DNA from: Amphibalanus amphitrite
Taxonomy: Eukaryota > Arthropoda > Thecostraca > Balanomorpha > Balanidae
Assembly: GCF_019059575.1 (NCBI RefSeq)
Contig: NW_024882211.1
Span: forward strand, 124,001-188,000
DNA length: 64,000 bases
Direction of reading: 5' to 3'
The position numbers were made by a program, and so were the translations under genes. The notes beneath the pieces were generated by a model. That model did not search any database. It saw nothing but the letters and a program-made list of their open reading frames with translations, and was not told the DNA's origin. Numbering within the stretch: the first letter of the stretch is position 1; the number at the start of each line of letters is the position of its first letter. Positions 1 through 64,000 of the stretch are shown here, in pieces.

Positions 1-112
1 GTTTCCGCTCACTGGGACGCTGTTTCCGCTCACTGGGACGCCGTTTCCGCTCACTGGGACGCTTTTTTCCGCTCACTGGGACGCTTTTTCCGCTCACTGG
101 GACGCTGTGGCG
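1..112. repeat. Tandem repeat, ~21-25 bp unit, five copies
   Basis: Five head-to-tail copies of a unit reading TTTCCGCTCACTGGGACGCT, with spacing that varies by a few T residues. The array probably continues to the left of the window. The next 500 bases (113-640) show no coding signature, only AT-rich sequence and one GC-rich patch. Confidence 0.9.
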
Positions 113-649
113 GCTAGGGTACGGGGACTAACGGCTTCCAACGAGCTGGGCTGGCTGCCGCTGCCGCTGCCGCCGGGCCAACCCACCGCCCGCTGAGACC
201 ATCTAACAATAACATGCCTGCGCCCCCTCACGCACACAAAACGCTGATAACGCTTACATCAACACAGATAACAAATTCAGCATGAAAAGAGAAATATCAC
301 ACTAGTTAATCCGGTCACAGAAACCGTTACGCTATTAAAATAGCACTTAAATTGCATTTATTTATTAATAAGGCTCACATTTTGGCACACTTTTTTGAAT
401 GCATGCACTAAATTCGCATTGATAATTATCAAAAGCCACACTTCGGAGTCGATCGATCGCTGTGTAGGTATTCGTTTGTAAAAGCTGAGTTTCGGATCAT
501 CTTGATCACTTCTCAAAGCTATGGTAGAAACACACATGACAACACGGCACACGAAATTTACGACAAGATTATGCTCTTTTTGTTGACAGGCGTACATGAT
601 AACAATTTTTAGGAGCTTCTGTTGCCACATTTTGTTTTAGGCCCATTGC

Positions 650-892
650 GAAGTCCTGAAGTCCATGCTACTGAAAGCCCGCTTTGAGGTGTTTGACCTG
701 ACCTTGACCTGACCTGTGACCTCAAAATTCAACTTTAAAGTACTTATCTGAAGCGTCTCGTCGCGTTATTTCGTTTGCCGCCTCGTGCGTTTCGCTGCGC
801 CTATTGGTTCTCGAGTTATCGGCTGGGGGCGTTTAACGCCCCCCCCCCCCCCAGCAAACGGTGGGTGACGAAATACCCCAGCAACTGCCGGG
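650..892. mobile_element. Right end of a TTAA-type AGGTCA-rich element
   Basis: On the - strand it begins TTAA (893-896) followed by CCCGGCAGTTGCTGGGG. A G-run/C-run hairpin follows (841-852 region), then a CTCGAGAACCAATAGG-like motif and several AGGTCA hexamers near 695-722. A related end lies at about 55635-56020 in the opposite orientation. The left boundary is not identifiable, so the start is approximate. Confidence 0.55.
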
Positions 893-1113
893 TTAAAGGG
901 TTGAGGATGCGATCGATTTATTCGTATGCATGCCTGCTATGATCCTCTAAAATGGCTTCATCGTATATCGTTATAGTTTCTGAGATAAAGCTGGAAATGT
1001 AAAAAAGCAAAACCTACCGTTTAAACCCGCGAGAGCCGCTTATAGGTGTTCACAACCGCCATGTGCCCTGCCATGGTTGTGCCGCCTGTTGACGCCCCCG
1101 TAACGACGGACAG

Positions 1114-1254
1114 ACATCGACGAGTGCGCCGAGCGTCTGGACAACTGCACTCGCGACCAGGGCCAGCTGTGCCAGAACACCGACGGCGGATTCAACTGTA
1201 TCGTCCGCTGCGAGCTCGGCTACCGCTTCTCCCCGGCCCGCGGAGGCTGCGCAG
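1114..1254 (+). CDS. cbEGF exon 1 of a fibulin-like matrix protein gene
   Basis: Encodes one complete calcium-binding EGF domain of 47 residues. It follows a CAG acceptor, starts in phase 1 (the preceding exon supplies G of the first Asp codon) and ends in phase 1 at GCAG|GTCTGT. Six cysteines are in the normal order, with the Ca2+ motif DIDEC at the start and CQNTDGGFNC carrying the Asn/aromatic signature of beta-hydroxylated cbEGF domains. Such domains work outside the cell as rigid, calcium-stabilised rods in fibulins and fibrillins; the fibulin call comes from the variable C4-C5 spacing shared by the later exons. No signal peptide or start codon is seen upstream, so earlier exons must lie outside the window. 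The donor is followed at once by a 20-bp minisatellite that repeats donor-like G|GTCTGTGG. Confidence 0.85.
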
Positions 1255-1855
1255 GTCTGTGGGAGGCCTCGCTGGTCTGTGGGAGGCCTCACTGGTCTGT
1301 GGAGGCCTCGCTGGTCTGTGGGAGGCCTTGCTGGTCTGTGGGAGACTTCACTGGTCTGTGGGAGGCCTCGCTGGTCTGTGGGAGGCCTCGCTGGTCTGTG
1401 GGAGGCCTCGCTGGTCTGTGGGAGGCCTCGCTGGTCTGTGGGGAGGCTGAGCAGGCCTGTGGGAGGCCTCGCTGGTCTGTGGGGGAGGCTGAACTGGTAT
1501 GTGGGAGGCCTCTCTGGTCTGTGGGGAGGCTGTGCAGGTCTGTGGGAGGCCTCACTGGTCTGTGGGGAGGCTGAGCAGGCCTGTGGGAGGCCTCACTGGT
1601 CTGTGGGGATGGGGAGGCTGTGCAGGTCTGTGAGAGGCCTCTCTGGTCTGCGGGGAGGCTGTGCAGGTCTGTGGGAGGCCTCTCTGGTCTGTGGGAGGTC
1701 ACGCCTCACCGGTCAGTGGGAGGCCGCCCTGGTCTGTGGGAGGTCACGCCTCACTGGTCTGTGGGAGACCTCACTGGTCTGTGGGGAGGCCTCACTGGTA
1801 TGTGGGGGAGGCTGCGCAGGTCTGTCGGGGAGGTTGTGCGGGTCTGTTTTTGGAA
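1255..1855. repeat. 20-bp GC-rich minisatellite starting at the exon 1 donor
   Basis: About 28 copies of CTGGTCTGTGGGAGGCCTCG with variants. The first unit overlaps the 5' splice site of the cbEGF exon, so many units repeat a donor-like G|GTCTGTGG. Open frames across the array in several phases are products of the repeat, not genes. Confidence 0.9.
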
Positions 1856-2007
1856 TGATGTCATCACACCTTGTTCTTCCCAACAGCCATTAGCCAAATT
1901 AAAATAGCATAATCTCAGTTGAAAAGACAATCCAAAGTACGCTTCCTACAACACATGTAAAATCACTTGCATCTGTAATATCCGCCGCCGTCGGCTCTCC
2001 CAGTCCC

Positions 2008-2300
2008 AGGGTCCCAGTGACGGCCCAGTGAAGGCCCAGTGACGGCCCAGTGACGGCCCAGTGACGGGCCCAGTGAAGGTCCAGTGACGGCCCAGTGACG
2101 GCCCAGTGACGGCCCAGTGAAGGTCCAGTGACGGCCCAGTGACGGCCCAGTGACGGCCCAGTGACGGGCCCAGTGAAGGTCCAGTGACGGCCCAGTGACG
2201 GCCCAGTGACGGCCCAGTGACGGCCCAGTGAAGGTCCAGTGACGGCCCAGTGACGGCCCATTGACGGTCCCAGTGACGGCCCAGTGACGGCCCAGTGGAG
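2008..2300. repeat. 11-bp minisatellite (CAGTGACGGCC)
   Basis: Roughly 26 copies of CAGTGACGGCC, interspersed with the variant CAGTGAAGGTC in a higher-order pattern. The reverse-strand open frames over it are repeat artefacts. Confidence 0.9.
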
Positions 2301-3125
2301 CAGGAGGGACCACCAGCCTTCCCGGCTGAACCGCGGCGCTGCCGTTATTTGCTGCCTTACGCACTCACTGCATTTGTTTTGCCACCTTGCTAGCCACCTT
2401 GTGCTCATGAGACCACGACGCGTAGATTTTGAGCTATTATGAAAAAGTTGTTTTTTCGTTACAACTATCTAATGTAAGAGGCGTAAGGACGATGTAATTT
2501 AGCCGCCTTTCTTGCATCATTAACTTTTATTTGCACTTCTCTCTGAAGAATAATGCTATATTCACACTCTAGGACAGGCAATGGCTCGCAATGTTAGGCT
2601 ATGTCCGCGCACCGACGTTGGTCCGGGCCAACTTCGCACAGACGGGGTTGGATAACGGCTCCCCCATTAATATCTCTAAAATGGAGCATGCTACCAACAG
2701 GCGGTATACGGTATTGGATACAAAAGGACAAGGGCTTATGCCTAAACAGACTCTTTCCGCAGTCAGGAAATCGCACGCGAGCAAGGCCGTATAAGTTAGG
2801 TAAGATCGTCCGGGCTCGCTAATGTTACAAATCTGCAACACTACGGTGACGTCACCGGGGCATACGCTCCCTGGCTCCATCCGGACCCTGATGCGGCGGC
2901 TGGTATCGCTGCTAATCGAAAAATTACTTGTGCAATAGCGCTTTTAAATGACTTTAAAAGGGGGGAAATATGATAGCAAAATAATTATGAGAATCCCTTG
3001 TCCTGCCTGGGATTGTATGACCCCGCCACCTAGCGGACAACGTCGTAATTAGGGTTGAGTTGGCGATCGCCAGGTGGCTTGTCAGTAAGCTGTCAGCCGC
3101 AGACAGGAGAGGGGCCGTCAGGCGC
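2301..3125. other. Intron sequence with nothing identified
   Basis: Mixed-composition sequence. I see no splice-bounded cbEGF exon, RNA gene or terminal inverted repeats here. Short open frames at 2591-2880 lack protein-like features. Confidence 0.5.
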
Positions 3126-3129
3126 TTAA

Positions 3130-3618
3130 AGGGACACTCCCACCTTAACATTAGTTTTGAGTTTAGATAGCCAAATTGGTGGCCATAGCCTGCAAATACC
3201 GGTTTGGGCACTCACAACATCGAAAAATGCTTTGATTCGAAGATATGGAATTTCAAACTTGCAGTTTTCGGATTCTAAGGGGCTAATGCATTGGAATGCC
3301 CCCTTAGAATTTGTGACGTCAGCGGAGATCTAACGATTTTTAAATCTTAGACTAAAACCATCGTTAACACGTGGTGGTATACGCTGCTTTGCGCGCAACG
3401 CCTGCCGCACTTTAAGGCTGCCAAATTATTGCTTCCAAATAAAGTCGCTAGTAACAGGGGAGATCCCAAAAAGTAAACAAAAGTAAAAGCCTAATATCTT
3501 GAAAACCAGTGAATATTTTTCGGTGAAATTTGGTAGATATTCGTTTTCGCTCTTTCTGAACCAAGGGACATCACTGTCATGCCAATTCATTAACTTTTTT
3601 GAAGGTGGGAGGGTCCCT
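3130..3618. mobile_element. TTAA-flanked MITE, 489 bp
   Basis: Flanked by TTAA at 3126-3129 and 3619-3622. The ends are inverted copies reading AGGGACACTCCCACCTT and AGGGACCCTCCCACCTT. No coding capacity. The target and ends suggest a piggyBac/Kolobok-type non-autonomous element. Confidence 0.75.
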
Positions 3619-3724
3619 TTAATATTATGTAAACGCCAGATCATGCTCAGGAAAATGCGACACGCTTCAGAACGGTCATTTATCTCGAAAAAGATGCGGT
3701 GCCCTGTGGTGATATGGTCCACAT

Positions 3725-3766
3725 GACTCAGGATCCGTAGGCCGTACGGCCTACGGGTCCCGAGTC
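3725..3766. repeat. Short palindrome
   Basis: A perfect 22-nt palindrome at 3735-3756 (CCGTAGGCCG and its complement around TA) is extended by imperfect arms GACTCAGGAT / GTCCCGAGTC. It can form a strong hairpin. No flanking U-tract or gene suggests a terminator. The rest of 3620-4113 shows nothing recognisable. Confidence 0.7.
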
Positions 3767-4121
3767 ATCAGGGGCCTTATAAGACCCCTGTGGTCACCGG
3801 CAGCTCCCAAGGCCCCTACGGACGCGATACATACTTCGAGAAATCGCTAGACAAAGGACTCAGGGGCGCAGCCAAGGGGAGGGGCACACTGGGCTTTAGC
3901 CCCTCCCAAATCTAGCAGGCGCTTTCCACGATCATATTGTGCGCCGATGGCGCCTTTACAGTGTCCAGCACTCTAGTCGCCCTCAACAGCACGCGAGAGC
4001 CTATTCAAATGCATGGAAGCACGCTCGCATCAATCCCACGCACCTCCCGCAAGCGAAAGAATTATAATGTATTTGAATAGGCGTGGTGGCCCGTAAGCCA
4101 AAAATACCATGAACCATGAAC

Positions 4122-4615
4122 TAGAGCACTTCATGGGCCGGATAAATCCGTTATCCACGGATAAATCCGCGGACCGGATAGGATTGGATTCTAAATTTGT
4201 TAAAAAAGAACGGATATGGGCGGGCCGGATTTGGGAATTGAAGGTTGAACCCGGATCAAAACGGATCAAAATTTTAACATTCAACATTGAAGTTAAAAAT
4301 TGATACCTAGTTTACCAATGTGGTGAATTTCATGTGGTTTTAGGTTTATAAGCATGGTTTTTGGAACCATGATGGTCTGTGAGATGTATGGCTGTCTAGT
4401 CCCTTAGATTGAATTTGTTAGTCCAGTTTTGGGTGAAACCAGTTATTGGTGAAACGGATTATTACGGATATTTTTTGGAAGTTTGGCTGCAATACGGGAC
4501 ATGGGTGGGCCGGATTCTGATATTCAAAGAAAGGCGGATAATGGGCGGATCTGGATATGACTTGCCGGATATGGGCCGGGCCGGATCCTAAAAAGCCTAT
4601 CCGTGAAGTGCTCTA
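4122..4615. mobile_element. hAT-type MITE, 494 bp, with 8-bp target duplication
   Basis: Exact 8-bp duplication CCATGAAC at 4114-4121 and 4616-4623. Terminal inverted repeats read TAGAGCACTTCAtGG and TAGAGCACTTCAcGG. The interior is rich in CCGGAT/GGATAA words and has no transposase. Eight-base duplications with TAnnG ends are the hAT hallmark. Between this element and 4956 I see only unassigned sequence. Confidence 0.85.
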
Positions 4616-4960
4616 CCATGAACCATGCTCTCGCATGCTATTTCCTGAACGGGGAAAGAGTCTGTTTGAGCCTGGTCTGTCTTAATTGCATGGAAAGAGT
4701 CTGGAAAGGAAAAGAAAGAGTCTGTTTAATTGCATGGTGTGTCAAAAGTGGAAATAGCCGGTGCGCCGCGCGGCGTCCCGGCAGCCCGCCGCCATAGGGA
4801 AATTCATGCCTTTTGTCGCTTTTTCGCCCCTTATTAGTCACTTGATCAAATTAGAGCTTAACCAGGAACGAGGCGGATCACTTGGATGTATTCGGGAGCC
4901 GAATACGTTGTTTTGGAGTCAATACCTGAGAAACCCTATCCGCCCAATGTGAGTTTTTAA

Positions 4961-5145
4961 CCCGCGCGGGGCTGGGGTCTCCAGCCGAACGCGCGGGGCT
5001 GGGGGGAGGTAAATTTTACCCCCCTGTTATCTCCCGAACTAATGGTCCGATTTGGAAAAATCAAACGCCAATCGAAAGATCTCATCACGAACAACTAACA
5101 ACATGTACTTAATTTAAAGTTTGAGGTCAAGGTCAAGGTCAAAAT
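4961..5145. mobile_element. Left end of a TTAA-type AGGTCA-rich element, cut by an LTR element
   Basis: TTAA (4957-4960), then CCCGCGCGGGGCTGGGG, a G-run/C-run hairpin (5003-5025), a TTATCTCCCGAACTAATGG motif and a triple GAGGTCAAGGTCAAGGTCA. It stops where the LTR element begins, and the other half is not recognised. Confidence 0.6.
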
Positions 5146-5429
5146 TGTTATGTTTTGGTTCGTTTCGAGTGAAAGAGCACACAATCAATGGAAAACGCGA
5201 TTTATTGTACTGCGATACGTTCAGGCCGAAAGAGTGTCCAAGAAGAAAAACAAGTATGGCGAGCGCCGCGGTTAGTCACCCGCGCCAGTCATGCCGCTCG
5301 GCGCGCACAGTCAGCTGGCGGCGGCAGAGGCGCTCACAGGCACGGAGCCGGGGCGGCCAGCGGTGGCGGCGGCAGGGGCGCGCGCAGGCGCGGCCAGCAG
5401 CCGTGCGGGGTTTGGACCATAACACAACA
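5146..5429 (-). mobile_element. 3' LTR of an LTR retrotransposon (probable Ty3/gypsy)
   Basis: Read on the - strand, this 284-bp segment starts TGTTGTGTTATGG and ends CATAACA (TG...CA, short inverted ends). It contains a poly(A) signal AATAAA near the middle-right. It is preceded on that strand by a purine tract (5430-5441, G8AGG), with the stop codon of the long open frame only 18 bases upstream, the usual layout of the 3' end of an LTR retrotransposon. No matching 5' LTR is visible at higher coordinates, so the element is truncated or non-autonomous. Confidence 0.65.
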
Positions 5430-5447
5430 CCTCCCCCCCCAAGACGA

Positions 5448-6710
5448 TCACATCGTCTTCACCCCAAGGCGCCACAGCAGACCCTCCGGGGTCCGGGCGC
5501 ACAAGGCCACCGCAACGCGGTGCAGACGGCGGCGCCTGCGCTCTCTTCGGCGGCGTCTCGGGCGCTTCTTGCAGCGGACGCGCCCACCGTCGCACGGAGA
5601 GGTCCGCGGCAGGCGTCGCTCCGGTGTCGGTGGCGGCCACGGGTCGCGGTCAGCGGCGGCTCTGGTCACCCCTAGACTCGGGTCCACGAGCGGCGGCAGA
5701 CGCGCGTCGCACTCCGTATCCCGCTCAGCGTGCATAGCTGCGACGGCAGCTGCGTGAAGCGGGTCATCAACGTCCTCCCACACCTCGTCATCGACGGTCG
5801 GACCGAGCAGGTCATCCACCACCTCGACCGAGTGGAGGGTGGTGTTACCGAGGTTCGTGTCACCGCGCCGGTCGGACTTGTCACCGGCGGACACGCATCC
5901 CTGCAGCGTACGGAGGAGCGCGGCGGCGTGAGCCGCTACCGTTTGTTCGGGCGGGTCTCCGTCCCCACTCCGTACTGGCAGGCCTCCCGCCAGCGGCGGC
6001 GAGGCTCCGTGGGCGTCAGCCAGCTCGGTAGGCTGCGCCGCATGACTACAGCCGGCTTGGCCGGTGCTCGCCGGCGGCGGCGACTCGGCGGTGCTGGCGG
6101 CTGGGCCTCCATCCGTGCTTCGAGTTGGCATGCCTCCCGCCGGCGGCGGCGAGGCTCCGTAGACGTCAGTAGTTTCACTCAGCTCGGTGGGCTGTGCCGC
6201 ACAACAGTCGGCTTGGCTGGTGTCCCCCGGCAGCGGCGACACGGCGTAGCCGGCGGCTGTACCTCCGTCCCTGGTCCGCGTGGGTAGGCCTCCCGCCGGC
6301 GGCGGCGAGGCTCCGTAGGCGGCAGCCGGCCTGGTAGACTGCGCTGCGCTGCACCCAATCTGGCCAGTGTCCGCCGGCGGCGGTGACACGGCGGGGCCGG
6401 CAGCTGCACCTCGGCCCGTGCTCAGCGTTTGTAGGCCTCCCGCCGGCGGCGGCGAGGCTCCGTAAGCTACAGCCGCTGCATCCGGGCCTGCAGGCTGCAC
6501 CGCAGTGGCCCCGGGTTGGCCCGTGTCCGCCGGCGGCGGCAACACGGCGTCACCAGCGGCTTCGTTTCCATGGCTGGTCCGCGTTGGAAGGCTTCCCGTC
6601 GGCGACGGCGAAGCTCCGTGGGCGTCAGCCGGCTCTGTAGGCTGCGCTGCGGTACATCCAGCTCGGTCCGTGTCCGCCTGCGGCGGTGACACGCCGGGGG
6701 CTGCCTCCAT
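5448..6710 (-). CDS. 420-codon Pro/Ala-rich repeat ORF, probable 3' part of an LTR-element polyprotein
   Basis: One open frame of 420 codons ends just before a polypurine tract and LTR. Residues 1 to about 240 are six imperfect repeats of about 35-45 residues, each with a GASPPPAGG-like and an AAQPTEL-like block. Next comes an acidic stretch (VDDEVWEDVDDP), and the tail ends in an arginine-rich run (RRRRRERRRRR) and LLWRLGVKTM. I recognise no reverse transcriptase, integrase or zinc-knuckle motif, so family assignment rests only on its position before the polypurine tract and LTR. It may be the variable C-terminal tail of a gypsy polyprotein or an extra ORF. The ATG chosen is the first in frame, but the frame could be a fragment of a longer protein. 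GC content is much higher than in flanking intron. The direction is opposite to the host gene. Confidence 0.5.
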   Translation of the reverse strand: MEAAPGVSPPQADTDRAGCTAAQPTEPADAHGASPSPTGSLPTRTSHGNEAAGDAVLPPPADTGQPGATAVQPAGPDAAAVAYGASPPPAGGLQTLSTGRGAAAGPAVSPPPADTGQIGCSAAQSTRPAAAYGASPPPAGGLPTRTRDGGTAAGYAVSPLPGDTSQADCCAAQPTELSETTDVYGASPPPAGGMPTRSTDGGPAASTAESPPPASTGQAGCSHAAQPTELADAHGASPPLAGGLPVRSGDGDPPEQTVAAHAAALLRTLQGCVSAGDKSDRRGDTNLGNTTLHSVEVVDDLLGPTVDDEVWEDVDDPLHAAAVAAMHAERDTECDARLPPLVDPSLGVTRAAADRDPWPPPTPERRLPRTSPCDGGRVRCKKRPRRRRRERRRRRLHRVAVALCARTPEGLLWRLGVKTM

Positions 6711-6847
6711 GATCTGTTTCCTGTTTCCATTCGTCCATCATCAAAGCATATTTGCATTGTGAATGGAAATGCAATGCATTCGGTGACAAAGAAATTATTT
6801 ATAGTGATAAGGATGACAAGTAAACAAATACTACTAATACAAGACGA

Positions 6848-7056
6848 ATTTGAAGCTGCCTTATTCTAATTTGAATTTGGCGCATTCGAATTTGATCTTG
6901 AGTAAGACGAAATTGCATTTGACTTCTTCCAATTTGATGTTGGCATATCTCAATTTGAGCTTGAGGTATCCGATTTTGTATTTGACATCTTCCAATATGA
7001 AGTTGACTTATTCGAATTTGAACTTGACTTATTCGAACTTGAGCCTAAAAAGGTAG
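6848..7056. repeat. 24-bp AT-rich minisatellite
   Basis: About eight or nine degenerate copies of TTGACTTATTCGAATTTGAA(CTTG). It translates as a repeating octapeptide (L-Y-S-N-L-N-L type) in one frame, which reflects the 24-bp period rather than a gene. Confidence 0.8.
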
Positions 7057-7175
7057 ATCCGCCATTCAATTCTTAGCAGGTTCCGAAAATTTGACGCCAA
7101 TGGCACGATCCGCCGCCCATCCGGGCACCATCACGGAGGTCACCGACGGGAGCTTCAACCCAGAGGGCTCCCTAA

Positions 7176-8072
7176 CCCGCGCCCCGTAGGGGGGGGGGGG
7201 CGAAACGTCCCTCCCTGTCCTTTTCGGTCGATATCTCTTAAACGGCTGGAGATATCGCCATCAAACTTTCAGGACTACTTCGGGTATCAATTTAACACAT
7301 TGTGACCAAAAGTTTTTCCAGAGGCTATGATAGGTTGGCCACAAATGACGTCAGCATGACGTCATATTCTGCCATTTTCGACCGAAAAAAGACCTTCGCG
7401 AGAAGAGCTGCCAGGCCTACAGCTTTGAAGATACAGAAAAATGATCAGGACATAAAAGGTGTAAAATTGACAGGGGTACAAAACTGTCATCTCGGATTTG
7501 TAAAATTTTAGAGTTTTGACCCCAAAAGTCAAAAATCTTTTTTTTTACATAAGCCAAAAAATTTTAAAAACATTTTGAGTTTCGAAAAAAAACGGAATAT
7601 ATGTCATAGTACCCACCGTCTTCTATTTACATACCAAATTTCAGATCAATTTCTCGTTTTTTGGCCAAGTTATAGCGAAAAAAACTGTTCAAAAATGATG
7701 ACGTTAAACTTTCAAACTCAGTTTTTGGCAATTCTACACCATATAGGTCAAAACAAAGACCACCATTAGACTCCCCGTGACAAGCTGCATCGAATCGATA
7801 CCCATTTTATGTAAAAATATCAACTTTGAAATTTGACCTAATTTGACCTGACTTTGACCTGACCTTGACCGAAACGTTACCTAAGCTGGACCCAAAGGCT
7901 GCCTGACCCAAATAATCGCATTTATCATGTAAAATGGACCATAAAACATGTATCACATGACACTTTCATATTGTGACCCCCAGTGACCTGACCTCTGTGA
8001 CCTGACCTGGTATCAGTGGCCTCAGATAGCAAAGTATGTGTTTGACGAACAATGTACCATCGATATTTTTCA
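7176..8072. mobile_element. Left part of a TTAA-type AGGTCA-rich element
   Basis: Starts CTAA|CCCGCGCCCCGTAGGGGG with a G11-run facing CGAAACGTCCCTCCC, then an ATCTCTTAAACGGCTGG motif, GATGTCATCA-like words and dense TGACCT hexamers at 7836-7872 and 7985-8010. Its right end is not found. The copy at 8077-9250 may be inserted into it. Confidence 0.5.
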
Positions 8073-8076
8073 ATAA

Positions 8077-9250
8077 CCCGCGCCGGGCCGGTGCTCTGAG
8101 ATTCCGCGCCGGGCCGGGGGGGGGTGTCTGAACACCCCCCCCTTCTAACTCAGCTCCTGGGCCACGTAGCGACACGCGGTAAGCGGCAATCGAAAGAACG
8201 TCCAAAATAAGGACGAAAACACTTCAGTCATTTTTGGGGTCAGGTCAAAGGTCAGGTCACCAGAGGTCACCAAAGGTCAAATGCCCACTATTTCAACATT
8301 TTGGAAACTGCCAACGGCTATCAAGGGAACCGATAGAGCTACAGCGCCGCGGAAAAGCGCATTCGATAGCCCTTTTACAGACCTTTCTGAGTAATGTTCT
8401 CAGATTTGACCTCAGGTCAACGGTTTAGCCTCCAGAGGGCAAAAACTCCAAAAATAGCCGTTTTTACGAAAAACGTTTTTTCGGCAATAACTTTTGACTC
8501 AAAAGAGCCACGACATTACTTTTGCCACCATCGTGTTCCTCTCGTCGAGACGCGTCGGATGAACTATAATTTGACCTTGAAAGGTCAACTTGAAAATTTG
8601 ACCTCAGGTCAAGGTCATGACCTGACCGGAAAAGGTCATGTTGCATATCAGTCGATCCGCAACGTCGAGCCGAACACATCTAAGGCGTTTTCAGCGTTCT
8701 AGCACGTCTCTTTTAGAAGTTATTAGCGAAAAACTGTTAGATTCTGTTCGTGACCTGAGATGACCTCGGGGCACATAACGAGGGGTCACAGTTGCCATTT
8801 TCCGGTTCAGTGTGTCCATTTTACCTGTATCTCGATGTTTGAGAGTGTCTAGAATAGCGTTCGTGCAAAACAGGTGGTTTTCAATTTTCTCCCATTGACT
8901 TATAATGGGCAGGTCGCAAAATTGACCTGACCTTAGGTCACCGATATCAAAATTCCGAGATATACATTTTATAGATAATGTTGCTCTAATCAATCGCTGA
9001 AAGTTTCAAGGAAATCGATCAATCGGTGCAGCTATGACGAGCATTCTTATTTTTTCTGAGGTGAGGTCACTTAGCGTGACCTGGTGACCTGACCTAAAGT
9101 GACCTGGGTCTGAAATTTTCACAACATGTGCGGAAAAGATGCATGAACAGGTGCGCCAAAAACGGCGGCGCTCCGCGCCGCCGTTTTTGAGATATCTGCG
9201 AAAAACCACAGGGGGGGGGGGTGTTCAAACACCCCCCGGCCCGGCGCGGG
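8077..9250. mobile_element. TTAA-type AGGTCA-rich element, copy A, 1174 bp
   Basis: Flanked by the direct 4-bp repeat ATAA (8073-8076, 9251-9254). The ends are inverted copies of CCCGCGCCGGGCC. Each end carries a G-run/C-run hairpin (GGGG-TGTCTGAACA-CCCC on the left, GTGTTCAAACACCCC on the right). The interior holds more than twenty AGGTCA/TGACCT hexamers, including a perfect DR1 at 8242-8254. It is closely similar along its length to 41534-42692. No coding capacity; open frames are short and unsupported. Confidence 0.8.
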
Positions 9251-10085
9251 ATAACTTACCAATTTACTCGATTTCACAACACATTTCTTGAAATGTCTGT
9301 GAACGATGAAAATCCGACCTTTGACCTGACCTGTGACGTCATCGGTTTGATCTAGGTCAATGAAATTTGGTCACAAGGTAGTTCCCCGGTGGGGCTATCG
9401 ATCGCCGTTTGAATTTTGAAAATCGGCCGGAGAATTTTCGAGATCTTAGGGGGGCCGAAACACCTCCCCCTATGGGTGGTAGGGTCCGCCCGGCCCACGG
9501 TCAACAGAGATGGTAGCCCAAACTTAGTCGGATATGAAAATTCTACTAAATCCATAGACTTTAATGTTAAATTGACTATATTTGAAAAGGGTTTATGAAG
9601 AAACATGGCTAGATACGAAAAAAGCGAGATGCTATCTAGTAGATTAACTCGTCTACTATCTGCGCCTTTTGAAGTGTTTTTCAATCTGAGGTACGCAAAT
9701 CGTGTTCCCAAGAGACTGAAAGAAACCATGTTTTACATTAGATCCAATGGCAAAAATTCTGAATTTGACGAAATTGGCCATTTTAACGGTTATTTATGAA
9801 AATTCTATGCAAGAAACATAAAAATCCGAGATGCTATCTGATTGGAAATTTCATTGTCTATTGCCGCTTCTTGAAGTGTTTTTCGACCTAAGACCGGCAA
9901 ATCGTGTTCCCAAGAGACTGAAAGTAACCCTGTTCTGCAGCAAGACAATGGAAGAATTCTACTATTTAATGGAAGATATCTTAGGTAATAATAACCTACA
10001 GGCTACAGGTTAGGTTGAATTAAGTTGTTAGGCGAAGTAAGGTGGTTAGGGTCAGGTCAGGCTAGGTCAGGTTGATTTAAATGTT
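9251..10085. other. Intron with a diverged ~205-bp direct duplication
   Basis: Segments around 9592-9735 and 9797-9935 share long words such as GCAAATCGTGTTCCCAAGAG and GAGATGCTATCT, so they are a tandem duplication. The small open frames over them look alike for that reason. 10012-10085 is rich in GGTTAGG/GGTCAGG words. Nothing else is identified up to about 10560. Confidence 0.55.
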
Positions 10086-10559
10086 TCATTCTAATTTGAC
10101 ATAGGTACCTAACCTACCTATGCTTTTGCTCCATCCTGAGTTTCATTAGGTAATTAGTTAATTTTGCTTTGTTTTTTGTCTATCTTGTTTTATGTTCTTG
10201 TCCCATATGTCTCATAGCCAAGGGTGGGGATTTTCCAGGGAAGTTCGTGGGGCAAAAATTCGTCAAACCTTCAATGTCCGGTTGTTAAGTTAGATAAAGT
10301 GCAACACTGAATCAATTCCTTTAATAACAAAAATAATATTTTGCATTACTACAGACATTTCAAAGTTCCTCAATGCGAACATGATTGGTTTGCTAAGCAA
10401 CTAAGTCCTACAAATCAGCAAAAGTTGGTGGAGCAAACCGCTAGTTTTGTTTCTCTGGCAGCTTCGAAACATGTTACGAAGGGACCAACTCTACGTCATA
10501 AATGTTCAAATGGTTGCTAAATTCGAATTCAGCAAAAAAAAAAAACCTAGCCAAGAAAC

Positions 10560-10982
10560 ATATAAAAATCGAAAAAGTGAACCGAGGTCATCAAAGGTCA
10601 ATGACCCGACCTGACACTCAGGTGACCTTGACACCCACCTTAATGCATGGCACCAGCAGTATATCACATGTTTGCCTGAATCTTGCCTCACGAAACCTGA
10701 ATCTTGCCATCACGAATCTTGCCTGAAACCACGAAAAGACTGCAAACACACGGCTAATGCGAGCAGACATACGCCGAATCGCGATTCGGACCAAACATGG
10801 TCACGAGAAACAGGTCACAGGTCAAAATTCATTTGGGTCAGGGTCATGAAATTTTGAAGGTAGGTATAAAATTGATAAATTCGAGGGTATTGCAAGTTTC
10901 GTCGCGATCGGACGCTTTTTACTCGAGTTATTCGCGAAAAACCGAGGGGTCCGTTCAACCACTCCCCCTATACTGGCGGGGG
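10560..10982. mobile_element. Right end of a TTAA-type AGGTCA-rich element
   Basis: Ends GGCGGGGG|TTAA (TTAA 10983-10986). Reading inward on the - strand: CCCCCGCCAGTATAGGGGG, a hairpin to CGGACCCC, then GGTTTTTCGCGAATAACTCG and GATCGCGACGAAACTT. This is the same order as the complete copy at 29785-30659, of which it is an inverted, diverged relative. The left end is approximate. Confidence 0.6.
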
Positions 10983-11179
10983 TTAAAAAAGCACAACGTA
11001 AATGGCAAAAATGTACACATGCGACAACCTATGCTGCAAAAAAGTGCATCATTTTGAACGTCGCCGACAAATTGTAATACCCTAAGTTCAGGCAGATGTC
11101 TGGTGGAAAATGCCCTACGTGAAATACACTACGGCGGAAATAAAATACCCTACGGCGGAGCTCGGTTGCAATTTGTAAA

Positions 11180-12963
11180 TACGCGCACCGATGGGGGTCT
11201 GCGCGGACTTATAACCGACGGGGGCGGATGACCGCCCCCCCCCTCCCCTGAGATCTCGAGAACGAAGCAAGATAGCGGCAAGCGGTAAACGGCATGAGAT
11301 ACGCACGGACAAGGTCTACAATTTTTACAAAGGTAATTTTCAGGTCAGGTCAAATATGACGTCACAGGGGTAAAAAAAGTCAAAATGGCGGCGCTAGATA
11401 TGGAGTTTTCCTCGAATGCTTTCGAATAAGCCAAGCCGGGAACAAACTAAGGGCATCATCGTGATCCTCTTGTCAATCCGCATCGAATCATATATATGTT
11501 GACCTCGAAAGGTCAAGGTCAAAGGTTGACCTCAGGTCACGTGACCTCGAGGTCATCATGTATATCATTCGATGCGCCTTGACGAGCTGAACACAATCAG
11601 ACCATCCGCGCGACTGTATCGTCTTCCTGTAAGGAGTTATTGGCAAAAAAACTTTCGGTGACTTTTGATGACGTCACATGACCTTACAGCTGGCCAACAG
11701 CAAAACAGACCTCAAGGTAGTGAACGCTGATCGTATATGAAGTCATGTATGGTATATGGGGCCATTCCGACGTGTTTTAGAGGTAGAAACAGGGAGTTGA
11801 TTTGAAAAAATGGATAAATCCATATATCTGTTCTTTGGTTAGTGCAACGGCAAAATTGTTGATTGTGGTATGGAAAGGAACTATTGCAGATATTTTTCCT
11901 CTTTAAAAGTTATCCTCTAAAATTATTGCTTCTATTAGAAAAAATGACTTTTAATAACTCTGAACGTTTGCACGAAACTGCCCCACCTATGGGGCACATT
12001 CGTGCAAGGGGTGGGGCACTTCCGTGCACCCTGCAAAGTTCTAGAAATTACCGGGCATTACCAGAAATTTACCAAAGGAAATTGGCAGGGGGTCATTTCA
12101 CTTGATTCCTTTCGACAAGAATGCATTGCACAACATATGTAGAAAGAATGGGCTGGCCAACAAGAATGTGCCAACTGCCGGCCTCCGTGACCTCGCCAAG
12201 TTCGCGTGAATTACTCGTCGCGACGTCGCAAGCAGCCGAGACTGAGTCAGGCGAGCGTCACTAGTGAAACCTACTATAGATAAAGTCATAAATAGCAAAA
12301 ACTAAAAAAAATATGCACGAATGTGCCCTAGGCAGTGCGTACCTACACGAACCTGCCCCACAACGTTATTTGTAATATATTTCAAAATTTCTTGTTGAAA
12401 AAAATGACACTTTGTCAACAAACAAGTTTGCAGCAGTTCCGTGAATAGAGTGAGCACCTTCGCCCCCAATTTTGAAAAGCTGAACCACATTTCCGAGTCA
12501 GGATCACGAAAATGGATGATATGAGAAAAGTTTGGAAAGCTCACGAATATTACAAATTTGCGTTTTTATCAAGCATGACAGCAGGTACAGTGTTGTCTTC
12601 TACGGTGAACGAAGGGCGGCAATGATAGACAAATTTCCATAATTTACCTTGAGCTCGTGCAGTCACTCGTGTTCCCATAAACTGCTGAAAACGAATGTGC
12701 CCCATGCACGAATGTGCCCCACTCTCCCCTACTGTAGCTCTGACACGGTGACAAAGTTGCAAAAAAGTGACTTGAGGTTGGGTCATTTGAAGTGACCTGG
12801 TGACCTGACCTTAAGAGTTAGGAGGTTCAAACTTGCATACCATGTGTAAAATTAATTAGAGAATAGTCGTACTAAATTTTGCGGCGCTAGCGACGCGGTT
12901 TTCCCGCTATTTACGAAAAAGCTCAGGGGGCGGATAACCGCCCCCCCCCCGTCGGTGCACGGG
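11180..12963. mobile_element. TTAA-type AGGTCA-rich element, interrupted
   Basis: The right end reads CCCCCGTCGGTGCACGGG|TTAA (12964-12967). The left end, ACGCGCACCGATGGGGG at about 11181, is the degenerate inverted counterpart, and both are followed by G-run/C-run hairpins. TGACCT/AGGTCA clusters lie at 11338-11350, 11500-11560 and 12780-12815. The middle (about 11850-12735) contains foreign sequence with repeated GGGGCACATTCGTGCA-type words in both orientations, probably a nested element with unclear ends. Confidence 0.5.
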
Positions 12964-12967
12964 TTAA

Positions 12968-13769
12968 TATGGGAAAACCCCCAGGGAGAGGCGGATATCC
13001 GGCCCCGTCGATGCGCGGGTCCACATATTATGCATCATGATAATGACAAAATTTGGATTCTCAGTGCCCGGCACCAGCCTCAGAAGTCAGAGGACAGAGG
13101 GCCCTATGCCGGCCTAAGAGTGCCCAACGCTGGTCACAGGGCCCCACGTTGACCAAACATGGCTCCACGCTGGCCTAAGAGTGTCTACATTGTCCTTGAA
13201 GGGCCTCAATCTGGCCTCTACCCCACGACCACGCCGCTGGTCTTTGAGGACAGGAGGACCCCACGCTGGACTTGACGGCCCCGCGCTGGCCTTAGATGAC
13301 TGTACTGTACAGTAGGGGGTACCCCTAGTGTACAGTGTACACTGGCTTCTTGGGGCCTCACGGCCCACATCTCACCCTTTAAAGTCCCCAAAGCGGCCTT
13401 TGAGGACCCCATGCGAGCCTCCGGGCGCTTGGTCTCGACCTCTGAGGGCTTTACGCTGCCACCTCTGTAGCCCTCGGTAGAAGTAGTTTTACGGTATGTA
13501 TGTACGCATGGGTTAAGGCTCAAGAGGATGTGTTGCTTGTTTGTGCCGTGTGAGTGTGTGCTCCTTGACTTCGCGTTTGAATCATGCGCTTTTATCGTTT
13601 TATGACAAAAGGCTGATAGTACCCACAGCTGTTTATATGGATAATTTGGAATGCCTTTACCTATGTGTGCAGTGTGTACGATGTATTTTATGTGGTGTCA
13701 TTTTGGGGTTTGGTTGCCCCCTCCCCGGAAACTGGCCCTAACCTCTCCGTGATTGGCCTGGTTTCACAG
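12968..13769. other. Intron with degenerate CCCACGCTGGCC-type repeats
   Basis: 13090-13470 contains loosely repeated phrases like GCCCCACGCTGGCC and TTTGAGGAC at irregular spacing, suggesting an old minisatellite. 13500-13769 looks like ordinary intron leading to a CAG acceptor. No further exon is seen. Confidence 0.45.
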
Positions 13770-13887
13770 ACATTGATGAGTGCGCCGAGGGTGTCGGCAA
13801 CTGCACGGTGGCGACAACGTGCGTCAACACCGAAGGCAGCTACACGTGCCGACCCAACTGTCCCGTCGGTTACCGCGCCAGCCCCAG
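13770..13887 (+). CDS. cbEGF exon 2 of the fibulin-like gene
   Basis: Follows GTTTCACAG and starts in phase 1 with D-I-D-E-C. It encodes cysteines 1 to 5 of a cbEGF domain with the signature CVNTEGSYTC, and ends in phase 2 at GCCCCAG|GTGGGA. At 118 nt it is the only exon here, with its partner at 25592, that breaks the phase 1/phase 1 rule. The missing sixth cysteine is supplied by the start of the 25592 exon, giving ...RASP-S-GTC. The match of phase and cysteine count supports this donor. The last 41 bases plus the donor are copied about a dozen times in the following intron. Confidence 0.85.
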
Positions 13888-13920
13888 GTGGGAGCTGTTA
13901 CAGCTACTGCCGACCCAACT
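13850..13920. repeat. Start of the 61-bp array (overlaps exon 2)
   Basis: The first full unit (13850-13910) consists of the 3' end of the cbEGF exon plus 23 nt of intron. The second unit is broken after CGACCCAACT by the 6.8-kb transposon and resumes at 20754. The array therefore existed before the transposon arrived. Confidence 0.9.
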
Positions 13921-14364
13921 CAGTCCCACGCACAAGGGGGAAAAGCTCAAATTATTGAGCGCTCAAAATATTGAGCGTGTGACGTCAGAGGCTCCCATAG
14001 GCGTAATGCTGAGGGCTCAAAAAATTGAGCCGTTTCAGGAACACGTTTTGCAAAAGCAACTCGCAACACCTAGGGAGAAATGGCAACACCCTAGGAGAAT
14101 CACTAGTGATGCAAAACAGATTAGGCTTTCATATTTTTCACTGCTCAAGCTTCAATGATTGGGGGAACACCAATTTATAGGTCGAAATCGTACGGCATAC
14201 CAGGATGACTTAAAAACAGGCCAATATTTATGTCGAAATAAAAGTTATTTTTTGTCCAGTCACGTTTTTTACTAGGGTTCTGTTGGAAAGAGCATTTTTC
14301 ATACTACCCAAAATGATTGCGATTCAATTTCACATTACCCATATCGGAGAATATTGTATATTAA

Positions 14365-14519
14365 CACATGGTTTCCAGTGTGTAAATGGTTTTAACGCAC
14401 GACGTGGATGGATTGGAGCACGAGTGTGTTAATGCACGAGTGAAACGAGTGCATTAACGCACAAGTGCTCCATTCCATCCACGAGTGCGTTAAAACCATT
14501 TATGCACGGAAACCATGTG
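14365..14519. mobile_element. TTAA-flanked foldback MITE, 155 bp
   Basis: TTAA at 14361-14364 and 14520-14523. The arms start CACATGGTTTCC and fold over about 70 bases each around a short loop near 14445. It lies inside the 6.8-kb transposon. Confidence 0.75.
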
Positions 14520-14523
14520 TTAA

Positions 14524-16030
14524 ACTAATTAATACATGCTTAACGGTGCGAATTTAAATGAAAATTAAACCTAGTCCATGCCACTAAAAAGGGCCCTTTA
14601 TGGGAAATCTAAGAATAAAGTCAATGACCCTTCCGAAAAACTTCAGTCGAGAAAGTCATCACTGCACGCGCGTGCACCAATTTAAATTGGTGCACGGCTA
14701 CCTTCGAATTAACGCACGGTTAATCTCCAGTGAACGCACCGTAAAGTATGTATTAATTTTCATTTGGCGGCGCCGTTTGTTTATTTCGTCGCGACGTCTC
14801 CGGTCGCGTGGTTGTCGTCGTCCTTGTGTTGAGGGTAAGTTTTTATCGTTTTAGTTGTACTTAGATGTAAAAAGGTACACTGAAAAGTTTGAATATGCTG
14901 TGATTTTAAATTTGGAAACACGTAAACGTCAATCAATTCACGTTTTCCTCGATTTGCGTGCAGATAAGTAACTGTCGACGAAAGTGGCGCCATCCGATAT
15001 GATGTTTTGAAGGAAGGAGACACAACATATTTACGTGAAAATTTTTGTTTTTTAGTGGTCTAAGTGCTTCAAAGAGGCTGTGAATGTTTTCTTCACACAA
15101 TTTTTCATTAGTTATGATGAGGTAAAAGGTAGTTTCAGTCTTAACTTTCATATAAATGACATTAAAACATATGATAGTCCACTGCTATCAGTGATTGAGT
15201 ACCTTGATATTTGGCATTTCTTATTAATTTGAATGTATTCTCTATCCATATGTCCTGATAGTAAGTGACGATACTCTGCCAATATGTTTCCATAGTTTTC
15301 ACATTCATTTCCAGTCCTTTACATAACATCACAATTTATAATCAACAAAACTCAACTCCTTCATTACTTCACAACACTGACAGCATGACAGACTGACAGT
15401 CAACTATTGTGTGGGTGAATGCTGAAACAGGATAGCCACTTTGCTGACTGGCTCGCTCATATGAAATAAGATAAAAATGATCCTTTATATCATTTCCATC
15501 TGGAGGATCGGAGTCAACGGAAAAGGAAGGCCACTTTCAAGCCTCAAGGTCTAGGCCGCCAGACGCCAGTCGGCAGTCACCACCAAATTTATAATCAATT
15601 AATTCATTATTATACTTTGAGACCCTTAGGTCACTGGATCAGCATCTCATTTTCAGTTTCAATATAGTAAAGGTTTTTATTTGTATGATGTGAAATATTT
15701 TCCTGAATCAGAATTTAATTATCCCTAGGTACCTGGTAGAGGTTTTGGATTTAATGCTCATTGTTGGTGTGCAGTCAGGATTTTTTGACAGGTCCAGATA
15801 GGGAATCCTGAGCAATTTTATAGTAAAGTGGTCTCCTTATAATCACCACATATTTTATCAAAAGCATTTGCAGAATTCATTCAATGAAGAATTTTATCAA
15901 TGTTGCACCCATTTCTTAGACGACCTAGGCTGCATCTTTTTTTTAGTTCCTGTTGTATGACATATTTTCCGTTTTGTTCCACTGCATTAAAGAAAAAAAT
16001 CGTTTGAGATAACCAAACAGCTTTTCTTTT
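14524..16030. other. Interior of the 6.8-kb transposon, nothing identified
   Basis: AT-rich sequence. A small palindrome sits at about 14664-14697 (GCACCAATTTAAATTGGTGC). No convincing ORF, RNA gene or further inverted ends seen. Confidence 0.4.
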
Positions 16031-16038
16031 TCTGGCAG

Positions 16039-16513
16039 GTCTGCACAACCAAGCGGTCGCTGGCGAGGACGTCGGCCGTCTCTGTGGGTAAGGCCATCTG
16101 CTCAGCCTTTGTGGAGATCAGCAAGACGTCACTAGGATGAAGACTTCGCTGGAGCAGAAGCCGCTGACCCGTGTCCGATCGGGCAGGTCATGCTCGACGG
16201 CACGAGCCACAACTCGAACGACTCGGTGACATCAACAACATGGTGGAGCAGGTGAATGAGTTTGGCGACGTGTTGTGCGACTGCAAGAAGGGTTGTCTGC
16301 GTGTTCTGGCCGGCGGAGCGGCGACGCTGCGCAGTCTGTGCTGGCGGTGAGCAGCTGGCCGTGGTGACCGCGCGCGCCCACATGCGCCGACAACCTGTGC
16401 GGCTTCGACGGCCCGGGACAGCCCGATGCCGCCCACTATGCGACGCCGACCGCGCACTGTCCGCACGGCCACATGGAGGTGTGCCCGCGCCTTTTGCCCG
16501 CACGCCGCTACCT
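16039..16513 (+). other. GC-rich, cysteine-codon-rich block of unknown origin inside the transposon
   Basis: A TTTTTCTGGCAG acceptor-like site at 16030-16038 precedes sequence whose GC content jumps to exon-like levels up to the LINE insertion, continuing at 19594-19675. With the LINE removed, the + strand frame through 16500/19594 contains several Cys and His codons before a stop. No single long frame covers the block and I recognise no family. It could be decayed transposase exons or host sequence captured by the transposon. Confidence 0.35.
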
Positions 16514-19500
16514 GTTGTTGTTGTTGGTTTTCCCTCCATCCGCGGCAGAGCCGCGGTGTAGCTTCAGCTCTGGAGGGCCCTGAAGGCGGCCACCAGGGCC
16601 GCCACCGTGTCGCCGCGCCTGACCTCCTCCACCGTCGGCAGTATGTTGCCGACCGCCGGGATTCTGAGGCGAACCCCCATCAGTCCCGGGCAGGTCAGCA
16701 GGATGTGTCGAGGTGTGTCGGCTTGCTCGCCGCACAGCGGGTAACGAGCTGCAGGGCAGTCGAGGTTCCTGCACTGTGGGCAGTCCGCAGATGGGTTTCG
16801 TCCGATGGAATGGAGAAACTGCGCCGAGCCGCTCCAGCGCCCAGTGCGGATCTGGTGGACGTCTACTGCTGTCGTCCTGTCCATGTTGGTGAGAGGTGGT
16901 GGCCATCTTGCACCCATAAGCTCTCTGTACCACCCCGTTGCGGCTTTGCGGTCGGGGTCCGGGTATGTCGGCCTGTCCCTTGCGGCGCGGTCTCTGGCGG
17001 TGCGGACTGCCGCTCGGTAGATGGTGTCTACGTCGAGCATGACGTCTTCTTGTGCCAGCGTCGCAGCCTCGTTTGCCAGGGCGTCGGCGGACTCGTTCTC
17101 TGGGATCCCGCAGTGGGATGGAACCCACTGGAGGGTGACCGTTCGGTCTCCGGCGGTGAGCTCCAGTAGCTGCTTCCATATGGCAGCGCCTCTGGCCGAG
17201 CGCTGTGCCGACGGACCCTCTCTCAGCGCCGCTATCGCCGACAGCGAGTCGGTACATATAACGACTGGTTCTGGTGCGTCCCGCTGGTGTTCCAGGATGT
17301 GGTCCAGCGTCACCTGCAGGGCGACCATCTCCGCTCGAAAGCTGGAGCAGAGTGTGCCCGCTGGGACACGGAGCTCGGTGCGGCTGTCGTCAGCTCCGAC
17401 GATGAGGGCGCCAGCCCCCCCGCGGAGGATCCCGCCGCTCGACGAGCCGTCGGTCCACGCCCACGTCGCGCACTGCGTCATGGACGCCAGGTGATGGAGC
17501 GCTGCGTCTCTCTTCGTGGACCTCGCCGCACCGGCGGGCAGCGCGCCAATGCTCAGGTTGAAGGTGATCTTGCCGGTGGGCGTCCACGGTGGCGGTCGCT
17601 CTGGTAGTAGGGCCTCAACCGGCAGCTCGACCCGTAGCTCCCGCAGGGCCTCCCGGCCTACTTGGCGCCACCCCGTGACCAGCTTGAGGCGCTGAGGGGG
17701 GTCAGCCATGGCGACCGCTCGGAGGGGGTCCTCTGGCGGGAGCGCGGCAGCCTTCGCGAACATACGCGCCGCTAGCGCAGTACGTCGTGCCGCGACAGGC
17801 AGCATGCCAGCCTCGGCCGTCACACCGTGGTGTGGTGCGGAGTGTATGCAGCCCGTGACGATCCTCGCCACGGCGCGCATCTCCCGCTCCAGGATCTCGA
17901 TGTTGGACTTGGACACTGCCGGCAGCCAGGCAGCAGCCGCGTGCTCTATCGCGCCGCGCACGTAGCCGTTTGCGACGGCGCGCAGCTGCTGTTCTTGCAA
18001 CCCCCAGCTGCGGCCGGTGAGACGTCGGAGTTGGGCCGCTCGGGGCCGGACGCGCCGACGGAGACTTCTGCAGTGCGGGCCGAAGCTCAGCGTCCTGTCT
18101 AGCGTCACTCCCAGAAGTTTCAGCTCAGGTCCCCCTTCCACCAGTTGACCCGCCACGTGGATGTGACAGTCGACGGCGTCTCGGGGGTTCTGGGAGAGGA
18201 CGAGCAGCTGCGTCTTCTGACCCGCGACCTCCATCTTACTCCGGCGGGCCCACTTCACGAGCGTGTTGGCCGCCAGCTGCGCCCGGTCCCGGGCCACGGC
18301 GATGGAGTTGCCGGCGCAGAGCGTCGAGGTGTCATCGGCGAACATGAATGGGGTTGTGCCGGGCAGGGTCTTGAGCGTTGCTACGAGCGGCGCCGACCAT
18401 AACAGAAACAGGGTCGGAGAGAGGACACTGCCTTGCGGCAGGCCCGCCCTGTACACGCGCTCGCCACTCTTCGTGCCGTTGACTTCGACACAGGCCCTCC
18501 GGTCTCGAAGAAATGCCCACACCCAGGTGTTGTAGCAGGCCGGGATTCCCAACTCTGCAAGACGCGCCCTCAGAAGACGGTGGTCGACCCGGTCGTATGC
18601 GCGGGAGAAGTCGTATGCCACAAGGACATACTTCTGGGCTGCTTCTCCGTCCGGGACTTGACGTCTCGATGGCGGGCACGGCTTGAGCTGCCATCCATCT
18701 TGGACCTGCTGGGTTAGCCGGGCGACGACATCCTCGACGCCCCGCTTCTCGCGGAATCCGACTTGTTCAGGTGGGATCATGTTGCGTTCGGCGGCGAGGT
18801 GTGACAGACGGGTCGCGATCACCCGCTCGGCCAGCTTGGCTACGTGGGACGTCAGCGCGATGGGCCGGTAGCTCGCGATCTTCCTTGGGTCCTTTCCCAC
18901 CTTGGGAATGGGCACTATAACAGCGCGCCGCCATTCCCGCGGGACCACGCCGGACTGCCACGAGCTATTGATGAGGTGAAGGAGGACTTCGCGCGCTCTC
19001 GGGCCCAGGTGCTTGATGTGCTCATTACACAGGTCGTCTGGGCCTGGCGACTTCTTGAGTTGCGCCTGCGAGATCTGTCGCGTCAGTTCCTCCTCGGAGA
19101 ACGGTGAGCAGTAGCCGGACTTCCGCCCCCAGCACTCATGGCACGTCTTGACGTTGGACGCCTTCAGTCTGGTTTTGGTGTCGCGGTCCACCTTCCGGTC
19201 CCGCACCTGCTTCGATACGGTCGCATAGGTGCGGTTGAATGCGTTCGCCTTGTCCCGGTCCGACACGAGCGTCCGGTCGCCATCTTCCATCGACTCAGCG
19301 GCTCTGTGCTGGTCGTCGGAAGCACCCTCCCACATCTTCAACGTCTTGTGGACGCGGCCGAGGCTCTGATGTTTGTTGAGGGTGGTGGAGACATATTCTC
19401 TGAACTGTCTCTGGGAGACACGTCGTTCCACAGATGCTGCTCTGCGTTTTGCCTCCACCCAGCGTTCCTTGGCCGAACGGTCCCCGCTTCTCAGGTCCCG

Positions 19501-19580
19501 CCGCGCCGCGCGTCTGGGACGCGCGGCGCGGCGGGACCGCCATTCCCGCGACACTGCCTCCTGTCGTCGCGCCGTGTCGT
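16514..19580 (-). mobile_element. 5'-truncated non-LTR retrotransposon (LINE), 3067 bp
   Basis: A 13-bp direct repeat CACGCCGCTACCT (16501-16513 and 19581-19593) brackets the insertion. On the - strand its 3' end is a short (CAA)n-type tail (16514-16526 read in reverse) just after the stop codon. The 5' end lacks the endonuclease region, typical of incomplete reverse transcription. It sits inside the 6.8-kb TIR element. Confidence 0.85.
16564..19554 (-). CDS. LINE ORF2 fragment: reverse transcriptase plus RNase H
   Basis: 996 uninterrupted codons. The reverse transcriptase palm shows ASYRPIALTS (about 227-236), the first catalytic Asp in YDFSRAYDRVDH (about 314-325), GLPQGSVLSP (371-380) and the FADD box (405-408). 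A cellular-type RNase H follows: TDGSSSGG (Asp702), RAEM (Glu742), TDS (Asp769) and the ESADALANEA helix (Asp823). A C-terminal Cys/His finger (CPQC at about 925-928, then C941, H950, C955) resembles the zinc motif found at the end of many LINE ORF2 proteins. The enzyme would copy its own RNA at a nicked target. The upstream apurinic-type endonuclease is missing, so this copy is 5'-truncated and the ATG is arbitrary. RNase H places it among the I/Ingi/Loa/R1-like LINEs rather than CR1 or L1. The intact frame implies a recent insertion. Confidence 0.85.
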   Translation of the reverse strand: MSREWRSRRAARPRRAARRDLRSGDRSAKERWVEAKRRAASVERRVSQRQFREYVSTTLNKHQSLGRVHKTLKMWEGASDDQHRAAESMEDGDRTLVSDRDKANAFNRTYATVSKQVRDRKVDRDTKTRLKASNVKTCHECWGRKSGYCSPFSEEELTRQISQAQLKKSPGPDDLCNEHIKHLGPRAREVLLHLINSSWQSGVVPREWRRAVIVPIPKVGKDPRKIASYRPIALTSHVAKLAERVIATRLSHLAAERNMIPPEQVGFREKRGVEDVVARLTQQVQDGWQLKPCPPSRRQVPDGEAAQKYVLVAYDFSRAYDRVDHRLLRARLAELGIPACYNTWVWAFLRDRRACVEVNGTKSGERVYRAGLPQGSVLSPTLFLLWSAPLVATLKTLPGTTPFMFADDTSTLCAGNSIAVARDRAQLAANTLVKWARRSKMEVAGQKTQLLVLSQNPRDAVDCHIHVAGQLVEGGPELKLLGVTLDRTLSFGPHCRSLRRRVRPRAAQLRRLTGRSWGLQEQQLRAVANGYVRGAIEHAAAAWLPAVSKSNIEILEREMRAVARIVTGCIHSAPHHGVTAEAGMLPVAARRTALAARMFAKAAALPPEDPLRAVAMADPPQRLKLVTGWRQVGREALRELRVELPVEALLPERPPPWTPTGKITFNLSIGALPAGAARSTKRDAALHHLASMTQCATWAWTDGSSSGGILRGGAGALIVGADDSRTELRVPAGTLCSSFRAEMVALQVTLDHILEHQRDAPEPVVICTDSLSAIAALREGPSAQRSARGAAIWKQLLELTAGDRTVTLQWVPSHCGIPENESADALANEAATLAQEDVMLDVDTIYRAAVRTARDRAARDRPTYPDPDRKAATGWYRELMGARWPPPLTNMDRTTAVDVHQIRTGRWSGSAQFLHSIGRNPSADCPQCRNLDCPAARYPLCGEQADTPRHILLTCPGLMGVRLRIPAVGNILPTVEEVRRGDTVAALVAAFRALQS

Positions 19581-19675
19581 CACGCCGCTACCTCGCAGCT
19601 GGTCTGCAACCACGCCGTCGCCGCCTGTAGCCCGATAACAAAACGGCTGTCTGATAATGCCGCGTGTTCTTTGTG

Positions 19676-20380
19676 ATGTTGCTACTGTGATCGTTGCTAC
19701 TGCTGGTCTGAGACTCGATGTTTCCATTCGTCTTTTACATGTTAAGGATTTGATAATGATACGCTTAGTCCGAGCTTAGGTCGTTTATATCATTTGTTAT
19801 ATGGCATATTTTGGATCAAAGCAGTAAGACACTGCCTCCTGCTTTTGTGATGTATGCTGGCAAGACGCAGGTTCCGGTCGCAGGTCACCCGGACCCGGTT
19901 CCAATGTGGTCGGGCTGGCATGCGATAATGTGATGTTGTTTTGCTCGTCTCTGTGTTCCACACTTGATGATGTTTGTGAATCTAACCCACATTGTATAGT
20001 ATTTTTGTTTGTTTGCGGCCGATGGCCTTGTAAGTTGTAACCGTGGCAATACAGTTTTTCCTGCTATAATTCTCCAATATTCAAGGGTGGGTGGATATCT
20101 CTGTATTCACGTATTCCCTTCTCCCAGTACAGTCAGAGAATATCAATTACAGTATTCATACGGATTATACAAGCCTTGTATAATTATTTGAGGTGTGCCG
20201 AATCCGAAAGACCGATAAAACTACTAGCGGAAAATGTGACATGATGCCATGGGTTTGTGAAAAGTTTAGGTACCACGTAGCATTCAACTTCCTGCATTTC
20301 TGTTTCAACTCAGTTTAACGTATTTCAACGAACATAACATCAAAAATGGCAGCCAGTACCGGCTTCACCTGTCACGGAGA
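19676..20380. other. Right interior of the 6.8-kb transposon
   Basis: No ORF or RNA gene seen. From 20381 to the terminus the sequence becomes rich in CTCAAnnnnTTGAG palindromes, probably subterminal binding sites for a transposase. Confidence 0.45.
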
Positions 20381-20753
20381 ACGCTCAAAAAATTGAGTGT
20401 AGATGCTGGCCGGCACTCAATTTTTTGAGCGCCAGCTGACTGTCATCTGTCGTGGCGCTCAATTTATTGAGTATCGCGGTCCCGAACGACAAGTGGCGCT
20501 CAAAAAGTTGAGCGTCTTTAGGGCATTTTCTTTCCAAAAACACCGATATAAATTATCACGGCGAGTGTTCGAGAAGAAACCTTGTTGCTCTCTCTTGCCA
20601 TTGATACCTTATTTGGATACGATATTTGCCGTAGTGTGACGCTAAAGGCATTGTAAAATACCATCGTTTCGCCTATTCCTTCATAATGGGCCCGCTCAAT
20701 TTTTTGAGCGCTCAATTTTTTGAGCTTTTCCCCCTTGTGCGTGGGACTGAACT

Positions 20754-21462
20754 GTCCCGTCGGTTACCGCGCCAGCCCCAGGTGCGAGCTGTTACAGCTA
20801 CTGCCGACCCAACTGTCCCGTCGGTTACCGCGCCAGCCCCAGGTGGGAGCTGTTACAGCTACTGCCGACCCAACTGTCCCGTCGGTTACCGCGCCAGCCC
20901 CAGGTGCGAGCTGTTACAGCTACTGCCGACCCAACTGTCCCGTCGGTTACCGCGCCAGCCCCAGGTGCGAGCTGTTACAGCTACTGCCGACCCAACTGTC
21001 CCGTCGGTTACCGCGCCAGCCCCAGGTGCGAGCTGTTACAGCTACTGCCGACCCAACTGTCCCGTCGGTTACCGCGCCAGTCCCAGGTGGGAGCTGTTAC
21101 AGCTACTGCCGACCCAACTGTCCCGTCGGTTACCGCGCCAGTCCCAGGTAGGAGCTGTTATAGCTACTGCCGACCCAACTGTCCCGTCGGTTACCGCGCC
21201 AGCCCCAGGTGGGAGCTGTTACAGCTACTGCCGACCCAACTGTCCCGTCGGTTACCGCGCCAGCCCCAGGTGGGAGCTGTTACAGCTACTGCCGACCCAA
21301 CTGTCCCGTCGGTTACCGCGCCAGTCCCAGGTAGGAGCTGTTATAGCTACTGCCGACCCAACTGTCCCGTCGGTTACCGCGCGAGTCCCAGGTGGGAGCT
21401 GTTATAGCTACTGCCGACCCAACTGTCCCGTCGGTTACCGCGCGAGCCCCAGGTGGGAGAGC
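20754..21462. repeat. 61-bp minisatellite made from exon 2 and its 5' splice site
   Basis: About 11.5 units of 61 bp. Each unit contains TGCCGACCCAACTGTCCCGT... through GCCCCAG|GTGGGAGCTGTTACAG. The part from CTACTGCC to CCCCAG (45 nt) is nearly identical to the end of the exon at 13770-13887 apart from a 3-nt deletion (ACG). Units differ at a few positions (GTGGGA, GTGCGA or GTAGGA at the donor; GCCCC or GTCCC). The period is not a multiple of 3, so the long + strand open frame over it cycles through three phases. The last unit ends in GTGGGAGAGCTGC. Confidence 0.95.
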
Positions 21463-22386
21463 TGCTCAGCCGGCCATCCAGGCTCTTGGAACAATTTAAC
21501 ATTGAATCTGCTCCTTGTTTACAATGCTCGTCTTCAAATATGACATGGCCTGAAGCTTTTTTTTCACAGCAAACCACGCCCTTAGCCGGCGCTCTCTATT
21601 GGCATCTGAGGCTCCATGCAGGTTTTTTAGGGTCCCGTACCGATACCAAGTAGCGCATCCTCGGGCCTTTGCCGGCTTCTGTGGGTCTCATGCCGAGGGC
21701 CCGCCTGTGTAACCATGTTCATTGTTCATTACTACCCCATCCTCTACCTCTCCCTGTAGGGGGGCGTGGGGCAAAGCGGCCACCCGGGGCAAAGCGGCCA
21801 CCCATCGTTTTAGCCCTCCACAACTGGCGTCAGCTCCAATTTATGCTTTCCATTAATGCTTCTCTTCGCGGTCGTTCGAATGAGCCAGACCGGGGTTTCA
21901 GGCCCATCGCCATTGTTCTGTGAAATACGGAAAAGTATTCCTTGCCAGGTTACCAACTATTTTTACAATTTTTAAATGTTATTTTATTCCATGACCGTTT
22001 GGAATTTTGATAAGCATTCTTGTCCATGCATTGCTTGATTATCGTACATGCCTTCTACCAATTCTAATGTTGTTTACCCACTGATAGCTGAGCTGGAATA
22101 TTATTGTCTCGGACGGTATGCGCGGGGCTAAGTGGCCGGGGCAAAGTGGCCAGCCCCCAATTGGCCATAAGTTGTTTCCATCTGGATAAGAAACATCATT
22201 TATATTCAAATGTGTCGTCATGCACTCATCATGGCCACTTTTCGGTTACATGAGTTACCAACAGGGGCGGCGCCACCGGGGGCAGGGGGGCAAACATATC
22301 TTTTTGGCACTCCTGTAATACTGAAGGAAGGCCCTTTTGCTTAAAATCATAGGCCCCTTTTTATCTGTGACTTTGCCACCCCAGAC
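21463..22386. other. Intron with GGGGCAAAGyGGCC words
   Basis: Two adjacent copies of GGGGCAAAGCGGCCACCC at 21769-21802 and two related copies (GGGGCTAAGTGGCC, GGGGCAAAGTGGCC) at 22126-22152, all in the same orientation. They may mark an old element. At 22262 a CAGGGGCGGCGCCACCGGGG end resembles the hAT terminus at 37933. No gene. Confidence 0.4.
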
Positions 22387-22389
22387 ATA

Positions 22390-22559
22390 GGGTCTGTTCC
22401 AGTCGCACTTCCTAACGCCTCTAAACTCCTCCAAGAGCAAGATAGAGGAGGTTGGAGCAGGGCCCTCCTTGGCTTTGTAGGGGCTAGAGCTGCCACTGGA
22501 ACAGGGAAGCAATCTTGGAGGAGTTTAGAGGTGTTAGGAAGTGCGGCTGGAACAGACCC
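22390..22559. mobile_element. PIF/Harbinger-like (Tourist-type) MITE, 170 bp
   Basis: Flanked by ATA (22387-22389, 22560-22562). The ends are near-perfect inverted copies starting GGGTCTGTTCCAGYCGCACT and extending about 48 bases. GGGnCTGTT ends with a 3-bp duplication fit PIF/Harbinger. A second, end-eroded copy lies at 54104-54265. Confidence 0.75.
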
Positions 22560-22624
22560 ATAGCCTCGAGCGAGACGCACCAGCTCCTTTACAAATGGAG
22601 GGCCGTAATTCATATAGAAGGTTC

Positions 22625-23225
22625 CTTGTCAGAATTGGAGGTCCCATGTACAAAAAGGAGGGCCCCTAGACAAATAAGAGGCCCCTCGACAAATAGGAGG
22701 TCATCTGTACAAATAGTACACCCTTTGGACGATTAGGAGGCCCCTGTACAAATAAGAGGCCCTCTGGACAAACAAGAGGCCCCCTGGGCAAACAGGAGGC
22801 CCCCTGGGCAACTAAGAGGCCCCTGGACAAGTAAGAGGTCCCTGGACAAAAAGGAGGCGCGCTAGACAAATACGAGGTCCCCTGGACAAAGAGGAGGCCC
22901 CTAGACAAATAAAAGGCCCCTGCACAGTGCCCACATAGGAGGCCCCTAGGCCATTGCACAAATAGGAAGACCTTTGTAGAAAAAGTTGGCCCTCTGTACC
23001 AATAGGAGGTCCCTGACAAAAAGCAGGCCCCCTAGACAAATAGTAGGCCCCTGGACAATAAGCAGGCCTCTTGCACTTTGGAGGCACCCTGGGCAAATAG
23101 GAGGTCCTCTGTGAATATGGGAGCTTCCCTTTACCAAAAAAAGAAGTCCCTGGACAAGTAGAAGGCCCTTGAACAGAAAGGAGGCCTTCTGTACAGACAG
23201 CAGGCCCCCTAGACAAACAGCAGAT
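22625..23225. repeat. ~20-23-bp minisatellite (AGGAGGCCCCTGGACAAAT type)
   Basis: About 28 degenerate units built on AGGCCCCTGGACAAATAGG. In the - strand it translates as a repeating G-L-L-F-V-Q-G-P motif, and three - strand open frames over it are repeat products. Confidence 0.85.
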
Positions 23226-23454
23226 CTCCTTCTCCGTTTCCTTCGATGGCAGCTGCTTCAATCTCACCACTAGCGTCACTCCAGTGATCCAGGTCGTCTA
23301 ATGACGTCTCCTCTTCGCCGTTACTCGGTTGTTCCGCCATCTGAACATTGACCACCACTGCATTTCCCGAGTTTTGGGCATCATTGAACTTGTTGGTTCG
23401 ACGTCGACTCTTCGATCGGGTTCTAGAGCTGACATTTTCTGCACTTGTAGACAT
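23209..23454 (-). CDS. Short ORF with Ser/Asn/Glu-rich N-terminus, unknown
   Basis: 81 codons starting MSTSAENVSSRTRSKSRRR, then a Gln/Glu-rich stretch (EEETSLDDLDHWSDASGEIE). The composition looks like a real disordered N-terminus, such as those of retroelement Gag-like proteins, and the frame runs straight into the minisatellite to its left. No family recognised. It may be a first exon of a mobile-element protein whose rest was replaced by the repeat array. Confidence 0.3.
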   Translation of the reverse strand: MSTSAENVSSRTRSKSRRRTNKFNDAQNSGNAVVVNVQMAEQPSNGEEETSLDDLDHWSDASGEIEAAAIEGNGEGDLLFV

Positions 23455-23476
23455 TGTTTCTTAGTCACTTAGTTAA

Positions 23477-24516
23477 CCCTCGCCGGCCGAGGGGGGGGGG
23501 GGGGCGGTTGCCGTCCCCCGTAGGGTTTTTTTTTCGCGATAGCTCCGAACACGCTGGCGATAGAGAGCTGAAACTTGGCATACCTGACCTTTGATTCAAA
23601 CCGGATCTTTTGACACCAACGTCCAACCGCATTTTTGGTTCAGATCAGGTCACTGACCTATGACGTCATAAGTGAACCTCTGCACGGTCTTCAGATGTCG
23701 CAACTTCGCAACGCCCTCACTGCCAGAGGAGATGTCACAGGGAAATGAAACTTGCAGGATCTAGTATCCATTATGAGACTCACAACTTGTATATCTCGGA
23801 TTTTTCCTAAAGGTCATATGAGGTCAGGTCATTTTCGTGACCTCACCATTATAAGTCAATGGGGAAAAATGAAAACTGTTTTTCTGGCGCCGGGAACGAT
23901 CTATAATAACTATCTCAAGCACACAGAATCGTGATTTGATGCACTCCTTGCAAGGTTAGATGCGTCACTTTTGCAATGTTGACTTTGCGTGACGTCATTT
24001 ATGACGTCATCAAGGTCATATTAGTTTTTCGTCAATAACTCTTGATCAAACTGAGCTAGTGAATCGGGAAAGCCACCAATGGACTCATGAAGACCTGCCG
24101 AAGCGAATGATATGCGACATGACCTCTTTCGACCAACTTCGTGACCTGGGGGTGCTGACCTGACCTTGACCTGAGGTCAACACCCTAAGTTGACCTGACC
24201 CGAACAAAAAGTATATCATTCGACGCGCCTGAGCGAGGCGAACACGATGCTGCCAAAATCGCGGCTCTGCGGTCGTTTTTTGCGAAGTTATTCACCAAAA
24301 ATTGAACCGTACCTAGGGGCACTTGACCTGACCTCAGAGGTCACCGGTTGACCTAGGACCTTAAAATCGGGTACCAATCTCTGCGTCTCGTAACGGCGCA
24401 CACGCTCGTTTTTTCCGCGACGCGCTACCTCCACCAGGGGCGAAACGGCGAGGGGGGGTCGTACCCCCCCTCGGCCGGCGCGTAGGTATGTAGAAAACCA
24501 ATAGGTCCGGCGATGG
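23477..24516. mobile_element. TTAA-type AGGTCA-rich element, 1040 bp
   Basis: TTAA at 23473-23476 and 24517-24520. Ends read CCCTCGCCGG and its imperfect complement. Both ends have G-run/C-run hairpins (23490-23520; 24451-24472) and matching GGCCGAGG / CCTCGGCC. The interior holds TGACCT/AGGTCA clusters and is clearly related to 27700-28540. Confidence 0.75.
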
Positions 24517-24892
24517 TTAAGTCAGTTACTGGGAATGATTAGCTACTACGTTACTTTACGCTACTGACCTACTTTTGTCTATCGGTGGTTTAAAGCTCCC
24601 AGACTTACGTTATTTTTTTATCCCACTTTTGACACCAATTGTCACGAAAAACAGATTAGCATTTATTGCTTTCACATGGAAGAGTCATAGCAGCAAGATA
24701 ACCAGTAACCACACATAAACTAGTACGTAGCTGGTTCGCTTTGGGTTCGCTCCCAAATCCCCCTTTTTTCCGCCGCGTCGATTTACATTTAATAAATTAT
24801 GCGGCCGTCGCGAGAGAAAATCCCGCAGCACCTTTCGCGGCGGATATTTGCAACAATACTTTGCCGCTCCCGGCCAGGATGGGCGTAGCCCA

Positions 24893-25158
24893 TAGATATG
24901 TCAATCGGATAACAACTTTTTGGTATACCGATACCAAACCGATACCAACTTTGTATTTGGTATTTGAATCGTAATGTGTTTGGTATTTTGTTGGTATCAT
25001 GAACCCTCACTCATGTATAAGAGGCTAAGAAATCGGTAAAAAAAGTTAGTATTTCCCTCATTTTCCCAAGTCGGTTTGGTTTCGGTATTTCTTCGTGGGT
25101 TTGGCTGGTGTTTGGTTTGGTATCGGTATTCCGATTTTCCGTAATTGACATCACTAGA
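24893..25158. mobile_element. hAT-like MITE with GGTATnGATACC core
   Basis: Near-duplicated 8-mers GTAGCCCA (24885-24892) and CTAGCCCA (25159-25166). Ends read TAGATATGTCAAT and, inverted, TCTAGTGATGTCAAT. The interior is rich in GGTATCGGTA/TACCGATACC words. Confidence 0.5.
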
Positions 25159-25309
25159 CTAGCCCAGAAGAGAACAGTGATTCGGTTCATAGTGCTCTCA
25201 CAGTTTCTCCCCACTTAAAATGTTAGACGAGGCCGTGCTATTCAACATTCATTACCGTATGCCCAAATCAGCATCTAGCAGTGGACGCGGGATTTCTTGA
25301 CTGATATCT

Positions 25310-25585
25310 GACCCGCTCTGTCTCTAACCGCTCTGTCTGACCCGCTCTGTCTTATGTCTGACCGCTCTGTCTCTAACCGCTCTAACCGCTCTGTCTCTAA
25401 CCGCCCGGCCCGCTCTGGTCTCTGACTGATGTCGGACCCCCGCTCTGTCTGATGTCTGACCCGCTCCGTCTGACCCGCTCTATATGACCAGCTTTGTCTC
25501 TAACCGCTCTGTCTGACCCGCTCTGTCTGATGTCTGACCCGCTCTGTCTGACCAGCTCTGTTCTCTAACTGATGTCTGACCCGCC
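25310..25585. repeat. Degenerate CTCTGTCTGACCCG repeat before exon 3
   Basis: Irregular copies of CGCTCTGTCTGACCCG and CTCTAACCG units, providing a pyrimidine-rich run into the acceptor at 25589-25591. Confidence 0.8.
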
Positions 25586-25591
25586 TCCCAG

Positions 25592-25746
25592 CGGCACCTG
25601 TAACGACATTGACGAGTGCGCCGAGGGCACTGCCGACTGTGGCCGTGGTCAGGCCTGTCGGAATCAGCCGGGCGCTTTTAGCTGCGTGACAAACACCACT
25701 TGTCCGGAAGGGTTCGAGTACTCGAAAGACGGCGCCGACTGTCGGG
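25592..25746 (+). CDS. cbEGF exon 3 of the fibulin-like gene
   Basis: Follows CTCCCAG. The first base completes a split Ser codon from the 13770-13887 exon (phase 2), and G-T-C then supplies that domain's sixth cysteine before N-DIDEC starts a new complete domain. Six cysteines with CRNQPGAFSC and the longer C4-C5 loop VTNTTC typical of fibulin cbEGFs. Ends TGTCGGG|GTGAGT in phase 1. The 155 nt plus the 118 nt of the preceding exon make 91 codons, so the frame is kept. The 48-bp minisatellite starts one base after the donor. Confidence 0.85.
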
Positions 25747-26251
25747 GTGAGTGTCACCGCTGTCAATATCAGTATCAGTGTCAGTGTCACTGCTGTCAGT
25801 GTCACTACTGTCAATATCAGTATCAGTGTCAGTGCCACCGCTGTCAGTGTCTGTGTCACCGCTGTCAGTGTCACTGCTGTCAATATCAGTATCAGTGTCA
25901 GTGCCACCGCTGTCAGTGTCACTGCTGTCAATATCAGTATCAGTGTCAGTGCCACCGCTGTCAGTGTCACTGCTGTCAATATCAGTATCAGTGTCAGTGC
26001 CACCGCTGTCAGTGTCACTGCTGTCAATATCAGTGTCAGTGTCAGTGTCACCGCTGTCAGTGTCAGTGTCACCGCTGTCAGTGTCAGTGTTACGGCTGTC
26101 AGTGTCACTGCTGTCAATATCAGTCAGTCTCAGTGTCAGTGCCAGTGCCACCGCTGTCAGTGTCACTGCTGTCAATATCAGTATCAGTGTCAGTGTCACC
26201 GCTGTCAGTGTCACTGCTGTCAATATCAGTATCAGTGTCAGTGTCACCGCT
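25747..26251. repeat. 48-bp higher-order CAGTGT/CAATAT minisatellite starting at the exon 3 donor
   Basis: Composite array built from GTCAGTGTCA, CCGCTGTCAG and CAATATCAGTATCAG blocks, about 48 bp per larger unit. It is open in several frames on both strands because it lacks stop words. The array is split by the element at 26252-29017 and resumes at 29018-29085. Confidence 0.9.
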
Positions 26252-29017
26252 GGGGCATTCCACGATAGATCGTACCACTTTTTTCCAATTTGACACCCTC
26301 ATCTCTCGGAATTTGACGAGAATTGGTCTCAGGGGTAATCAGGGGCTCTGAATCCACCTGTAACAATTTCAGGCTTATCAGATAAGTATTTTTTGAGTTA
26401 TGGTGTATAACATTTTTTGGATCTTGCTTTGCAGCGCTAAGTTTGGCGGGCTGTAACTCTAAGACGGATTATTTAAATGCCAAATGTCATATAACATTGA
26501 ACTTGCAATGAAACAGAGATTAACACGCGCAGTGGAAGGGTTGCGAGTACTACGCCCAGTGGAAGGGGGGGGGGGCGGATGTCGCCCCCCCCCTAAGATC
26601 TCAGCTCCCACTGGAGCTAGAAAAACGAAATTTGGAGGGTAGGTGAGGGCCATGGGGAACTCTGTTGTGTGTGAATTTCATGACCCTAGGTCAATATCTT
26701 CAAGGTCAAATGAGGTCAAATGTGGTCAAATCTGCCATATTTGAGACTTTTTTGCGTTTACACGCCGATAACTCAAAAAGTTACCGGCCGATTTTCTTTT
26801 TTCTTTCACTATACGAAAGATCAAACATTTGTGAGTATGTATGGTGAATTTCTAGTTAATCCAACAATAAATATGGCAGTTAAAAGCCTGGTAAGGGTAA
26901 GATGTCGCCGGCTGAAGCGGGATCGGCCGACGCGGGAAACGCGGCATTCACAATTTTGTGTTTACACACTCATAACTCAAGTTGTTACCGGCCGATTTTC
27001 AAAATTCTTTGACCATATGATTGCCTGTACATTTCTCAGTCTTCTCACCAAATTTGACGCGAATCTAATGTAATCAGCGGTAAGGAGCGCGATGTAAAGA
27101 CGGAACCGTCCCGCCCCGGCACAGTCTACAATTCAGGCGGCGCGTAACGGCTAGCGCCGGCCGCCGCGCCGCCGCGCCGCCGCCGCGGCAGGATGTTTGA
27201 CTTTACACCGCTATTACTAGAAAAGTTGTGAACCGATTTTCTTATTTCTGGCACGGTAAGATCCGCAATTCAATTCTGGACAGGTAGCCAAAACTTCACA
27301 TTAATATTATGTTTGCAGCGCGAGTTATTGGCGAAAAACAGGAGGGGTGGGCGAAATCCGCCCCCCCCCCCCTTCCACTGCGCGTGTTAATATGTATTTT
27401 TGAAAATTTCGAAAAATACGCTATTTTGATATATGACATATCGAGTTTTCTTTCATTTGTATTTTTTGGACTTTGGGACCAAATTTTTTTGAATTTTTAT
27501 TTCTTTAAAAAAATATTTGGCTCATTGTTAAGAAGTATGCAAAAAATTAGGAAGGTGTTCTTTCTATAAATGTATTTATTTTACGTCATGATAACGGTTT
27601 CGAATAGTGATTTCGGGAGGGGAGCTTACAAATGGCGTGGTAAAGCTGCCTAGTGACATCACGGGTTACTGAAATTTCAATTCAAGTCTGAGTCATCTGA
27701 AAAAAGTGAAAAGAGGGTTCATTCAACCCTCTTTCCTGTAAGCGCGAGGGTGAAAAAGGCTGTTTGGTTCTGACATTGTTTTGGACGCCAATGACCATAG
27801 CTGTCCGAGATGAAAGTTACAGGACGCATACATGGTGTCCTCCAGAGGTCTCACAACTTGTATATCTGGGAATTTTTCAAGGTTACATGAGGCCAGGTCG
27901 GTCACGTGACATCACTGTTATAAATCAATGGGGAAATATAAAAACTGTTATTTTGGCGCCGAGAATGATCTAAAACTATCCCACGTACATGGTATCGTGA
28001 TTTCATGCACTCCTTGCAAAGTCCAATGCTTTACTTTTGCATTGTAAACCTTGCGTGACGTCATTTATGACGTCACTAGGGTCGTACGAGTTTTTCGTCA
28101 ATAACTCCCGATCAAATCGAGCTAGAGAGTCGGGAAAGCCACCAATGGACTCGGGAAGACCTTCCGAATCGAATGATATGCCATATGATACCCTTTACCC
28201 AGCTTCGTGACCTGAGGGGCTCTGACCTGACCTTGACCCGAGGTCAACTACTTAAGTTGACCTCACCCTAGCAAAAAGTATACCATTCGATGCACCTGAG
28301 CTAGGCGAACACAATGATGCCAAAATCGCGGCTCTGCGGCCATTTTTTGCGAAGTTATTTACTAAAAACCGAACCCGTAACTTCAGTCACGTGACCTGAC
28401 CTCAGACTCTACCGGTTAACCTGAGACCTTAAAATCGGGTACCAATCGCTGCGACTTGTAACGGCACACACGCTCGTTTTTTCCGCGAGGCTCTAGCTCT
28501 ATTAGAAGCGAAACGGCGTGCTGGGGTCGTATCAACCCCTCCGAAACCCATTTTGTTTGCGGGAAAATGAGGAACTTATAGAAAGAACACCTTTCTAATT
28601 TTTTGCATGTCGATTTGCAATGACATGAAGATTATTTCGAAAAAATAAAAATGTGAAAAATTTTGGTCCCAAAAGTCATTAGAGGCAAATGAAAAAAGAT
28701 TAAGGTTTTTGCTCAACAATGAAATTTTTTCTTTGGAATTTTTAAATAGTAATATTAATTTTTGATTCATTGCAAGCTTAGTGTTGTTTACTTTTTGTTG
28801 GTTGCTTAACCTGTTCTTGAGTTATAGGCCATCAAACTCACCGTTACATACCGAAGTTAAAAAAATGTAATGCCATATAACTCAAAAAGTTTTGTTCTGA
28901 GAAGTCTGATATTTTGCCAGGCGTCTTTGGGGCCTATGATTACCCCTAGGACCGATTTTCATTAAAATCTGAGAGATGAGGGTGACGGGCCTGGTACGAT
29001 CTATCGTGGAATGCCCC
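26252..29017. mobile_element. 2.8-kb foldback DNA element with long terminal inverted repeats
   Basis: Direct repeat CGCT (26248-26251, 29018-29021). Outer 26 bases are perfect inverted copies beginning GGGGCATTCCACGATAGATC. Imperfect arms extend about 450 bp once a nested element is discounted: 26252-26519 plus 27391-27570 pairs with 28566-29017, for example GCAAAAAATTAGGAAGGTGT against its complement. No transposase. The centre (27590-28550) resembles the AGGTCA-rich element at 23477-24516. Confidence 0.8.
26524..27386. mobile_element. TTAA-type element nested in the foldback element, 863 bp
   Basis: TTAA at 26520-26523 and 27387-27390. Ends read CACGCGCAGTGGAAGGG in inverted orientation, each followed by a G-run/C-run hairpin (26566-26592; 27358-27372). 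The interior repeats ACACnCnnATAACTCAAnnnGTTACCGG and has a few AGGTCA words. Confidence 0.75.
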
Positions 29018-29090
29018 CGCTGTCAGTGTCACTGCTGTCAATATCAGTATCAGTGTCAGTGCCACCGCTGTCAGTGTCAGTGTGACGGGT
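29018..29090. repeat. Continuation of the 48-bp minisatellite
   Basis: Resumes exactly at the target duplication with CGCTGTCAGTGTCACTGCTG, in phase with the array at 25747-26251. Confidence 0.9.
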
Positions 29091-29168
29091 GCACTTTGCA
29101 ATCAGTGTAATCTGACCCGTGAGGGGCTGCTCTGACCCGTATGGGCTGCTCTGGCTCGCTGCCGACAG

Positions 29169-29318
29169 ATGTTGATGAGTGCGTGGCGGGGACCGACGGT
29201 TGTGACCCGCGCTCGACAACCTGCTCCAACACTGAGGGCGGCTTCCTCTGCGTGCCGCTGCCGGCCAGCCGCTGCCAGCCTGGCTACAGGTTCAATGACA
29301 TCCTACAGCAGTGTGCTG
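29169..29318 (+). CDS. cbEGF exon 4 of the fibulin-like gene
   Basis: Follows TGCCGACAG. Phase 1 at both ends, 50 codons: DVDEC, then CSNTEGGFLC, a C4-C5 segment VPLPASRC and a final QQCAG. Six cysteines, complete domain. Donor GCTG|GTATGT. Confidence 0.88.
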
Positions 29319-29449
29319 GTATGTTCTCGGCGGCGCACCGTCACCCACGGGTCGGGGACCGTCACAGGAGGCGTCACAGTGGCGGGGGGCGGGGGAGGTC
29401 ACATATGGGTCGGGGACCCTCGCAGGGGTGGCTTTGTATAGCCCCTTCC

Positions 29450-31260
29450 CCATAGGCGCAGGAGCCGGGGGGGGGGGGGGGGGGGGGCAGTGGGGGCAGC
29501 TTGTCCCCTCCCCTCAACTCTGGGGCCGTGGGGGCGGTGCCCCCACAGCTTTGAGACGGAATACCACACTTTTTTGCAAATGTTTTCTTTTTTGTTGAAA
29601 AAGCCAAGGGATGAAAAATAAGTGGACTAAAACCGGAGAGAAAACTAGATTTGGGGGTACCCTAGGTTGATCTCTATTATGGTGTGCGCCCCCCCCCCCA
29701 GTCTGAACGCAGTTCCCGCGCCCCTGCCCTTCCCACATATACCCGTTTTAGAAGTTTAGACCATCATCGCTCGAGCTGTTTTAACCCTCGCCCGTATAGG
29801 GGGGGTCGAACGGACCCCCCCATGGTTTTTCGCGAATAACTCGCGTAAAAAGCGGCCGATCGTGACGAAACTTTCAGTACCCTCGCGTTCATCAATTTTA
29901 CACCTACCCTGAAAATTTCATGACCCTGACCCAAATGACCTTTGACCTGTGACCTACTTTTCGAGACCATGTTTGGCCGGAATCGCGATTCGGCGTATGT
30001 CGGCTCGCATTAGCCGCGCGTTTGCAGTCTTTTCGTGGTTTCAAGCGTTCAAACATGTGATATGATGTTGCCCCCATGCATTAGGGTGGGTGTCAAGGTC
30101 ACCTGAAGGTCAGGTCAGGTCATTGACCTTTGATGACCTCGGTTCACTTTTTCGAGTTTTACATGTTTCTAGGCCAGTTTTTAGAGCTGAATTCGAATTA
30201 AGCAACCGTATGAACATTTACGAAGTAGTTTTGGTGCCTTCGTAACATGTTACGAAGCTGTCAGAGGCGGTTGCCACCTACTACGAACACCCTTACTGGT
30301 TGACCTGACCTGACCTGACCCGACCCGGCCTAAATGCATGAAGACATGATCTGTGATCAAAACTAACATGATATTCGTGATCAGAACCCCGAAAAACCCC
30401 ATAGCAGCCACACTTTACGACGTTCTAACAGGTCCCGATTTTCCCGACTTTTGGGTCATTGACCTGACCTGCAAGGTCAACCAATGACCTAGGACCTTAA
30501 AATTAGGTATCATCGGCTTCCTCTCGTCACGGGCAACACGCTCGTTTTTTCCGCGAAGCTCTAGCTCGATCAGGGGCGAAACGGCAAGGGGGGGGGGGTC
30601 CAACGGACCCCCCCCCCCCTTATACGTTCGCGGCTGGAAAAACACCAATACGGGCGAGGGTTAATTTAGCCCCACAACTTTAGGGCCGCATTTTTAGGGC
30701 CACACCTCCACGAGATTTTGAATTTTGCATTTAGGGCATCACAAAAGAAAACTTTACGGCGATAAAGGACTTTATTCAAAGCGTCGTTTCCATGACAACC
30801 AAGCTCCTGGATGGAGCCCCGCGACACGATTACTTTGTAGGGCCTTGGTTTGTAGCGGCACGGGGGCAGACGCGTCCGAATCCTGTCCGCTTTTTCATTA
30901 ACCCGCGTCCTGCTCGGGGACGGGGGGGGGGAGGGGTTGAACATCCCCTGCGGTTTTCCGCGATCCACTGATATGCAACATGACGTCACATGCAGGGGCC
31001 CGGGAACTACTTTCAGACTGGGGGGGGGGGGCACACCATAATAGAGATCAACCTGGGGTACCCCCAAATCTAGTTTTCTCACCGGTTTTAGGCCACTTAT
31101 TTTTCATCCCTTGGCTTTTTCAACAAAAAAGAAAACATTTGCAAAAAAGTGCGGTTTTCCGTCTCAAAGTTGTGGGGGCACCGCCCCCACGGCCCCAGAG
31201 TTGGGGGGGGGGGGCAAGCTGCCCCCACTGCCCCCCCCCCCCCCGTTCCCGCGCCTATGG
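29450..31260. mobile_element. 1.8-kb element with ~270-bp terminal inverted repeats and long G-tracts
   Basis: Ends CCATAGGCGCAGGAGCC and, inverted, CCATAGGCGCGGGAAC. The arms, about 29450-29735 and 31000-31260, match in inverted order through G-tracts, GGGGGCACCGCCCCC-like hairpins and GATTTGGGGGTACCC. A clear target duplication is not seen. The element contains the complete TTAA-type copy 29785-30659 and the left end of another one (TTAA 30898-30901, then CCCGCGTCC). Confidence 0.65.
29785..30659. mobile_element. TTAA-type AGGTCA-rich element, 875 bp, complete
   Basis: TTAA at 29781-29784 and 30660-30663. Ends are perfect inverted copies of CCCTCGCCCGTAT. A hairpin of GGGGGGG-TCGAACGGA-CCCCCC lies at the left and G10-TCCAACGGA-C13 at the right. 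Next inside the left end comes GGTTTTTCGCGAATAACTCG, then CGATCGTGACGAAACTTTC, then hexamer clusters including a perfect DR1 at 29936-29948. No coding capacity. This is the best reference copy of the family in the window. Confidence 0.85.
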
Positions 31261-31888
31261 TCACATGTGACGTCATTTAAACTTTTTATTCAAAGGATAG
31301 TATATTCGTAACATCCAGAGGAGCCTGCGAAGAAAGTCAAATAATTGCGGCCGAGTCAAGGGAAGTTCTTTGCATGAAGGCAATGCTGCCATAGCTTGTT
31401 GCGCTAAAAGAGGTTTTCAAAGATTTACTTGACATGTGGCAGGCTGCCATCGATTTTAAAATGGAGTTTCGTCAGAGTGTTAGAAATTGTTAGAAATTAT
31501 AATGATGGCCCAAAAAAATTTAGGGCATCACTTCCGATGAGGCTCTAAATTTGTCAGTGCACTTATTACATCAAAAAGCTTTGAAAAAAATACGTCATCA
31601 ATTTTTGATGACGTAAATTAAAATCTTTGAATTTTCTGGTTTAGAGCCGCCAAATGTGGCGTTAAATGGGGAAAACCAAAGCATGTCTCTTGCGTTATGA
31701 AGGATACCTGTCATGCGGTGGGGGGGGGGGGGTAATTATACCAAGTGATAATCACAGGGAGTGTCAATTTTGGCCCAACCGGTTGGCGTGGAGTGTCCTG
31801 ATGGTATTTGCCCTCAAAGCGGGTGGAAATAGCTTCCATGTTGGCACCCACTGTGTCCATCTCTCGGTGTTTATATGCCTGCTCTCAG
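31261..31888. other. Intron, nothing identified
   Basis: AT-rich with one G13 run at 31720-31732. Leads into the acceptor GCTCTCAG at 31881-31888. Confidence 0.5.
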
Positions 31889-32041
31889 ACATCGACGAGT
31901 GCGAGGAGGGCACAGCCAACTGCCAGCCGGCGGCCGAGTACTGCGCCAACACGGCCGGTGGCTTCACGTGTCAGCGCCGACAGGATGGCGTGCAGTGTGC
32001 CACCGGCTTCCGGCTCAACGCCACCTCCGGCGTCTGCGACG
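31889..32041 (+). CDS. cbEGF exon 5 of the fibulin-like gene
   Basis: Follows CTCTCAG. 51 codons, phase 1 at both ends. DIDEC, CANTAGGFTC, a long C4-C5 loop (QRRQDGVQC) and C6 in GVCDG. Six cysteines. Donor GACG|GTGGGA, followed within ten bases by (CA)n and related repeats. Confidence 0.88.
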
Positions 32042-32668
32042 GTGGGAACACACACACACGCACGCACGCACGCACACCCCCCCCCCCCCCCACACACACA
32101 CAGACCAGTGTGCTGGCACACACTGCCAACGACACACACTGCCACACTGCCAGTGATAACACTCTGCCACACTGCTAGTGCTAGAGACATACACTGTCAG
32201 CGACACACATTGCCACACTGCCAGTGACAACACACTGTCACACCGCCAGTGACAACACACTGCCACACTGCTAGAGACACACACTGCCAGTGACACACAC
32301 ACTGCCACACTGCCAGTGACAACACACTGTTAGCGACATACACTGCCACACTGCCAGTGAGAACACACTGCCACACTGCCAGTGACACACACTGTCAGTG
32401 ACACACGTTACCACACTGCCAGTGACAACACACTGCCACACTGCCACACTGCCAGTGACACACACTGCCACACTGTCAGCGACACATACTCGATACTACC
32501 AGTTACACATACTGTCAGTGTTGGTGTCAGTGTCAGTGTCCATGTCCTGTCGGTGTGTGTCAATGTCAGTGTCAGTGTCTGTCAGTGTCAGTGTTGATGA
32601 CATTGTCGGTGTCAGTGACAGTGTCTATCGGTGTCATTGCTGGTTTCGGTGTCAGTGTTTGCTCTGCC
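32042..32668. repeat. CA-rich micro/minisatellite filling the intron between exons 5 and 6
   Basis: (AC)n/(ACGC)n runs, a C14 run (32079-32091 region), then many copies of CACACTGCCAGTGACA with an approximately 11-25-bp spacing, then GTCAGTGTCAGTGTC. Practically the whole 636-bp intron is tandem repeat. Open frames on both strands here are repeat products. Confidence 0.9.
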
Positions 32669-32677
32669 GACCGGCAG

Positions 32678-32983
32678 ACATTGACGAGTGCGCCGACGGC
32701 GTGCACTCGTGCCGGCGCCCGCTGCACTGCGTCAACATCCGCGGCAGCTTCACGTGCACGCTGGCGGCCGCCGGGGACCGGTGCGCGGCCGGCAGCCGGC
32801 TGCTCGACGGACGCTGCGTCGACGTCGACGAGTGCCGCGAGGGCAGCCACCTCTGTGACCGGGCCACCGAGCGCTGCGTCAACGAGCGCGGCGGCTACCG
32901 GTGTGCGTCGGCGGCCGGCCCGGCGCCGGCCGCCGACTGCCCGCCGGGATTCCGGCGGTCGGCGCCGCTGGGCCGCTGCGTCG
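32678..32983 (+). CDS. cbEGF exon 6 (two EGF domains) of the fibulin-like gene
   Basis: Follows CCGGCAG. 102 codons, phase 1 at both ends, encoding two complete cbEGF domains in one exon. Domain one runs DIDEC...CVNIRGSFTC...GRC, and domain two DVDEC...CVNERGGYRC...GRCVG. Twelve cysteines in register. The second has an Ala/Pro-rich C4-C5 loop (SAAGPAPAADC). Very GC-rich. Double-domain exons suggest loss of an ancestral intron. Donor GTCG|GTACGT. Confidence 0.88.
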
Positions 32984-33193
32984 GTACGTACCGCGCCGCT
33001 CGGCCGCCGACGCCAACACCTTGTGCAGGCGTCAGTAGCGTGTGGGCGCTCCACTGACATTGGCGCTAGTTCAGAGCGTGCAGGCTCACACGAGCGCTGG
33101 CGCGCGACGAGTCGCGAATTTCATCCGACTGTTCGTCTGCTATCTCCACCTGCGCCCTGGGCAGATTGTAGCCGCACTGTGTGCATCAGGGCT

Positions 33194-33662
33194 GCGGAGT
33201 CGGAGTCGGAGTCGGAGTCGGAGTGGGAAGATTTGTCCGGAGTCGGAGTCCAAGCTGGAGTCGCTAAAATTTGACCGACTCCGACTCCGGAGTCGGAGTT
33301 AACGCTGCCTGGCTCATAGTCATGTCATTTACCTGGTTGCTTAACGATATTTCGCTTGTTGACCTTTCAAAATCAAATTTAGTTGAAGCTAAGGACATAC
33401 CACTGTTTTGGACGAGCGTTTTCATTTAACAATGCTGAAGAAGGCTGCTGCGTCAAAACCTGTTTTTATTTCTGCCTGCTACTTAAAAAAGTACTTATCT
33501 GCAATAATCTGCCTTGAAACGCGTAAAGGGCCGCTTCAGGCAAGATAAAAGGGTGTCCGACATCATATTTGATTTCATTATATGGGCTTCACGAGCCATA
33601 TTCGGAGACGAAGCTGGAATCGGAGTCGGAGCCGATTTTGTTAAGCCGGAGTAGGAGTCGCC
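33194..33662. mobile_element. Candidate element with GGAGTC-repeat ends
   Basis: 33194-33300 has (GGAGTC)n runs in both orientations with a CCGACTCCGGAGTCGG palindrome; 33612-33662 carries further GGAGTCGGAGCC copies. A similar motif cluster is at 39895-40015. This looks like a MITE with simple-repeat termini, but no target duplication was identified. Confidence 0.35.
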
Positions 33663-33740
33663 TTAAAATTCATCCATGGTGTGCATAACGCATCTGTCGC
33701 TCTGGAAGCATTCGGAAGTGTAATTAATACCTGACCGTGG

Positions 33741-35028
<1,288 letters not shown>

Positions 35029-35035
35029 CCGTCAG

Positions 35036-35164
35036 ACGTGGACGAGTGCACGGAGCGGCCGGACGTCTGCGGGCCGCACGGACGCTGTACCAACACCCGC
35101 GGACACTTTACCTGCCAGTGCCAGCTCGGCTTCAAGAGCGACACGCAGAGCACGCGCTGCGTAG
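35036..35164 (+). CDS. cbEGF exon 7 of the fibulin-like gene
   Basis: Follows GTCCGTCAG. 43 codons, phase 1 at both ends. [15 protein letters not shown] and the short C4-C5 spacing CQC, that is the compact fibrillin-type cbEGF, unlike its neighbours with longer loops. Six cysteines, donor GTAG|GTCAGT. Its acceptor's pyrimidine tract is effectively the 1.28-kb CT array. The following intron is 24.4 kb. Confidence 0.88.
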
Positions 35165-35251
35165 GTCAGTCCGGCACTGCCCCCCCCCCCGACCCGACCC
35201 GACCCGTAGGGGTAGCGCGCGCGGCGTCCGTCACTGTGCCCTCCCCATTAG

Positions 35252-36472
35252 CCCGGCACCGCCTGGGCTATTTCCGTACCCACGACAGCCTGGGGGGGGG
35301 GGTCGGATTCGACCCCCCCTGTTATCTCGAGAACCAATGGTCGTATCGAGCCCCGCGAGCCGGCGTTCGAAAGGTCTCTACTAGACCTTCCCAAAGCGCT
35401 CTTAAAATTTTAATATTGAGGTCATCTTTCGGGTCAAGGTCAGGTCAAAGGTCAAATTCTGGGGTTTTGCATGATTAGGCTTACAGACAGCGGAATCGAT
35501 AGCTGCTGCTCGAAAGTCGAAACTCACCAAAAATGACCTCAAAGACCTAGTGAAGGTACCATGTGCGTAAATGGTCAGGTCATTAAGTACGGGTCAAGGT
35601 CAGGTCAGGTCACGAAAGGTCAGGGTTTTCACTTTCTGCTACATGGGCGTGCGACACATGTTTTATGGCTTATTTTTCTCGCCGAATCCGATGGTAATGT
35701 TTATATGTGACCCCAAGTCACTGTGCTGGTGATAAGTGTGCATTAAAGGCATAAAAATGGTTTATACCATACATAACTAAACGCGGGCCAAGAAAAAAGT
35801 CAATTTTTCAACTTTTTATTTTTGACATAAAAATGCACTTCTCTAGACGAACTTTGTCCCAGGAATCTAGTGGTGCCAATTGTTTTCACATGCTATGTTC
35901 AAAAGTGCCTCTAATTCACGAAAATGCTTATGACGTCGCCATGCGCTATGCATGTTGGAACTATTTTTTACAATTTGGGGGTCAAAAATCAAGATAGAAA
36001 GTTGAAATTTGGGACATCTAATGTTCTAATACAGCTCTATTACATATATTCCGGTGTTTTAGAAATTCTCAAATTTTCGGATTTTATTAACTGTTTTCCA
36101 AAAATATAGCATTTTGAATTTTAGGTGTGAAAACGCATTTTATGGAAAATCCGAGACAGTTTTTTTAAAGAACTCTTTGAGTTGCGTCCATTCATGTTCT
36201 TAATTTGCAATTTGCTCTAAACCTTGATTTTTGTCGATTTTTTTTTTTAAACATTTACCACTTTTTGACTTAAAACGCCATAAAGTTACATCACTAAAAT
36301 CGATATATCTAAAAAAATTGGAAAAAGTTTCTTAAAAAATACACAGAAGACGTCAACTTGATAGGGAAGAAGGTATGCCAAGTTTCAAGTTGATAGCGTA
36401 AGCGGTTCATGAGTTATTCAAGAAAAATGGAGGGGCGGTCGGATCCGACCCCCCCCCCCCGGCGGTCGCGGG
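35252..36472. mobile_element. TTAA-type AGGTCA-rich element with TTAG duplication, 1221 bp
   Basis: Direct, non-palindromic 4-bp repeat TTAG at 35248-35251 and 36473-36476. Ends CCCGGCACCGCC and, inverted, CCCGCGACCGCC. Hairpins at 35292-35318 and 36434-36460. A perfect DR1 lies at 35442-35454 and other AGGTCA words at 35575-35625. A short direct repeat of host sequence (AGCGCGCGCnGCnTCCGTCA) flanks it on both sides. Confidence 0.75.
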
Positions 36473-36883
36473 TTAGGAAGAGCGCGCGCCGCCTCCGTCA
36501 GTGTCCCCCCCCCACCCCGTGCAGTTCTCAGACGGTCGCTGATCTAGTCTCACAAGAGCATATTGAACAAATTGCAGAGCCAATAGGGCCCATTTAAATA
36601 TTCTACTCATGTTTGGTATCGGGCAACTACATATATTAGTTAGTAGTCCACAGAAAAGCTATCTATCGACTAGTCTATCCGTCGACCTGGGCCCGGATGA
36701 GTGGTCTCAGCCAATTTCGACATTGTGTGTGTGTGTGGGGGGGGGGGGGTATTTGACCACACCCGATTATCTCGAAAACTAAGAAAAGCTAGGGGGAAGT
36801 TTGGAAAGACGCACTACATAGCTCGCTAAAAGGCCTTTTGCAGAATTATGTTCTGTGCTCCTCGAGTATGAACTGTGTCCGTG

Positions 36884-36948
36884 TCACCACTGTGTCACCA
36901 CTGTGTCACCACTGTGTCATCACAGTGTCACCACAGTGTCACCACTGT
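36884..36948. repeat. 11-bp GTGTCACCACT repeat, split from its other half near 59470
   Basis: Five or six copies of GTGTCACCACT. The same unit reappears at 59471-59492 just before exon 8. Inverted sequences face inward from both halves, which suggests one array was split by a large insertion. Confidence 0.75.
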
Positions 36949-37932
36949 ACTGTAGGCGTTTGGGCCGGTCTAGCCTCTCACGTGGCAAAAAATTGCTTTT
37001 ATGAAAACAAAAAGACATACCAATTGACTACGAAATGTCTTTACAGTTCAGGCATGACATTGATTTGGTCATGCAACATCTTGGTATAGGGTGAAATGGG
37101 CCTCAAATACGAAGTTTTTTTTTTGCCGTAGACAGGTCATAATTAACGGACGCCATTTAATTGCGTCCCAGAAAAGCTATTTCTGGCACCTAAAAGCTGA
37201 CTCGCTCCAAAATTGGTCCTCAGCACCTATTTGGTGGATACCAGCACCAATCATGGAAAATGACCTTAATTAGCTGTTTCTGGCACCTATTCATCGGTAC
37301 GCCTTACTCTTTTTTCTGAATCTGGCACCTAAATGCTGAGCGTAGCACCAATCTAGTAGAAAAATGAACTACTGGCTGGTAGAATCATGTTGTTCTGGTA
37401 TAATGACCCCTGGAGTCTAGCCTAAAGGTTGCCAGTGCAGCTACACTCTAAGACAGCCCCGTAGTGATCTCAGCATTGTATATGACGTTTAAGTAAGCAA
37501 ATAATATTGATTTGTTTGAAAAAACAATGTCATTTAAATATTTTAAAGTATTTATTTGTAATGCTTCAAGGGAAACATTTTTGTGAGTAATTGTCTCGAT
37601 TTTGACCATTAAAACGGGTATTGTATTTTTGACGTCATCAAATAGCTCCAAAAAAGAAATGTGATGTTTTCATTCCGTTCAAGGCCGCTGAAGAAACGCG
37701 GGATCTTGCGTGGGACATTGTCCGTTGTTTGCCGCGCAGAGTTGTGCCGTGGTTGTGCCTTTTTCATCCGTTTCTTACTTATGTCATATGTGTGCATGAA
37801 GCTTCGATTTTGTTTTTGGTTATTGTGTGGCCGGTCAGTCAAACGCCCCTGTAGAAACCGGATGCTGCGTTTGATCGAGATGGAGTCAGACGATGATTGC
37901 AGAAAGCTAATAATATTGAAAAGAGTTGCGTG

Positions 37933-40900
37933 CATGGGCGCCGCCACCGGGGGGGACGGGGGGGACGCGTCCCCCCCACTCTCAGAATGGAAGGGGGACG
38001 TCCCCCCCAAACTCATTACGGAGCGAGCGAAGCGAGCGCAGTCTAACGGAAATTTCTGAGTATGCCGTGGTCACGCTTTTGCTAGGCTTATATCTCAGCA
38101 ACCACTTGACCGATTTACATGCGGTAATTTTTGTAGGGTAGCACTACACCTTTTTAGGCGCAATTTCAAAAAGTTAAAGACCAAAGTCAAAAAGTTTACA
38201 TTCAAAATGCACGTGAACGTTTTGAATTTGGTCTTTAACTTTTTGAAATTGCGCCTAAAATGCTGTAGATTCATTCCTTCTAACGAGCATCGGACTATTC
38301 CCGATGCATGTGAGTGACCCCATATGCACGTGCCACGTGAAAAACGAAGAGGTGTCAGTTTTGTAACAATTTCAATATCTCGGCAACTACTGGGCCGATT
38401 GCGCTGAAAGTTGGCATGTAGGTAGGTATACCCAGGCCCATGTCACTCCACTTTTGATGACATCATAAGGGGGTCTCAGGACAATTAATGGCGTGGTGCG
38501 CCACAATCGCTGCCAAGCTACTTGCCAACAGCTAGTGTTTTTGAAAATATTTTTTTTTTTTTAATTAAGTTTCAAATAATGAAAATATTGTAATAAAGTT
38601 GTAACTTAAATCTGTAACATATTTAAAAACTTACTGAAAAATGATTTATTCATAGTAAAAATATAAGCTCGATGCATTTTTACGTTGCTTTCCTGCTGCT
38701 GCAGAGGGTTCTTAAATCGTCTATATCTTCAAAACCGGCCATTTCTTAGCATATTGCTGCTCTTTTTTGTCGCTAGAAAATTAGTTGGGCTTTCTATTGA
38801 CATCAACGGTTGAGCGGTATGTGGAGATTGCCATCAATAATCTTCAAATGAAATTAGTCATTTTTACGTTGCAAAGGAATGGAGTACCCCTTGCGAGCAT
38901 CAGGGATGACGTCACTCAGGATCTGTCTCTGATTGGTCGGCGGGGGAGTGACTGTACCTTCTATAGATGGCCTTGGGTATACCCACTAGGCAATGCATAT
39001 CCGTGTGCCACAGTTGGGGTGCTGCTGCACGTGCGCACATGCAGGGGTCGATTCCAGATCTCGAGAACGGCTGAACCGATTGTGCTGAAATCTGATACGT
39101 GGTTAGAGACCGGTTAGTAGGGTGCCGTGCAAAAGTCAGTTGGGACCCATTTTGCACGTGCGCATGTGCAGGGTGCCGCTTCCAGATCTCGAGAACGGCT
39201 AGGCCGATTGCGCTCAAATTTGGCACATCGTTAGGGACCAGTTAGAAGGGTGCAGTGCATAAGTTAGTTGGAGGTATCCCCTCGCAATTTCGCACGTGCA
39301 AGGCCCACCCCACCCTCTCGCTCGCTCCGTTGGTCGCCCCAAAAGGCGTTTTACTTATTGTTATCCTACTCGAAATTTGATTAGGCCCTTCGGTCAAATG
39401 AGACCATTTCAGAGCCGCAAGTATGAAAGAATTGGTGGGAGACATTGGTCGGGCAGCCACCCCAGTGAGCCACTTGGGATGAACCCGACCAATTGAACAG
39501 GCAGCCCAGCCCACTGGCACTCATTGCACCCGGCAAAGGACTATAGCTCCAGTGGAGCCATTCCCGCATGGGATAGAGTTGCCCGTCCAGCCCGGAGCAG
39601 GGGGTTGCGGCGTGGAGGAGAAGGATTTTACTGTCCTGAGGATAGAAGAGATAGAACGGTGCCGAATCTGAGAGGGTCCAGGAGGTTTACATACTCAGTA
39701 TATGGGGTGTGGGCCTACATGCATTGGTCTGACCCCTGCCACCTCGGCCAACAAAATCTCCACCTCTTATTCGACCTGTCATCGCGGAACTGCCGATTTT
39801 TGATATCGTGATCAACGTGTGTCGTATAACACGACTGGCCGAACACGGGCCTAATATATTTCGTCTAACCAGCCAAGAGCATGACTTTACACCAATCCGA
39901 CCTCGAAGTCAAATCCGAACATTTTCGAAGACTTCAACTCCGACTCTGGCCAAAACTGGCCAGTCGTGCCAAAAAAAGTGTGCAGTCAACTCCGACTGAT
40001 TCCGGCTCCGACCCCACACTTCTGCAGTTACGCCACACTAAATTAAATTTCCAGCTTCTAAGAAACAAGCTAATGCTATAGGTACGGTTGACAGGACCAC
40101 AAAACTTTGAGGCGACTTGACTACTTGACTTGGTTTTCCTGACCTAAGGTTTTCTGGTATCAAGCTTGTTACACGGGCTGCAAAATTCGTATTTTGGAGC
40201 AGTTTTGCCTAATGTTTTTTGCCAATTTTCGCGGCGCTTCGCGCCGACTCGTGCACAAACCAAAAGAGAGATTTGTGACTATACAACGCCCCCTCCCCCA
40301 CGCGGGTATGCAATATGTATTACCTATATGCAATATGCATTATCGATCATATTAGTGGCATACATCAGCAATTATACCGTGATAGAACACGAGGCTTTGC
40401 CGTGTCAAACTGAATCGGACATCAGATGTGTATACCTATAGGTAGGTTCTTGGTGGGAATGCGGTCTATAGCCATTACTAACCTAAACTACTTTCCTCAA
40501 ACCAGTTGTTTTGCCACAGTTTTATGAGTTTTTAAACTTAAAATGGTCAGGAAATTATGAATATTTGCAAAAGGATTTTTTACATCACTATTGTCCATCT
40601 TTCGTAGAAGCTACTTACTTACCTATATTGCAGGGGAAGCTGATTACGCGTTGACCAAGCATAGTACGTAGTTCAAACCAGCTGAATGCTGATTGGCTAG
40701 CATTTTTCCGTAAGGGAATGGAATCCTCGGTAAGAGAATGACAAAGTGTAATATATGGGAATGACTTCAGTCTTCAAACCTAAAATCGATACCGATATAT
40801 TTGGCTAGGGTGATCGTTGGGCCATAAAAGCTCCTGATTTGTTCTCGTCTCGGCTCAAGCTACAAAACCGTTACTTCAGTTCAAAATGTTAAAAGTGGCA

Positions 40901-41018
40901 TAATTGCTTTAAACATTGAATGCATCCGACCGAAAAAGCCACGGTAAAAATGTCTACTTTTGGGTTTTCAGTCGGTCAGTCCGTCCCCCCCAGTCAAAAA
41001 TCCGTGGCGGCGCCCCTG
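37933..41018. mobile_element. 3.1-kb hAT-type element with exact 8-bp target duplication
   Basis: GTTGCGTG at 37925-37932 and 41019-41026. Ends CATGGGCGCCGCCACCGG and, inverted, CAGGGGCGCCGCCACGG. G/C-tracts follow just inside each end. The interior has no hAT transposase that I can recognise. It contains approximately 115-bp direct repeats at 39035-39270 (CAGATCTCGAGAACGGCT words) and a perfect inverted repeat at 38152-38260. Confidence 0.8.
38152..38260. repeat. Perfect 34-bp inverted repeat with 41-bp spacer
   Basis: Arms 38152-38185 and 38227-38260, beginning TTTTAGGCGCAATTTCAAAA, are exact complements. Confidence 0.9.
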
Positions 41019-41533
41019 GTTGCGTGGCATGTCTGTTCGGAGTTGACATTTTGCTTTACTCCAGTTTATGACCTGAGAGCCTGGCTGGAAGTGACGGATC
41101 CAAACTTTTCACGTTAAGATGGCTGAGGGTGCAATAATCTCTAGTCTCTACATAGCGGGCTGGTATAGGAGCGTCTTGCTATGCTGCACCATAGCTGGCT
41201 AGTGATGGCACTTGGCGAAAATGGCACTTGACATCACCGAATGCAACGTTCATGTTGTAGGATACATAAAATCAGGAAGATTACGCGAATTAGGTAGGCA
41301 AACGTGGAATAAAATAGGTGCTGGATGTTTTGGTTTTGGTGCTGAATCAGCAAACAGCAAATACGGAGTTTAACTAGACGATCTGGCAACTTTAGGCTGT
41401 GTGAAAGCTATTAGGTGCCAGATTCAGATATTAGGGTCGAAGAAGCATTTTGGGGCTGATCAGCAATTAGGTGCCAGAAACAGCTTTTTAGGGACCAGAA
41501 ACAAATATTCCCCATAATTAACGGGTGTTTTAA

Positions 41534-42692
41534 CCCGCGCCGGGCCGGTGCTCTGAGATTCCGCGCCGGGCCGGGGGGTGTCTGAACACCCCTCCCCCTT
41601 CTAACTCGGCTCCTGGGCCACGTAGCGACACGCGGTAAGCGGCAATCGAAAGAACGTCCAAAATAAGGACAAAAACAGTTCAGTCATTTTTGGGTCAGGT
41701 CAAAGGTCAGGTCACCAGAGGTCACCAAAGGTAAAATGTTGACTATTTCAACATTTTGGAAACTGCCAACGGCTATCTCAGGAACCGATAGAGCTAAAGC
41801 GCCGCGGAAAAGCGCATTCGATAGCCCTTTTACAGACCTTTCTGAATAATGTTCTCAGATTTGACCTCAGGTCAACGGTTTAGCCTCCAGAGGGCAAAAA
41901 CTCCAAAAATAGCCGTTTTTACGAAAATCGGTTTTTCGGCTATAACTTTTGACTCAAAAGAGCCATGACATTACTTTTGCCAGCATCGTATTCCTCTCGT
42001 CGAGACGCGTCGAATGAACTATAAGTGGACCTTGAAAGGTCAACTTGAAAATTTGACCTCAGGTCAAGGTCATGACCTGACCGGAAAAGGTCATGCTGCA
42101 TACCAGTCGATCCGCAACGCCGAGCCGAACACATCTAAGGCGTTTTCAGCGCTCTAGCACGCCTCTATCAGAAGTTATTAGCGAAAAACTGTTAGATTCT
42201 GTTCGTGACCTGAGATGATCTCGGGGACATAACGAGGGGTCACAGTTGCCATTTTTCGGTTCAGTGTGTCAATTTTACCTACATCTCGATGTTTGAGAGT
42301 GTCTAGAATAGCGTTCGTGCAAAACAGACGCTTTTCAATTTTCTCCCATTGACTTATAATGGAGAGGCCGCAAAATTGACCTGACCTTAGGTCACCGATA
42401 TCAAAATTCCGAGATAACCATTTTATAGATAATGTTGCTCTTATCAATCGCTGAAAGTTTCAAGGCAATCGATCAATCGGTGTAGCTATGACGAGCATTC
42501 TTATTTTTGCTGAGGTGAGGTCACTTGGCGTGACCTGGTGACCTGACCTAAGGTGACCTGGGTCTGAAATTTTCACAACATGTGCGGAAAAGATGCACGA
42601 ACAGGTATGCCAAAAACGGCGGCGCGGAGCGCTTTGAGATATTCGCGAAAAACCACAAGGGGGTGTTCAAACACCCCCCGGCCCGGCACGGG
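41534..42692. mobile_element. TTAA-type AGGTCA-rich element, copy B
   Basis: TTAA at 41530-41533 then CCCGCGCCGGGCCGGTG. Colinear and highly similar to the 8077-9250 copy throughout, including the DR1 (41697-41709), the hairpins and the CGATCAATCGGTG motif. The right end reads GGCCCGGCACGGG but is followed by AGAG, so the second TTAA is lost or it is slightly truncated. Confidence 0.8.
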
Positions 42693-42702
42693 AGAGGCAA
42701 AG

Positions 42703-44140
42703 TATATATGCTACGGGCCAAGTGCGAAGGCTAGTCCGTTTGCGAACGGACTAGTCCATTCGCGAATGGACTAGGCCGTTTGCGAATGGCGGTCCGTTCG
42801 CAAACGGACTAGTCCGTTTGCGAATGGCCGGCCATTCGCGAATGGCCTAGGCCGTTTGCGAACGGACGGGTTTGTGGCGTTGCACTTAGCCGCCGGAAGC
42901 ATGGATCCTCGGATTGGGGTACGATTCCGAATGAATGGGGGACCGCTGGTCGATGCAGGGGCGTCGCCGACGGGGGGGGGGGGGGGTCGGAGGGGTCCGG
43001 ACCCCCCCCCCCACACACACACACATTCTTGAAAATATGCCGGTCCGACGCCCCCCGGCCCCTCCCCCCCCCCCACACACACACACTTTTGGCCACGAAA
43101 ATCGATCAATAATAAAATAAAATATTTTAAAAACGATTTTGGTGCATTCTCAAAATAAAATTGTCTAAATCCCAGGAGTTTTCAGTATTTGGTGGGGATT
43201 ACTTTGACTGACCGTCCGACCAGATCCCCTAGTCGAAAATCCGTGGCGACGCCACTGCGTCTATATATTTAGTTTGTTCTCCGGAGTAGATCTGCGAGCT
43301 GGCGCAACTCTGGGTTAAGGTCTCCACACACCTGGTCCATTCGGGATGCGACTTTCCGCTGAACCCTGCACAACGCGGAAATTATAGCAACGTGTTGCCG
43401 CTGGCCAGGCTTCGGCCACCGATCTGGATCTGGGGAGGTCAAATATCCCCGTGACCTTCGAACAGCGGAGAGTCGCGTGGTGTGCGGAGACCATTAGTAC
43501 CGTGCTCCGGGCTCCCCGCTGATGACCCGACCTGACCTTGGTCGAGTTTGTGGCGCTCGATTCATTCTGCTCTGGTGTGGTGTACCGGGACGGTGCGGCT
43601 TGTGTGTGGTGAGTGCGGTGCGGTGAGTGTTCGAAAAACTGTTGTGTTGCATTGCATTTAACAATACGCGCACTGCAGGGGGGGTTGCTTTCAACCCCCC
43701 TGTGGTTTTTCACAGATCACGAGAAAACGGCGGCGCGCAGCAAAGCCAAATTTTGTATACCTTTTCTCCCATATTCTGCGCACATTGTGTGAAAATGCTG
43801 ACTCCAGATGACCTAAGGTCAGGTCACCAGGCCAGGTTAAGTGACGCCGGTTGAGTTACCAATACTTTGCAGTTGCACGCATCATTTCACACGGGACTTT
43901 GCACATGCCAAGTTGATTTGCCAAGTTGACGTCACTTTGCTGGATATTTCGCACTTGGCCTGACTTCGCACTTGGACTGGGAGCATAAACGCCCGTCCAT
44001 TCGCAAACGGCCTAGGCCAACTGCAATAACGCACATGGACTAGTCCATTCGCAAACGGCCTAGTCCAAGTGCGTTATCGCACTTGGACTAGGCCATTCGC
44101 GAATGGACTAGCCTTCGCACTTGGCCCGCAACATATATAT
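42703..44140. mobile_element. TIR element with iterated short palindromes (TTCGCGAA / CTAG modules)
   Basis: The left end (TATATATGCTACGGGCCAAG, then TGCGAAGGCTAGTCC) and the right end (inverted, with TATATATGTTGCGGGCCAAG) are about 40-bp inverted copies. Both subterminal zones, 42725-42872 and 43990-44115, are chains of palindromes such as GTCCGTTTGCGAACGGAC, CCATTCGCGAATGG and ACTAGT/CCTAGG junctions. A hAT-like MITE (42956-43257) and part of a TTAA-type element (43658-43855) lie inside. No ORF of its own. Confidence 0.65.
42956..43257. mobile_element. hAT-like MITE, 302 bp, with long G/C tracts
   Basis: Ends CAGGGGCGTCGCC and, inverted, CAGTGGCGTCGCC, related to the termini at 37933-41018. 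The flanking 8-mers GGTCGATG and CGTCTATA agree at only five positions, so the duplication is weak. Confidence 0.5.
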
Positions 44141-44414
44141 GCCATCAGCCATGGCTCATGGGGATCCTATGTGCGTGGGTTTTTCGGCACAATGGTTTTA
44201 TGAGTTGTTTTGTGACATGTTACGATTAATTGCGCGCAAAGAGAATTGAGATTGGGCAAACCATTTAGCAACATGTACCTTAGATAAACAAATCATCAAG
44301 TTATCACGCATGTTTAAAATTAGCTCCGATCTTTTGAGCCGATCTTTTGAGTACCATGCCAGGTCCCACTCTAAATCGTGTGTAACAATGTGCAGTGTGC
44401 ACTGTTGTCATAAA

Positions 44415-45000
44415 CCCGAGCACCGACGGGGAGGGGGGGGGCGGATATCCCACTCCCCTGAGGTTTTTCGTAAATAGCGAAAAAACGGCGGCGTGTTACG
44501 CCGCGAATTTTGGCGAAGTTTTGCAAAGTTTGGCGTGACTATTTCCCATATCGTAGAAGAATAACCTTATGCTCACTATCTTTCAACAATCCAAAAATTA
44601 GCCTAAAATCAATGAATATATTTCGGAAACGTTCCTTCTTCAGTTCAAAAAGTTAACTTTCCAAGCCACAGAAATGTACAAATAATGAATTACTAATAAT
44701 AATAATTTATAATAATGAATTATTTGTACATTTCTGTGGCTTGGAAAGTTAACTTTTTGAACTGAAGAAGGAACGTTTCCGAAATATATTCATTGATTTT
44801 AGGCTAATTTTTGGATTGTTGAAAGATAGTGAGCATAAGGTTATTCTTCTACGATATTCAATAATGCTGCTCATTTTAGTACTTCGCCATCTTATTACAC
44901 TTAACGTGACTATTTCCCCATCAATTTTGCACATTGTGTGCAAGGTTGAATCTTCTGCCCTTCAAGGTCAAGTCCTAGGTCATTTCGAATGACTCAACCT
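44415..45000. mobile_element. Left end of a TTAA-type element disrupted by a perfect palindrome
   Basis: TAAA|CCCGAGCACCGACGGGG with a G-run/C-run hairpin (44432-44457), then GGTTTTTCGTAAATAGCGAAAAAACGGCGGCG. Its continuation resumes after the palindrome at 44900 with CGTGACTATTTCCCCATC and AGGTCA words to about 45000. The right end was not found. Confidence 0.45.
44548..44857. repeat. Perfect ~139-bp inverted repeat with ~32-bp AT-rich spacer
   Basis: 44548-44686 and 44719-44857 are exact complements as far as I can read (ATATCGTAGAAGAATAACC inward to GTACAAATAAT). The flanks share GTGACTATTTCCC on both sides. No target duplication or known TIR was recognised, so it may be a young inverted duplication or a foldback MITE. 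Confidence 0.85.
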
Positions 45001-45682
45001 CAAATCACGTTGTTTCGGGCAAGCTCACTTTACTACCGGGGACTTCGGGACGAGAGCTAAAAACTCTATTCAAGGGCATTGGTGTCCTCTTCTTATTTTG
45101 GTATCTAAACGTCGAACCAGCTCAGAATATTCAGAATGATCAGAATCAGGGAAGGATCAATTATTATAGGTCCCCTCCCCAGAACCGGTTGTTCGGCTGC
45201 GGTTTGTTCGACTGACAAGAGAGGGCTATAGTTGTCTGTGGATCAGAGGCGCGGCTAGGTTCTACGACTTCTTGGGGCAACCTTAGGGCAGAAAAAGGTT
45301 TTTCGCTCCTCATCCCAAATTGCTTCGAATTCGAACGTATACAAAAACAAGCTAGATATTCGAAAATCGGACACCCAAACGGATCATTTAAAGTATCTTC
45401 CGCGACTGAGAATTGATCGGCCTTCAAACTACTGACCAAAAACGAGGTGATTAATAGCACGTGCTGGTATATCAGTGATAAATACAAAGGCGAGGGCATC
45501 AGCTAGTGCGTAACTTATGAGCGCTATTTTTACTCATTCGGTTAAGTTACGGCTGCAACGACAACTGCACAGCAGCTACGTTCCATGCAATCCGCCCCGA
45601 TGAGGCAGCTACTGCCCCTCCCGCTCCACGCCGCCGACTGACCGGCCAAGGTCACCGCCCCGCCGCGCCGGGAGAGCGGAGC
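45001..45682. other. Intron, nothing identified
   Basis: No ORF of protein-like composition, RNA gene or inverted ends found. Confidence 0.4.
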
Positions 45683-46863
45683 TTAACCCACGCCCTGCTG
45701 GGGGGGGGGGGGTGTTTGAACACCACCCTTGTGGTTTTTCGCGAATATCTCAAAAACGGCGGCACGGAGCGCCGCCGTTTTTGGTACACCTTATCATACA
45801 TCAGTTCTACACATGTTGTGAAAATTTCAGACCAAGGCCGTTCAAGATCAGGTCACCAGGTCACTTGAAGTGACCTCACCTCAAAAAGTTTCAATGTCTG
45901 TCATAGCTACGCCGAGTGACCGATCGCTTTGAAACTTTCAGCGATTGCTAAGAGCAATAGCATGTACAAAATGTATATCTCAGAATTTCGATATCGATGA
46001 CCTAAGGTCAGGTCAATTTTGCGACCTCCCCATTATAAGTCAATGGGAGAAAATTGAAATGCGCCTCTTTTGGACGAAAGACATTATAGACACTCCCAAA
46101 CACCGAATTACAAGTGGTTTAGACACACTGAACATGAAAATGGTGTCCGTGACCTTTGTTTATGCCCTGAGGTCATCTTAGGTCACGAATGGTATCTAAC
46201 AGTTTTTCGCAAATAACTTTTGATAGAGGCATGCTAGAGCGATGAAAACGCCTTAGATGTGTTCAGCTCGACGATACGGATTGACTGATATGCAGCATGA
46301 CCTTTTCCGGTCAGGTCATGACCTTGACCTGAGGTCAAATTTTCAAGTTGACCTTTCAAGGTCAAGTTATAGTTCATTCGATGCGTCTTGACGAGAGGAA
46401 CACGATGCCGGTGAAAGTAAGCTCGCACAAGGCTTGGGTCAAAAGTAATTGCAGAAAAACTGTTTCCGAAAAAATCGGCTATTTTTGCAGTTTTTGCCCC
46501 CTGCAGGCAAAACCGTTGACGTTAGGTCAAATCTGAGAGAATTACTCAGAAAGGGCGTTAATAGGGCTATCGAATGCGCTTTCTGCGGCGCTGTAGCTCT
46601 AGGTATTGGTTCCCGAGATATGCGTTGGCGTCTTGGAAATTTTCGACATTCGACCTGGAAATTGGCGAATTTTTTTATTATTTATTCCTCGTCCTCCACA
46701 CGGGATATGTTTTCCCATTTATGGGAGGGCTCCTGCTCCTCCTCAGGGCTACGGTGCAAGGCGGGAGCCCACCCCACCCCCCAGTGACACAGTTGGGGAC
46801 GCCAGTCCGGAAGCCGGGCGGCACCGGGGATCGAACCCGGGTCCTCCCGACCACAGAACCGAC

Positions 46864-47223
46864 TGTTACTGATTTAGGCGCCTCTTTCGGGAATGATTGG
46901 TGATGCGGACGAATAGAGGTCGCCTCGATCGGTGCTGACCGTTCGGCCAAGTCGGTGCTGCCGAGAGACGGCGCCTGGCGTCGGATTGGTCGCCTCCGGC
47001 GGTCAGCTGACCGAGAGCCGGGGGCGAGCGGCGGCCCGAAAGTTCGGGAATTGTGTCTGATGTGTGGTTGTTGCGTGATGGTTGCGGCGGTGTGCCGTGA
47101 TTTTGCTGGTTTTGAGGGTTCTGGCCGGTGGACATTGGAGTTGTGATGTTTCAGTTTTGTCCATTACGATATAAACGGTCTGCAAGAATCCGAGCTGAGT
47201 TTTTGGTGCTGAGTTCCGTGACA
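46864..47223 (+). repeat. 5' LTR of the BEL/Pao element
   Basis: 360 bp, TG...CA ends, no difference seen from the 3' LTR at 52991-53350. It should carry the element promoter; no TATA box is obvious. Confidence 0.93.
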
Positions 47224-47504
47224 TTTTGGTGCCTCAAACGCGGGACGGAGCCTTTGGATGTGCAGTAAGTGCAAGCCGGTAACAGCCAGTTGAGATGGGG
47301 TGCTGTGAGCTTGCTTTGTTTTGCACCAGGCTGATGGTGATTGACTTTGGTCAAGTGAGTACTGGACCTTACTCTGATGAGTTTGAGTTTTGAGCTCTCA
47401 GTTGTTTGGCTCTGTGCCAAGAAGAGTTTCAAGATCTGTTGATTTTTCTTTTGCTGTTACTGTGGACCATTTGCTTTAATTCTTGCTGTTTTCACGCCTA
47501 AGCC

Positions 47505-49283
47505 ATGGCGTTGGTCCCAGACTTGTCCATGATGTGTAAGAAACGAGTGGCTGCCAAGGGGTGGCTTTCAAGAACTGTGAACAAGGCTCAAGAACTCCTG
47601 GATGCGGATCAGCCCGATCAGGAGGCCCTGAGAGTGATCCAGAAGGAGCTGGAGACCAGACTGAGCAACTTGGATGGACTACAGAGTGACTTGGAGCTGA
47701 TGATCGAGTCTGAGAGTGAGATGCTGGATGACATCGAGAAGGCTGGAGTTTTTCGTGATTCTGTACTCTGCGTGCTCTCCAATGTGGTGAAAGCTGTGAG
47801 TGGTTCAGGGACTGACTCTGCATCGGGCGGCATCTCCGTGAGTAGCCACACTGTAAAGCTGCCTAAACTGGACTTGCCCAAGTTTGGGGGTGATGTACTT
47901 GAGTGGCAAGCCTTTTGGGAGATGTTCAGAGCGTCCGTACATGACAGTGACTTGCCTGATATAACGAAGTTCTCGTATCTGAGATCACTGCTAGTGGGGG
48001 AGGCTAGCACATGTATTGCTGGGTTGCCACTGAGTGCCCCTAACTATGCATCCGCATGTAAGATCCTTACTGATCGTTTCGGTAGGACGGAACGTATCAT
48101 CTTCAACCATATCCAGCAACTCCTTTCTATTCCTGCTCCTTCCGTTCCTGATGTCCATGCCCTTCGTGCCCTACAGGACAACCTTTTGTCGCATGTGAGA
48201 GCTTTGGAAGCGTTGGGAGTGCAGGGTGAAGCGTATGGTGTGATGATGGTGCCTGTGCTCTTACAACGACTGCCGACTGCCATCAGGATGGAGTGGGCGA
48301 GGGATGGTGTGGGTCATGAGGCGGACCTGAACTGGTTGCTGGAGTTTTTGGACTCTGAGATCGGCCGGCGTGAGCGCTCCGGTGCGTACTCTGCTGCATC
48401 AGCTCCGGAGTCCCGGCGCAGCCCCGCTGGGACCCGCCAGCAGAGGAGCAGGGTGCAGCGCGCCCCTGCAGCAGCAGCAGCACTCTCGACTTCAACGGCG
48501 GTCTGTGGCTTTTGTGCCCAGGCCCACAGGTCAGACCAGTGCCCGTCTCTTGTGCCTCTAAATGTGCCTCAGCGGCTTGACAGAGTGCGTCAAGCAGGCC
48601 TGTGCTTCCGCTGCCTTCAGCGCGGACACAGGGCCAACAGATGTAGGATGAACTGCTCAGAGTGTGGTGGCAGGCACCATGCGGTGTGCTGCTCCAGACT
48701 GGTACGTGGATCGAACAGTGTTCCACCTCAGCAGGCTGAGCAGCAGGCCAGCCCAGCTATGACTGCAGTTAGTGCTAGTGTGCCGACAGATGCAGTGTTA
48801 CCTTGTGGTAGTGACGGTGCAGTCACTGCACTGCCACTTGTGAGAGCCCTAGTGAAAGACAAGCGTGGTCAGGAGCTCTCAGTAAATGTATTGTTTGACT
48901 CTGCCTCGGATAGGAGCTATGTTTCAGCTGATGTGGTGAAGCAGGTGAGCCCAAAGTGGGTCAGATCAGAAAGTGTGGCCTATGCTGCGTTTGGAGGGAG
49001 GAGCTCTGGTGTTGTTGATCGTGATGTGTTCGAGCTGTCGCTGTCGAGTGCTAATGCTGATGTACCTTCCTCAGTGACGATGCAGGCCATCGAGGTTCCT
49101 GTGATCTGTGCGCCCCTGTCCCGGCCCAGCCTGCCTGCCTCTGTGATGGCGGAGCTGTCTCACCTCCCGATGGCTGGCCGCCCTCCTCCCGATGAGCCGC
49201 TGCACGTGCACATCCTCGTCGGTATGGACTACTTCTGGAGTATGGTAAGGCCAGCGGTGCACTGCACCCAGGGGGCCCTGTAG
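47505..49283 (+). CDS. BEL/Pao gag-protease ORF (592 codons)
   Basis: Gag-like N-terminal part with a coiled, acidic helix (about 40-85) and the conserved region around KLDLPKFGGDVLEWQAFWEMF (about 121-141). Three Cys/His knuckles follow: C334-C337-H341-C346, C367-C370-H375-C380 and C384-C387-H391-C395. An aspartic-protease active site comes next, D465-S-A-S in NVLFDSASDRSYV. Gag packages element RNA and the protease cuts the polyprotein. The ATG sits in a GCCATGG context 281 bases after the LTR. A TAG at 49281-49283 ends this frame, and coding continues directly in another frame. Most BEL elements have one continuous frame, so this is a break or a frameshift site. Confidence 0.9.
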   Translation: MALVPDLSMMCKKRVAAKGWLSRTVNKAQELLDADQPDQEALRVIQKELETRLSNLDGLQSDLELMIESESEMLDDIEKAGVFRDSVLCVLSNVVKAVSGSGTDSASGGISVSSHTVKLPKLDLPKFGGDVLEWQAFWEMFRASVHDSDLPDITKFSYLRSLLVGEASTCIAGLPLSAPNYASACKILTDRFGRTERIIFNHIQQLLSIPAPSVPDVHALRALQDNLLSHVRALEALGVQGEAYGVMMVPVLLQRLPTAIRMEWARDGVGHEADLNWLLEFLDSEIGRRERSGAYSAASAPESRRSPAGTRQQRSRVQRAPAAAAALSTSTAVCGFCAQAHRSDQCPSLVPLNVPQRLDRVRQAGLCFRCLQRGHRANRCRMNCSECGGRHHAVCCSRLVRGSNSVPPQQAEQQASPAMTAVSASVPTDAVLPCGSDGAVTALPLVRALVKDKRGQELSVNVLFDSASDRSYVSADVVKQVSPKWVRSESVAYAAFGGRSSGVVDRDVFELSLSSANADVPSSVTMQAIEVPVICAPLSRPSLPASVMAELSHLPMAGRPPPDEPLHVHILVGMDYFWSMVRPAVHCTQGAL

Positions 49284-52200
49284 CTCAGGAGACAGTGCTC
49301 GGCTGGATGGTGTCCGGCCTGGTGGGTGACTGTGAGGGACAGAGGGGCCCACAGCTGGGGTGTCAACTGCTCTGTCTGGGAGACCTGCATGAGAGCCGTC
49401 TCCGCCAGTTCTGGGATCTAGAAGGGATAGGGATCCATGATTCGAGTGATGCTGATTCTTCGGCTGAGGTTCAGGCTAAGTTTCGCGGTTCCATTCGAAT
49501 GGACGATGGGCGGTATGAGGTGGCTCTGCCGTGGAAGAGAGACCCTGGTGAGCTAGTCGACAATAGGCAGGCTGCTGAGGTACGACTGGCTGGTCTCTCG
49601 AGGAAGCTTGGAAAGGACTCCAAGCTGGGTGAGGAGTATGATCAGGCTCTGAAGGAGATGGAGGCGAATGGGGTGATCGCAGAGGTGCCACGAGAGGAGC
49701 TCGTGTCAGAGAATCCCACTTTCTACCTACTGCACAGGCCGGTAGTGAAGGAAAGTAGCACCTCCACGCGCGTGCGTCCGGTGTTTGACGCGTCGGCGAC
49801 TGACAGGCACGGTCTTTCGCTCAATGATTGTCTCGAGGTTGGTCTGAATCTGATCCCCAACTTGTGTGAAGTGTTGTTGAGGTTCCGCCGGTGGAGATTC
49901 GCGGTCACCGGCGATATCCGGAAAGCTTTCCTGCAGATCCGGGTGAGGAGATCAGATCAGGACGTTCTCCGCTTTCTGTGGGAGCTGGACGGTCGTATTC
50001 GGACCATGCGGTTTCAGCGAGTCATTTTCGGAGCGGCGTGCTCGCCGTTCTTGCTGATCGCAACCATCCAGTACCATCTGGATAAGTATCCACCCTCTCG
50101 CGCTGTCCGAGAGCTCCAGACTTCTCTGTACATGGATGACTTTGTGTCTGGGTGTGATACCGAGCAGGGTGCTCGTGAGCTGCTCACCGAGGCCCAGTCT
50201 ATCCTCAGTGACGCTGGGATGGAGCTCACGAAGTGCACTTCCAACAGTGAGCTCGTACTCGATCGAACTCACGCGCTGGCCGGCAGTCCTGAGGACGAGA
50301 GCGTGAAGGTTCTCGGGCTGAGATGGCTACCTGATAGGGACGTGTTCGTGTTTGAGGGTGTCAGCCTGCCTGACAATGTGGTGCCCACCAAGCGAGTCTT
50401 GTTGAGTCTGATCGCGAGGTTGTTTGACCCGATGCAGTGGCTGGCTCCTCACACAATGGTGGCAAAATGTCTGTTTCAGGAGCTGTGGCGGATCGGTCTG
50501 GGCTGGGACGAGATCCTGCCTCCTGAGCTCTGTGACGTGTTTTCTGACTGGGTGAGAGGCCTGGAGGTCCTGAAGCAGATGGAGATTCCTCGGAGCTACT
50601 TCAGCTCAGGTTGGAACGGTGGGGAGGGTGTGAGCCTTCACGCCTTTGGTGACGCCTCGCCAAAGGGATACGGGGCGGTGGTCTATGTGTGTGCCCCTCG
50701 TGAGGATGGCTCTCGTGACGTGTGTCTGGTCATGGCGAAGGCACGTGTGGCGCCGATCGCCGCTCACACTCTGCCTCGTTTGGAGCTGTTGGGCAGCCTG
50801 CTGGCGGCCAGGCTGGTGGTGTTCGTCCGGCGGGCACTGCAGCTGCCGGAGACCACGCCCTCGCACTGCTGGACTGACAGCAGAATTGTCCTCGGCTGGG
50901 TTCAGGCGGACCCAGCGAGATGGAAACAGTTCGTGTCGAACAGGGTGAGAGAGATTCAGTCTCTCACGAGCCCGTCTGACTGGGGACACTGCAGCGGTGA
51001 GCTCAACCCTGCAGACCTGCTCACGCGCGGTGTGTCCGCCGAGTCCCTCCTGGAGTCGGATGTTTGGCTGAGGGGCCCTGTTTGGCTCAGGTCGGGTGAC
51101 TCAGACGGCTCTGTGGCTCAGCAGAGCGCAGCTGAGACTGAGGAGGAGTCGGCAGCTCTGACGTCACCGACGGCAGCTCTGACGTCACCGAGTGTGACGA
51201 AGCATGAGCCTGTGTTCCCAGTGGAGAGGTGGGGGTCTATGTGTAAGGCTGTGCGCATCGCTGGTTGGGTGCGCCGGTTTGTGCACAACGCTCGGAACCC
51301 CTCTGAGAGGAGAGATGGTGAGCTCACAACTGGTGAGTTGGACGAGGCACGGCGCGCTCTGATCAGAGACGTACAGGGTGACGTCTTTTCTGACGAGATC
51401 AGGCTGCTGCATGCCGGGAAGGCCCTTCCGCGGGGCTCGAGCCTCACTAAGCTGACTCCCTTCATCGACAGTGACGGTTTGGTCCGTATGACTGGCAGGT
51501 TACAGCTCTCAGATCTGTCGTATGCTGAGAAGCACCCTGTGATTTTGCCGAAGTGTCGTCTTTCAGAACTGTTAGTCAGAGAGCAGCACCTGCTGATGAG
51601 ACATGCCGGTGTTTCGACGATGATCACCGCTCTGCGCGAGCGGTTCTGGATCGTGGGGCTGAGGTGTTTGGCGAAGCGTGTGAAGCGCCAGTGTGTCGCC
51701 TGTCGGAGACATGACGCACGTGCGTGTAACGAGCCGGCGGCGCCGCTCCCCGCTGCTCGTGTCAGCGAGTCTCCTTGTTTTTCGACCGTCGGTGTGGATA
51801 TGGCCGGACCTCTGTTCTGTGTTGATTTTCCGAACAAGAAGTTCTATGTGGCTCTGTTCACGTGTGCGCAAGTGCGTGCGGTGAATCTCGAGCTGACGGA
51901 GTCTCTGTCGCAGGCAGACATTTTGTTAGCATTCCGACGGTTTGCTGCCAGACGTGGCTTTCCGTCTCGTGTTATTTCTGATAATGCGAGATATTTCAAG
52001 GCCGCAGACGTGTCCCTGCGGAGGTACTTTGGAGACAGGGCTCCGGAGTGGAGTTTCACGACGCCGGTGGCGCCGTGGCACGGCGGATTCTACGAGCGGC
52101 TCATTCGCTCTGTCAAGGTGGGTCTCAGGAAGTCCCTGGGGACCCGCTGTGTGACTCGGACTGAGTTGGAGACCATGCTGTCTGAGATAGAGGCATGTGT

Positions 52201-52675
52201 CAACTCACGGCCGCTCACGGCCGTCACAGACGACCCTGAGGGCCCAGACGCGCTCACCCCGAGTCATTTCTTAATCGGCCGAGGCGCGGGCTTCCAGAGC
52301 CGGGTTGAGAGTGCCCGGTCGGTTGACGGCAGCGCGCTCCAGGAGAGGGCGAGGATCAGAGAACGGCGTCTGAACCGATTTTGGCAGGTTTGGCGGAAGG
52401 AATATTTGCGTAGTCTTCCACCCACTGTGCGCCAGTTCCGTTCTCACGGTAAGTTGACAGAGGGGTCAGTAGCGCTGCTGGAGGAGGACCATGTTCCCCG
52501 GCAGAAGTGGGTCATGGGCAGGGTCACGAGACTGCTCCCTGGGCGAGATGGGAAGACTAGGTCAGTGGAGGTAAGTACAGAGAAAGGACTGAGGACGCGC
52601 GCTGTGCAGCGGCTGTACGACCTGGAGGTCGTTCCCTCTCTATCCTCCCAGGATCCTACGCGAGTTCCGGAGTGA
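49283..52675 (+). CDS. BEL/Pao pol ORF: reverse transcriptase, RNase H, integrase
   Basis: Continues the polyprotein in the -1 frame relative to the upstream ORF. Using GTG 49295 as residue 1: reverse transcriptase with GDIRKAFLQIRV (Asp207) and YMDDF (279-283), the BEL/Pao form of the YxDD box; RNase H with FGDASPKGYGAV (Asp452) and WTDSRIVLGW (about 526-535); integrase with a zinc-binding part (H765/H770, C800-x2-C803) and catalytic D835, D896 and E934 (GVDMAG, SDNARYF, GFYERLIRSVK). The C-terminal domain around residues 1030-1100 ends in the RVTRLLPGRDG block typical of BEL/Pao. No internal stop. It has no start of its own, so it needs frameshifting or is separated by a mutation. Confidence 0.92.
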   Translation, partial: AQETVLGWMVSGLVGDCEGQRGPQLGCQLLCLGDLHESRLRQFWDLEGIGIHDSSDADSSAEVQAKFRGSIRMDDGRYEVALPWKRDPGELVDNRQAAEVRLAGLSRKLGKDSKLGEEYDQALKEMEANGVIAEVPREELVSENPTFYLLHRPVVKESSTSTRVRPVFDASATDRHGLSLNDCLEVGLNLIPNLCEVLLRFRRWRFAVTGDIRKAFLQIRVRRSDQDVLRFLWELDGRIRTMRFQRVIFGAACSPFLLIATIQYHLDKYPPSRAVRELQTSLYMDDFVSGCDTEQGARELLTEAQSILSDAGMELTKCTSNSELVLDRTHALAGSPEDESVKVLGLRWLPDRDVFVFEGVSLPDNVVPTKRVLLSLIARLFDPMQWLAPHTMVAKCLFQELWRIGLGWDEILPPELCDVFSDWVRGLEVLKQMEIPRSYFSSGWNGGEGVSLHAFGDASPKGYGAVVYVCAPREDGSRDVCLVMAKARVAPIAAHTLPRLELLGSLLAARLVVFVRRALQLPETTPSHCWTDSRIVLGWVQADPARWKQFVSNRVREIQSLTSPSDWGHCSGELNPADLLTRGVSAESLLESDVWLRGPVWLRSGDSDGSVAQQSAAETEEESAALTSPTAALTSPSVTKHEPVFPVERWGSMCKAVRIAGWVRRFVHNARNPSERRDGELTTGELDEARRALIRDVQGDVFSDEIRLLHAGKALPRGSSLTKLTPFIDSDGLVRMTGRLQLSDLSYAEKHPVILPKCRLSELLVREQHLLMRHAGVSTMITALRERFWIVGLRCLAKRVKRQCVACRRHDARACNEPAAPLPAARVSESPCFSTVGVDMAGPLFCVDFPNKKFYVALFTCAQVRAVNLELTESLSQADILLAFRRFAARRGFPSRVISDNARYFKAADVSLRRYFGDRAPEWSFTTPVAPWHGGFYERLIRSVKVGLRKSLGTRCVTRTELETMLSEIEACVNSRPLTAVTDDPEGPDALTPSHFLIGRGAGFQSRVESARSVDGSALQERARIRERRLNRFWQVWRKEYLRSLPPTVRQFRSHGKLTEGSVALLEEDHVPRQKWVMGRVTRLLPGRDGKTRSVEVSTEKGLRTRAVQRLYDLEVVPSLSSQDPTRVPE

Positions 52676-52990
52676 TTCGGATCCTTGTGTTCCTGAGAGC
52701 CGGATCCAGTGTGCCCTTTATGGTCTGGTACGTCACTGAGTCGAAAGGGGACGTTGTGCTGACGCACGTCGTGCTGCGCGATTTGTTTTACGATTGATCG
52801 ATGTTTGTGTTTGTAATCGTATAGCTTATAGGTTGTGTGGCGGCGTTGACTGGGAATGTGTTCCATTGTCGCTGTGCCTCACTCGTGCTAGATTTATCGC
52901 TGATGATTGTCCTAGTGATGGCTGATCAAACCTGTTTGCTAGTGTTACGAAGCTGTTTTTGTGTTGACCTGAGGGTCAAGGTGGGGAGTA

Positions 52991-53350
52991 TGTTACTGAT
53001 TTAGGCGCCTCTTTCGGGAATGATTGGTGATGCGGACGAATAGAGGTCGCCTCGATCGGTGCTGACCGTTCGGCCAAGTCGGTGCTGCCGAGAGACGGCG
53101 CCTGGCGTCGGATTGGTCGCCTCCGGCGGTCAGCTGACCGAGAGCCGGGGGCGAGCGGCGGCCCGAAAGTTCGGGAATTGTGTCTGATGTGTGGTTGTTG
53201 CGTGATGGTTGCGGCGGTGTGCCGTGATTTTGCTGGTTTTGAGGGTTCTGGCCGGTGGACATTGGAGTTGTGATGTTTCAGTTTTGTCCATTACGATATA
53301 AACGGTCTGCAAGAATCCGAGCTGAGTTTTTGGTGCTGAGTTCCGTGACA
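52991..53350 (+). repeat. 3' LTR of the BEL/Pao element
   Basis: 360 bp, matches the 5' LTR; followed by the CCGAC duplication. Confidence 0.93.
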
Positions 53351-53585
53351 CCGACGCCTTACCAACTGCGCCACTTTGCCTTTAATGACCTCTGGTGACC
53401 TGACCTTTGACCTGACCAAAAAATTGACTGAAGTGATTTCTTCATTATTTTTGACGCTCTTTCGAACGCCGCCTTCCGCGTATCGCTACATGGCCCAGGA
53501 GCCGAGTTACAAGGGGGGTGTTCAAATACCCCCCCCCCCCCCAGCAGGGCGTGGAAATCCAGGACCCCAGCCGGGCGCGGGTTAA

Positions 53586-54689
53586 AGGCCGAGCTACACT
53601 ATGCGTGACCGTCCAGGAAATTACGTGCGTGATCTGCAGATTCGTGATTGCGAGACACCCTTGACATCGGTTTCTGCGATTTTCCAGAATTTCCGTGAAT
53701 TATTGTAGGCTGAAGTAATAATAACAACTATTGGATGGTTTCGTAACAAACGCTCAACTTTGCCATTTTCTATATCATTTAATCCATAAATAGTTATTTT
53801 TTAATAAATATCAATAACACATGAAATTAAAGAAACAATTATAAATTACGTCACTTGGATTCATACGGTAGGTCACCAAGTGCGCCAACAACTGTCTCAT
53901 ATCACGCAATCTCGCAGATTCTGCAAAAAAAGTCCGTATCTCTGAACTTTAAAGTCCGAGCTACTCTATGCGTGATCGTCCAGGAAATTACGTGCGTGTT
54001 CTGCGAGTTTGCGGGTTTTGCAGAAAATCGGTACGCAGATGAAGTTCAGCTGATAGGAAATACACAGGGTCGGCTACACTGGGGTCACGCAGATTCAGTC
54101 AAGGGGTCTGTTCCAGTCGCACTTCCTAACACCTCTAAACTCCTCCAAGATTGCTTCCCTGTTCCAGTGTCAGCTCTAGCCCCTACAAATCAAAGGAGGG
54201 CCCTGCTCCAACCTCCTCTATTTTGCTCTTGGAGGAGTTTAGATGTGTTGGGAAGTGCGACTGGATGTTCAGTACAGGAAATGCCGGATAGTCAGGACGG
54301 TCAGGATGTTCCGTACCGATATAAAGTTCAAAGCTACGAACTTTTTTGCAGAATCTGCGAGATTGCGTGATATGAGACAGTTGTTGGCGCGCTTGGTGGC
54401 GCACCATATGAATCCAAGTGACGTAATTAATAATCATTTCTTTAATTTTCATAAGTTATTGATGTTATATTAATAACACAAGTTATTTATGGATAAAATA
54501 ATATAGAAAATGGTAAAGTTAAACTTTTCTTACGAAACCATCCATTAGTTGTTATTATTACGTCAACTTACAATAATTCACGGAAACTCTGGAAAATCGC
54601 AGAAACCGATATCAAGGGAGTCTCGCAATCACGGGTCTGCAGATCACGCACGTAATTTCCTGGACGATCACTGATAGTGTAGCTTAACC
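53586..54689. mobile_element. 1.1-kb element with ~350-bp inverted arms
   Basis: Left arm from AGCTACACTATGCGTGACCG and right arm inverted from AGCTACACTATCAGTGATCG pair for several hundred bases (GGAAATTACGTGCGTGATCT, GCGATTTTCCAGA, AATAATTC). TTAA occurs at both borders (53582-53585, 54690-54693), the left one shared with the neighbouring element. Two further inverted copies lie inside (about 53890-54100 and 54270-54380), and a Harbinger-like MITE (54104-54265) sits in the middle. Confidence 0.6.
54104..54265. mobile_element. PIF/Harbinger-like MITE, second copy
   Basis: Same sequence as 22390-22559 from GGGTCTGTTCCAGTCGCACT onward, but the right end stops at GTGCGACTGGA and lacks the last 9 bases. 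Confidence 0.7.
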
Positions 54690-54719
54690 TTAATGGTCAC
54701 AAGTTTATGACGTCACGAC

Positions 54720-55532
54720 CATAGGTGGGCAAGTCCGTTAAATCGCTAATCCGTTAATTAACGGAACTAAATTTTGGGTTAACGATTAACGGACTCGCTA
54801 ATTTTTTCCACGTGTAACGGACCGTTTTAGTTCCGTTACTTTTCGGCTCCGTTAATCGTTAAAATTTAGTCCGTTAATCCGTTAATCGTTACTTTTATTT
54901 CGAAGCAAAAGTTTACTGTAAAGTTACTGGTGTGTAATGTGTATGAAACCTTCATGCGGCGAAGTTTTTCCTTTCTGGATCTGGCAGCATTTGATTTATT
55001 TCAGTTGTGGCCAAATAACAACTATTAGTAGGTAATAGTTGTTATTTGGCCACAACTGAAATAAATTGTGATGCACACGCCTGTCATTGGAACGCTGCCT
55101 GGCTGATAGGCGGAGAGAAAGGGTAGAGCTGTTTGTCAGGCGAGCTGAATCGTCGGTAACGCAGGTTGAAATCGGTCGCAACTCGCATCACACATATCAT
55201 CACCATGTATTTTATATTTATAAATAGGTATAACTTATCCATGCCGTCACCGAGCAGGCGCAATTGTTGGCAGGTCTTCGAGAGCAGAACCGCGCTACGA
55301 CAAGTGATTGGCGCCTAGCCGTTAGCGTAGGTTGGTCGAGTTGTCCTTAGAAAAATGCACAAGCATTTTCATATTGTTTATTACCGTGTAAAATGTTAAC
55401 GATTAACGGACTTAAGTAACTTCCGTTACTTTTGTTGTGAATTAACGGATTATCGTTTAACGGAACTAACTTTTTAGTTAACGGATTAACGATTAACGAA
55501 ACTAACTTTTTGATTAACGATGCCCACCTATG
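54720..55532. mobile_element. hAT-type MITE, 813 bp, with exact 8-bp duplication
   Basis: GTCACGAC at 54712-54719 and 55533-55540; ends CATAGGTGGGCA, perfectly inverted. The subterminal zones repeat CCGTTAAnnGTTAACGG words on both sides. A perfect 34-bp hairpin (54994-55027 and 55033-55066) lies in the interior. Confidence 0.85.
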
Positions 55533-55638
55533 GTCACGACTACGCACGGATAGCCTCTACTCCACTGACGGACTTACTGAACCGATTTTAATATTACGAG
55601 GCATTACAAGTACCAGTAATTTTGATATTTTGTTTTAA

Positions 55639-56040
55639 AACCCGGCAGTTGCTAGGGTATTTCGCCATCCGCCGTTTGCTGGGGGGGAAGCGTTAAACAC
55701 CCCCAGCCGATTACTTGGGAACCAATAGGCGCAGCAAAACGCACGAGGCGGCAAACGAAAGAACACGACGAGTCGCTTCAGGAGAGTACTTGAAAATAAA
55801 TTTCGAGGTCACAGGCCGGGTCAAGGTCCGGTCAAACACCTGAAATCGGGTTTTTAGTAGCGTGGACTTCAGAACCTCGTAATGGGCACCTCTCGTCATA
55901 AACTCTGTCAAAACTGTGCACAATCCTTCATAAAAGGCCTACAAGAGTGTCATATCCATGTAGGGGTCGGTGAAACATATGTCAGGGTCAAGGTCAGGTC
56001 AATCAGTTAAACACATATCCCCGAAAATTAAAACTGGTAT
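55639..56040. mobile_element. Left end of a TTAA-type element, relative of 650-892
   Basis: TTAA then AACCCGGCAGTTGCTAGGG, a G-run/C-run hairpin (55681-55706), CAATAGGCGCAGCAAAACGC, and AGGTCA words to about 56000. Closest in sequence to the end at 650-892. The right end was not found. Confidence 0.5.
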
Positions 56041-56097
56041 TCGCAGTCTATGACACATGTTCAGTTTAATGAAAAACAATATAAAAATTTTATCTGT

Positions 56098-56205
56098 ATT
56101 CAATGTAAACATGTTTCGGTTATTTCTTTATCAATACATTGATACAATACATATATCAATGTATTGATAAAGAAATAACCGAAACGCGTTTACATTGAAT
56201 ACATT
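56098..56205. repeat. AT-rich inverted repeat
   Basis: Arms of about 47 bases (TTTCGGTTATTTCTTTATCA inward) meet around CAATACATAT. Probably a MITE-like foldback. Confidence 0.75.
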
Positions 56206-56223
56206 GAATATTGTTTTCATGAA

Positions 56224-56580
56224 CCCTCGCCCTGGCAGGGGGGGGGGGGGGTGTCGATGCGACCCCCCTAAGGTTTAAATTTGGCACAGCCTATGAAGCA
56301 ACCCTTTTACATGTGACCTAAAAATTTCAGGTCCGGTGGACCTTGGGTCAGGTCACCAGGTCAGAAACACCGGTATAAGGCCATGGTTAAAGTTCAATTT
56401 TCTTTTTGCACCTCTCCAACTCACAGTTTTTGACTGATTTCCTTCAAACTTTCAGGATGTGCTAAGTTCACCGAGTTGTATAACATATAGTTCGGGTTTT
56501 TCGATGTCACTGACCTGAGGTCAGTTAGATGTCATTACGTCATAATAGCCGTTTTCACGACGGCCATCTGGTACACATTT
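56224..56580. mobile_element. Left end of a TTAA-type element
   Basis: TGAA|CCCTCGCCCTGGCAGGGG with G14 and CGACCCCCC hairpin, then AGGTCACCAGGTCA at about 56350-56365. The right part may continue after the mariner relic (57830-58020, several GGTCAAnTGAGGTCA). Confidence 0.5.
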
Positions 56581-56610
56581 GGTGCACATCTGGTACAGAT
56601 CAGGTACATA

Positions 56611-57620
56611 CAGGGTGATCCAAAAAAATTGGAACCCCTAACTTAAAATGTCCGTAAGTCCGAAAGTTTTCACATTATTGACAAATTGCAAACACCATTA
56701 GAAAGAGCGTTCAATTCTCGATAAAACCAAGTTGATTGAACTTAACTATTACTATAAATATTGCCCTAGTTAAATACCTATAAAATTTGTGTCACGAAAC
56801 TCACTGAAACGGTTTTGAATATTATGCGCAAAACAGTGATTTGCGGTTTGCTGTTCTGACCATGTCGCATGTTGGAGGTTCATGAATAAAAATAGCTCAT
56901 TCACGTGCTATTGTAAGGAATTTAAATTTCAACAGGAGCAAAAAAAAAATAATTCGGTGCTCCGTGCCACACGGCCCACTCAGTGGTCGAGTTTCTGGAA
57001 CAGGCCTGCTCGGCCTTCATCGAGCCAGATGCCTGGCCACCGAAGACCTCAACCCTTTGGACTTCTTCGTGTGGAGCGAACTGAAGCGAATTATGTATAG
57101 AGGTCAGAGGATCAGCACCATAGAGGAGCTGAAGGAAAGGCTGACGGCCTGCTGGGATCAGTTGTCCCAGAGACTGCTGGCCTGCGCCGTCGGAGCTGTC
57201 CCGAAGCGACTGCAGGCCTGCGTCAGCGTGACGGCCAACGGAGCTCGGTTTGAGCACATGCTGTGATGAACAGCGGAAGCTAGGACGCGTGTACCTGTTC
57301 TATTGTGTGCTTCTGTGTAAACTTTTATGTAATAAAATTGAAATTAAATGTGGTGTTATTCGCAAAAAACAACAGATGGAGTGCTAACGGACTTCAGTGC
57401 ATTGTTAACAATTGGCGATTTCGTTTCACTCAGTTTTCTGACGCTCATTCCAAAAGCTAATAGTGTGTCAATGCTTTACAACATACATGCACTAACTTGA
57501 TGTGATTTTATAGAGGATTTATTGCTCTTTCTAATGGTGTTTGCAATTTGTCAATAAAGTGAATACTTTCGGACTTAGAGACATTTTAAGTTAGGGGTTC
57601 CAATTTTTTTGGATCACCCT
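56611..57620 (+). mobile_element. Internally deleted mariner-type element
   Basis: Ends CAGGGTGATCCAAAAAAATT, inverted at 57600-57620 (outermost base differs), with arms of about 110 bases including TTTGCAATTTGTCAATAA. TA precedes the left end but is not kept at the right. Confidence 0.8.
56964..57266 (+). pseudogene. Mariner transposase C-terminal remnant
   Basis: An open frame of about 100 codons retains the segment around the third catalytic Asp (DLNPLDFFVW, then SELKR) and the C-terminal helices, ending in EHML before a stop. The N-terminal DNA-binding part and first two catalytic acids are missing, so it cannot be active. The usual spacing cannot be judged because of the deletion. Confidence 0.7.
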
Positions 57621-58052
57621 CTGGTCAAATCAGGTTCAGTGTGTCTCTTAGCAGCTATCAGCTAGGGTTGCACTAATTGCTTATATGCCTGCTTTGTCAT
57701 ATTATCAGAGAGCATCATCGATTAAAACACTGAAATAAATTCATAAAATGAAGATATTTGCTTTAAAAGAAATTAGGTGCAGATTTGGTCAAATCAGGTG
57801 CATTCGCCGGATAGCCCGTCGTGAAAACGGCTAATGGCAAGCCTATGGGAAAATACTAAATTCGGAAAATACTGGAGATATCCGCTTTGTTCTATCACCT
57901 TTGTGCTTTGACACCACAGTACGTAACAGTAGGTCACTTGGTGCTTCTTTGTTTGGTGTACCTACTTATCCATGGGTCAGGTCAAATGAGGTCAACTGAG
58001 GTCAAATGACGTTTTTGCCAATAACTTGACACATAATGACGCTATAGCTTAA

Positions 58053-58992
58053 CCCTCGCCCATGTAGGGGGGGGGGTTGGTGCAACCCCCCCCCCCTGAG
58101 GTTTTTCGGAAATAGTGCAAAAACGGCGGCGCGCAGCGCCGCCAAATTTTGGGTACCTTATGGGGCAAACCTTGCGCATCTTTTGATAAAAAAAAATTTG
58201 ACCGGGTCATGTCAGGTCACGGAGTTATGACGTCACAAAGGGAACAGCCTCCGGCCGGATTTTCACAAACTGAGTGCCAACGCCCGAGGTTTCCTGCCGG
58301 TGGTACGGACATCGGTTGATGGATCGTGATGAAACTTCCCATGCATGTTGGGGCAAGTATTGGCTATCATATGGTATAAGAAACTTGACCGGGTCAGGTC
58401 AGGTCACGGAGCTATGACGTCACAAGAGGAACAGCGTCCGGTACTATTTTTGAAAAGCGCCCGAACCACTATTTTGCTAATTCTTGTCACCTCAATGGGA
58501 ATATGCAGCAATATTAGCTTCTATAGGGAGCAAATGGACCTTACAAATCCAAAAATACAATCAGATTTCAAAAATTTAAATTTTGATTTTTCGAATTTCT
58601 GCCGCCGACTGTGACCTTGCCGACTTCCGGCGCTCCCAACGCGCCATTTTTAGAGCTAGGGAAACGAAATACATACCAAACGATAGAGAATTGATCAAGG
58701 AACACGATAGTGAAGGTTTCAAGTCGATATCTCCCACCGTTCTGCCGCAATCGCCGCTGAAAGTTGAAACAAGTCTATTTTTCCGAAAATTTGACCTTTG
58801 ACCGGTCAAAAGTAGGTCAAATGTTGACCTAGGACCAAAAAATATACCACCAATCGCGAGATCTCGGCGAGAACAATCCGTTGGTCTTTTCCGCTAAGCT
58901 TTACGACGCTCCGTTTTCAAACGCCAAGGGGGGGGGTCGCACCCCCCCCCCTGCATGGGCGAAGGTGGCAGATCGCCGTTTACGGGCGAGGG
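58053..58992. mobile_element. TTAA-type AGGTCA-rich element, 940 bp, complete
   Basis: TTAA at 58049-58052 and 58993-58996. Ends CCCTCGCCCATGTAGGGG and, inverted, CCCTCGCCCGTAAACGG. Hairpins at 58067-58094 and 58927-58952. GGTTTTTCGGAAATAGTGC and GACCGGGTCAnGTCAGGTCACGG occur twice (58200-58225, 58388-58410), indicating an internal duplication. Confidence 0.8.
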
Positions 58993-59149
58993 TTAAAAAA
59001 TGGTGTCGTGTTCCTGGTGATCAGCCGAATCGAATTGATATGCGATATAATGCAATTTGGTTAATTTGAACTCAATTAATTAATTAAAGTTTACTTAATA
59101 ATTAAGAAAAACTTTAAGTACACTTAAGTACACTTAAGTCAATGTGTCA

Positions 59150-59256
59150 GTATTGATCAATACATTACCAATACAATACCAATCATTCAGATGACAATCA
59201 TTGTATTGATTGGTACAATACCAATCAATACAATAGTATTGATCAATACAATGCCC
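59150..59256. repeat. Palindromic CAATACAATACCAAT cluster
   Basis: TATTGATCAATAC occurs at both edges, with ACCAATACAATACCAATCAT and its complement between them. A foldback structure of unknown origin. Confidence 0.6.
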
Positions 59257-59290
59257 AACCTAATCTAACCTAACCTAACCTAACTTAACC
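59257..59290. repeat. Short interstitial telomere-type repeat (CCTAA)n
   Basis: About six imperfect CCTAA/TTAGG units (CTAACCTAACCTAACC). Such units form telomeres in most arthropods. Confidence 0.6.
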
Positions 59291-59492
59291 CGCAAGACCA
59301 TATTGACGAAAATCGGCGCTTGAGCTGAAATGTGTTTTGTAAAAATTTGAAGCCAATTGGACGAATATTGAAGAAACTATTGCCGAAAAACAGGGCCTCA
59401 TAGGGTCTGAAATCCATAGTGGAAGGAAGGTTGTGAGAGGCTAGAACCCCTGAAACACCCACTGTGCACGGTGTCACCACTGTGTCACCACA

Positions 59493-59606
59493 GTGTCTGT
59501 GTCACCCCGTGTCCATTTTACCACTGTGTCTGACCGCAGATGTGAACGAGTGTCTGTGTCACCCCGTGTCCATTTTACCACTGTGTCTGACCGCAGATGT
59601 GAACGA
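59493..59606. repeat. 57-bp tandem duplication of the exon 8 acceptor
   Basis: 59493-59549 and 59550-59606 are identical. Each contains TGACCGCAG and the first ten bases of exon 8 (ATGTGAACGA...). Both copies can act as a 3' splice site, and the spacing of 57 keeps the frame. Confidence 0.92.
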
Positions 59607-59737
59607 GTGCCAGCTGGACATCCACAGCTGCGTGGACAACCAGCGGTGCGACAACACCATCGGCTCCTTCTCGTGTATCCGCACGGCCGGCTGTGGCACC
59701 GGCTACACGCTCAACTCGCAGCTGGGCATCTGCGAGG
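59597..59737 (+). CDS. cbEGF exon 8 of the fibulin-like gene
   Basis: Follows CTGACCGCAG. 47 codons, phase 1 at both ends. DVNEC, CDNTIGSFSC, C4-C5 loop IRTAGC, C6 in GICEG. Six cysteines, donor GAGG|GTGCGT. Using the upstream duplicate acceptor (exon start 59540) would add 19 in-frame residues including three cysteines. The downstream choice is preferred because it gives a normal domain. Confidence 0.85.
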
Positions 59738-59755
59738 GTGCGTCCCGCCGGCACT

Positions 59756-60200
59756 CTCAGACGACGACCAGGCAGTCCGTCAGACGGTCCGTCAGACAGT
59801 TTGTCAGACGGTCCGTCAGACAGTTTGTCAGACGGTCCGTCAGACAGCTTGTCAGACGGTCCGTCAGACAGTCCGTCAGACGGTCCGTCAGACAGTCTGT
59901 CAGTCGGTCCGTCAGACAGTCTGTCAGACAGTCTGTCAGTCGGTCCGTCAAATAGTCCAAGAGACAGTCCGTCCGACAGTTCGTCAGACAGTCCGTCAGA
60001 CTACCAGACTGTCATGAGAGTGAGACAATCTGCCAGACAGTCCGTCAGACAGTTCGTAAGCGTGAGACAGTCCATCAGACATTCCGTGAGAGTGAGACAG
60101 TCGGTCAGACAGTCCAGGAAGGTGGACAGCCCGCGGACAGTCCATGGGACAGTCCGCTGAGACAGCCCGTGAGCCATCCCACGGGACAGTCGGTCAGACA
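59756..60200. repeat. 12-bp CAGACnGTCCGT minisatellite after exon 8
   Basis: About 30 copies starting 19 bases downstream of the exon 8 donor and degrading toward the right. Several frames are open over it, which is a repeat effect. Confidence 0.9.
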
Positions 60201-60302
60201 GTGCCAGAGATATTCTCTTATTCTCCGTCGAGCCAAATTATTGCAATGCTCCTCTGATGTGTAACAAAGCAGGCTGTCCTCCGGACAGCGCGTTCTAGCA
60301 TA

Positions 60303-61662
60303 CAGGGTGGAAAGTAATTACGCGAACATACTTTTTCGTCTTCTAGTAATGAAAAAACGGCGGTGACATAAACAATACCTATATGTTTTACTTTATCCTT
60401 ATCTAGTTGCGATGCATTGACATAGGCGTTCCGGCATGATTTACATCAGCATGTGAAGATCTGTTGGCCAAAGCTCAGCCCACACCTTATGGAGCTGGCC
60501 AGTGAGGTAATCGGTATTGGTGGCTCCTTGCAGCTTTTAGACGGTCTCCTGAGGAGTCATCTGGAGATTTTTAATCGAATTGAGGCCCAGGCGTTTCCCA
60601 GATCAGCTTTTGTATGTCCTGAAGAAAAACAGGTTCTCACAGCACCAGTATTGCGTTTTGTTGGCCATGAAAGAAAGGATTTCACCAATCACGAAGAGCA
60701 GTTTCTTTGCGTCGGGCACAAAAGTGCGCTCAATCATTTTGCCCCTTTCGTTGCACGGTGGATTAGACAGAGACACTTGTCTTGGAGGATGTTCTACCGG
60801 TTGTATACTTTATTTTTAGTGACCTTTTTTAGCGCTACACGCAATTCTGACACCACCCGGGGGCTCGTGACCCACTGATGTGTTCCTTTGCCGGATGTTT
60901 GAAGGTTGGGACGGACGGGACATAGGACGCAACAGCAGCCCTCAGAGCAGTTGTTCTGCAGGTTTGACGGAGGAAACAGTTTCACAGATGTCTCACCCAA
61001 CCACAAATCCAGCCGCCTGTACTCCTCTGTCCATCTTTGATTGTCTTTGAAAAGCTTCAATTAACAATTCTGGTGTTAATTCGTGAATTTTGGTCATCCC
61101 GAGGGTTTTGTATGACTTAATTTTCGAATTTTTGCGTATTAATATGCGAATCGTGATATCCTAGATCGGGTACTCGGCCAGAGTAAGCTATTTTGCCAGT
61201 TTTCGGGTCGACTGGCGTCGTTTTGTCGCCGACATGGTGACCACCCGTCCGGCGACAGAATTCGCCGAGGGGTTGCTGCCGCGGACGGCTTTGCTTTTTA
61301 AGTCCTCTCAAGTGTTATTATGTTTAAAAAAAACGTATAATTGTGCAATGCTGGTGCTGAGACCGTTACGAATCCCTTCTCCACCAGTCCGGCGAAAATA
61401 ATCACAAACGCTTTCCCTGGCAGCTCCAAATTGAGCTCTTTGCCCATTTCGGTCTTGTGCAGCGTATGGTGTCTGCACCATTTTAAGTCGAGAGGTGTAT
61501 AAGACCTTCCAGGTCATTGTTCAAAGTTAGGTCACTTTTGGTAGATGAGGCGACAACAAACACGACCAATTATGTTCCGTGACAGCCCGTACTCATAAAA
61601 ATGCTCCACTGACGGTCAAAATTGTAAGAAAATACATGTTCGCGTAATTACTTTCCACCCTG
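60303..61662 (-). mobile_element. Decayed Tc1/mariner-type element, 1360 bp
   Basis: TA duplication on both sides and perfect inverted ends CAGGGTGGAAAGTAATTACG, extending through CGAACAT. The length is right for a full mariner. The interior shows only broken frames on both strands. The - strand order of fragments (such as 61308-61517, 61117-61311, 60794-61060) would fit a transposase with many frameshifts, but I cannot confirm catalytic residues. Confidence 0.75.
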
Positions 61663-61675
61663 TATATGTAGTCAA

Positions 61676-61965
61676 GTGCCTGTGCCGGCCTGTGCTGCCG
61701 CTGCCGCCGGCCGGCCGGCTCTGCTCGTCCCCCTGTGCCGGCCTGTGCGGCAGCTGCTGCAGCCGGCCGGCTCTGCCCGTCCCCCGGTGCCGGCCTGTGC
61801 TGCCGCTGCCGCCGGCCGGCCGGCCGGCTCTGCCCGTCCCCCGGTGCCGGCCTGTGCTGCCGCTGCAGCTGGCTGGCCGGCTCTGCCCGTCCCCCGGTGC
61901 CGGCCTGTGCTGCCGCTGCTGCAGCCGGCCGGCTCTGCCCGTCCCCCGGTGCCGGCTGAGGTGTG
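61676..61965. repeat. GC-rich ~55-63-bp minisatellite before exon 9
   Basis: About five copies of a unit containing CCGGCTCTGCCCGTCCCCCG and GGTGCCGGCCTGTGCTGCCG, ending 37 bases before the acceptor of exon 9. Open frames on both strands are repeat products. Confidence 0.9.
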
Positions 61966-62002
61966 TGACGGCCGCCGCGACGTTGCCCGTTCCCGCTCGC
62001 AG

Positions 62003-62197
62003 ACGATGACGAGTGCGAGCTGGGACGAGACAACTGCGCTAGCCTCGGGCCTCAGTGGACCTGCAACAATATCGAGGGCTCCTTCCGGTGCGTCAAGAAG
62101 CGCTGCGGCTACGGCGAGCGGCTGACTGCTGACGGGAGCTGTGCTCCCATCGACTGTCCACCGGGCTACAGGCCCGACCAGCGCGGCAAGTGCAAAG
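62003..62197 (+). CDS. cbEGF exon 9 of the fibulin-like gene, with an extra Cys pair
   Basis: Follows CCGCTCGCAG. 65 codons, phase 1 at both ends. The Ca2+ motif is DDDEC rather than D-I/V-D/N-E-C, then CNNIEGSFRC, and C6 in GSC. It continues through APIDCPPGYRPDQRGKCKG, which adds two cysteines in a CPPGYrpdqrgkC pattern, so the exon is longer than the others. Similar extended cysteine spacing is found in fibulin EGF domains. Donor AAAG|GTAACT leads to an exon outside the window. Confidence 0.85.
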
Positions 62198-62204
62198 GTA
62201 ACTC

Positions 62205-62345
62205 AGCCACAGACAAGTCAGTCGGTCACAGAGGCCAGTCGGTCATAGAGGTCAGTCACAGAGGTCAAACAGTCAGTCACAGAGGTCAGTCAGTCACAGA
62301 GGTCAGCCACAGAGGTCAGTCAGTCACAGAGACCAGTGAGTTAAG
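62205..62345. repeat. ~17-20-bp GTCAGTCACAGAGGTCA repeat after exon 9
   Basis: Seven or eight copies of GTCAGTCACAGAG, several ending in AGGTCA, starting a few bases after the exon 9 donor. Confidence 0.85.
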
Positions 62346-62584
62346 GAGAATATCTATGTAGATGCCTAACATATTGTACACTGGTGGATCCTCACTTGCG
62401 TTTGAGGGGGGGGGGGCAACTCATGCAGGAGCCAAACCTAGGGTACACTCGGAGGCAGATTGACGTTCTACTACTCTTTATCCACTGGGTTCCTATGGCT
62501 CAGCATTGGCAGCAGCCGCCTGGTACCGGTAGACTGTGCCGCTTCACTTACTTGTCAAGCGGCACAGCCTACCCACCAGACATG

Positions 62585-62812
62585 TGCATGGATCCGAGAG
62601 GCGGATCTTTGATCTGAGTGGATCTCTCGACAAAACAGGGGGGTCGGATCTATGATCTCAGTGGATCTCTCGACAAAATTTATGGGCTGGATCAATGATC
62701 TATGGGGATCTCTCGACAAAATTTTAGGGTTGGATCTATGATCTTTGTGGATCTCTGGATCTATGATCTGTGTGGATCTCTCGATCTATGATCTGTGTGG
62801 ATCTCACGACAA
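62585..62812. repeat. GGATCTATGATCT...GTGGATCTCTCGACAAAA tandem repeat
   Basis: Five imperfect units of about 30-60 bp, directly bordering the truncated mariner. Confidence 0.8.
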
Positions 62813-63715
62813 GATGTAGCGACTGGTACCATTCGGCCACATCACCGTCTGCAGCATCTCCAGGTACGAGGCACCGGTGACAGATCCCTCGACCCAGTAG
62901 ACGGGGAGACATCTTCCGTCCACGATGCCCACCCACGCCATGAGCTTCTCTGTGCGCTTTCTTGCACTGGATCAGCTTCTGTGGATTCATTGGCGACCAG
63001 ACGACTGCATTTTTCCTGTTGGGTGCTTGCTGGAGCACAAACCATTTCTCAACGCTACAGATTACCCGTTCAAATTAGTCTTCCGCTTGGTTGAGCCAGA
63101 TGGTGCATGCTTTCATCCTCGACAACTTGCTGTCAGCGGAGAGGACAGTCGTTAGGATTGGGCGGTGCGGTTTCCAATTAAGTGTCTTGCGGAGGATTGT
63201 CCACACCTTTCCGAAAGACATTATCAGGTCTTCTGCAGCCTTTCGAGCGTGGGCATTAGGTTGATCTTTGAAAAATTGCCGGACTCGCTCCTCCTCTTCA
63301 GCGATACCCGCCGTCCTACCACGCGGGGTGAGGGGACGGGTAGCAACGGACCGTTTCAAAGCGTCGAACCAGCCGCTGGAACGTTTTGAAATGGGCAACA
63401 TCTCTGGGGTTATTCGGGCAGTAGTTCAGCCGAAACGCCCGGCGAACATCGCTCAGATTCCTCAGCTCTTCCAACTTCAAAATCACCCAGCTGGCTTGAT
63501 CGTGACAAAATGGTGAATTTTGACGAGAGTGCCGAATTGGACTTGAGAAACAAGTGGGCATATCTATTATACTATCATGGGCAGTGTTGTAATTAGAACA
63601 TAAATCAAAATGTCCAAGTATTTTTTTCATGAAACACTACTCGTTTTTTGCGCACGTGCCTTAAAATAAACACGAGACATTGAAAACTGATGTCATTCTT
63701 TGTTGATCACCCTGT
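62813..63715 (-). pseudogene. 3'-truncated mariner element with transposase N-terminal half
   Basis: The right border CAGGGTGATCAACAAAG (read on the - strand, next to TA at 63716) is a mariner 5' end. The - strand then carries fragments of a transposase. First comes an N-terminal helix-turn-helix region (63316-63630 and 63075-63401, with a frame break between). Next is a stretch around 63040-63065 where the first catalytic Asp would be expected (ICSVEKWF; mariners usually have SDEKWF), and then a KNAVVWSP/GVGG-like region to about 62820. The third catalytic acid and the 3' TIR are missing. Frame breaks, truncation and the Asp-to-Val change make it inactive. Confidence 0.7.
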
Positions 63716-64000
63716 AGGACTCGCGTGGAGACCTCTTATGCTATAGTGGACTGAAAGGACCCAAAGGAGCCCATCTAGGGCTCCCGGAGATAGACGTGGG
63801 CCCTCAGGAGCCCGCCAGAGCCCCCAATGAGGGATAAGTGAGGGATACCAAGTGCCTGCAATTGCATAAGCCACAACGCCTTTAGAGATCAATATATTAT
63901 GCATATTCATATTTCAGCAACTGACGTGGGATCAAATGCCGATGTGGTGCACTCAAAAGGTGGAATGGCCCTTAAAGGCCCGTAAGGACCATTTTTAAGA
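63716..64000. other. Intron tail with GGAGCCC-type words, no gene
   Basis: Repeated GGAGCCC/GGGCTCC/CCCTCAGGAGCCC phrases at 63755-63825 suggest an old short repeat. Nothing else seen. Confidence 0.4.

What the first reader, a model, noticed from the sequence alone, without database searches (positions are those of the whole stretch)
13847..21462. A minisatellite made of exon 2's own end: about twelve candidate 45-nt in-frame mini-exons
Each 61-bp unit carries GTTACAG, then 45 nt (CTACTGCC... to ...CCCCAG), then GTGGGA. The 45-nt part is a copy of the exon 2 3' end (less 3 nt) bounded by acceptor-like and donor-like sites. Exon 2 ends in phase 2 and exon 3 starts in phase 2, and 45 is a multiple of 3, so any unit spliced in would keep the frame and add about 15 residues with two cysteines (S-Y-C-R-P-N-C-P-V-G-Y-R-A-S-P). 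The gap between neighbouring units is only 16 nt, so adjacent units could not both be used as ordinary exons, but single units or units further apart could. This is either a neutral expansion of an exon/intron junction or a source of isoforms that change EGF disulphide pairing.
Basis: partly seen in the sequence, partly recalled or inferred. Interest (0 to 1): 0.8.

Follow-up and report, generated by a model that had tools for sequence, protein, structure and literature searches.

The report
Splice-junction minisatellite in an arthropod gene
The end of a small exon and the splice site behind it have been copied head-to-tail 12 times on one chromosome copy and 24 times on the other in an arthropod gene; the copies are most likely spliced out unused, but such repeats recur in this gene and may show how the edges of introns change.

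Summary
The array is real: a 61-bp unit made of exon 2's last 45 nt (less ACG) plus 16 nt of intron. So the window has 11, not 12, complete acceptor-45 nt-donor units. The presumed other haplotype (contig C76, same assembly) has no transposon there and 24 extra units. Array donors score like real donors; array acceptors score like ordinary intronic AGs, so mini-exons are unlikely. Read-through is not conserved: on C76 it meets a stop and the last donor is out of frame. Most likely the direct splice 13887-25592 is used and the array is silent; no RNA was available. Such boundary repeats are described as 'mirages' in amphioxus, and similar ones are known in human genes. Here the host is an arthropod; the same gene has further junction-spanning arrays (exons 1 and 7, exons at C714:104855 and C714:197971), and a fibrillin-like gene has one. 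Length differs between haplotypes at 4 of 4 junction arrays compared.

The parts
13770..13887 (+). Exon 2 of a multi-EGF gene (predicted); its last 45-48 nt are the source of the repeat unit
   Evidence: EGF_CA by Pfam on the joined exons
13888..13920 (+). First 33 nt of the array behind exon 2: donor GTGGGA, acceptor-like GTTACAG, start of the first extra unit, up to and including the target site AACT
13921..20749 (.). TIR transposon (TE1) inserted in the first extra unit; TSD AACT at 13917-13920 and 20750-20753; absent from the C76 array
14356..14753 (.). 398-bp insertion inside TE1, missing from 11 of 11 fetched copies of TE1
16514..19580 (-). Non-LTR type retrotransposon (RVT_1, RNase_H) inside TE1, flanked by the 13-bp duplication CACGCCGCTACCT (16501-16513, 19581-19593); missing from 11 of 11 fetched copies of TE1
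20750..21459 (+). Main part of the 61-bp array: 12 donors, 11 complete acceptor-45 nt-donor units (starting 20798 to 21408)
21453..21475 (+). Far edge of the array, where the unit turns into GTGGGAGAGCTGCTCAGCCGG, presumably the old single-copy continuation
   Evidence: same on C76; reading as old continuation is inference
25592..25746 (+). Exon 3 (predicted), with the acceptor expected to pair with 13887
1242..1847 (+). 20/41-bp array over exon 1's donor, 12 junction-spanning copies in the probe test
25750..26246 (+). 48-bp-type array behind exon 3's donor, continued at about 29022; split by a second transposon 26252-29017 with TSD CGCT
59492..59609 (+). 57-bp unit, 2.1 copies, over exon 7's acceptor: intron end plus exon start duplicated

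Best explanation
It is a boundary minisatellite of the kind called 'mirage': a tandem duplication that took in the end of exon 2 and the start of the intron behind it, and then multiplied. Shown: the unit spans the boundary; two contigs that look like the two haplotypes carry 12 and 24 extra units; a transposon later split the shorter array. Inferred: the first duplication came from slippage or microhomology (CAGC lies at both edges of the duplicated segment), and unequal exchange changed the number and brought exon-like 64-nt units into the array. Inferred: the spliceosome joins the first donor (exon end 13887) to exon 3 (25592) and removes all between, so the array is silent in most mRNA. 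Some use of later donors is possible, most easily on the haplotype without the transposon.
For: Unit and coordinates. C76: same exon end, no transposon, 24 extra units, 21 of them with 45 nt, 2 with 48, 1 with 56. Array donors at the 98th-99th percentile of intronic GTs, real ones at the 95th-100th; array acceptors at the 48th-71st (recalled matrix). Junction-spanning copies at other boundaries of the gene and at a fibrillin-like gene's acceptor. Arrays within 60 nt of 9 of 16 exon boundaries in the window (mean 2.3 by chance, 81 of 20000 circular shifts) and of 5 of 12 placed boundaries of the gene outside it (background 0.12, binomial 0.0095). Exons 1-6 differ at 3 of 1023 nt between the contigs. 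In amphioxus such arrays are reported not to disturb splicing (passages of PMC3087553, and PMC3902484).
Against: No RNA. Under stricter array criteria the closeness to exons weakens: 7 of 16 (192 of 20000 shifts) and, within 30 nt, 5 of 16 (1412 of 20000). In other EGF genes 2 of 18 boundaries against 0.047 each is not significant (0.21). Later donors are as strong as the first, so the choice of the first rests on precedent. That C76 is an allele and not a recent duplicate is inferred from colinearity.
Confidence: 0.85

Rival explanations
1. Multiple alternative donors: splicing picks among the tandem donors and lengthens exon 2 by whole units, as the title of a paper on the human interferon-induced gene 6-16 describes.
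For: All 12 later donors in the window score like exon 2's own. On C76 no transposon separates them from the exon; 8 of its 24 later donors keep frame and 5 of these lie before the first stop; on the window haplotype, transposon left out, 4 of 12 keep frame.
Against: Most later donors shift the frame (16 of 24 on C76, 8 of 12 on the window haplotype). In the window the later donors lie 6.9 kb behind the exon, beyond a transposon. Offsets are not conserved between haplotypes.
Confidence: 0.1
2. Cassette mini-exons: single 45-nt (or 48-nt) units are spliced in and add about 15 residues with two cysteines, changing EGF pairing.
For: 11 complete units in the window and 23 of 24 on C76 keep frame. 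3 of 4 variable sites in the 45-nt part are synonymous, which is too few to weigh.
Against: Array acceptors at the 48th-71st percentile, other AGs within 20 nt, no YTNAY site in the one stretch checked (by that rule exons 5, 6 and 8 have none either). Units are 16 nt apart, so neighbours cannot both be used.
Confidence: 0.03
3. Assembly artefact: the array or its length is a product of misassembly.
For: Tandem arrays are hard to assemble and read depth could not be checked.
Against: Two contigs carry arrays with different unit variants and the same flanks. The transposon within the array has both ends and its duplication.
Confidence: 0.02

Closest known systems
Amphioxus 'mirages' (Adh3, globins BflGb6 and BflGb9, TnC, similar in PGBD5): passages of PMC3087553 and PMC3902484
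   Same: Minisatellite-like tandem duplications that span an exon-intron boundary, at 5' or 3' ends of introns; many units hold AG/GT signals; unit number differs between haplotypes (6 and 3 in BflGb6)
   Different: Host is an arthropod here; several such arrays in one gene; one array split by a transposon; regular splicing was supported there by RT-PCR, here it is only predicted
Variable internal tandem repeats at exon-intron boundaries of human paralogues in segmental duplications (passages of PMC2812944)
   Same: Minisatellites at exon-intron boundaries that change copy number and can alter gene structure
   Different: There new introns are supported by transcripts; here no transcript data, and two haplotypes of one gene are compared
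Human interferon-induced gene 6-16 (IFI6) minisatellite with multiple splice donors, Nucleic Acids Res 1995 (only the reference title seen, in PMC2572611; the rest recalled)
   Same: A minisatellite that supplies many donors behind one exon
   Different: Short unit of about 12 nt as recalled; here 61 bp, with an acceptor-like site in each unit

Membership tests
Mirage (boundary minisatellite, as described in amphioxus) | Tandem repeats whose unit spans a real exon-intron boundary | tested here: met
   unit is the end of exon 2 plus 16 nt of intron; the boundary itself is predicted, not shown by cDNA
Mirage (boundary minisatellite, as described in amphioxus) | AG/GT splice signals within units | tested here: met
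   12 of 12 later donors intact in the window; on C76 one of 24 units has CCG|GT in place of CAG|GT
Mirage (boundary minisatellite, as described in amphioxus) | Length differs between haplotypes | tested here: met
   12 against 24 extra units; that C76 is the other haplotype is inferred
Mirage (boundary minisatellite, as described in amphioxus) | Regular splicing is not disturbed | not testable with these tools
   no RNA data
Mirage (boundary minisatellite, as described in amphioxus) | Found in a cephalochordate (where it was described; not part of the definition) | tested here: not met
   150 of 150 scored candidates (of 705) match the RR cuticle family Chitin_bind_4, which by general knowledge marks an arthropod
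Functional cassette mini-exons | Acceptor of the strength of real ones | tested here: not met
   48th-71st percentile against the 90th or above for 7 of 8 predicted real acceptors; the eighth (exon 1) is at the 61st
Functional cassette mini-exons | Transcripts that contain the unit | not testable with these tools
   no RNA data
Multiple-donor minisatellite (6-16 type) | Several tandem donors of good strength behind one exon | tested here: met
   98th-99th percentile for 12 of 12
Multiple-donor minisatellite (6-16 type) | More than one donor used in transcripts | not testable with these tools
   no RNA data

The most novel reading that the evidence does not exclude
Boundary minisatellites are a recurrent process that remodels the introns of this arthropod gene: donor and acceptor regions are amplified at many exons, some introns come to consist largely of repeats (introns 3 and 5 on C76: 586 of 631 and 520 of 632 nt), and the phase-2 position of intron 2 is the outcome of one such event, in which the old exon end (TGC TCA G, now at the far side of the array) became intron.
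Probability: 0.2. Interest if true: 0.75.

Novelty: new member of a known kind. Interest (0 to 1): 0.5.

Why it matters
It extends a little-known kind of sequence, repeats that span exon-intron boundaries, to an arthropod, with two haplotypes that differ twofold in unit number and by a transposon. That is a natural test of how the spliceosome chooses among many equal donors, and of whether tandem duplication shifts or creates introns. In the searches made (open-licence full text, titles and abstract starts of the papers listed, 15 of 75 listed) I saw no title reporting such arrays in an arthropod; this does not show that none exists.

Tried and rejected
Array as an in-frame coding extension of exon 2: open on the window haplotype with the transposon left out, but C76 has a stop 808 nt behind the exon and its last donor is out of frame. 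The gap 13.9-20.7 kb as array or original intron: it is a transposon. Selection on the 45-nt part: 3 of 4 variable sites synonymous among 31 units of 61 nt, too few. Folding as single-stranded DNA: one unit z -0.55, two units z -2.56, exon 7 unit z +0.33; not pursued. Transposase of TE1: no Pfam match in three plus-strand frames of a 0.6-kb part; the rest of TE1 was not searched. Kinase and trypsin family searches, meant for a wider survey of junctions, gave hit tables but no loci. Species: passages of PMC8416341 did not help; a barnacle is a guess from recalled assembly size. Passages of PMC4039745 (C. elegans) link a minisatellite with alternative splicing but not boundary duplication.

Rows dropped: 12 of 14 boundaries of the rest of the gene and 18 of 24 of other EGF genes could be placed, some acceptors of the latter 1-3 nt off, 26 of the 30 loci were examined. 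In one search the loosest count, 10 of 16 (40 of 20000 shifts), includes a false hit behind exon 2 (a transposon palindrome); I use 9 of 16.

Full report
What is there. The window holds exons of a multi-EGF gene on the plus strand. Eight exons were placed from the EGF pattern and splice sites (1114-1254, 13770-13887, 25592-25746, 29169-29318, 31889-32041, 32678-32983, 59597-59737, 62003-62197); all are predictions. Their joined product matches Pfam EGF_CA (E 1e-84, 8 stretches). Behind exon 2 begins a 61-bp minisatellite whose unit is exon 2's last 45 nt, less ACG, plus 16 nt of intron. At its far edge (21453) the unit turns into GTGGGAGAGCTGCTCAGCCGG, presumably the old single-copy continuation.

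The array is cut in its first extra unit by 13921-20749, a transposon with inverted ends starting CAGTCCCACGCAC, a 4-bp duplication AACT and subterminal GCTCAAAAAATTGAGC palindromes. Of 706 first-look candidates for its left part 40 were scored; the table lists 39 other copies at 97-99%. Of 11 copies fetched, 7 have both exact ends and these 7 show 4-bp duplications; 11 of 11 lack the 398-bp insertion and the 3-kb retrotransposon found in the window copy. So the window has 11 complete acceptor-45 nt-donor units; the twelfth is split.

The other haplotype. The window's genome is held (G000, 807,550,619 bases, 2644 contigs). Many EGF exons appear twice there with equal or similar scores on two contigs, as in an uncollapsed diploid assembly. 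Contig C76 follows the first 34 kb of the window in blocks of 96-99% identity, with gaps (intron 1 is 12.5 kb in the window and 22.5 kb on C76). On C76 exon 2 has the same end, no transposon follows, and there are 24 extra units: 21 with 45 nt, 2 with 48 nt, 1 with 56 nt. A second transposon (26252-29017, duplication CGCT), which splits the array behind exon 3, is also missing from C76; intron 3 there has 631 nt, 586 of them array, and intron 5 has 632, 520 of them array. Exons 1-6 differ at 3 of 1023 nt, two of which change a residue (V/A in exon 2, L/V in exon 4). That C76 is an allele is inferred; a recent duplicate is not formally excluded.

Could units be spliced in? With a recalled human-like matrix, the 12 later donors rank at the 98th-99th percentile of 3928 intronic GTs, and the 8 predicted real donors at the 95th-100th. 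The 12 array acceptors rank at the 48th-71st percentile of 3282 intronic AGs; 7 of 8 predicted real acceptors rank at the 90th or above, exon 1's at the 61st. No YTNAY site was found in the one array stretch checked, but exons 5, 6 and 8 have none by that rule either. Read-through is no better: exon 2's frame is open to the stop at 21541-21543 on the window haplotype with the transposon left out (12 x 61 = 732 nt), but on C76 a stop comes 808 nt behind exon 2 and the last donor lies at 1481 nt, out of frame; 8 of 24 later donors keep frame, 5 of them before the stop. The direct junction is the product that both haplotypes can make unchanged.

Not a single case. A probe of 20 exon and 20 intron nt was run at each of 16 boundaries with 5 shuffles each. 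Exon 1's donor: 16 hits, 12 in its array and 4 weaker ones elsewhere (shuffles 0-1). Exon 2's donor: 13, of which 12 in the array (shuffles 0-1). Exon 3's donor: 10, most reaching only 5 nt into the exon (shuffles 0). Exon 7's acceptor: one hit, perfect over 33 nt (shuffles 0-1 hits of at least 12 points). Exon 8's donor: 2 weak hits (shuffles 0). Elsewhere single weak hits or none. Outside the window the exon at C714:104855 has a 44-bp donor array and that at C714:197971 a 32-bp one; a fibrillin-like gene has a 53-bp acceptor array at C543:211978. Length differs in 4 of 4 junction arrays read on both contigs: exon 2 (12/24 extra units), exon 1 (606/586 nt by Tandem Repeats Finder), C714:104855 (4 donors against 3 on C76, counted from the printed sequence), C543:211978 (7 copies against 2 on C771, exon's own and degenerate ones counted). 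Exon 7 and C714:197971 were not compared.

Closeness of arrays to exon edges. In the window 9 of 16 boundaries have an array (period at least 9, score at least 60) within 60 nt; circular shifts give 2.3 on average and 81 of 20000 reach 9. Stricter settings are weaker: 7 of 16 (192 of 20000) at score 100, 5 of 16 (1412 of 20000) within 30 nt. Outside the window 5 of 12 placed boundaries of the same gene against a background of 0.12 (binomial 0.0095), and 2 of 18 in other EGF genes against 0.047 (0.21). So the effect is supported for this gene and not shown for the genome. Straddling alone would not be rare where arrays cover 12% of the sequence; that the unit derives from the boundary is what tells.

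What it is. Tandem repeats over exon-intron boundaries are called mirages in amphioxus, where unit number differs between haplotypes and RT-PCR suggests regular splicing (passages of PMC3087553; PMC3902484). The original Adh paper was not held. Variable minisatellites at such boundaries are also known in human paralogues (passages of PMC2812944). The anatomy here is the same. The host is an arthropod: 150 of 150 scored candidates, of 705, match the RR cuticle family. A barnacle is my guess from recalled assembly size; no call shows it.

History. CAGC lies at both edges of the duplicated segment (exon GGCAGCTACACG, old intron GCTCAGCCGG), which fits a microhomology or slippage start (inference). 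Exon-like 64-nt units within the C76 array fit exchange between exon end and array (inference). Intron 2 is the one phase-2 intron of the 7 in the window; the others are phase 1 (read). At the far edge of the array the frame of exon 2 reads CPVGYRASPRWES-TGC-TCA-G, with a cysteine 12 residues behind the fifth, the spacing of most EGF domains of this gene by my count, and with the TGC/TGT-NNN-G ending of the other exons. This may be the former exon end, with exon 3's 14-nt front extension now supplying the sixth cysteine. A cysteine codon at one given place by chance is about 1 in 32 (my estimate), so this is a lead, not a result.

Noticed in passing
window 21453-21475 and 25592-25605: Possible former end of exon 2 (TGC TCA G in phase 1) at the far edge of the array, and a 14-nt front extension of exon 3 that supplies the sixth cysteine; intron 2 is the only phase-2 intron of the 7 in the window.
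   Followed up: partly
window 13921-20749: High-copy TIR transposon family, 97-99% identical copies, 4-bp TSD, subterminal palindromes GCTCAAAAAATTGAGC; no Pfam match in the part searched.
   Followed up: partly
window 26252-29017: Second TIR transposon (ends GGGGCATTCCACGATAGATCGTACCA, TSD CGCT) inside the array behind exon 3, absent from contig C76.
   Followed up: partly
window 25307-25569 and L058 1269-1961: Arrays just upstream of acceptors are rich in CTGAC/CTAAC and pyrimidine motifs, or copy the intron end, as if the acceptor region were amplified without the exon.
   Followed up: no
L047 1232-1531 (C543) and L063 (C771): 53-bp repeat over an exon acceptor of a fibrillin-like gene, several copies on one contig and about two on the other.
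   Followed up: partly
window 47502-52672: BEL/Pao retrotransposon (DUF1759, Peptidase_A17, RVT_1, integrase parts by Pfam), with a 360-bp direct repeat, 100% identical, at 46864-47223 and 52991-53350.
   Followed up: no
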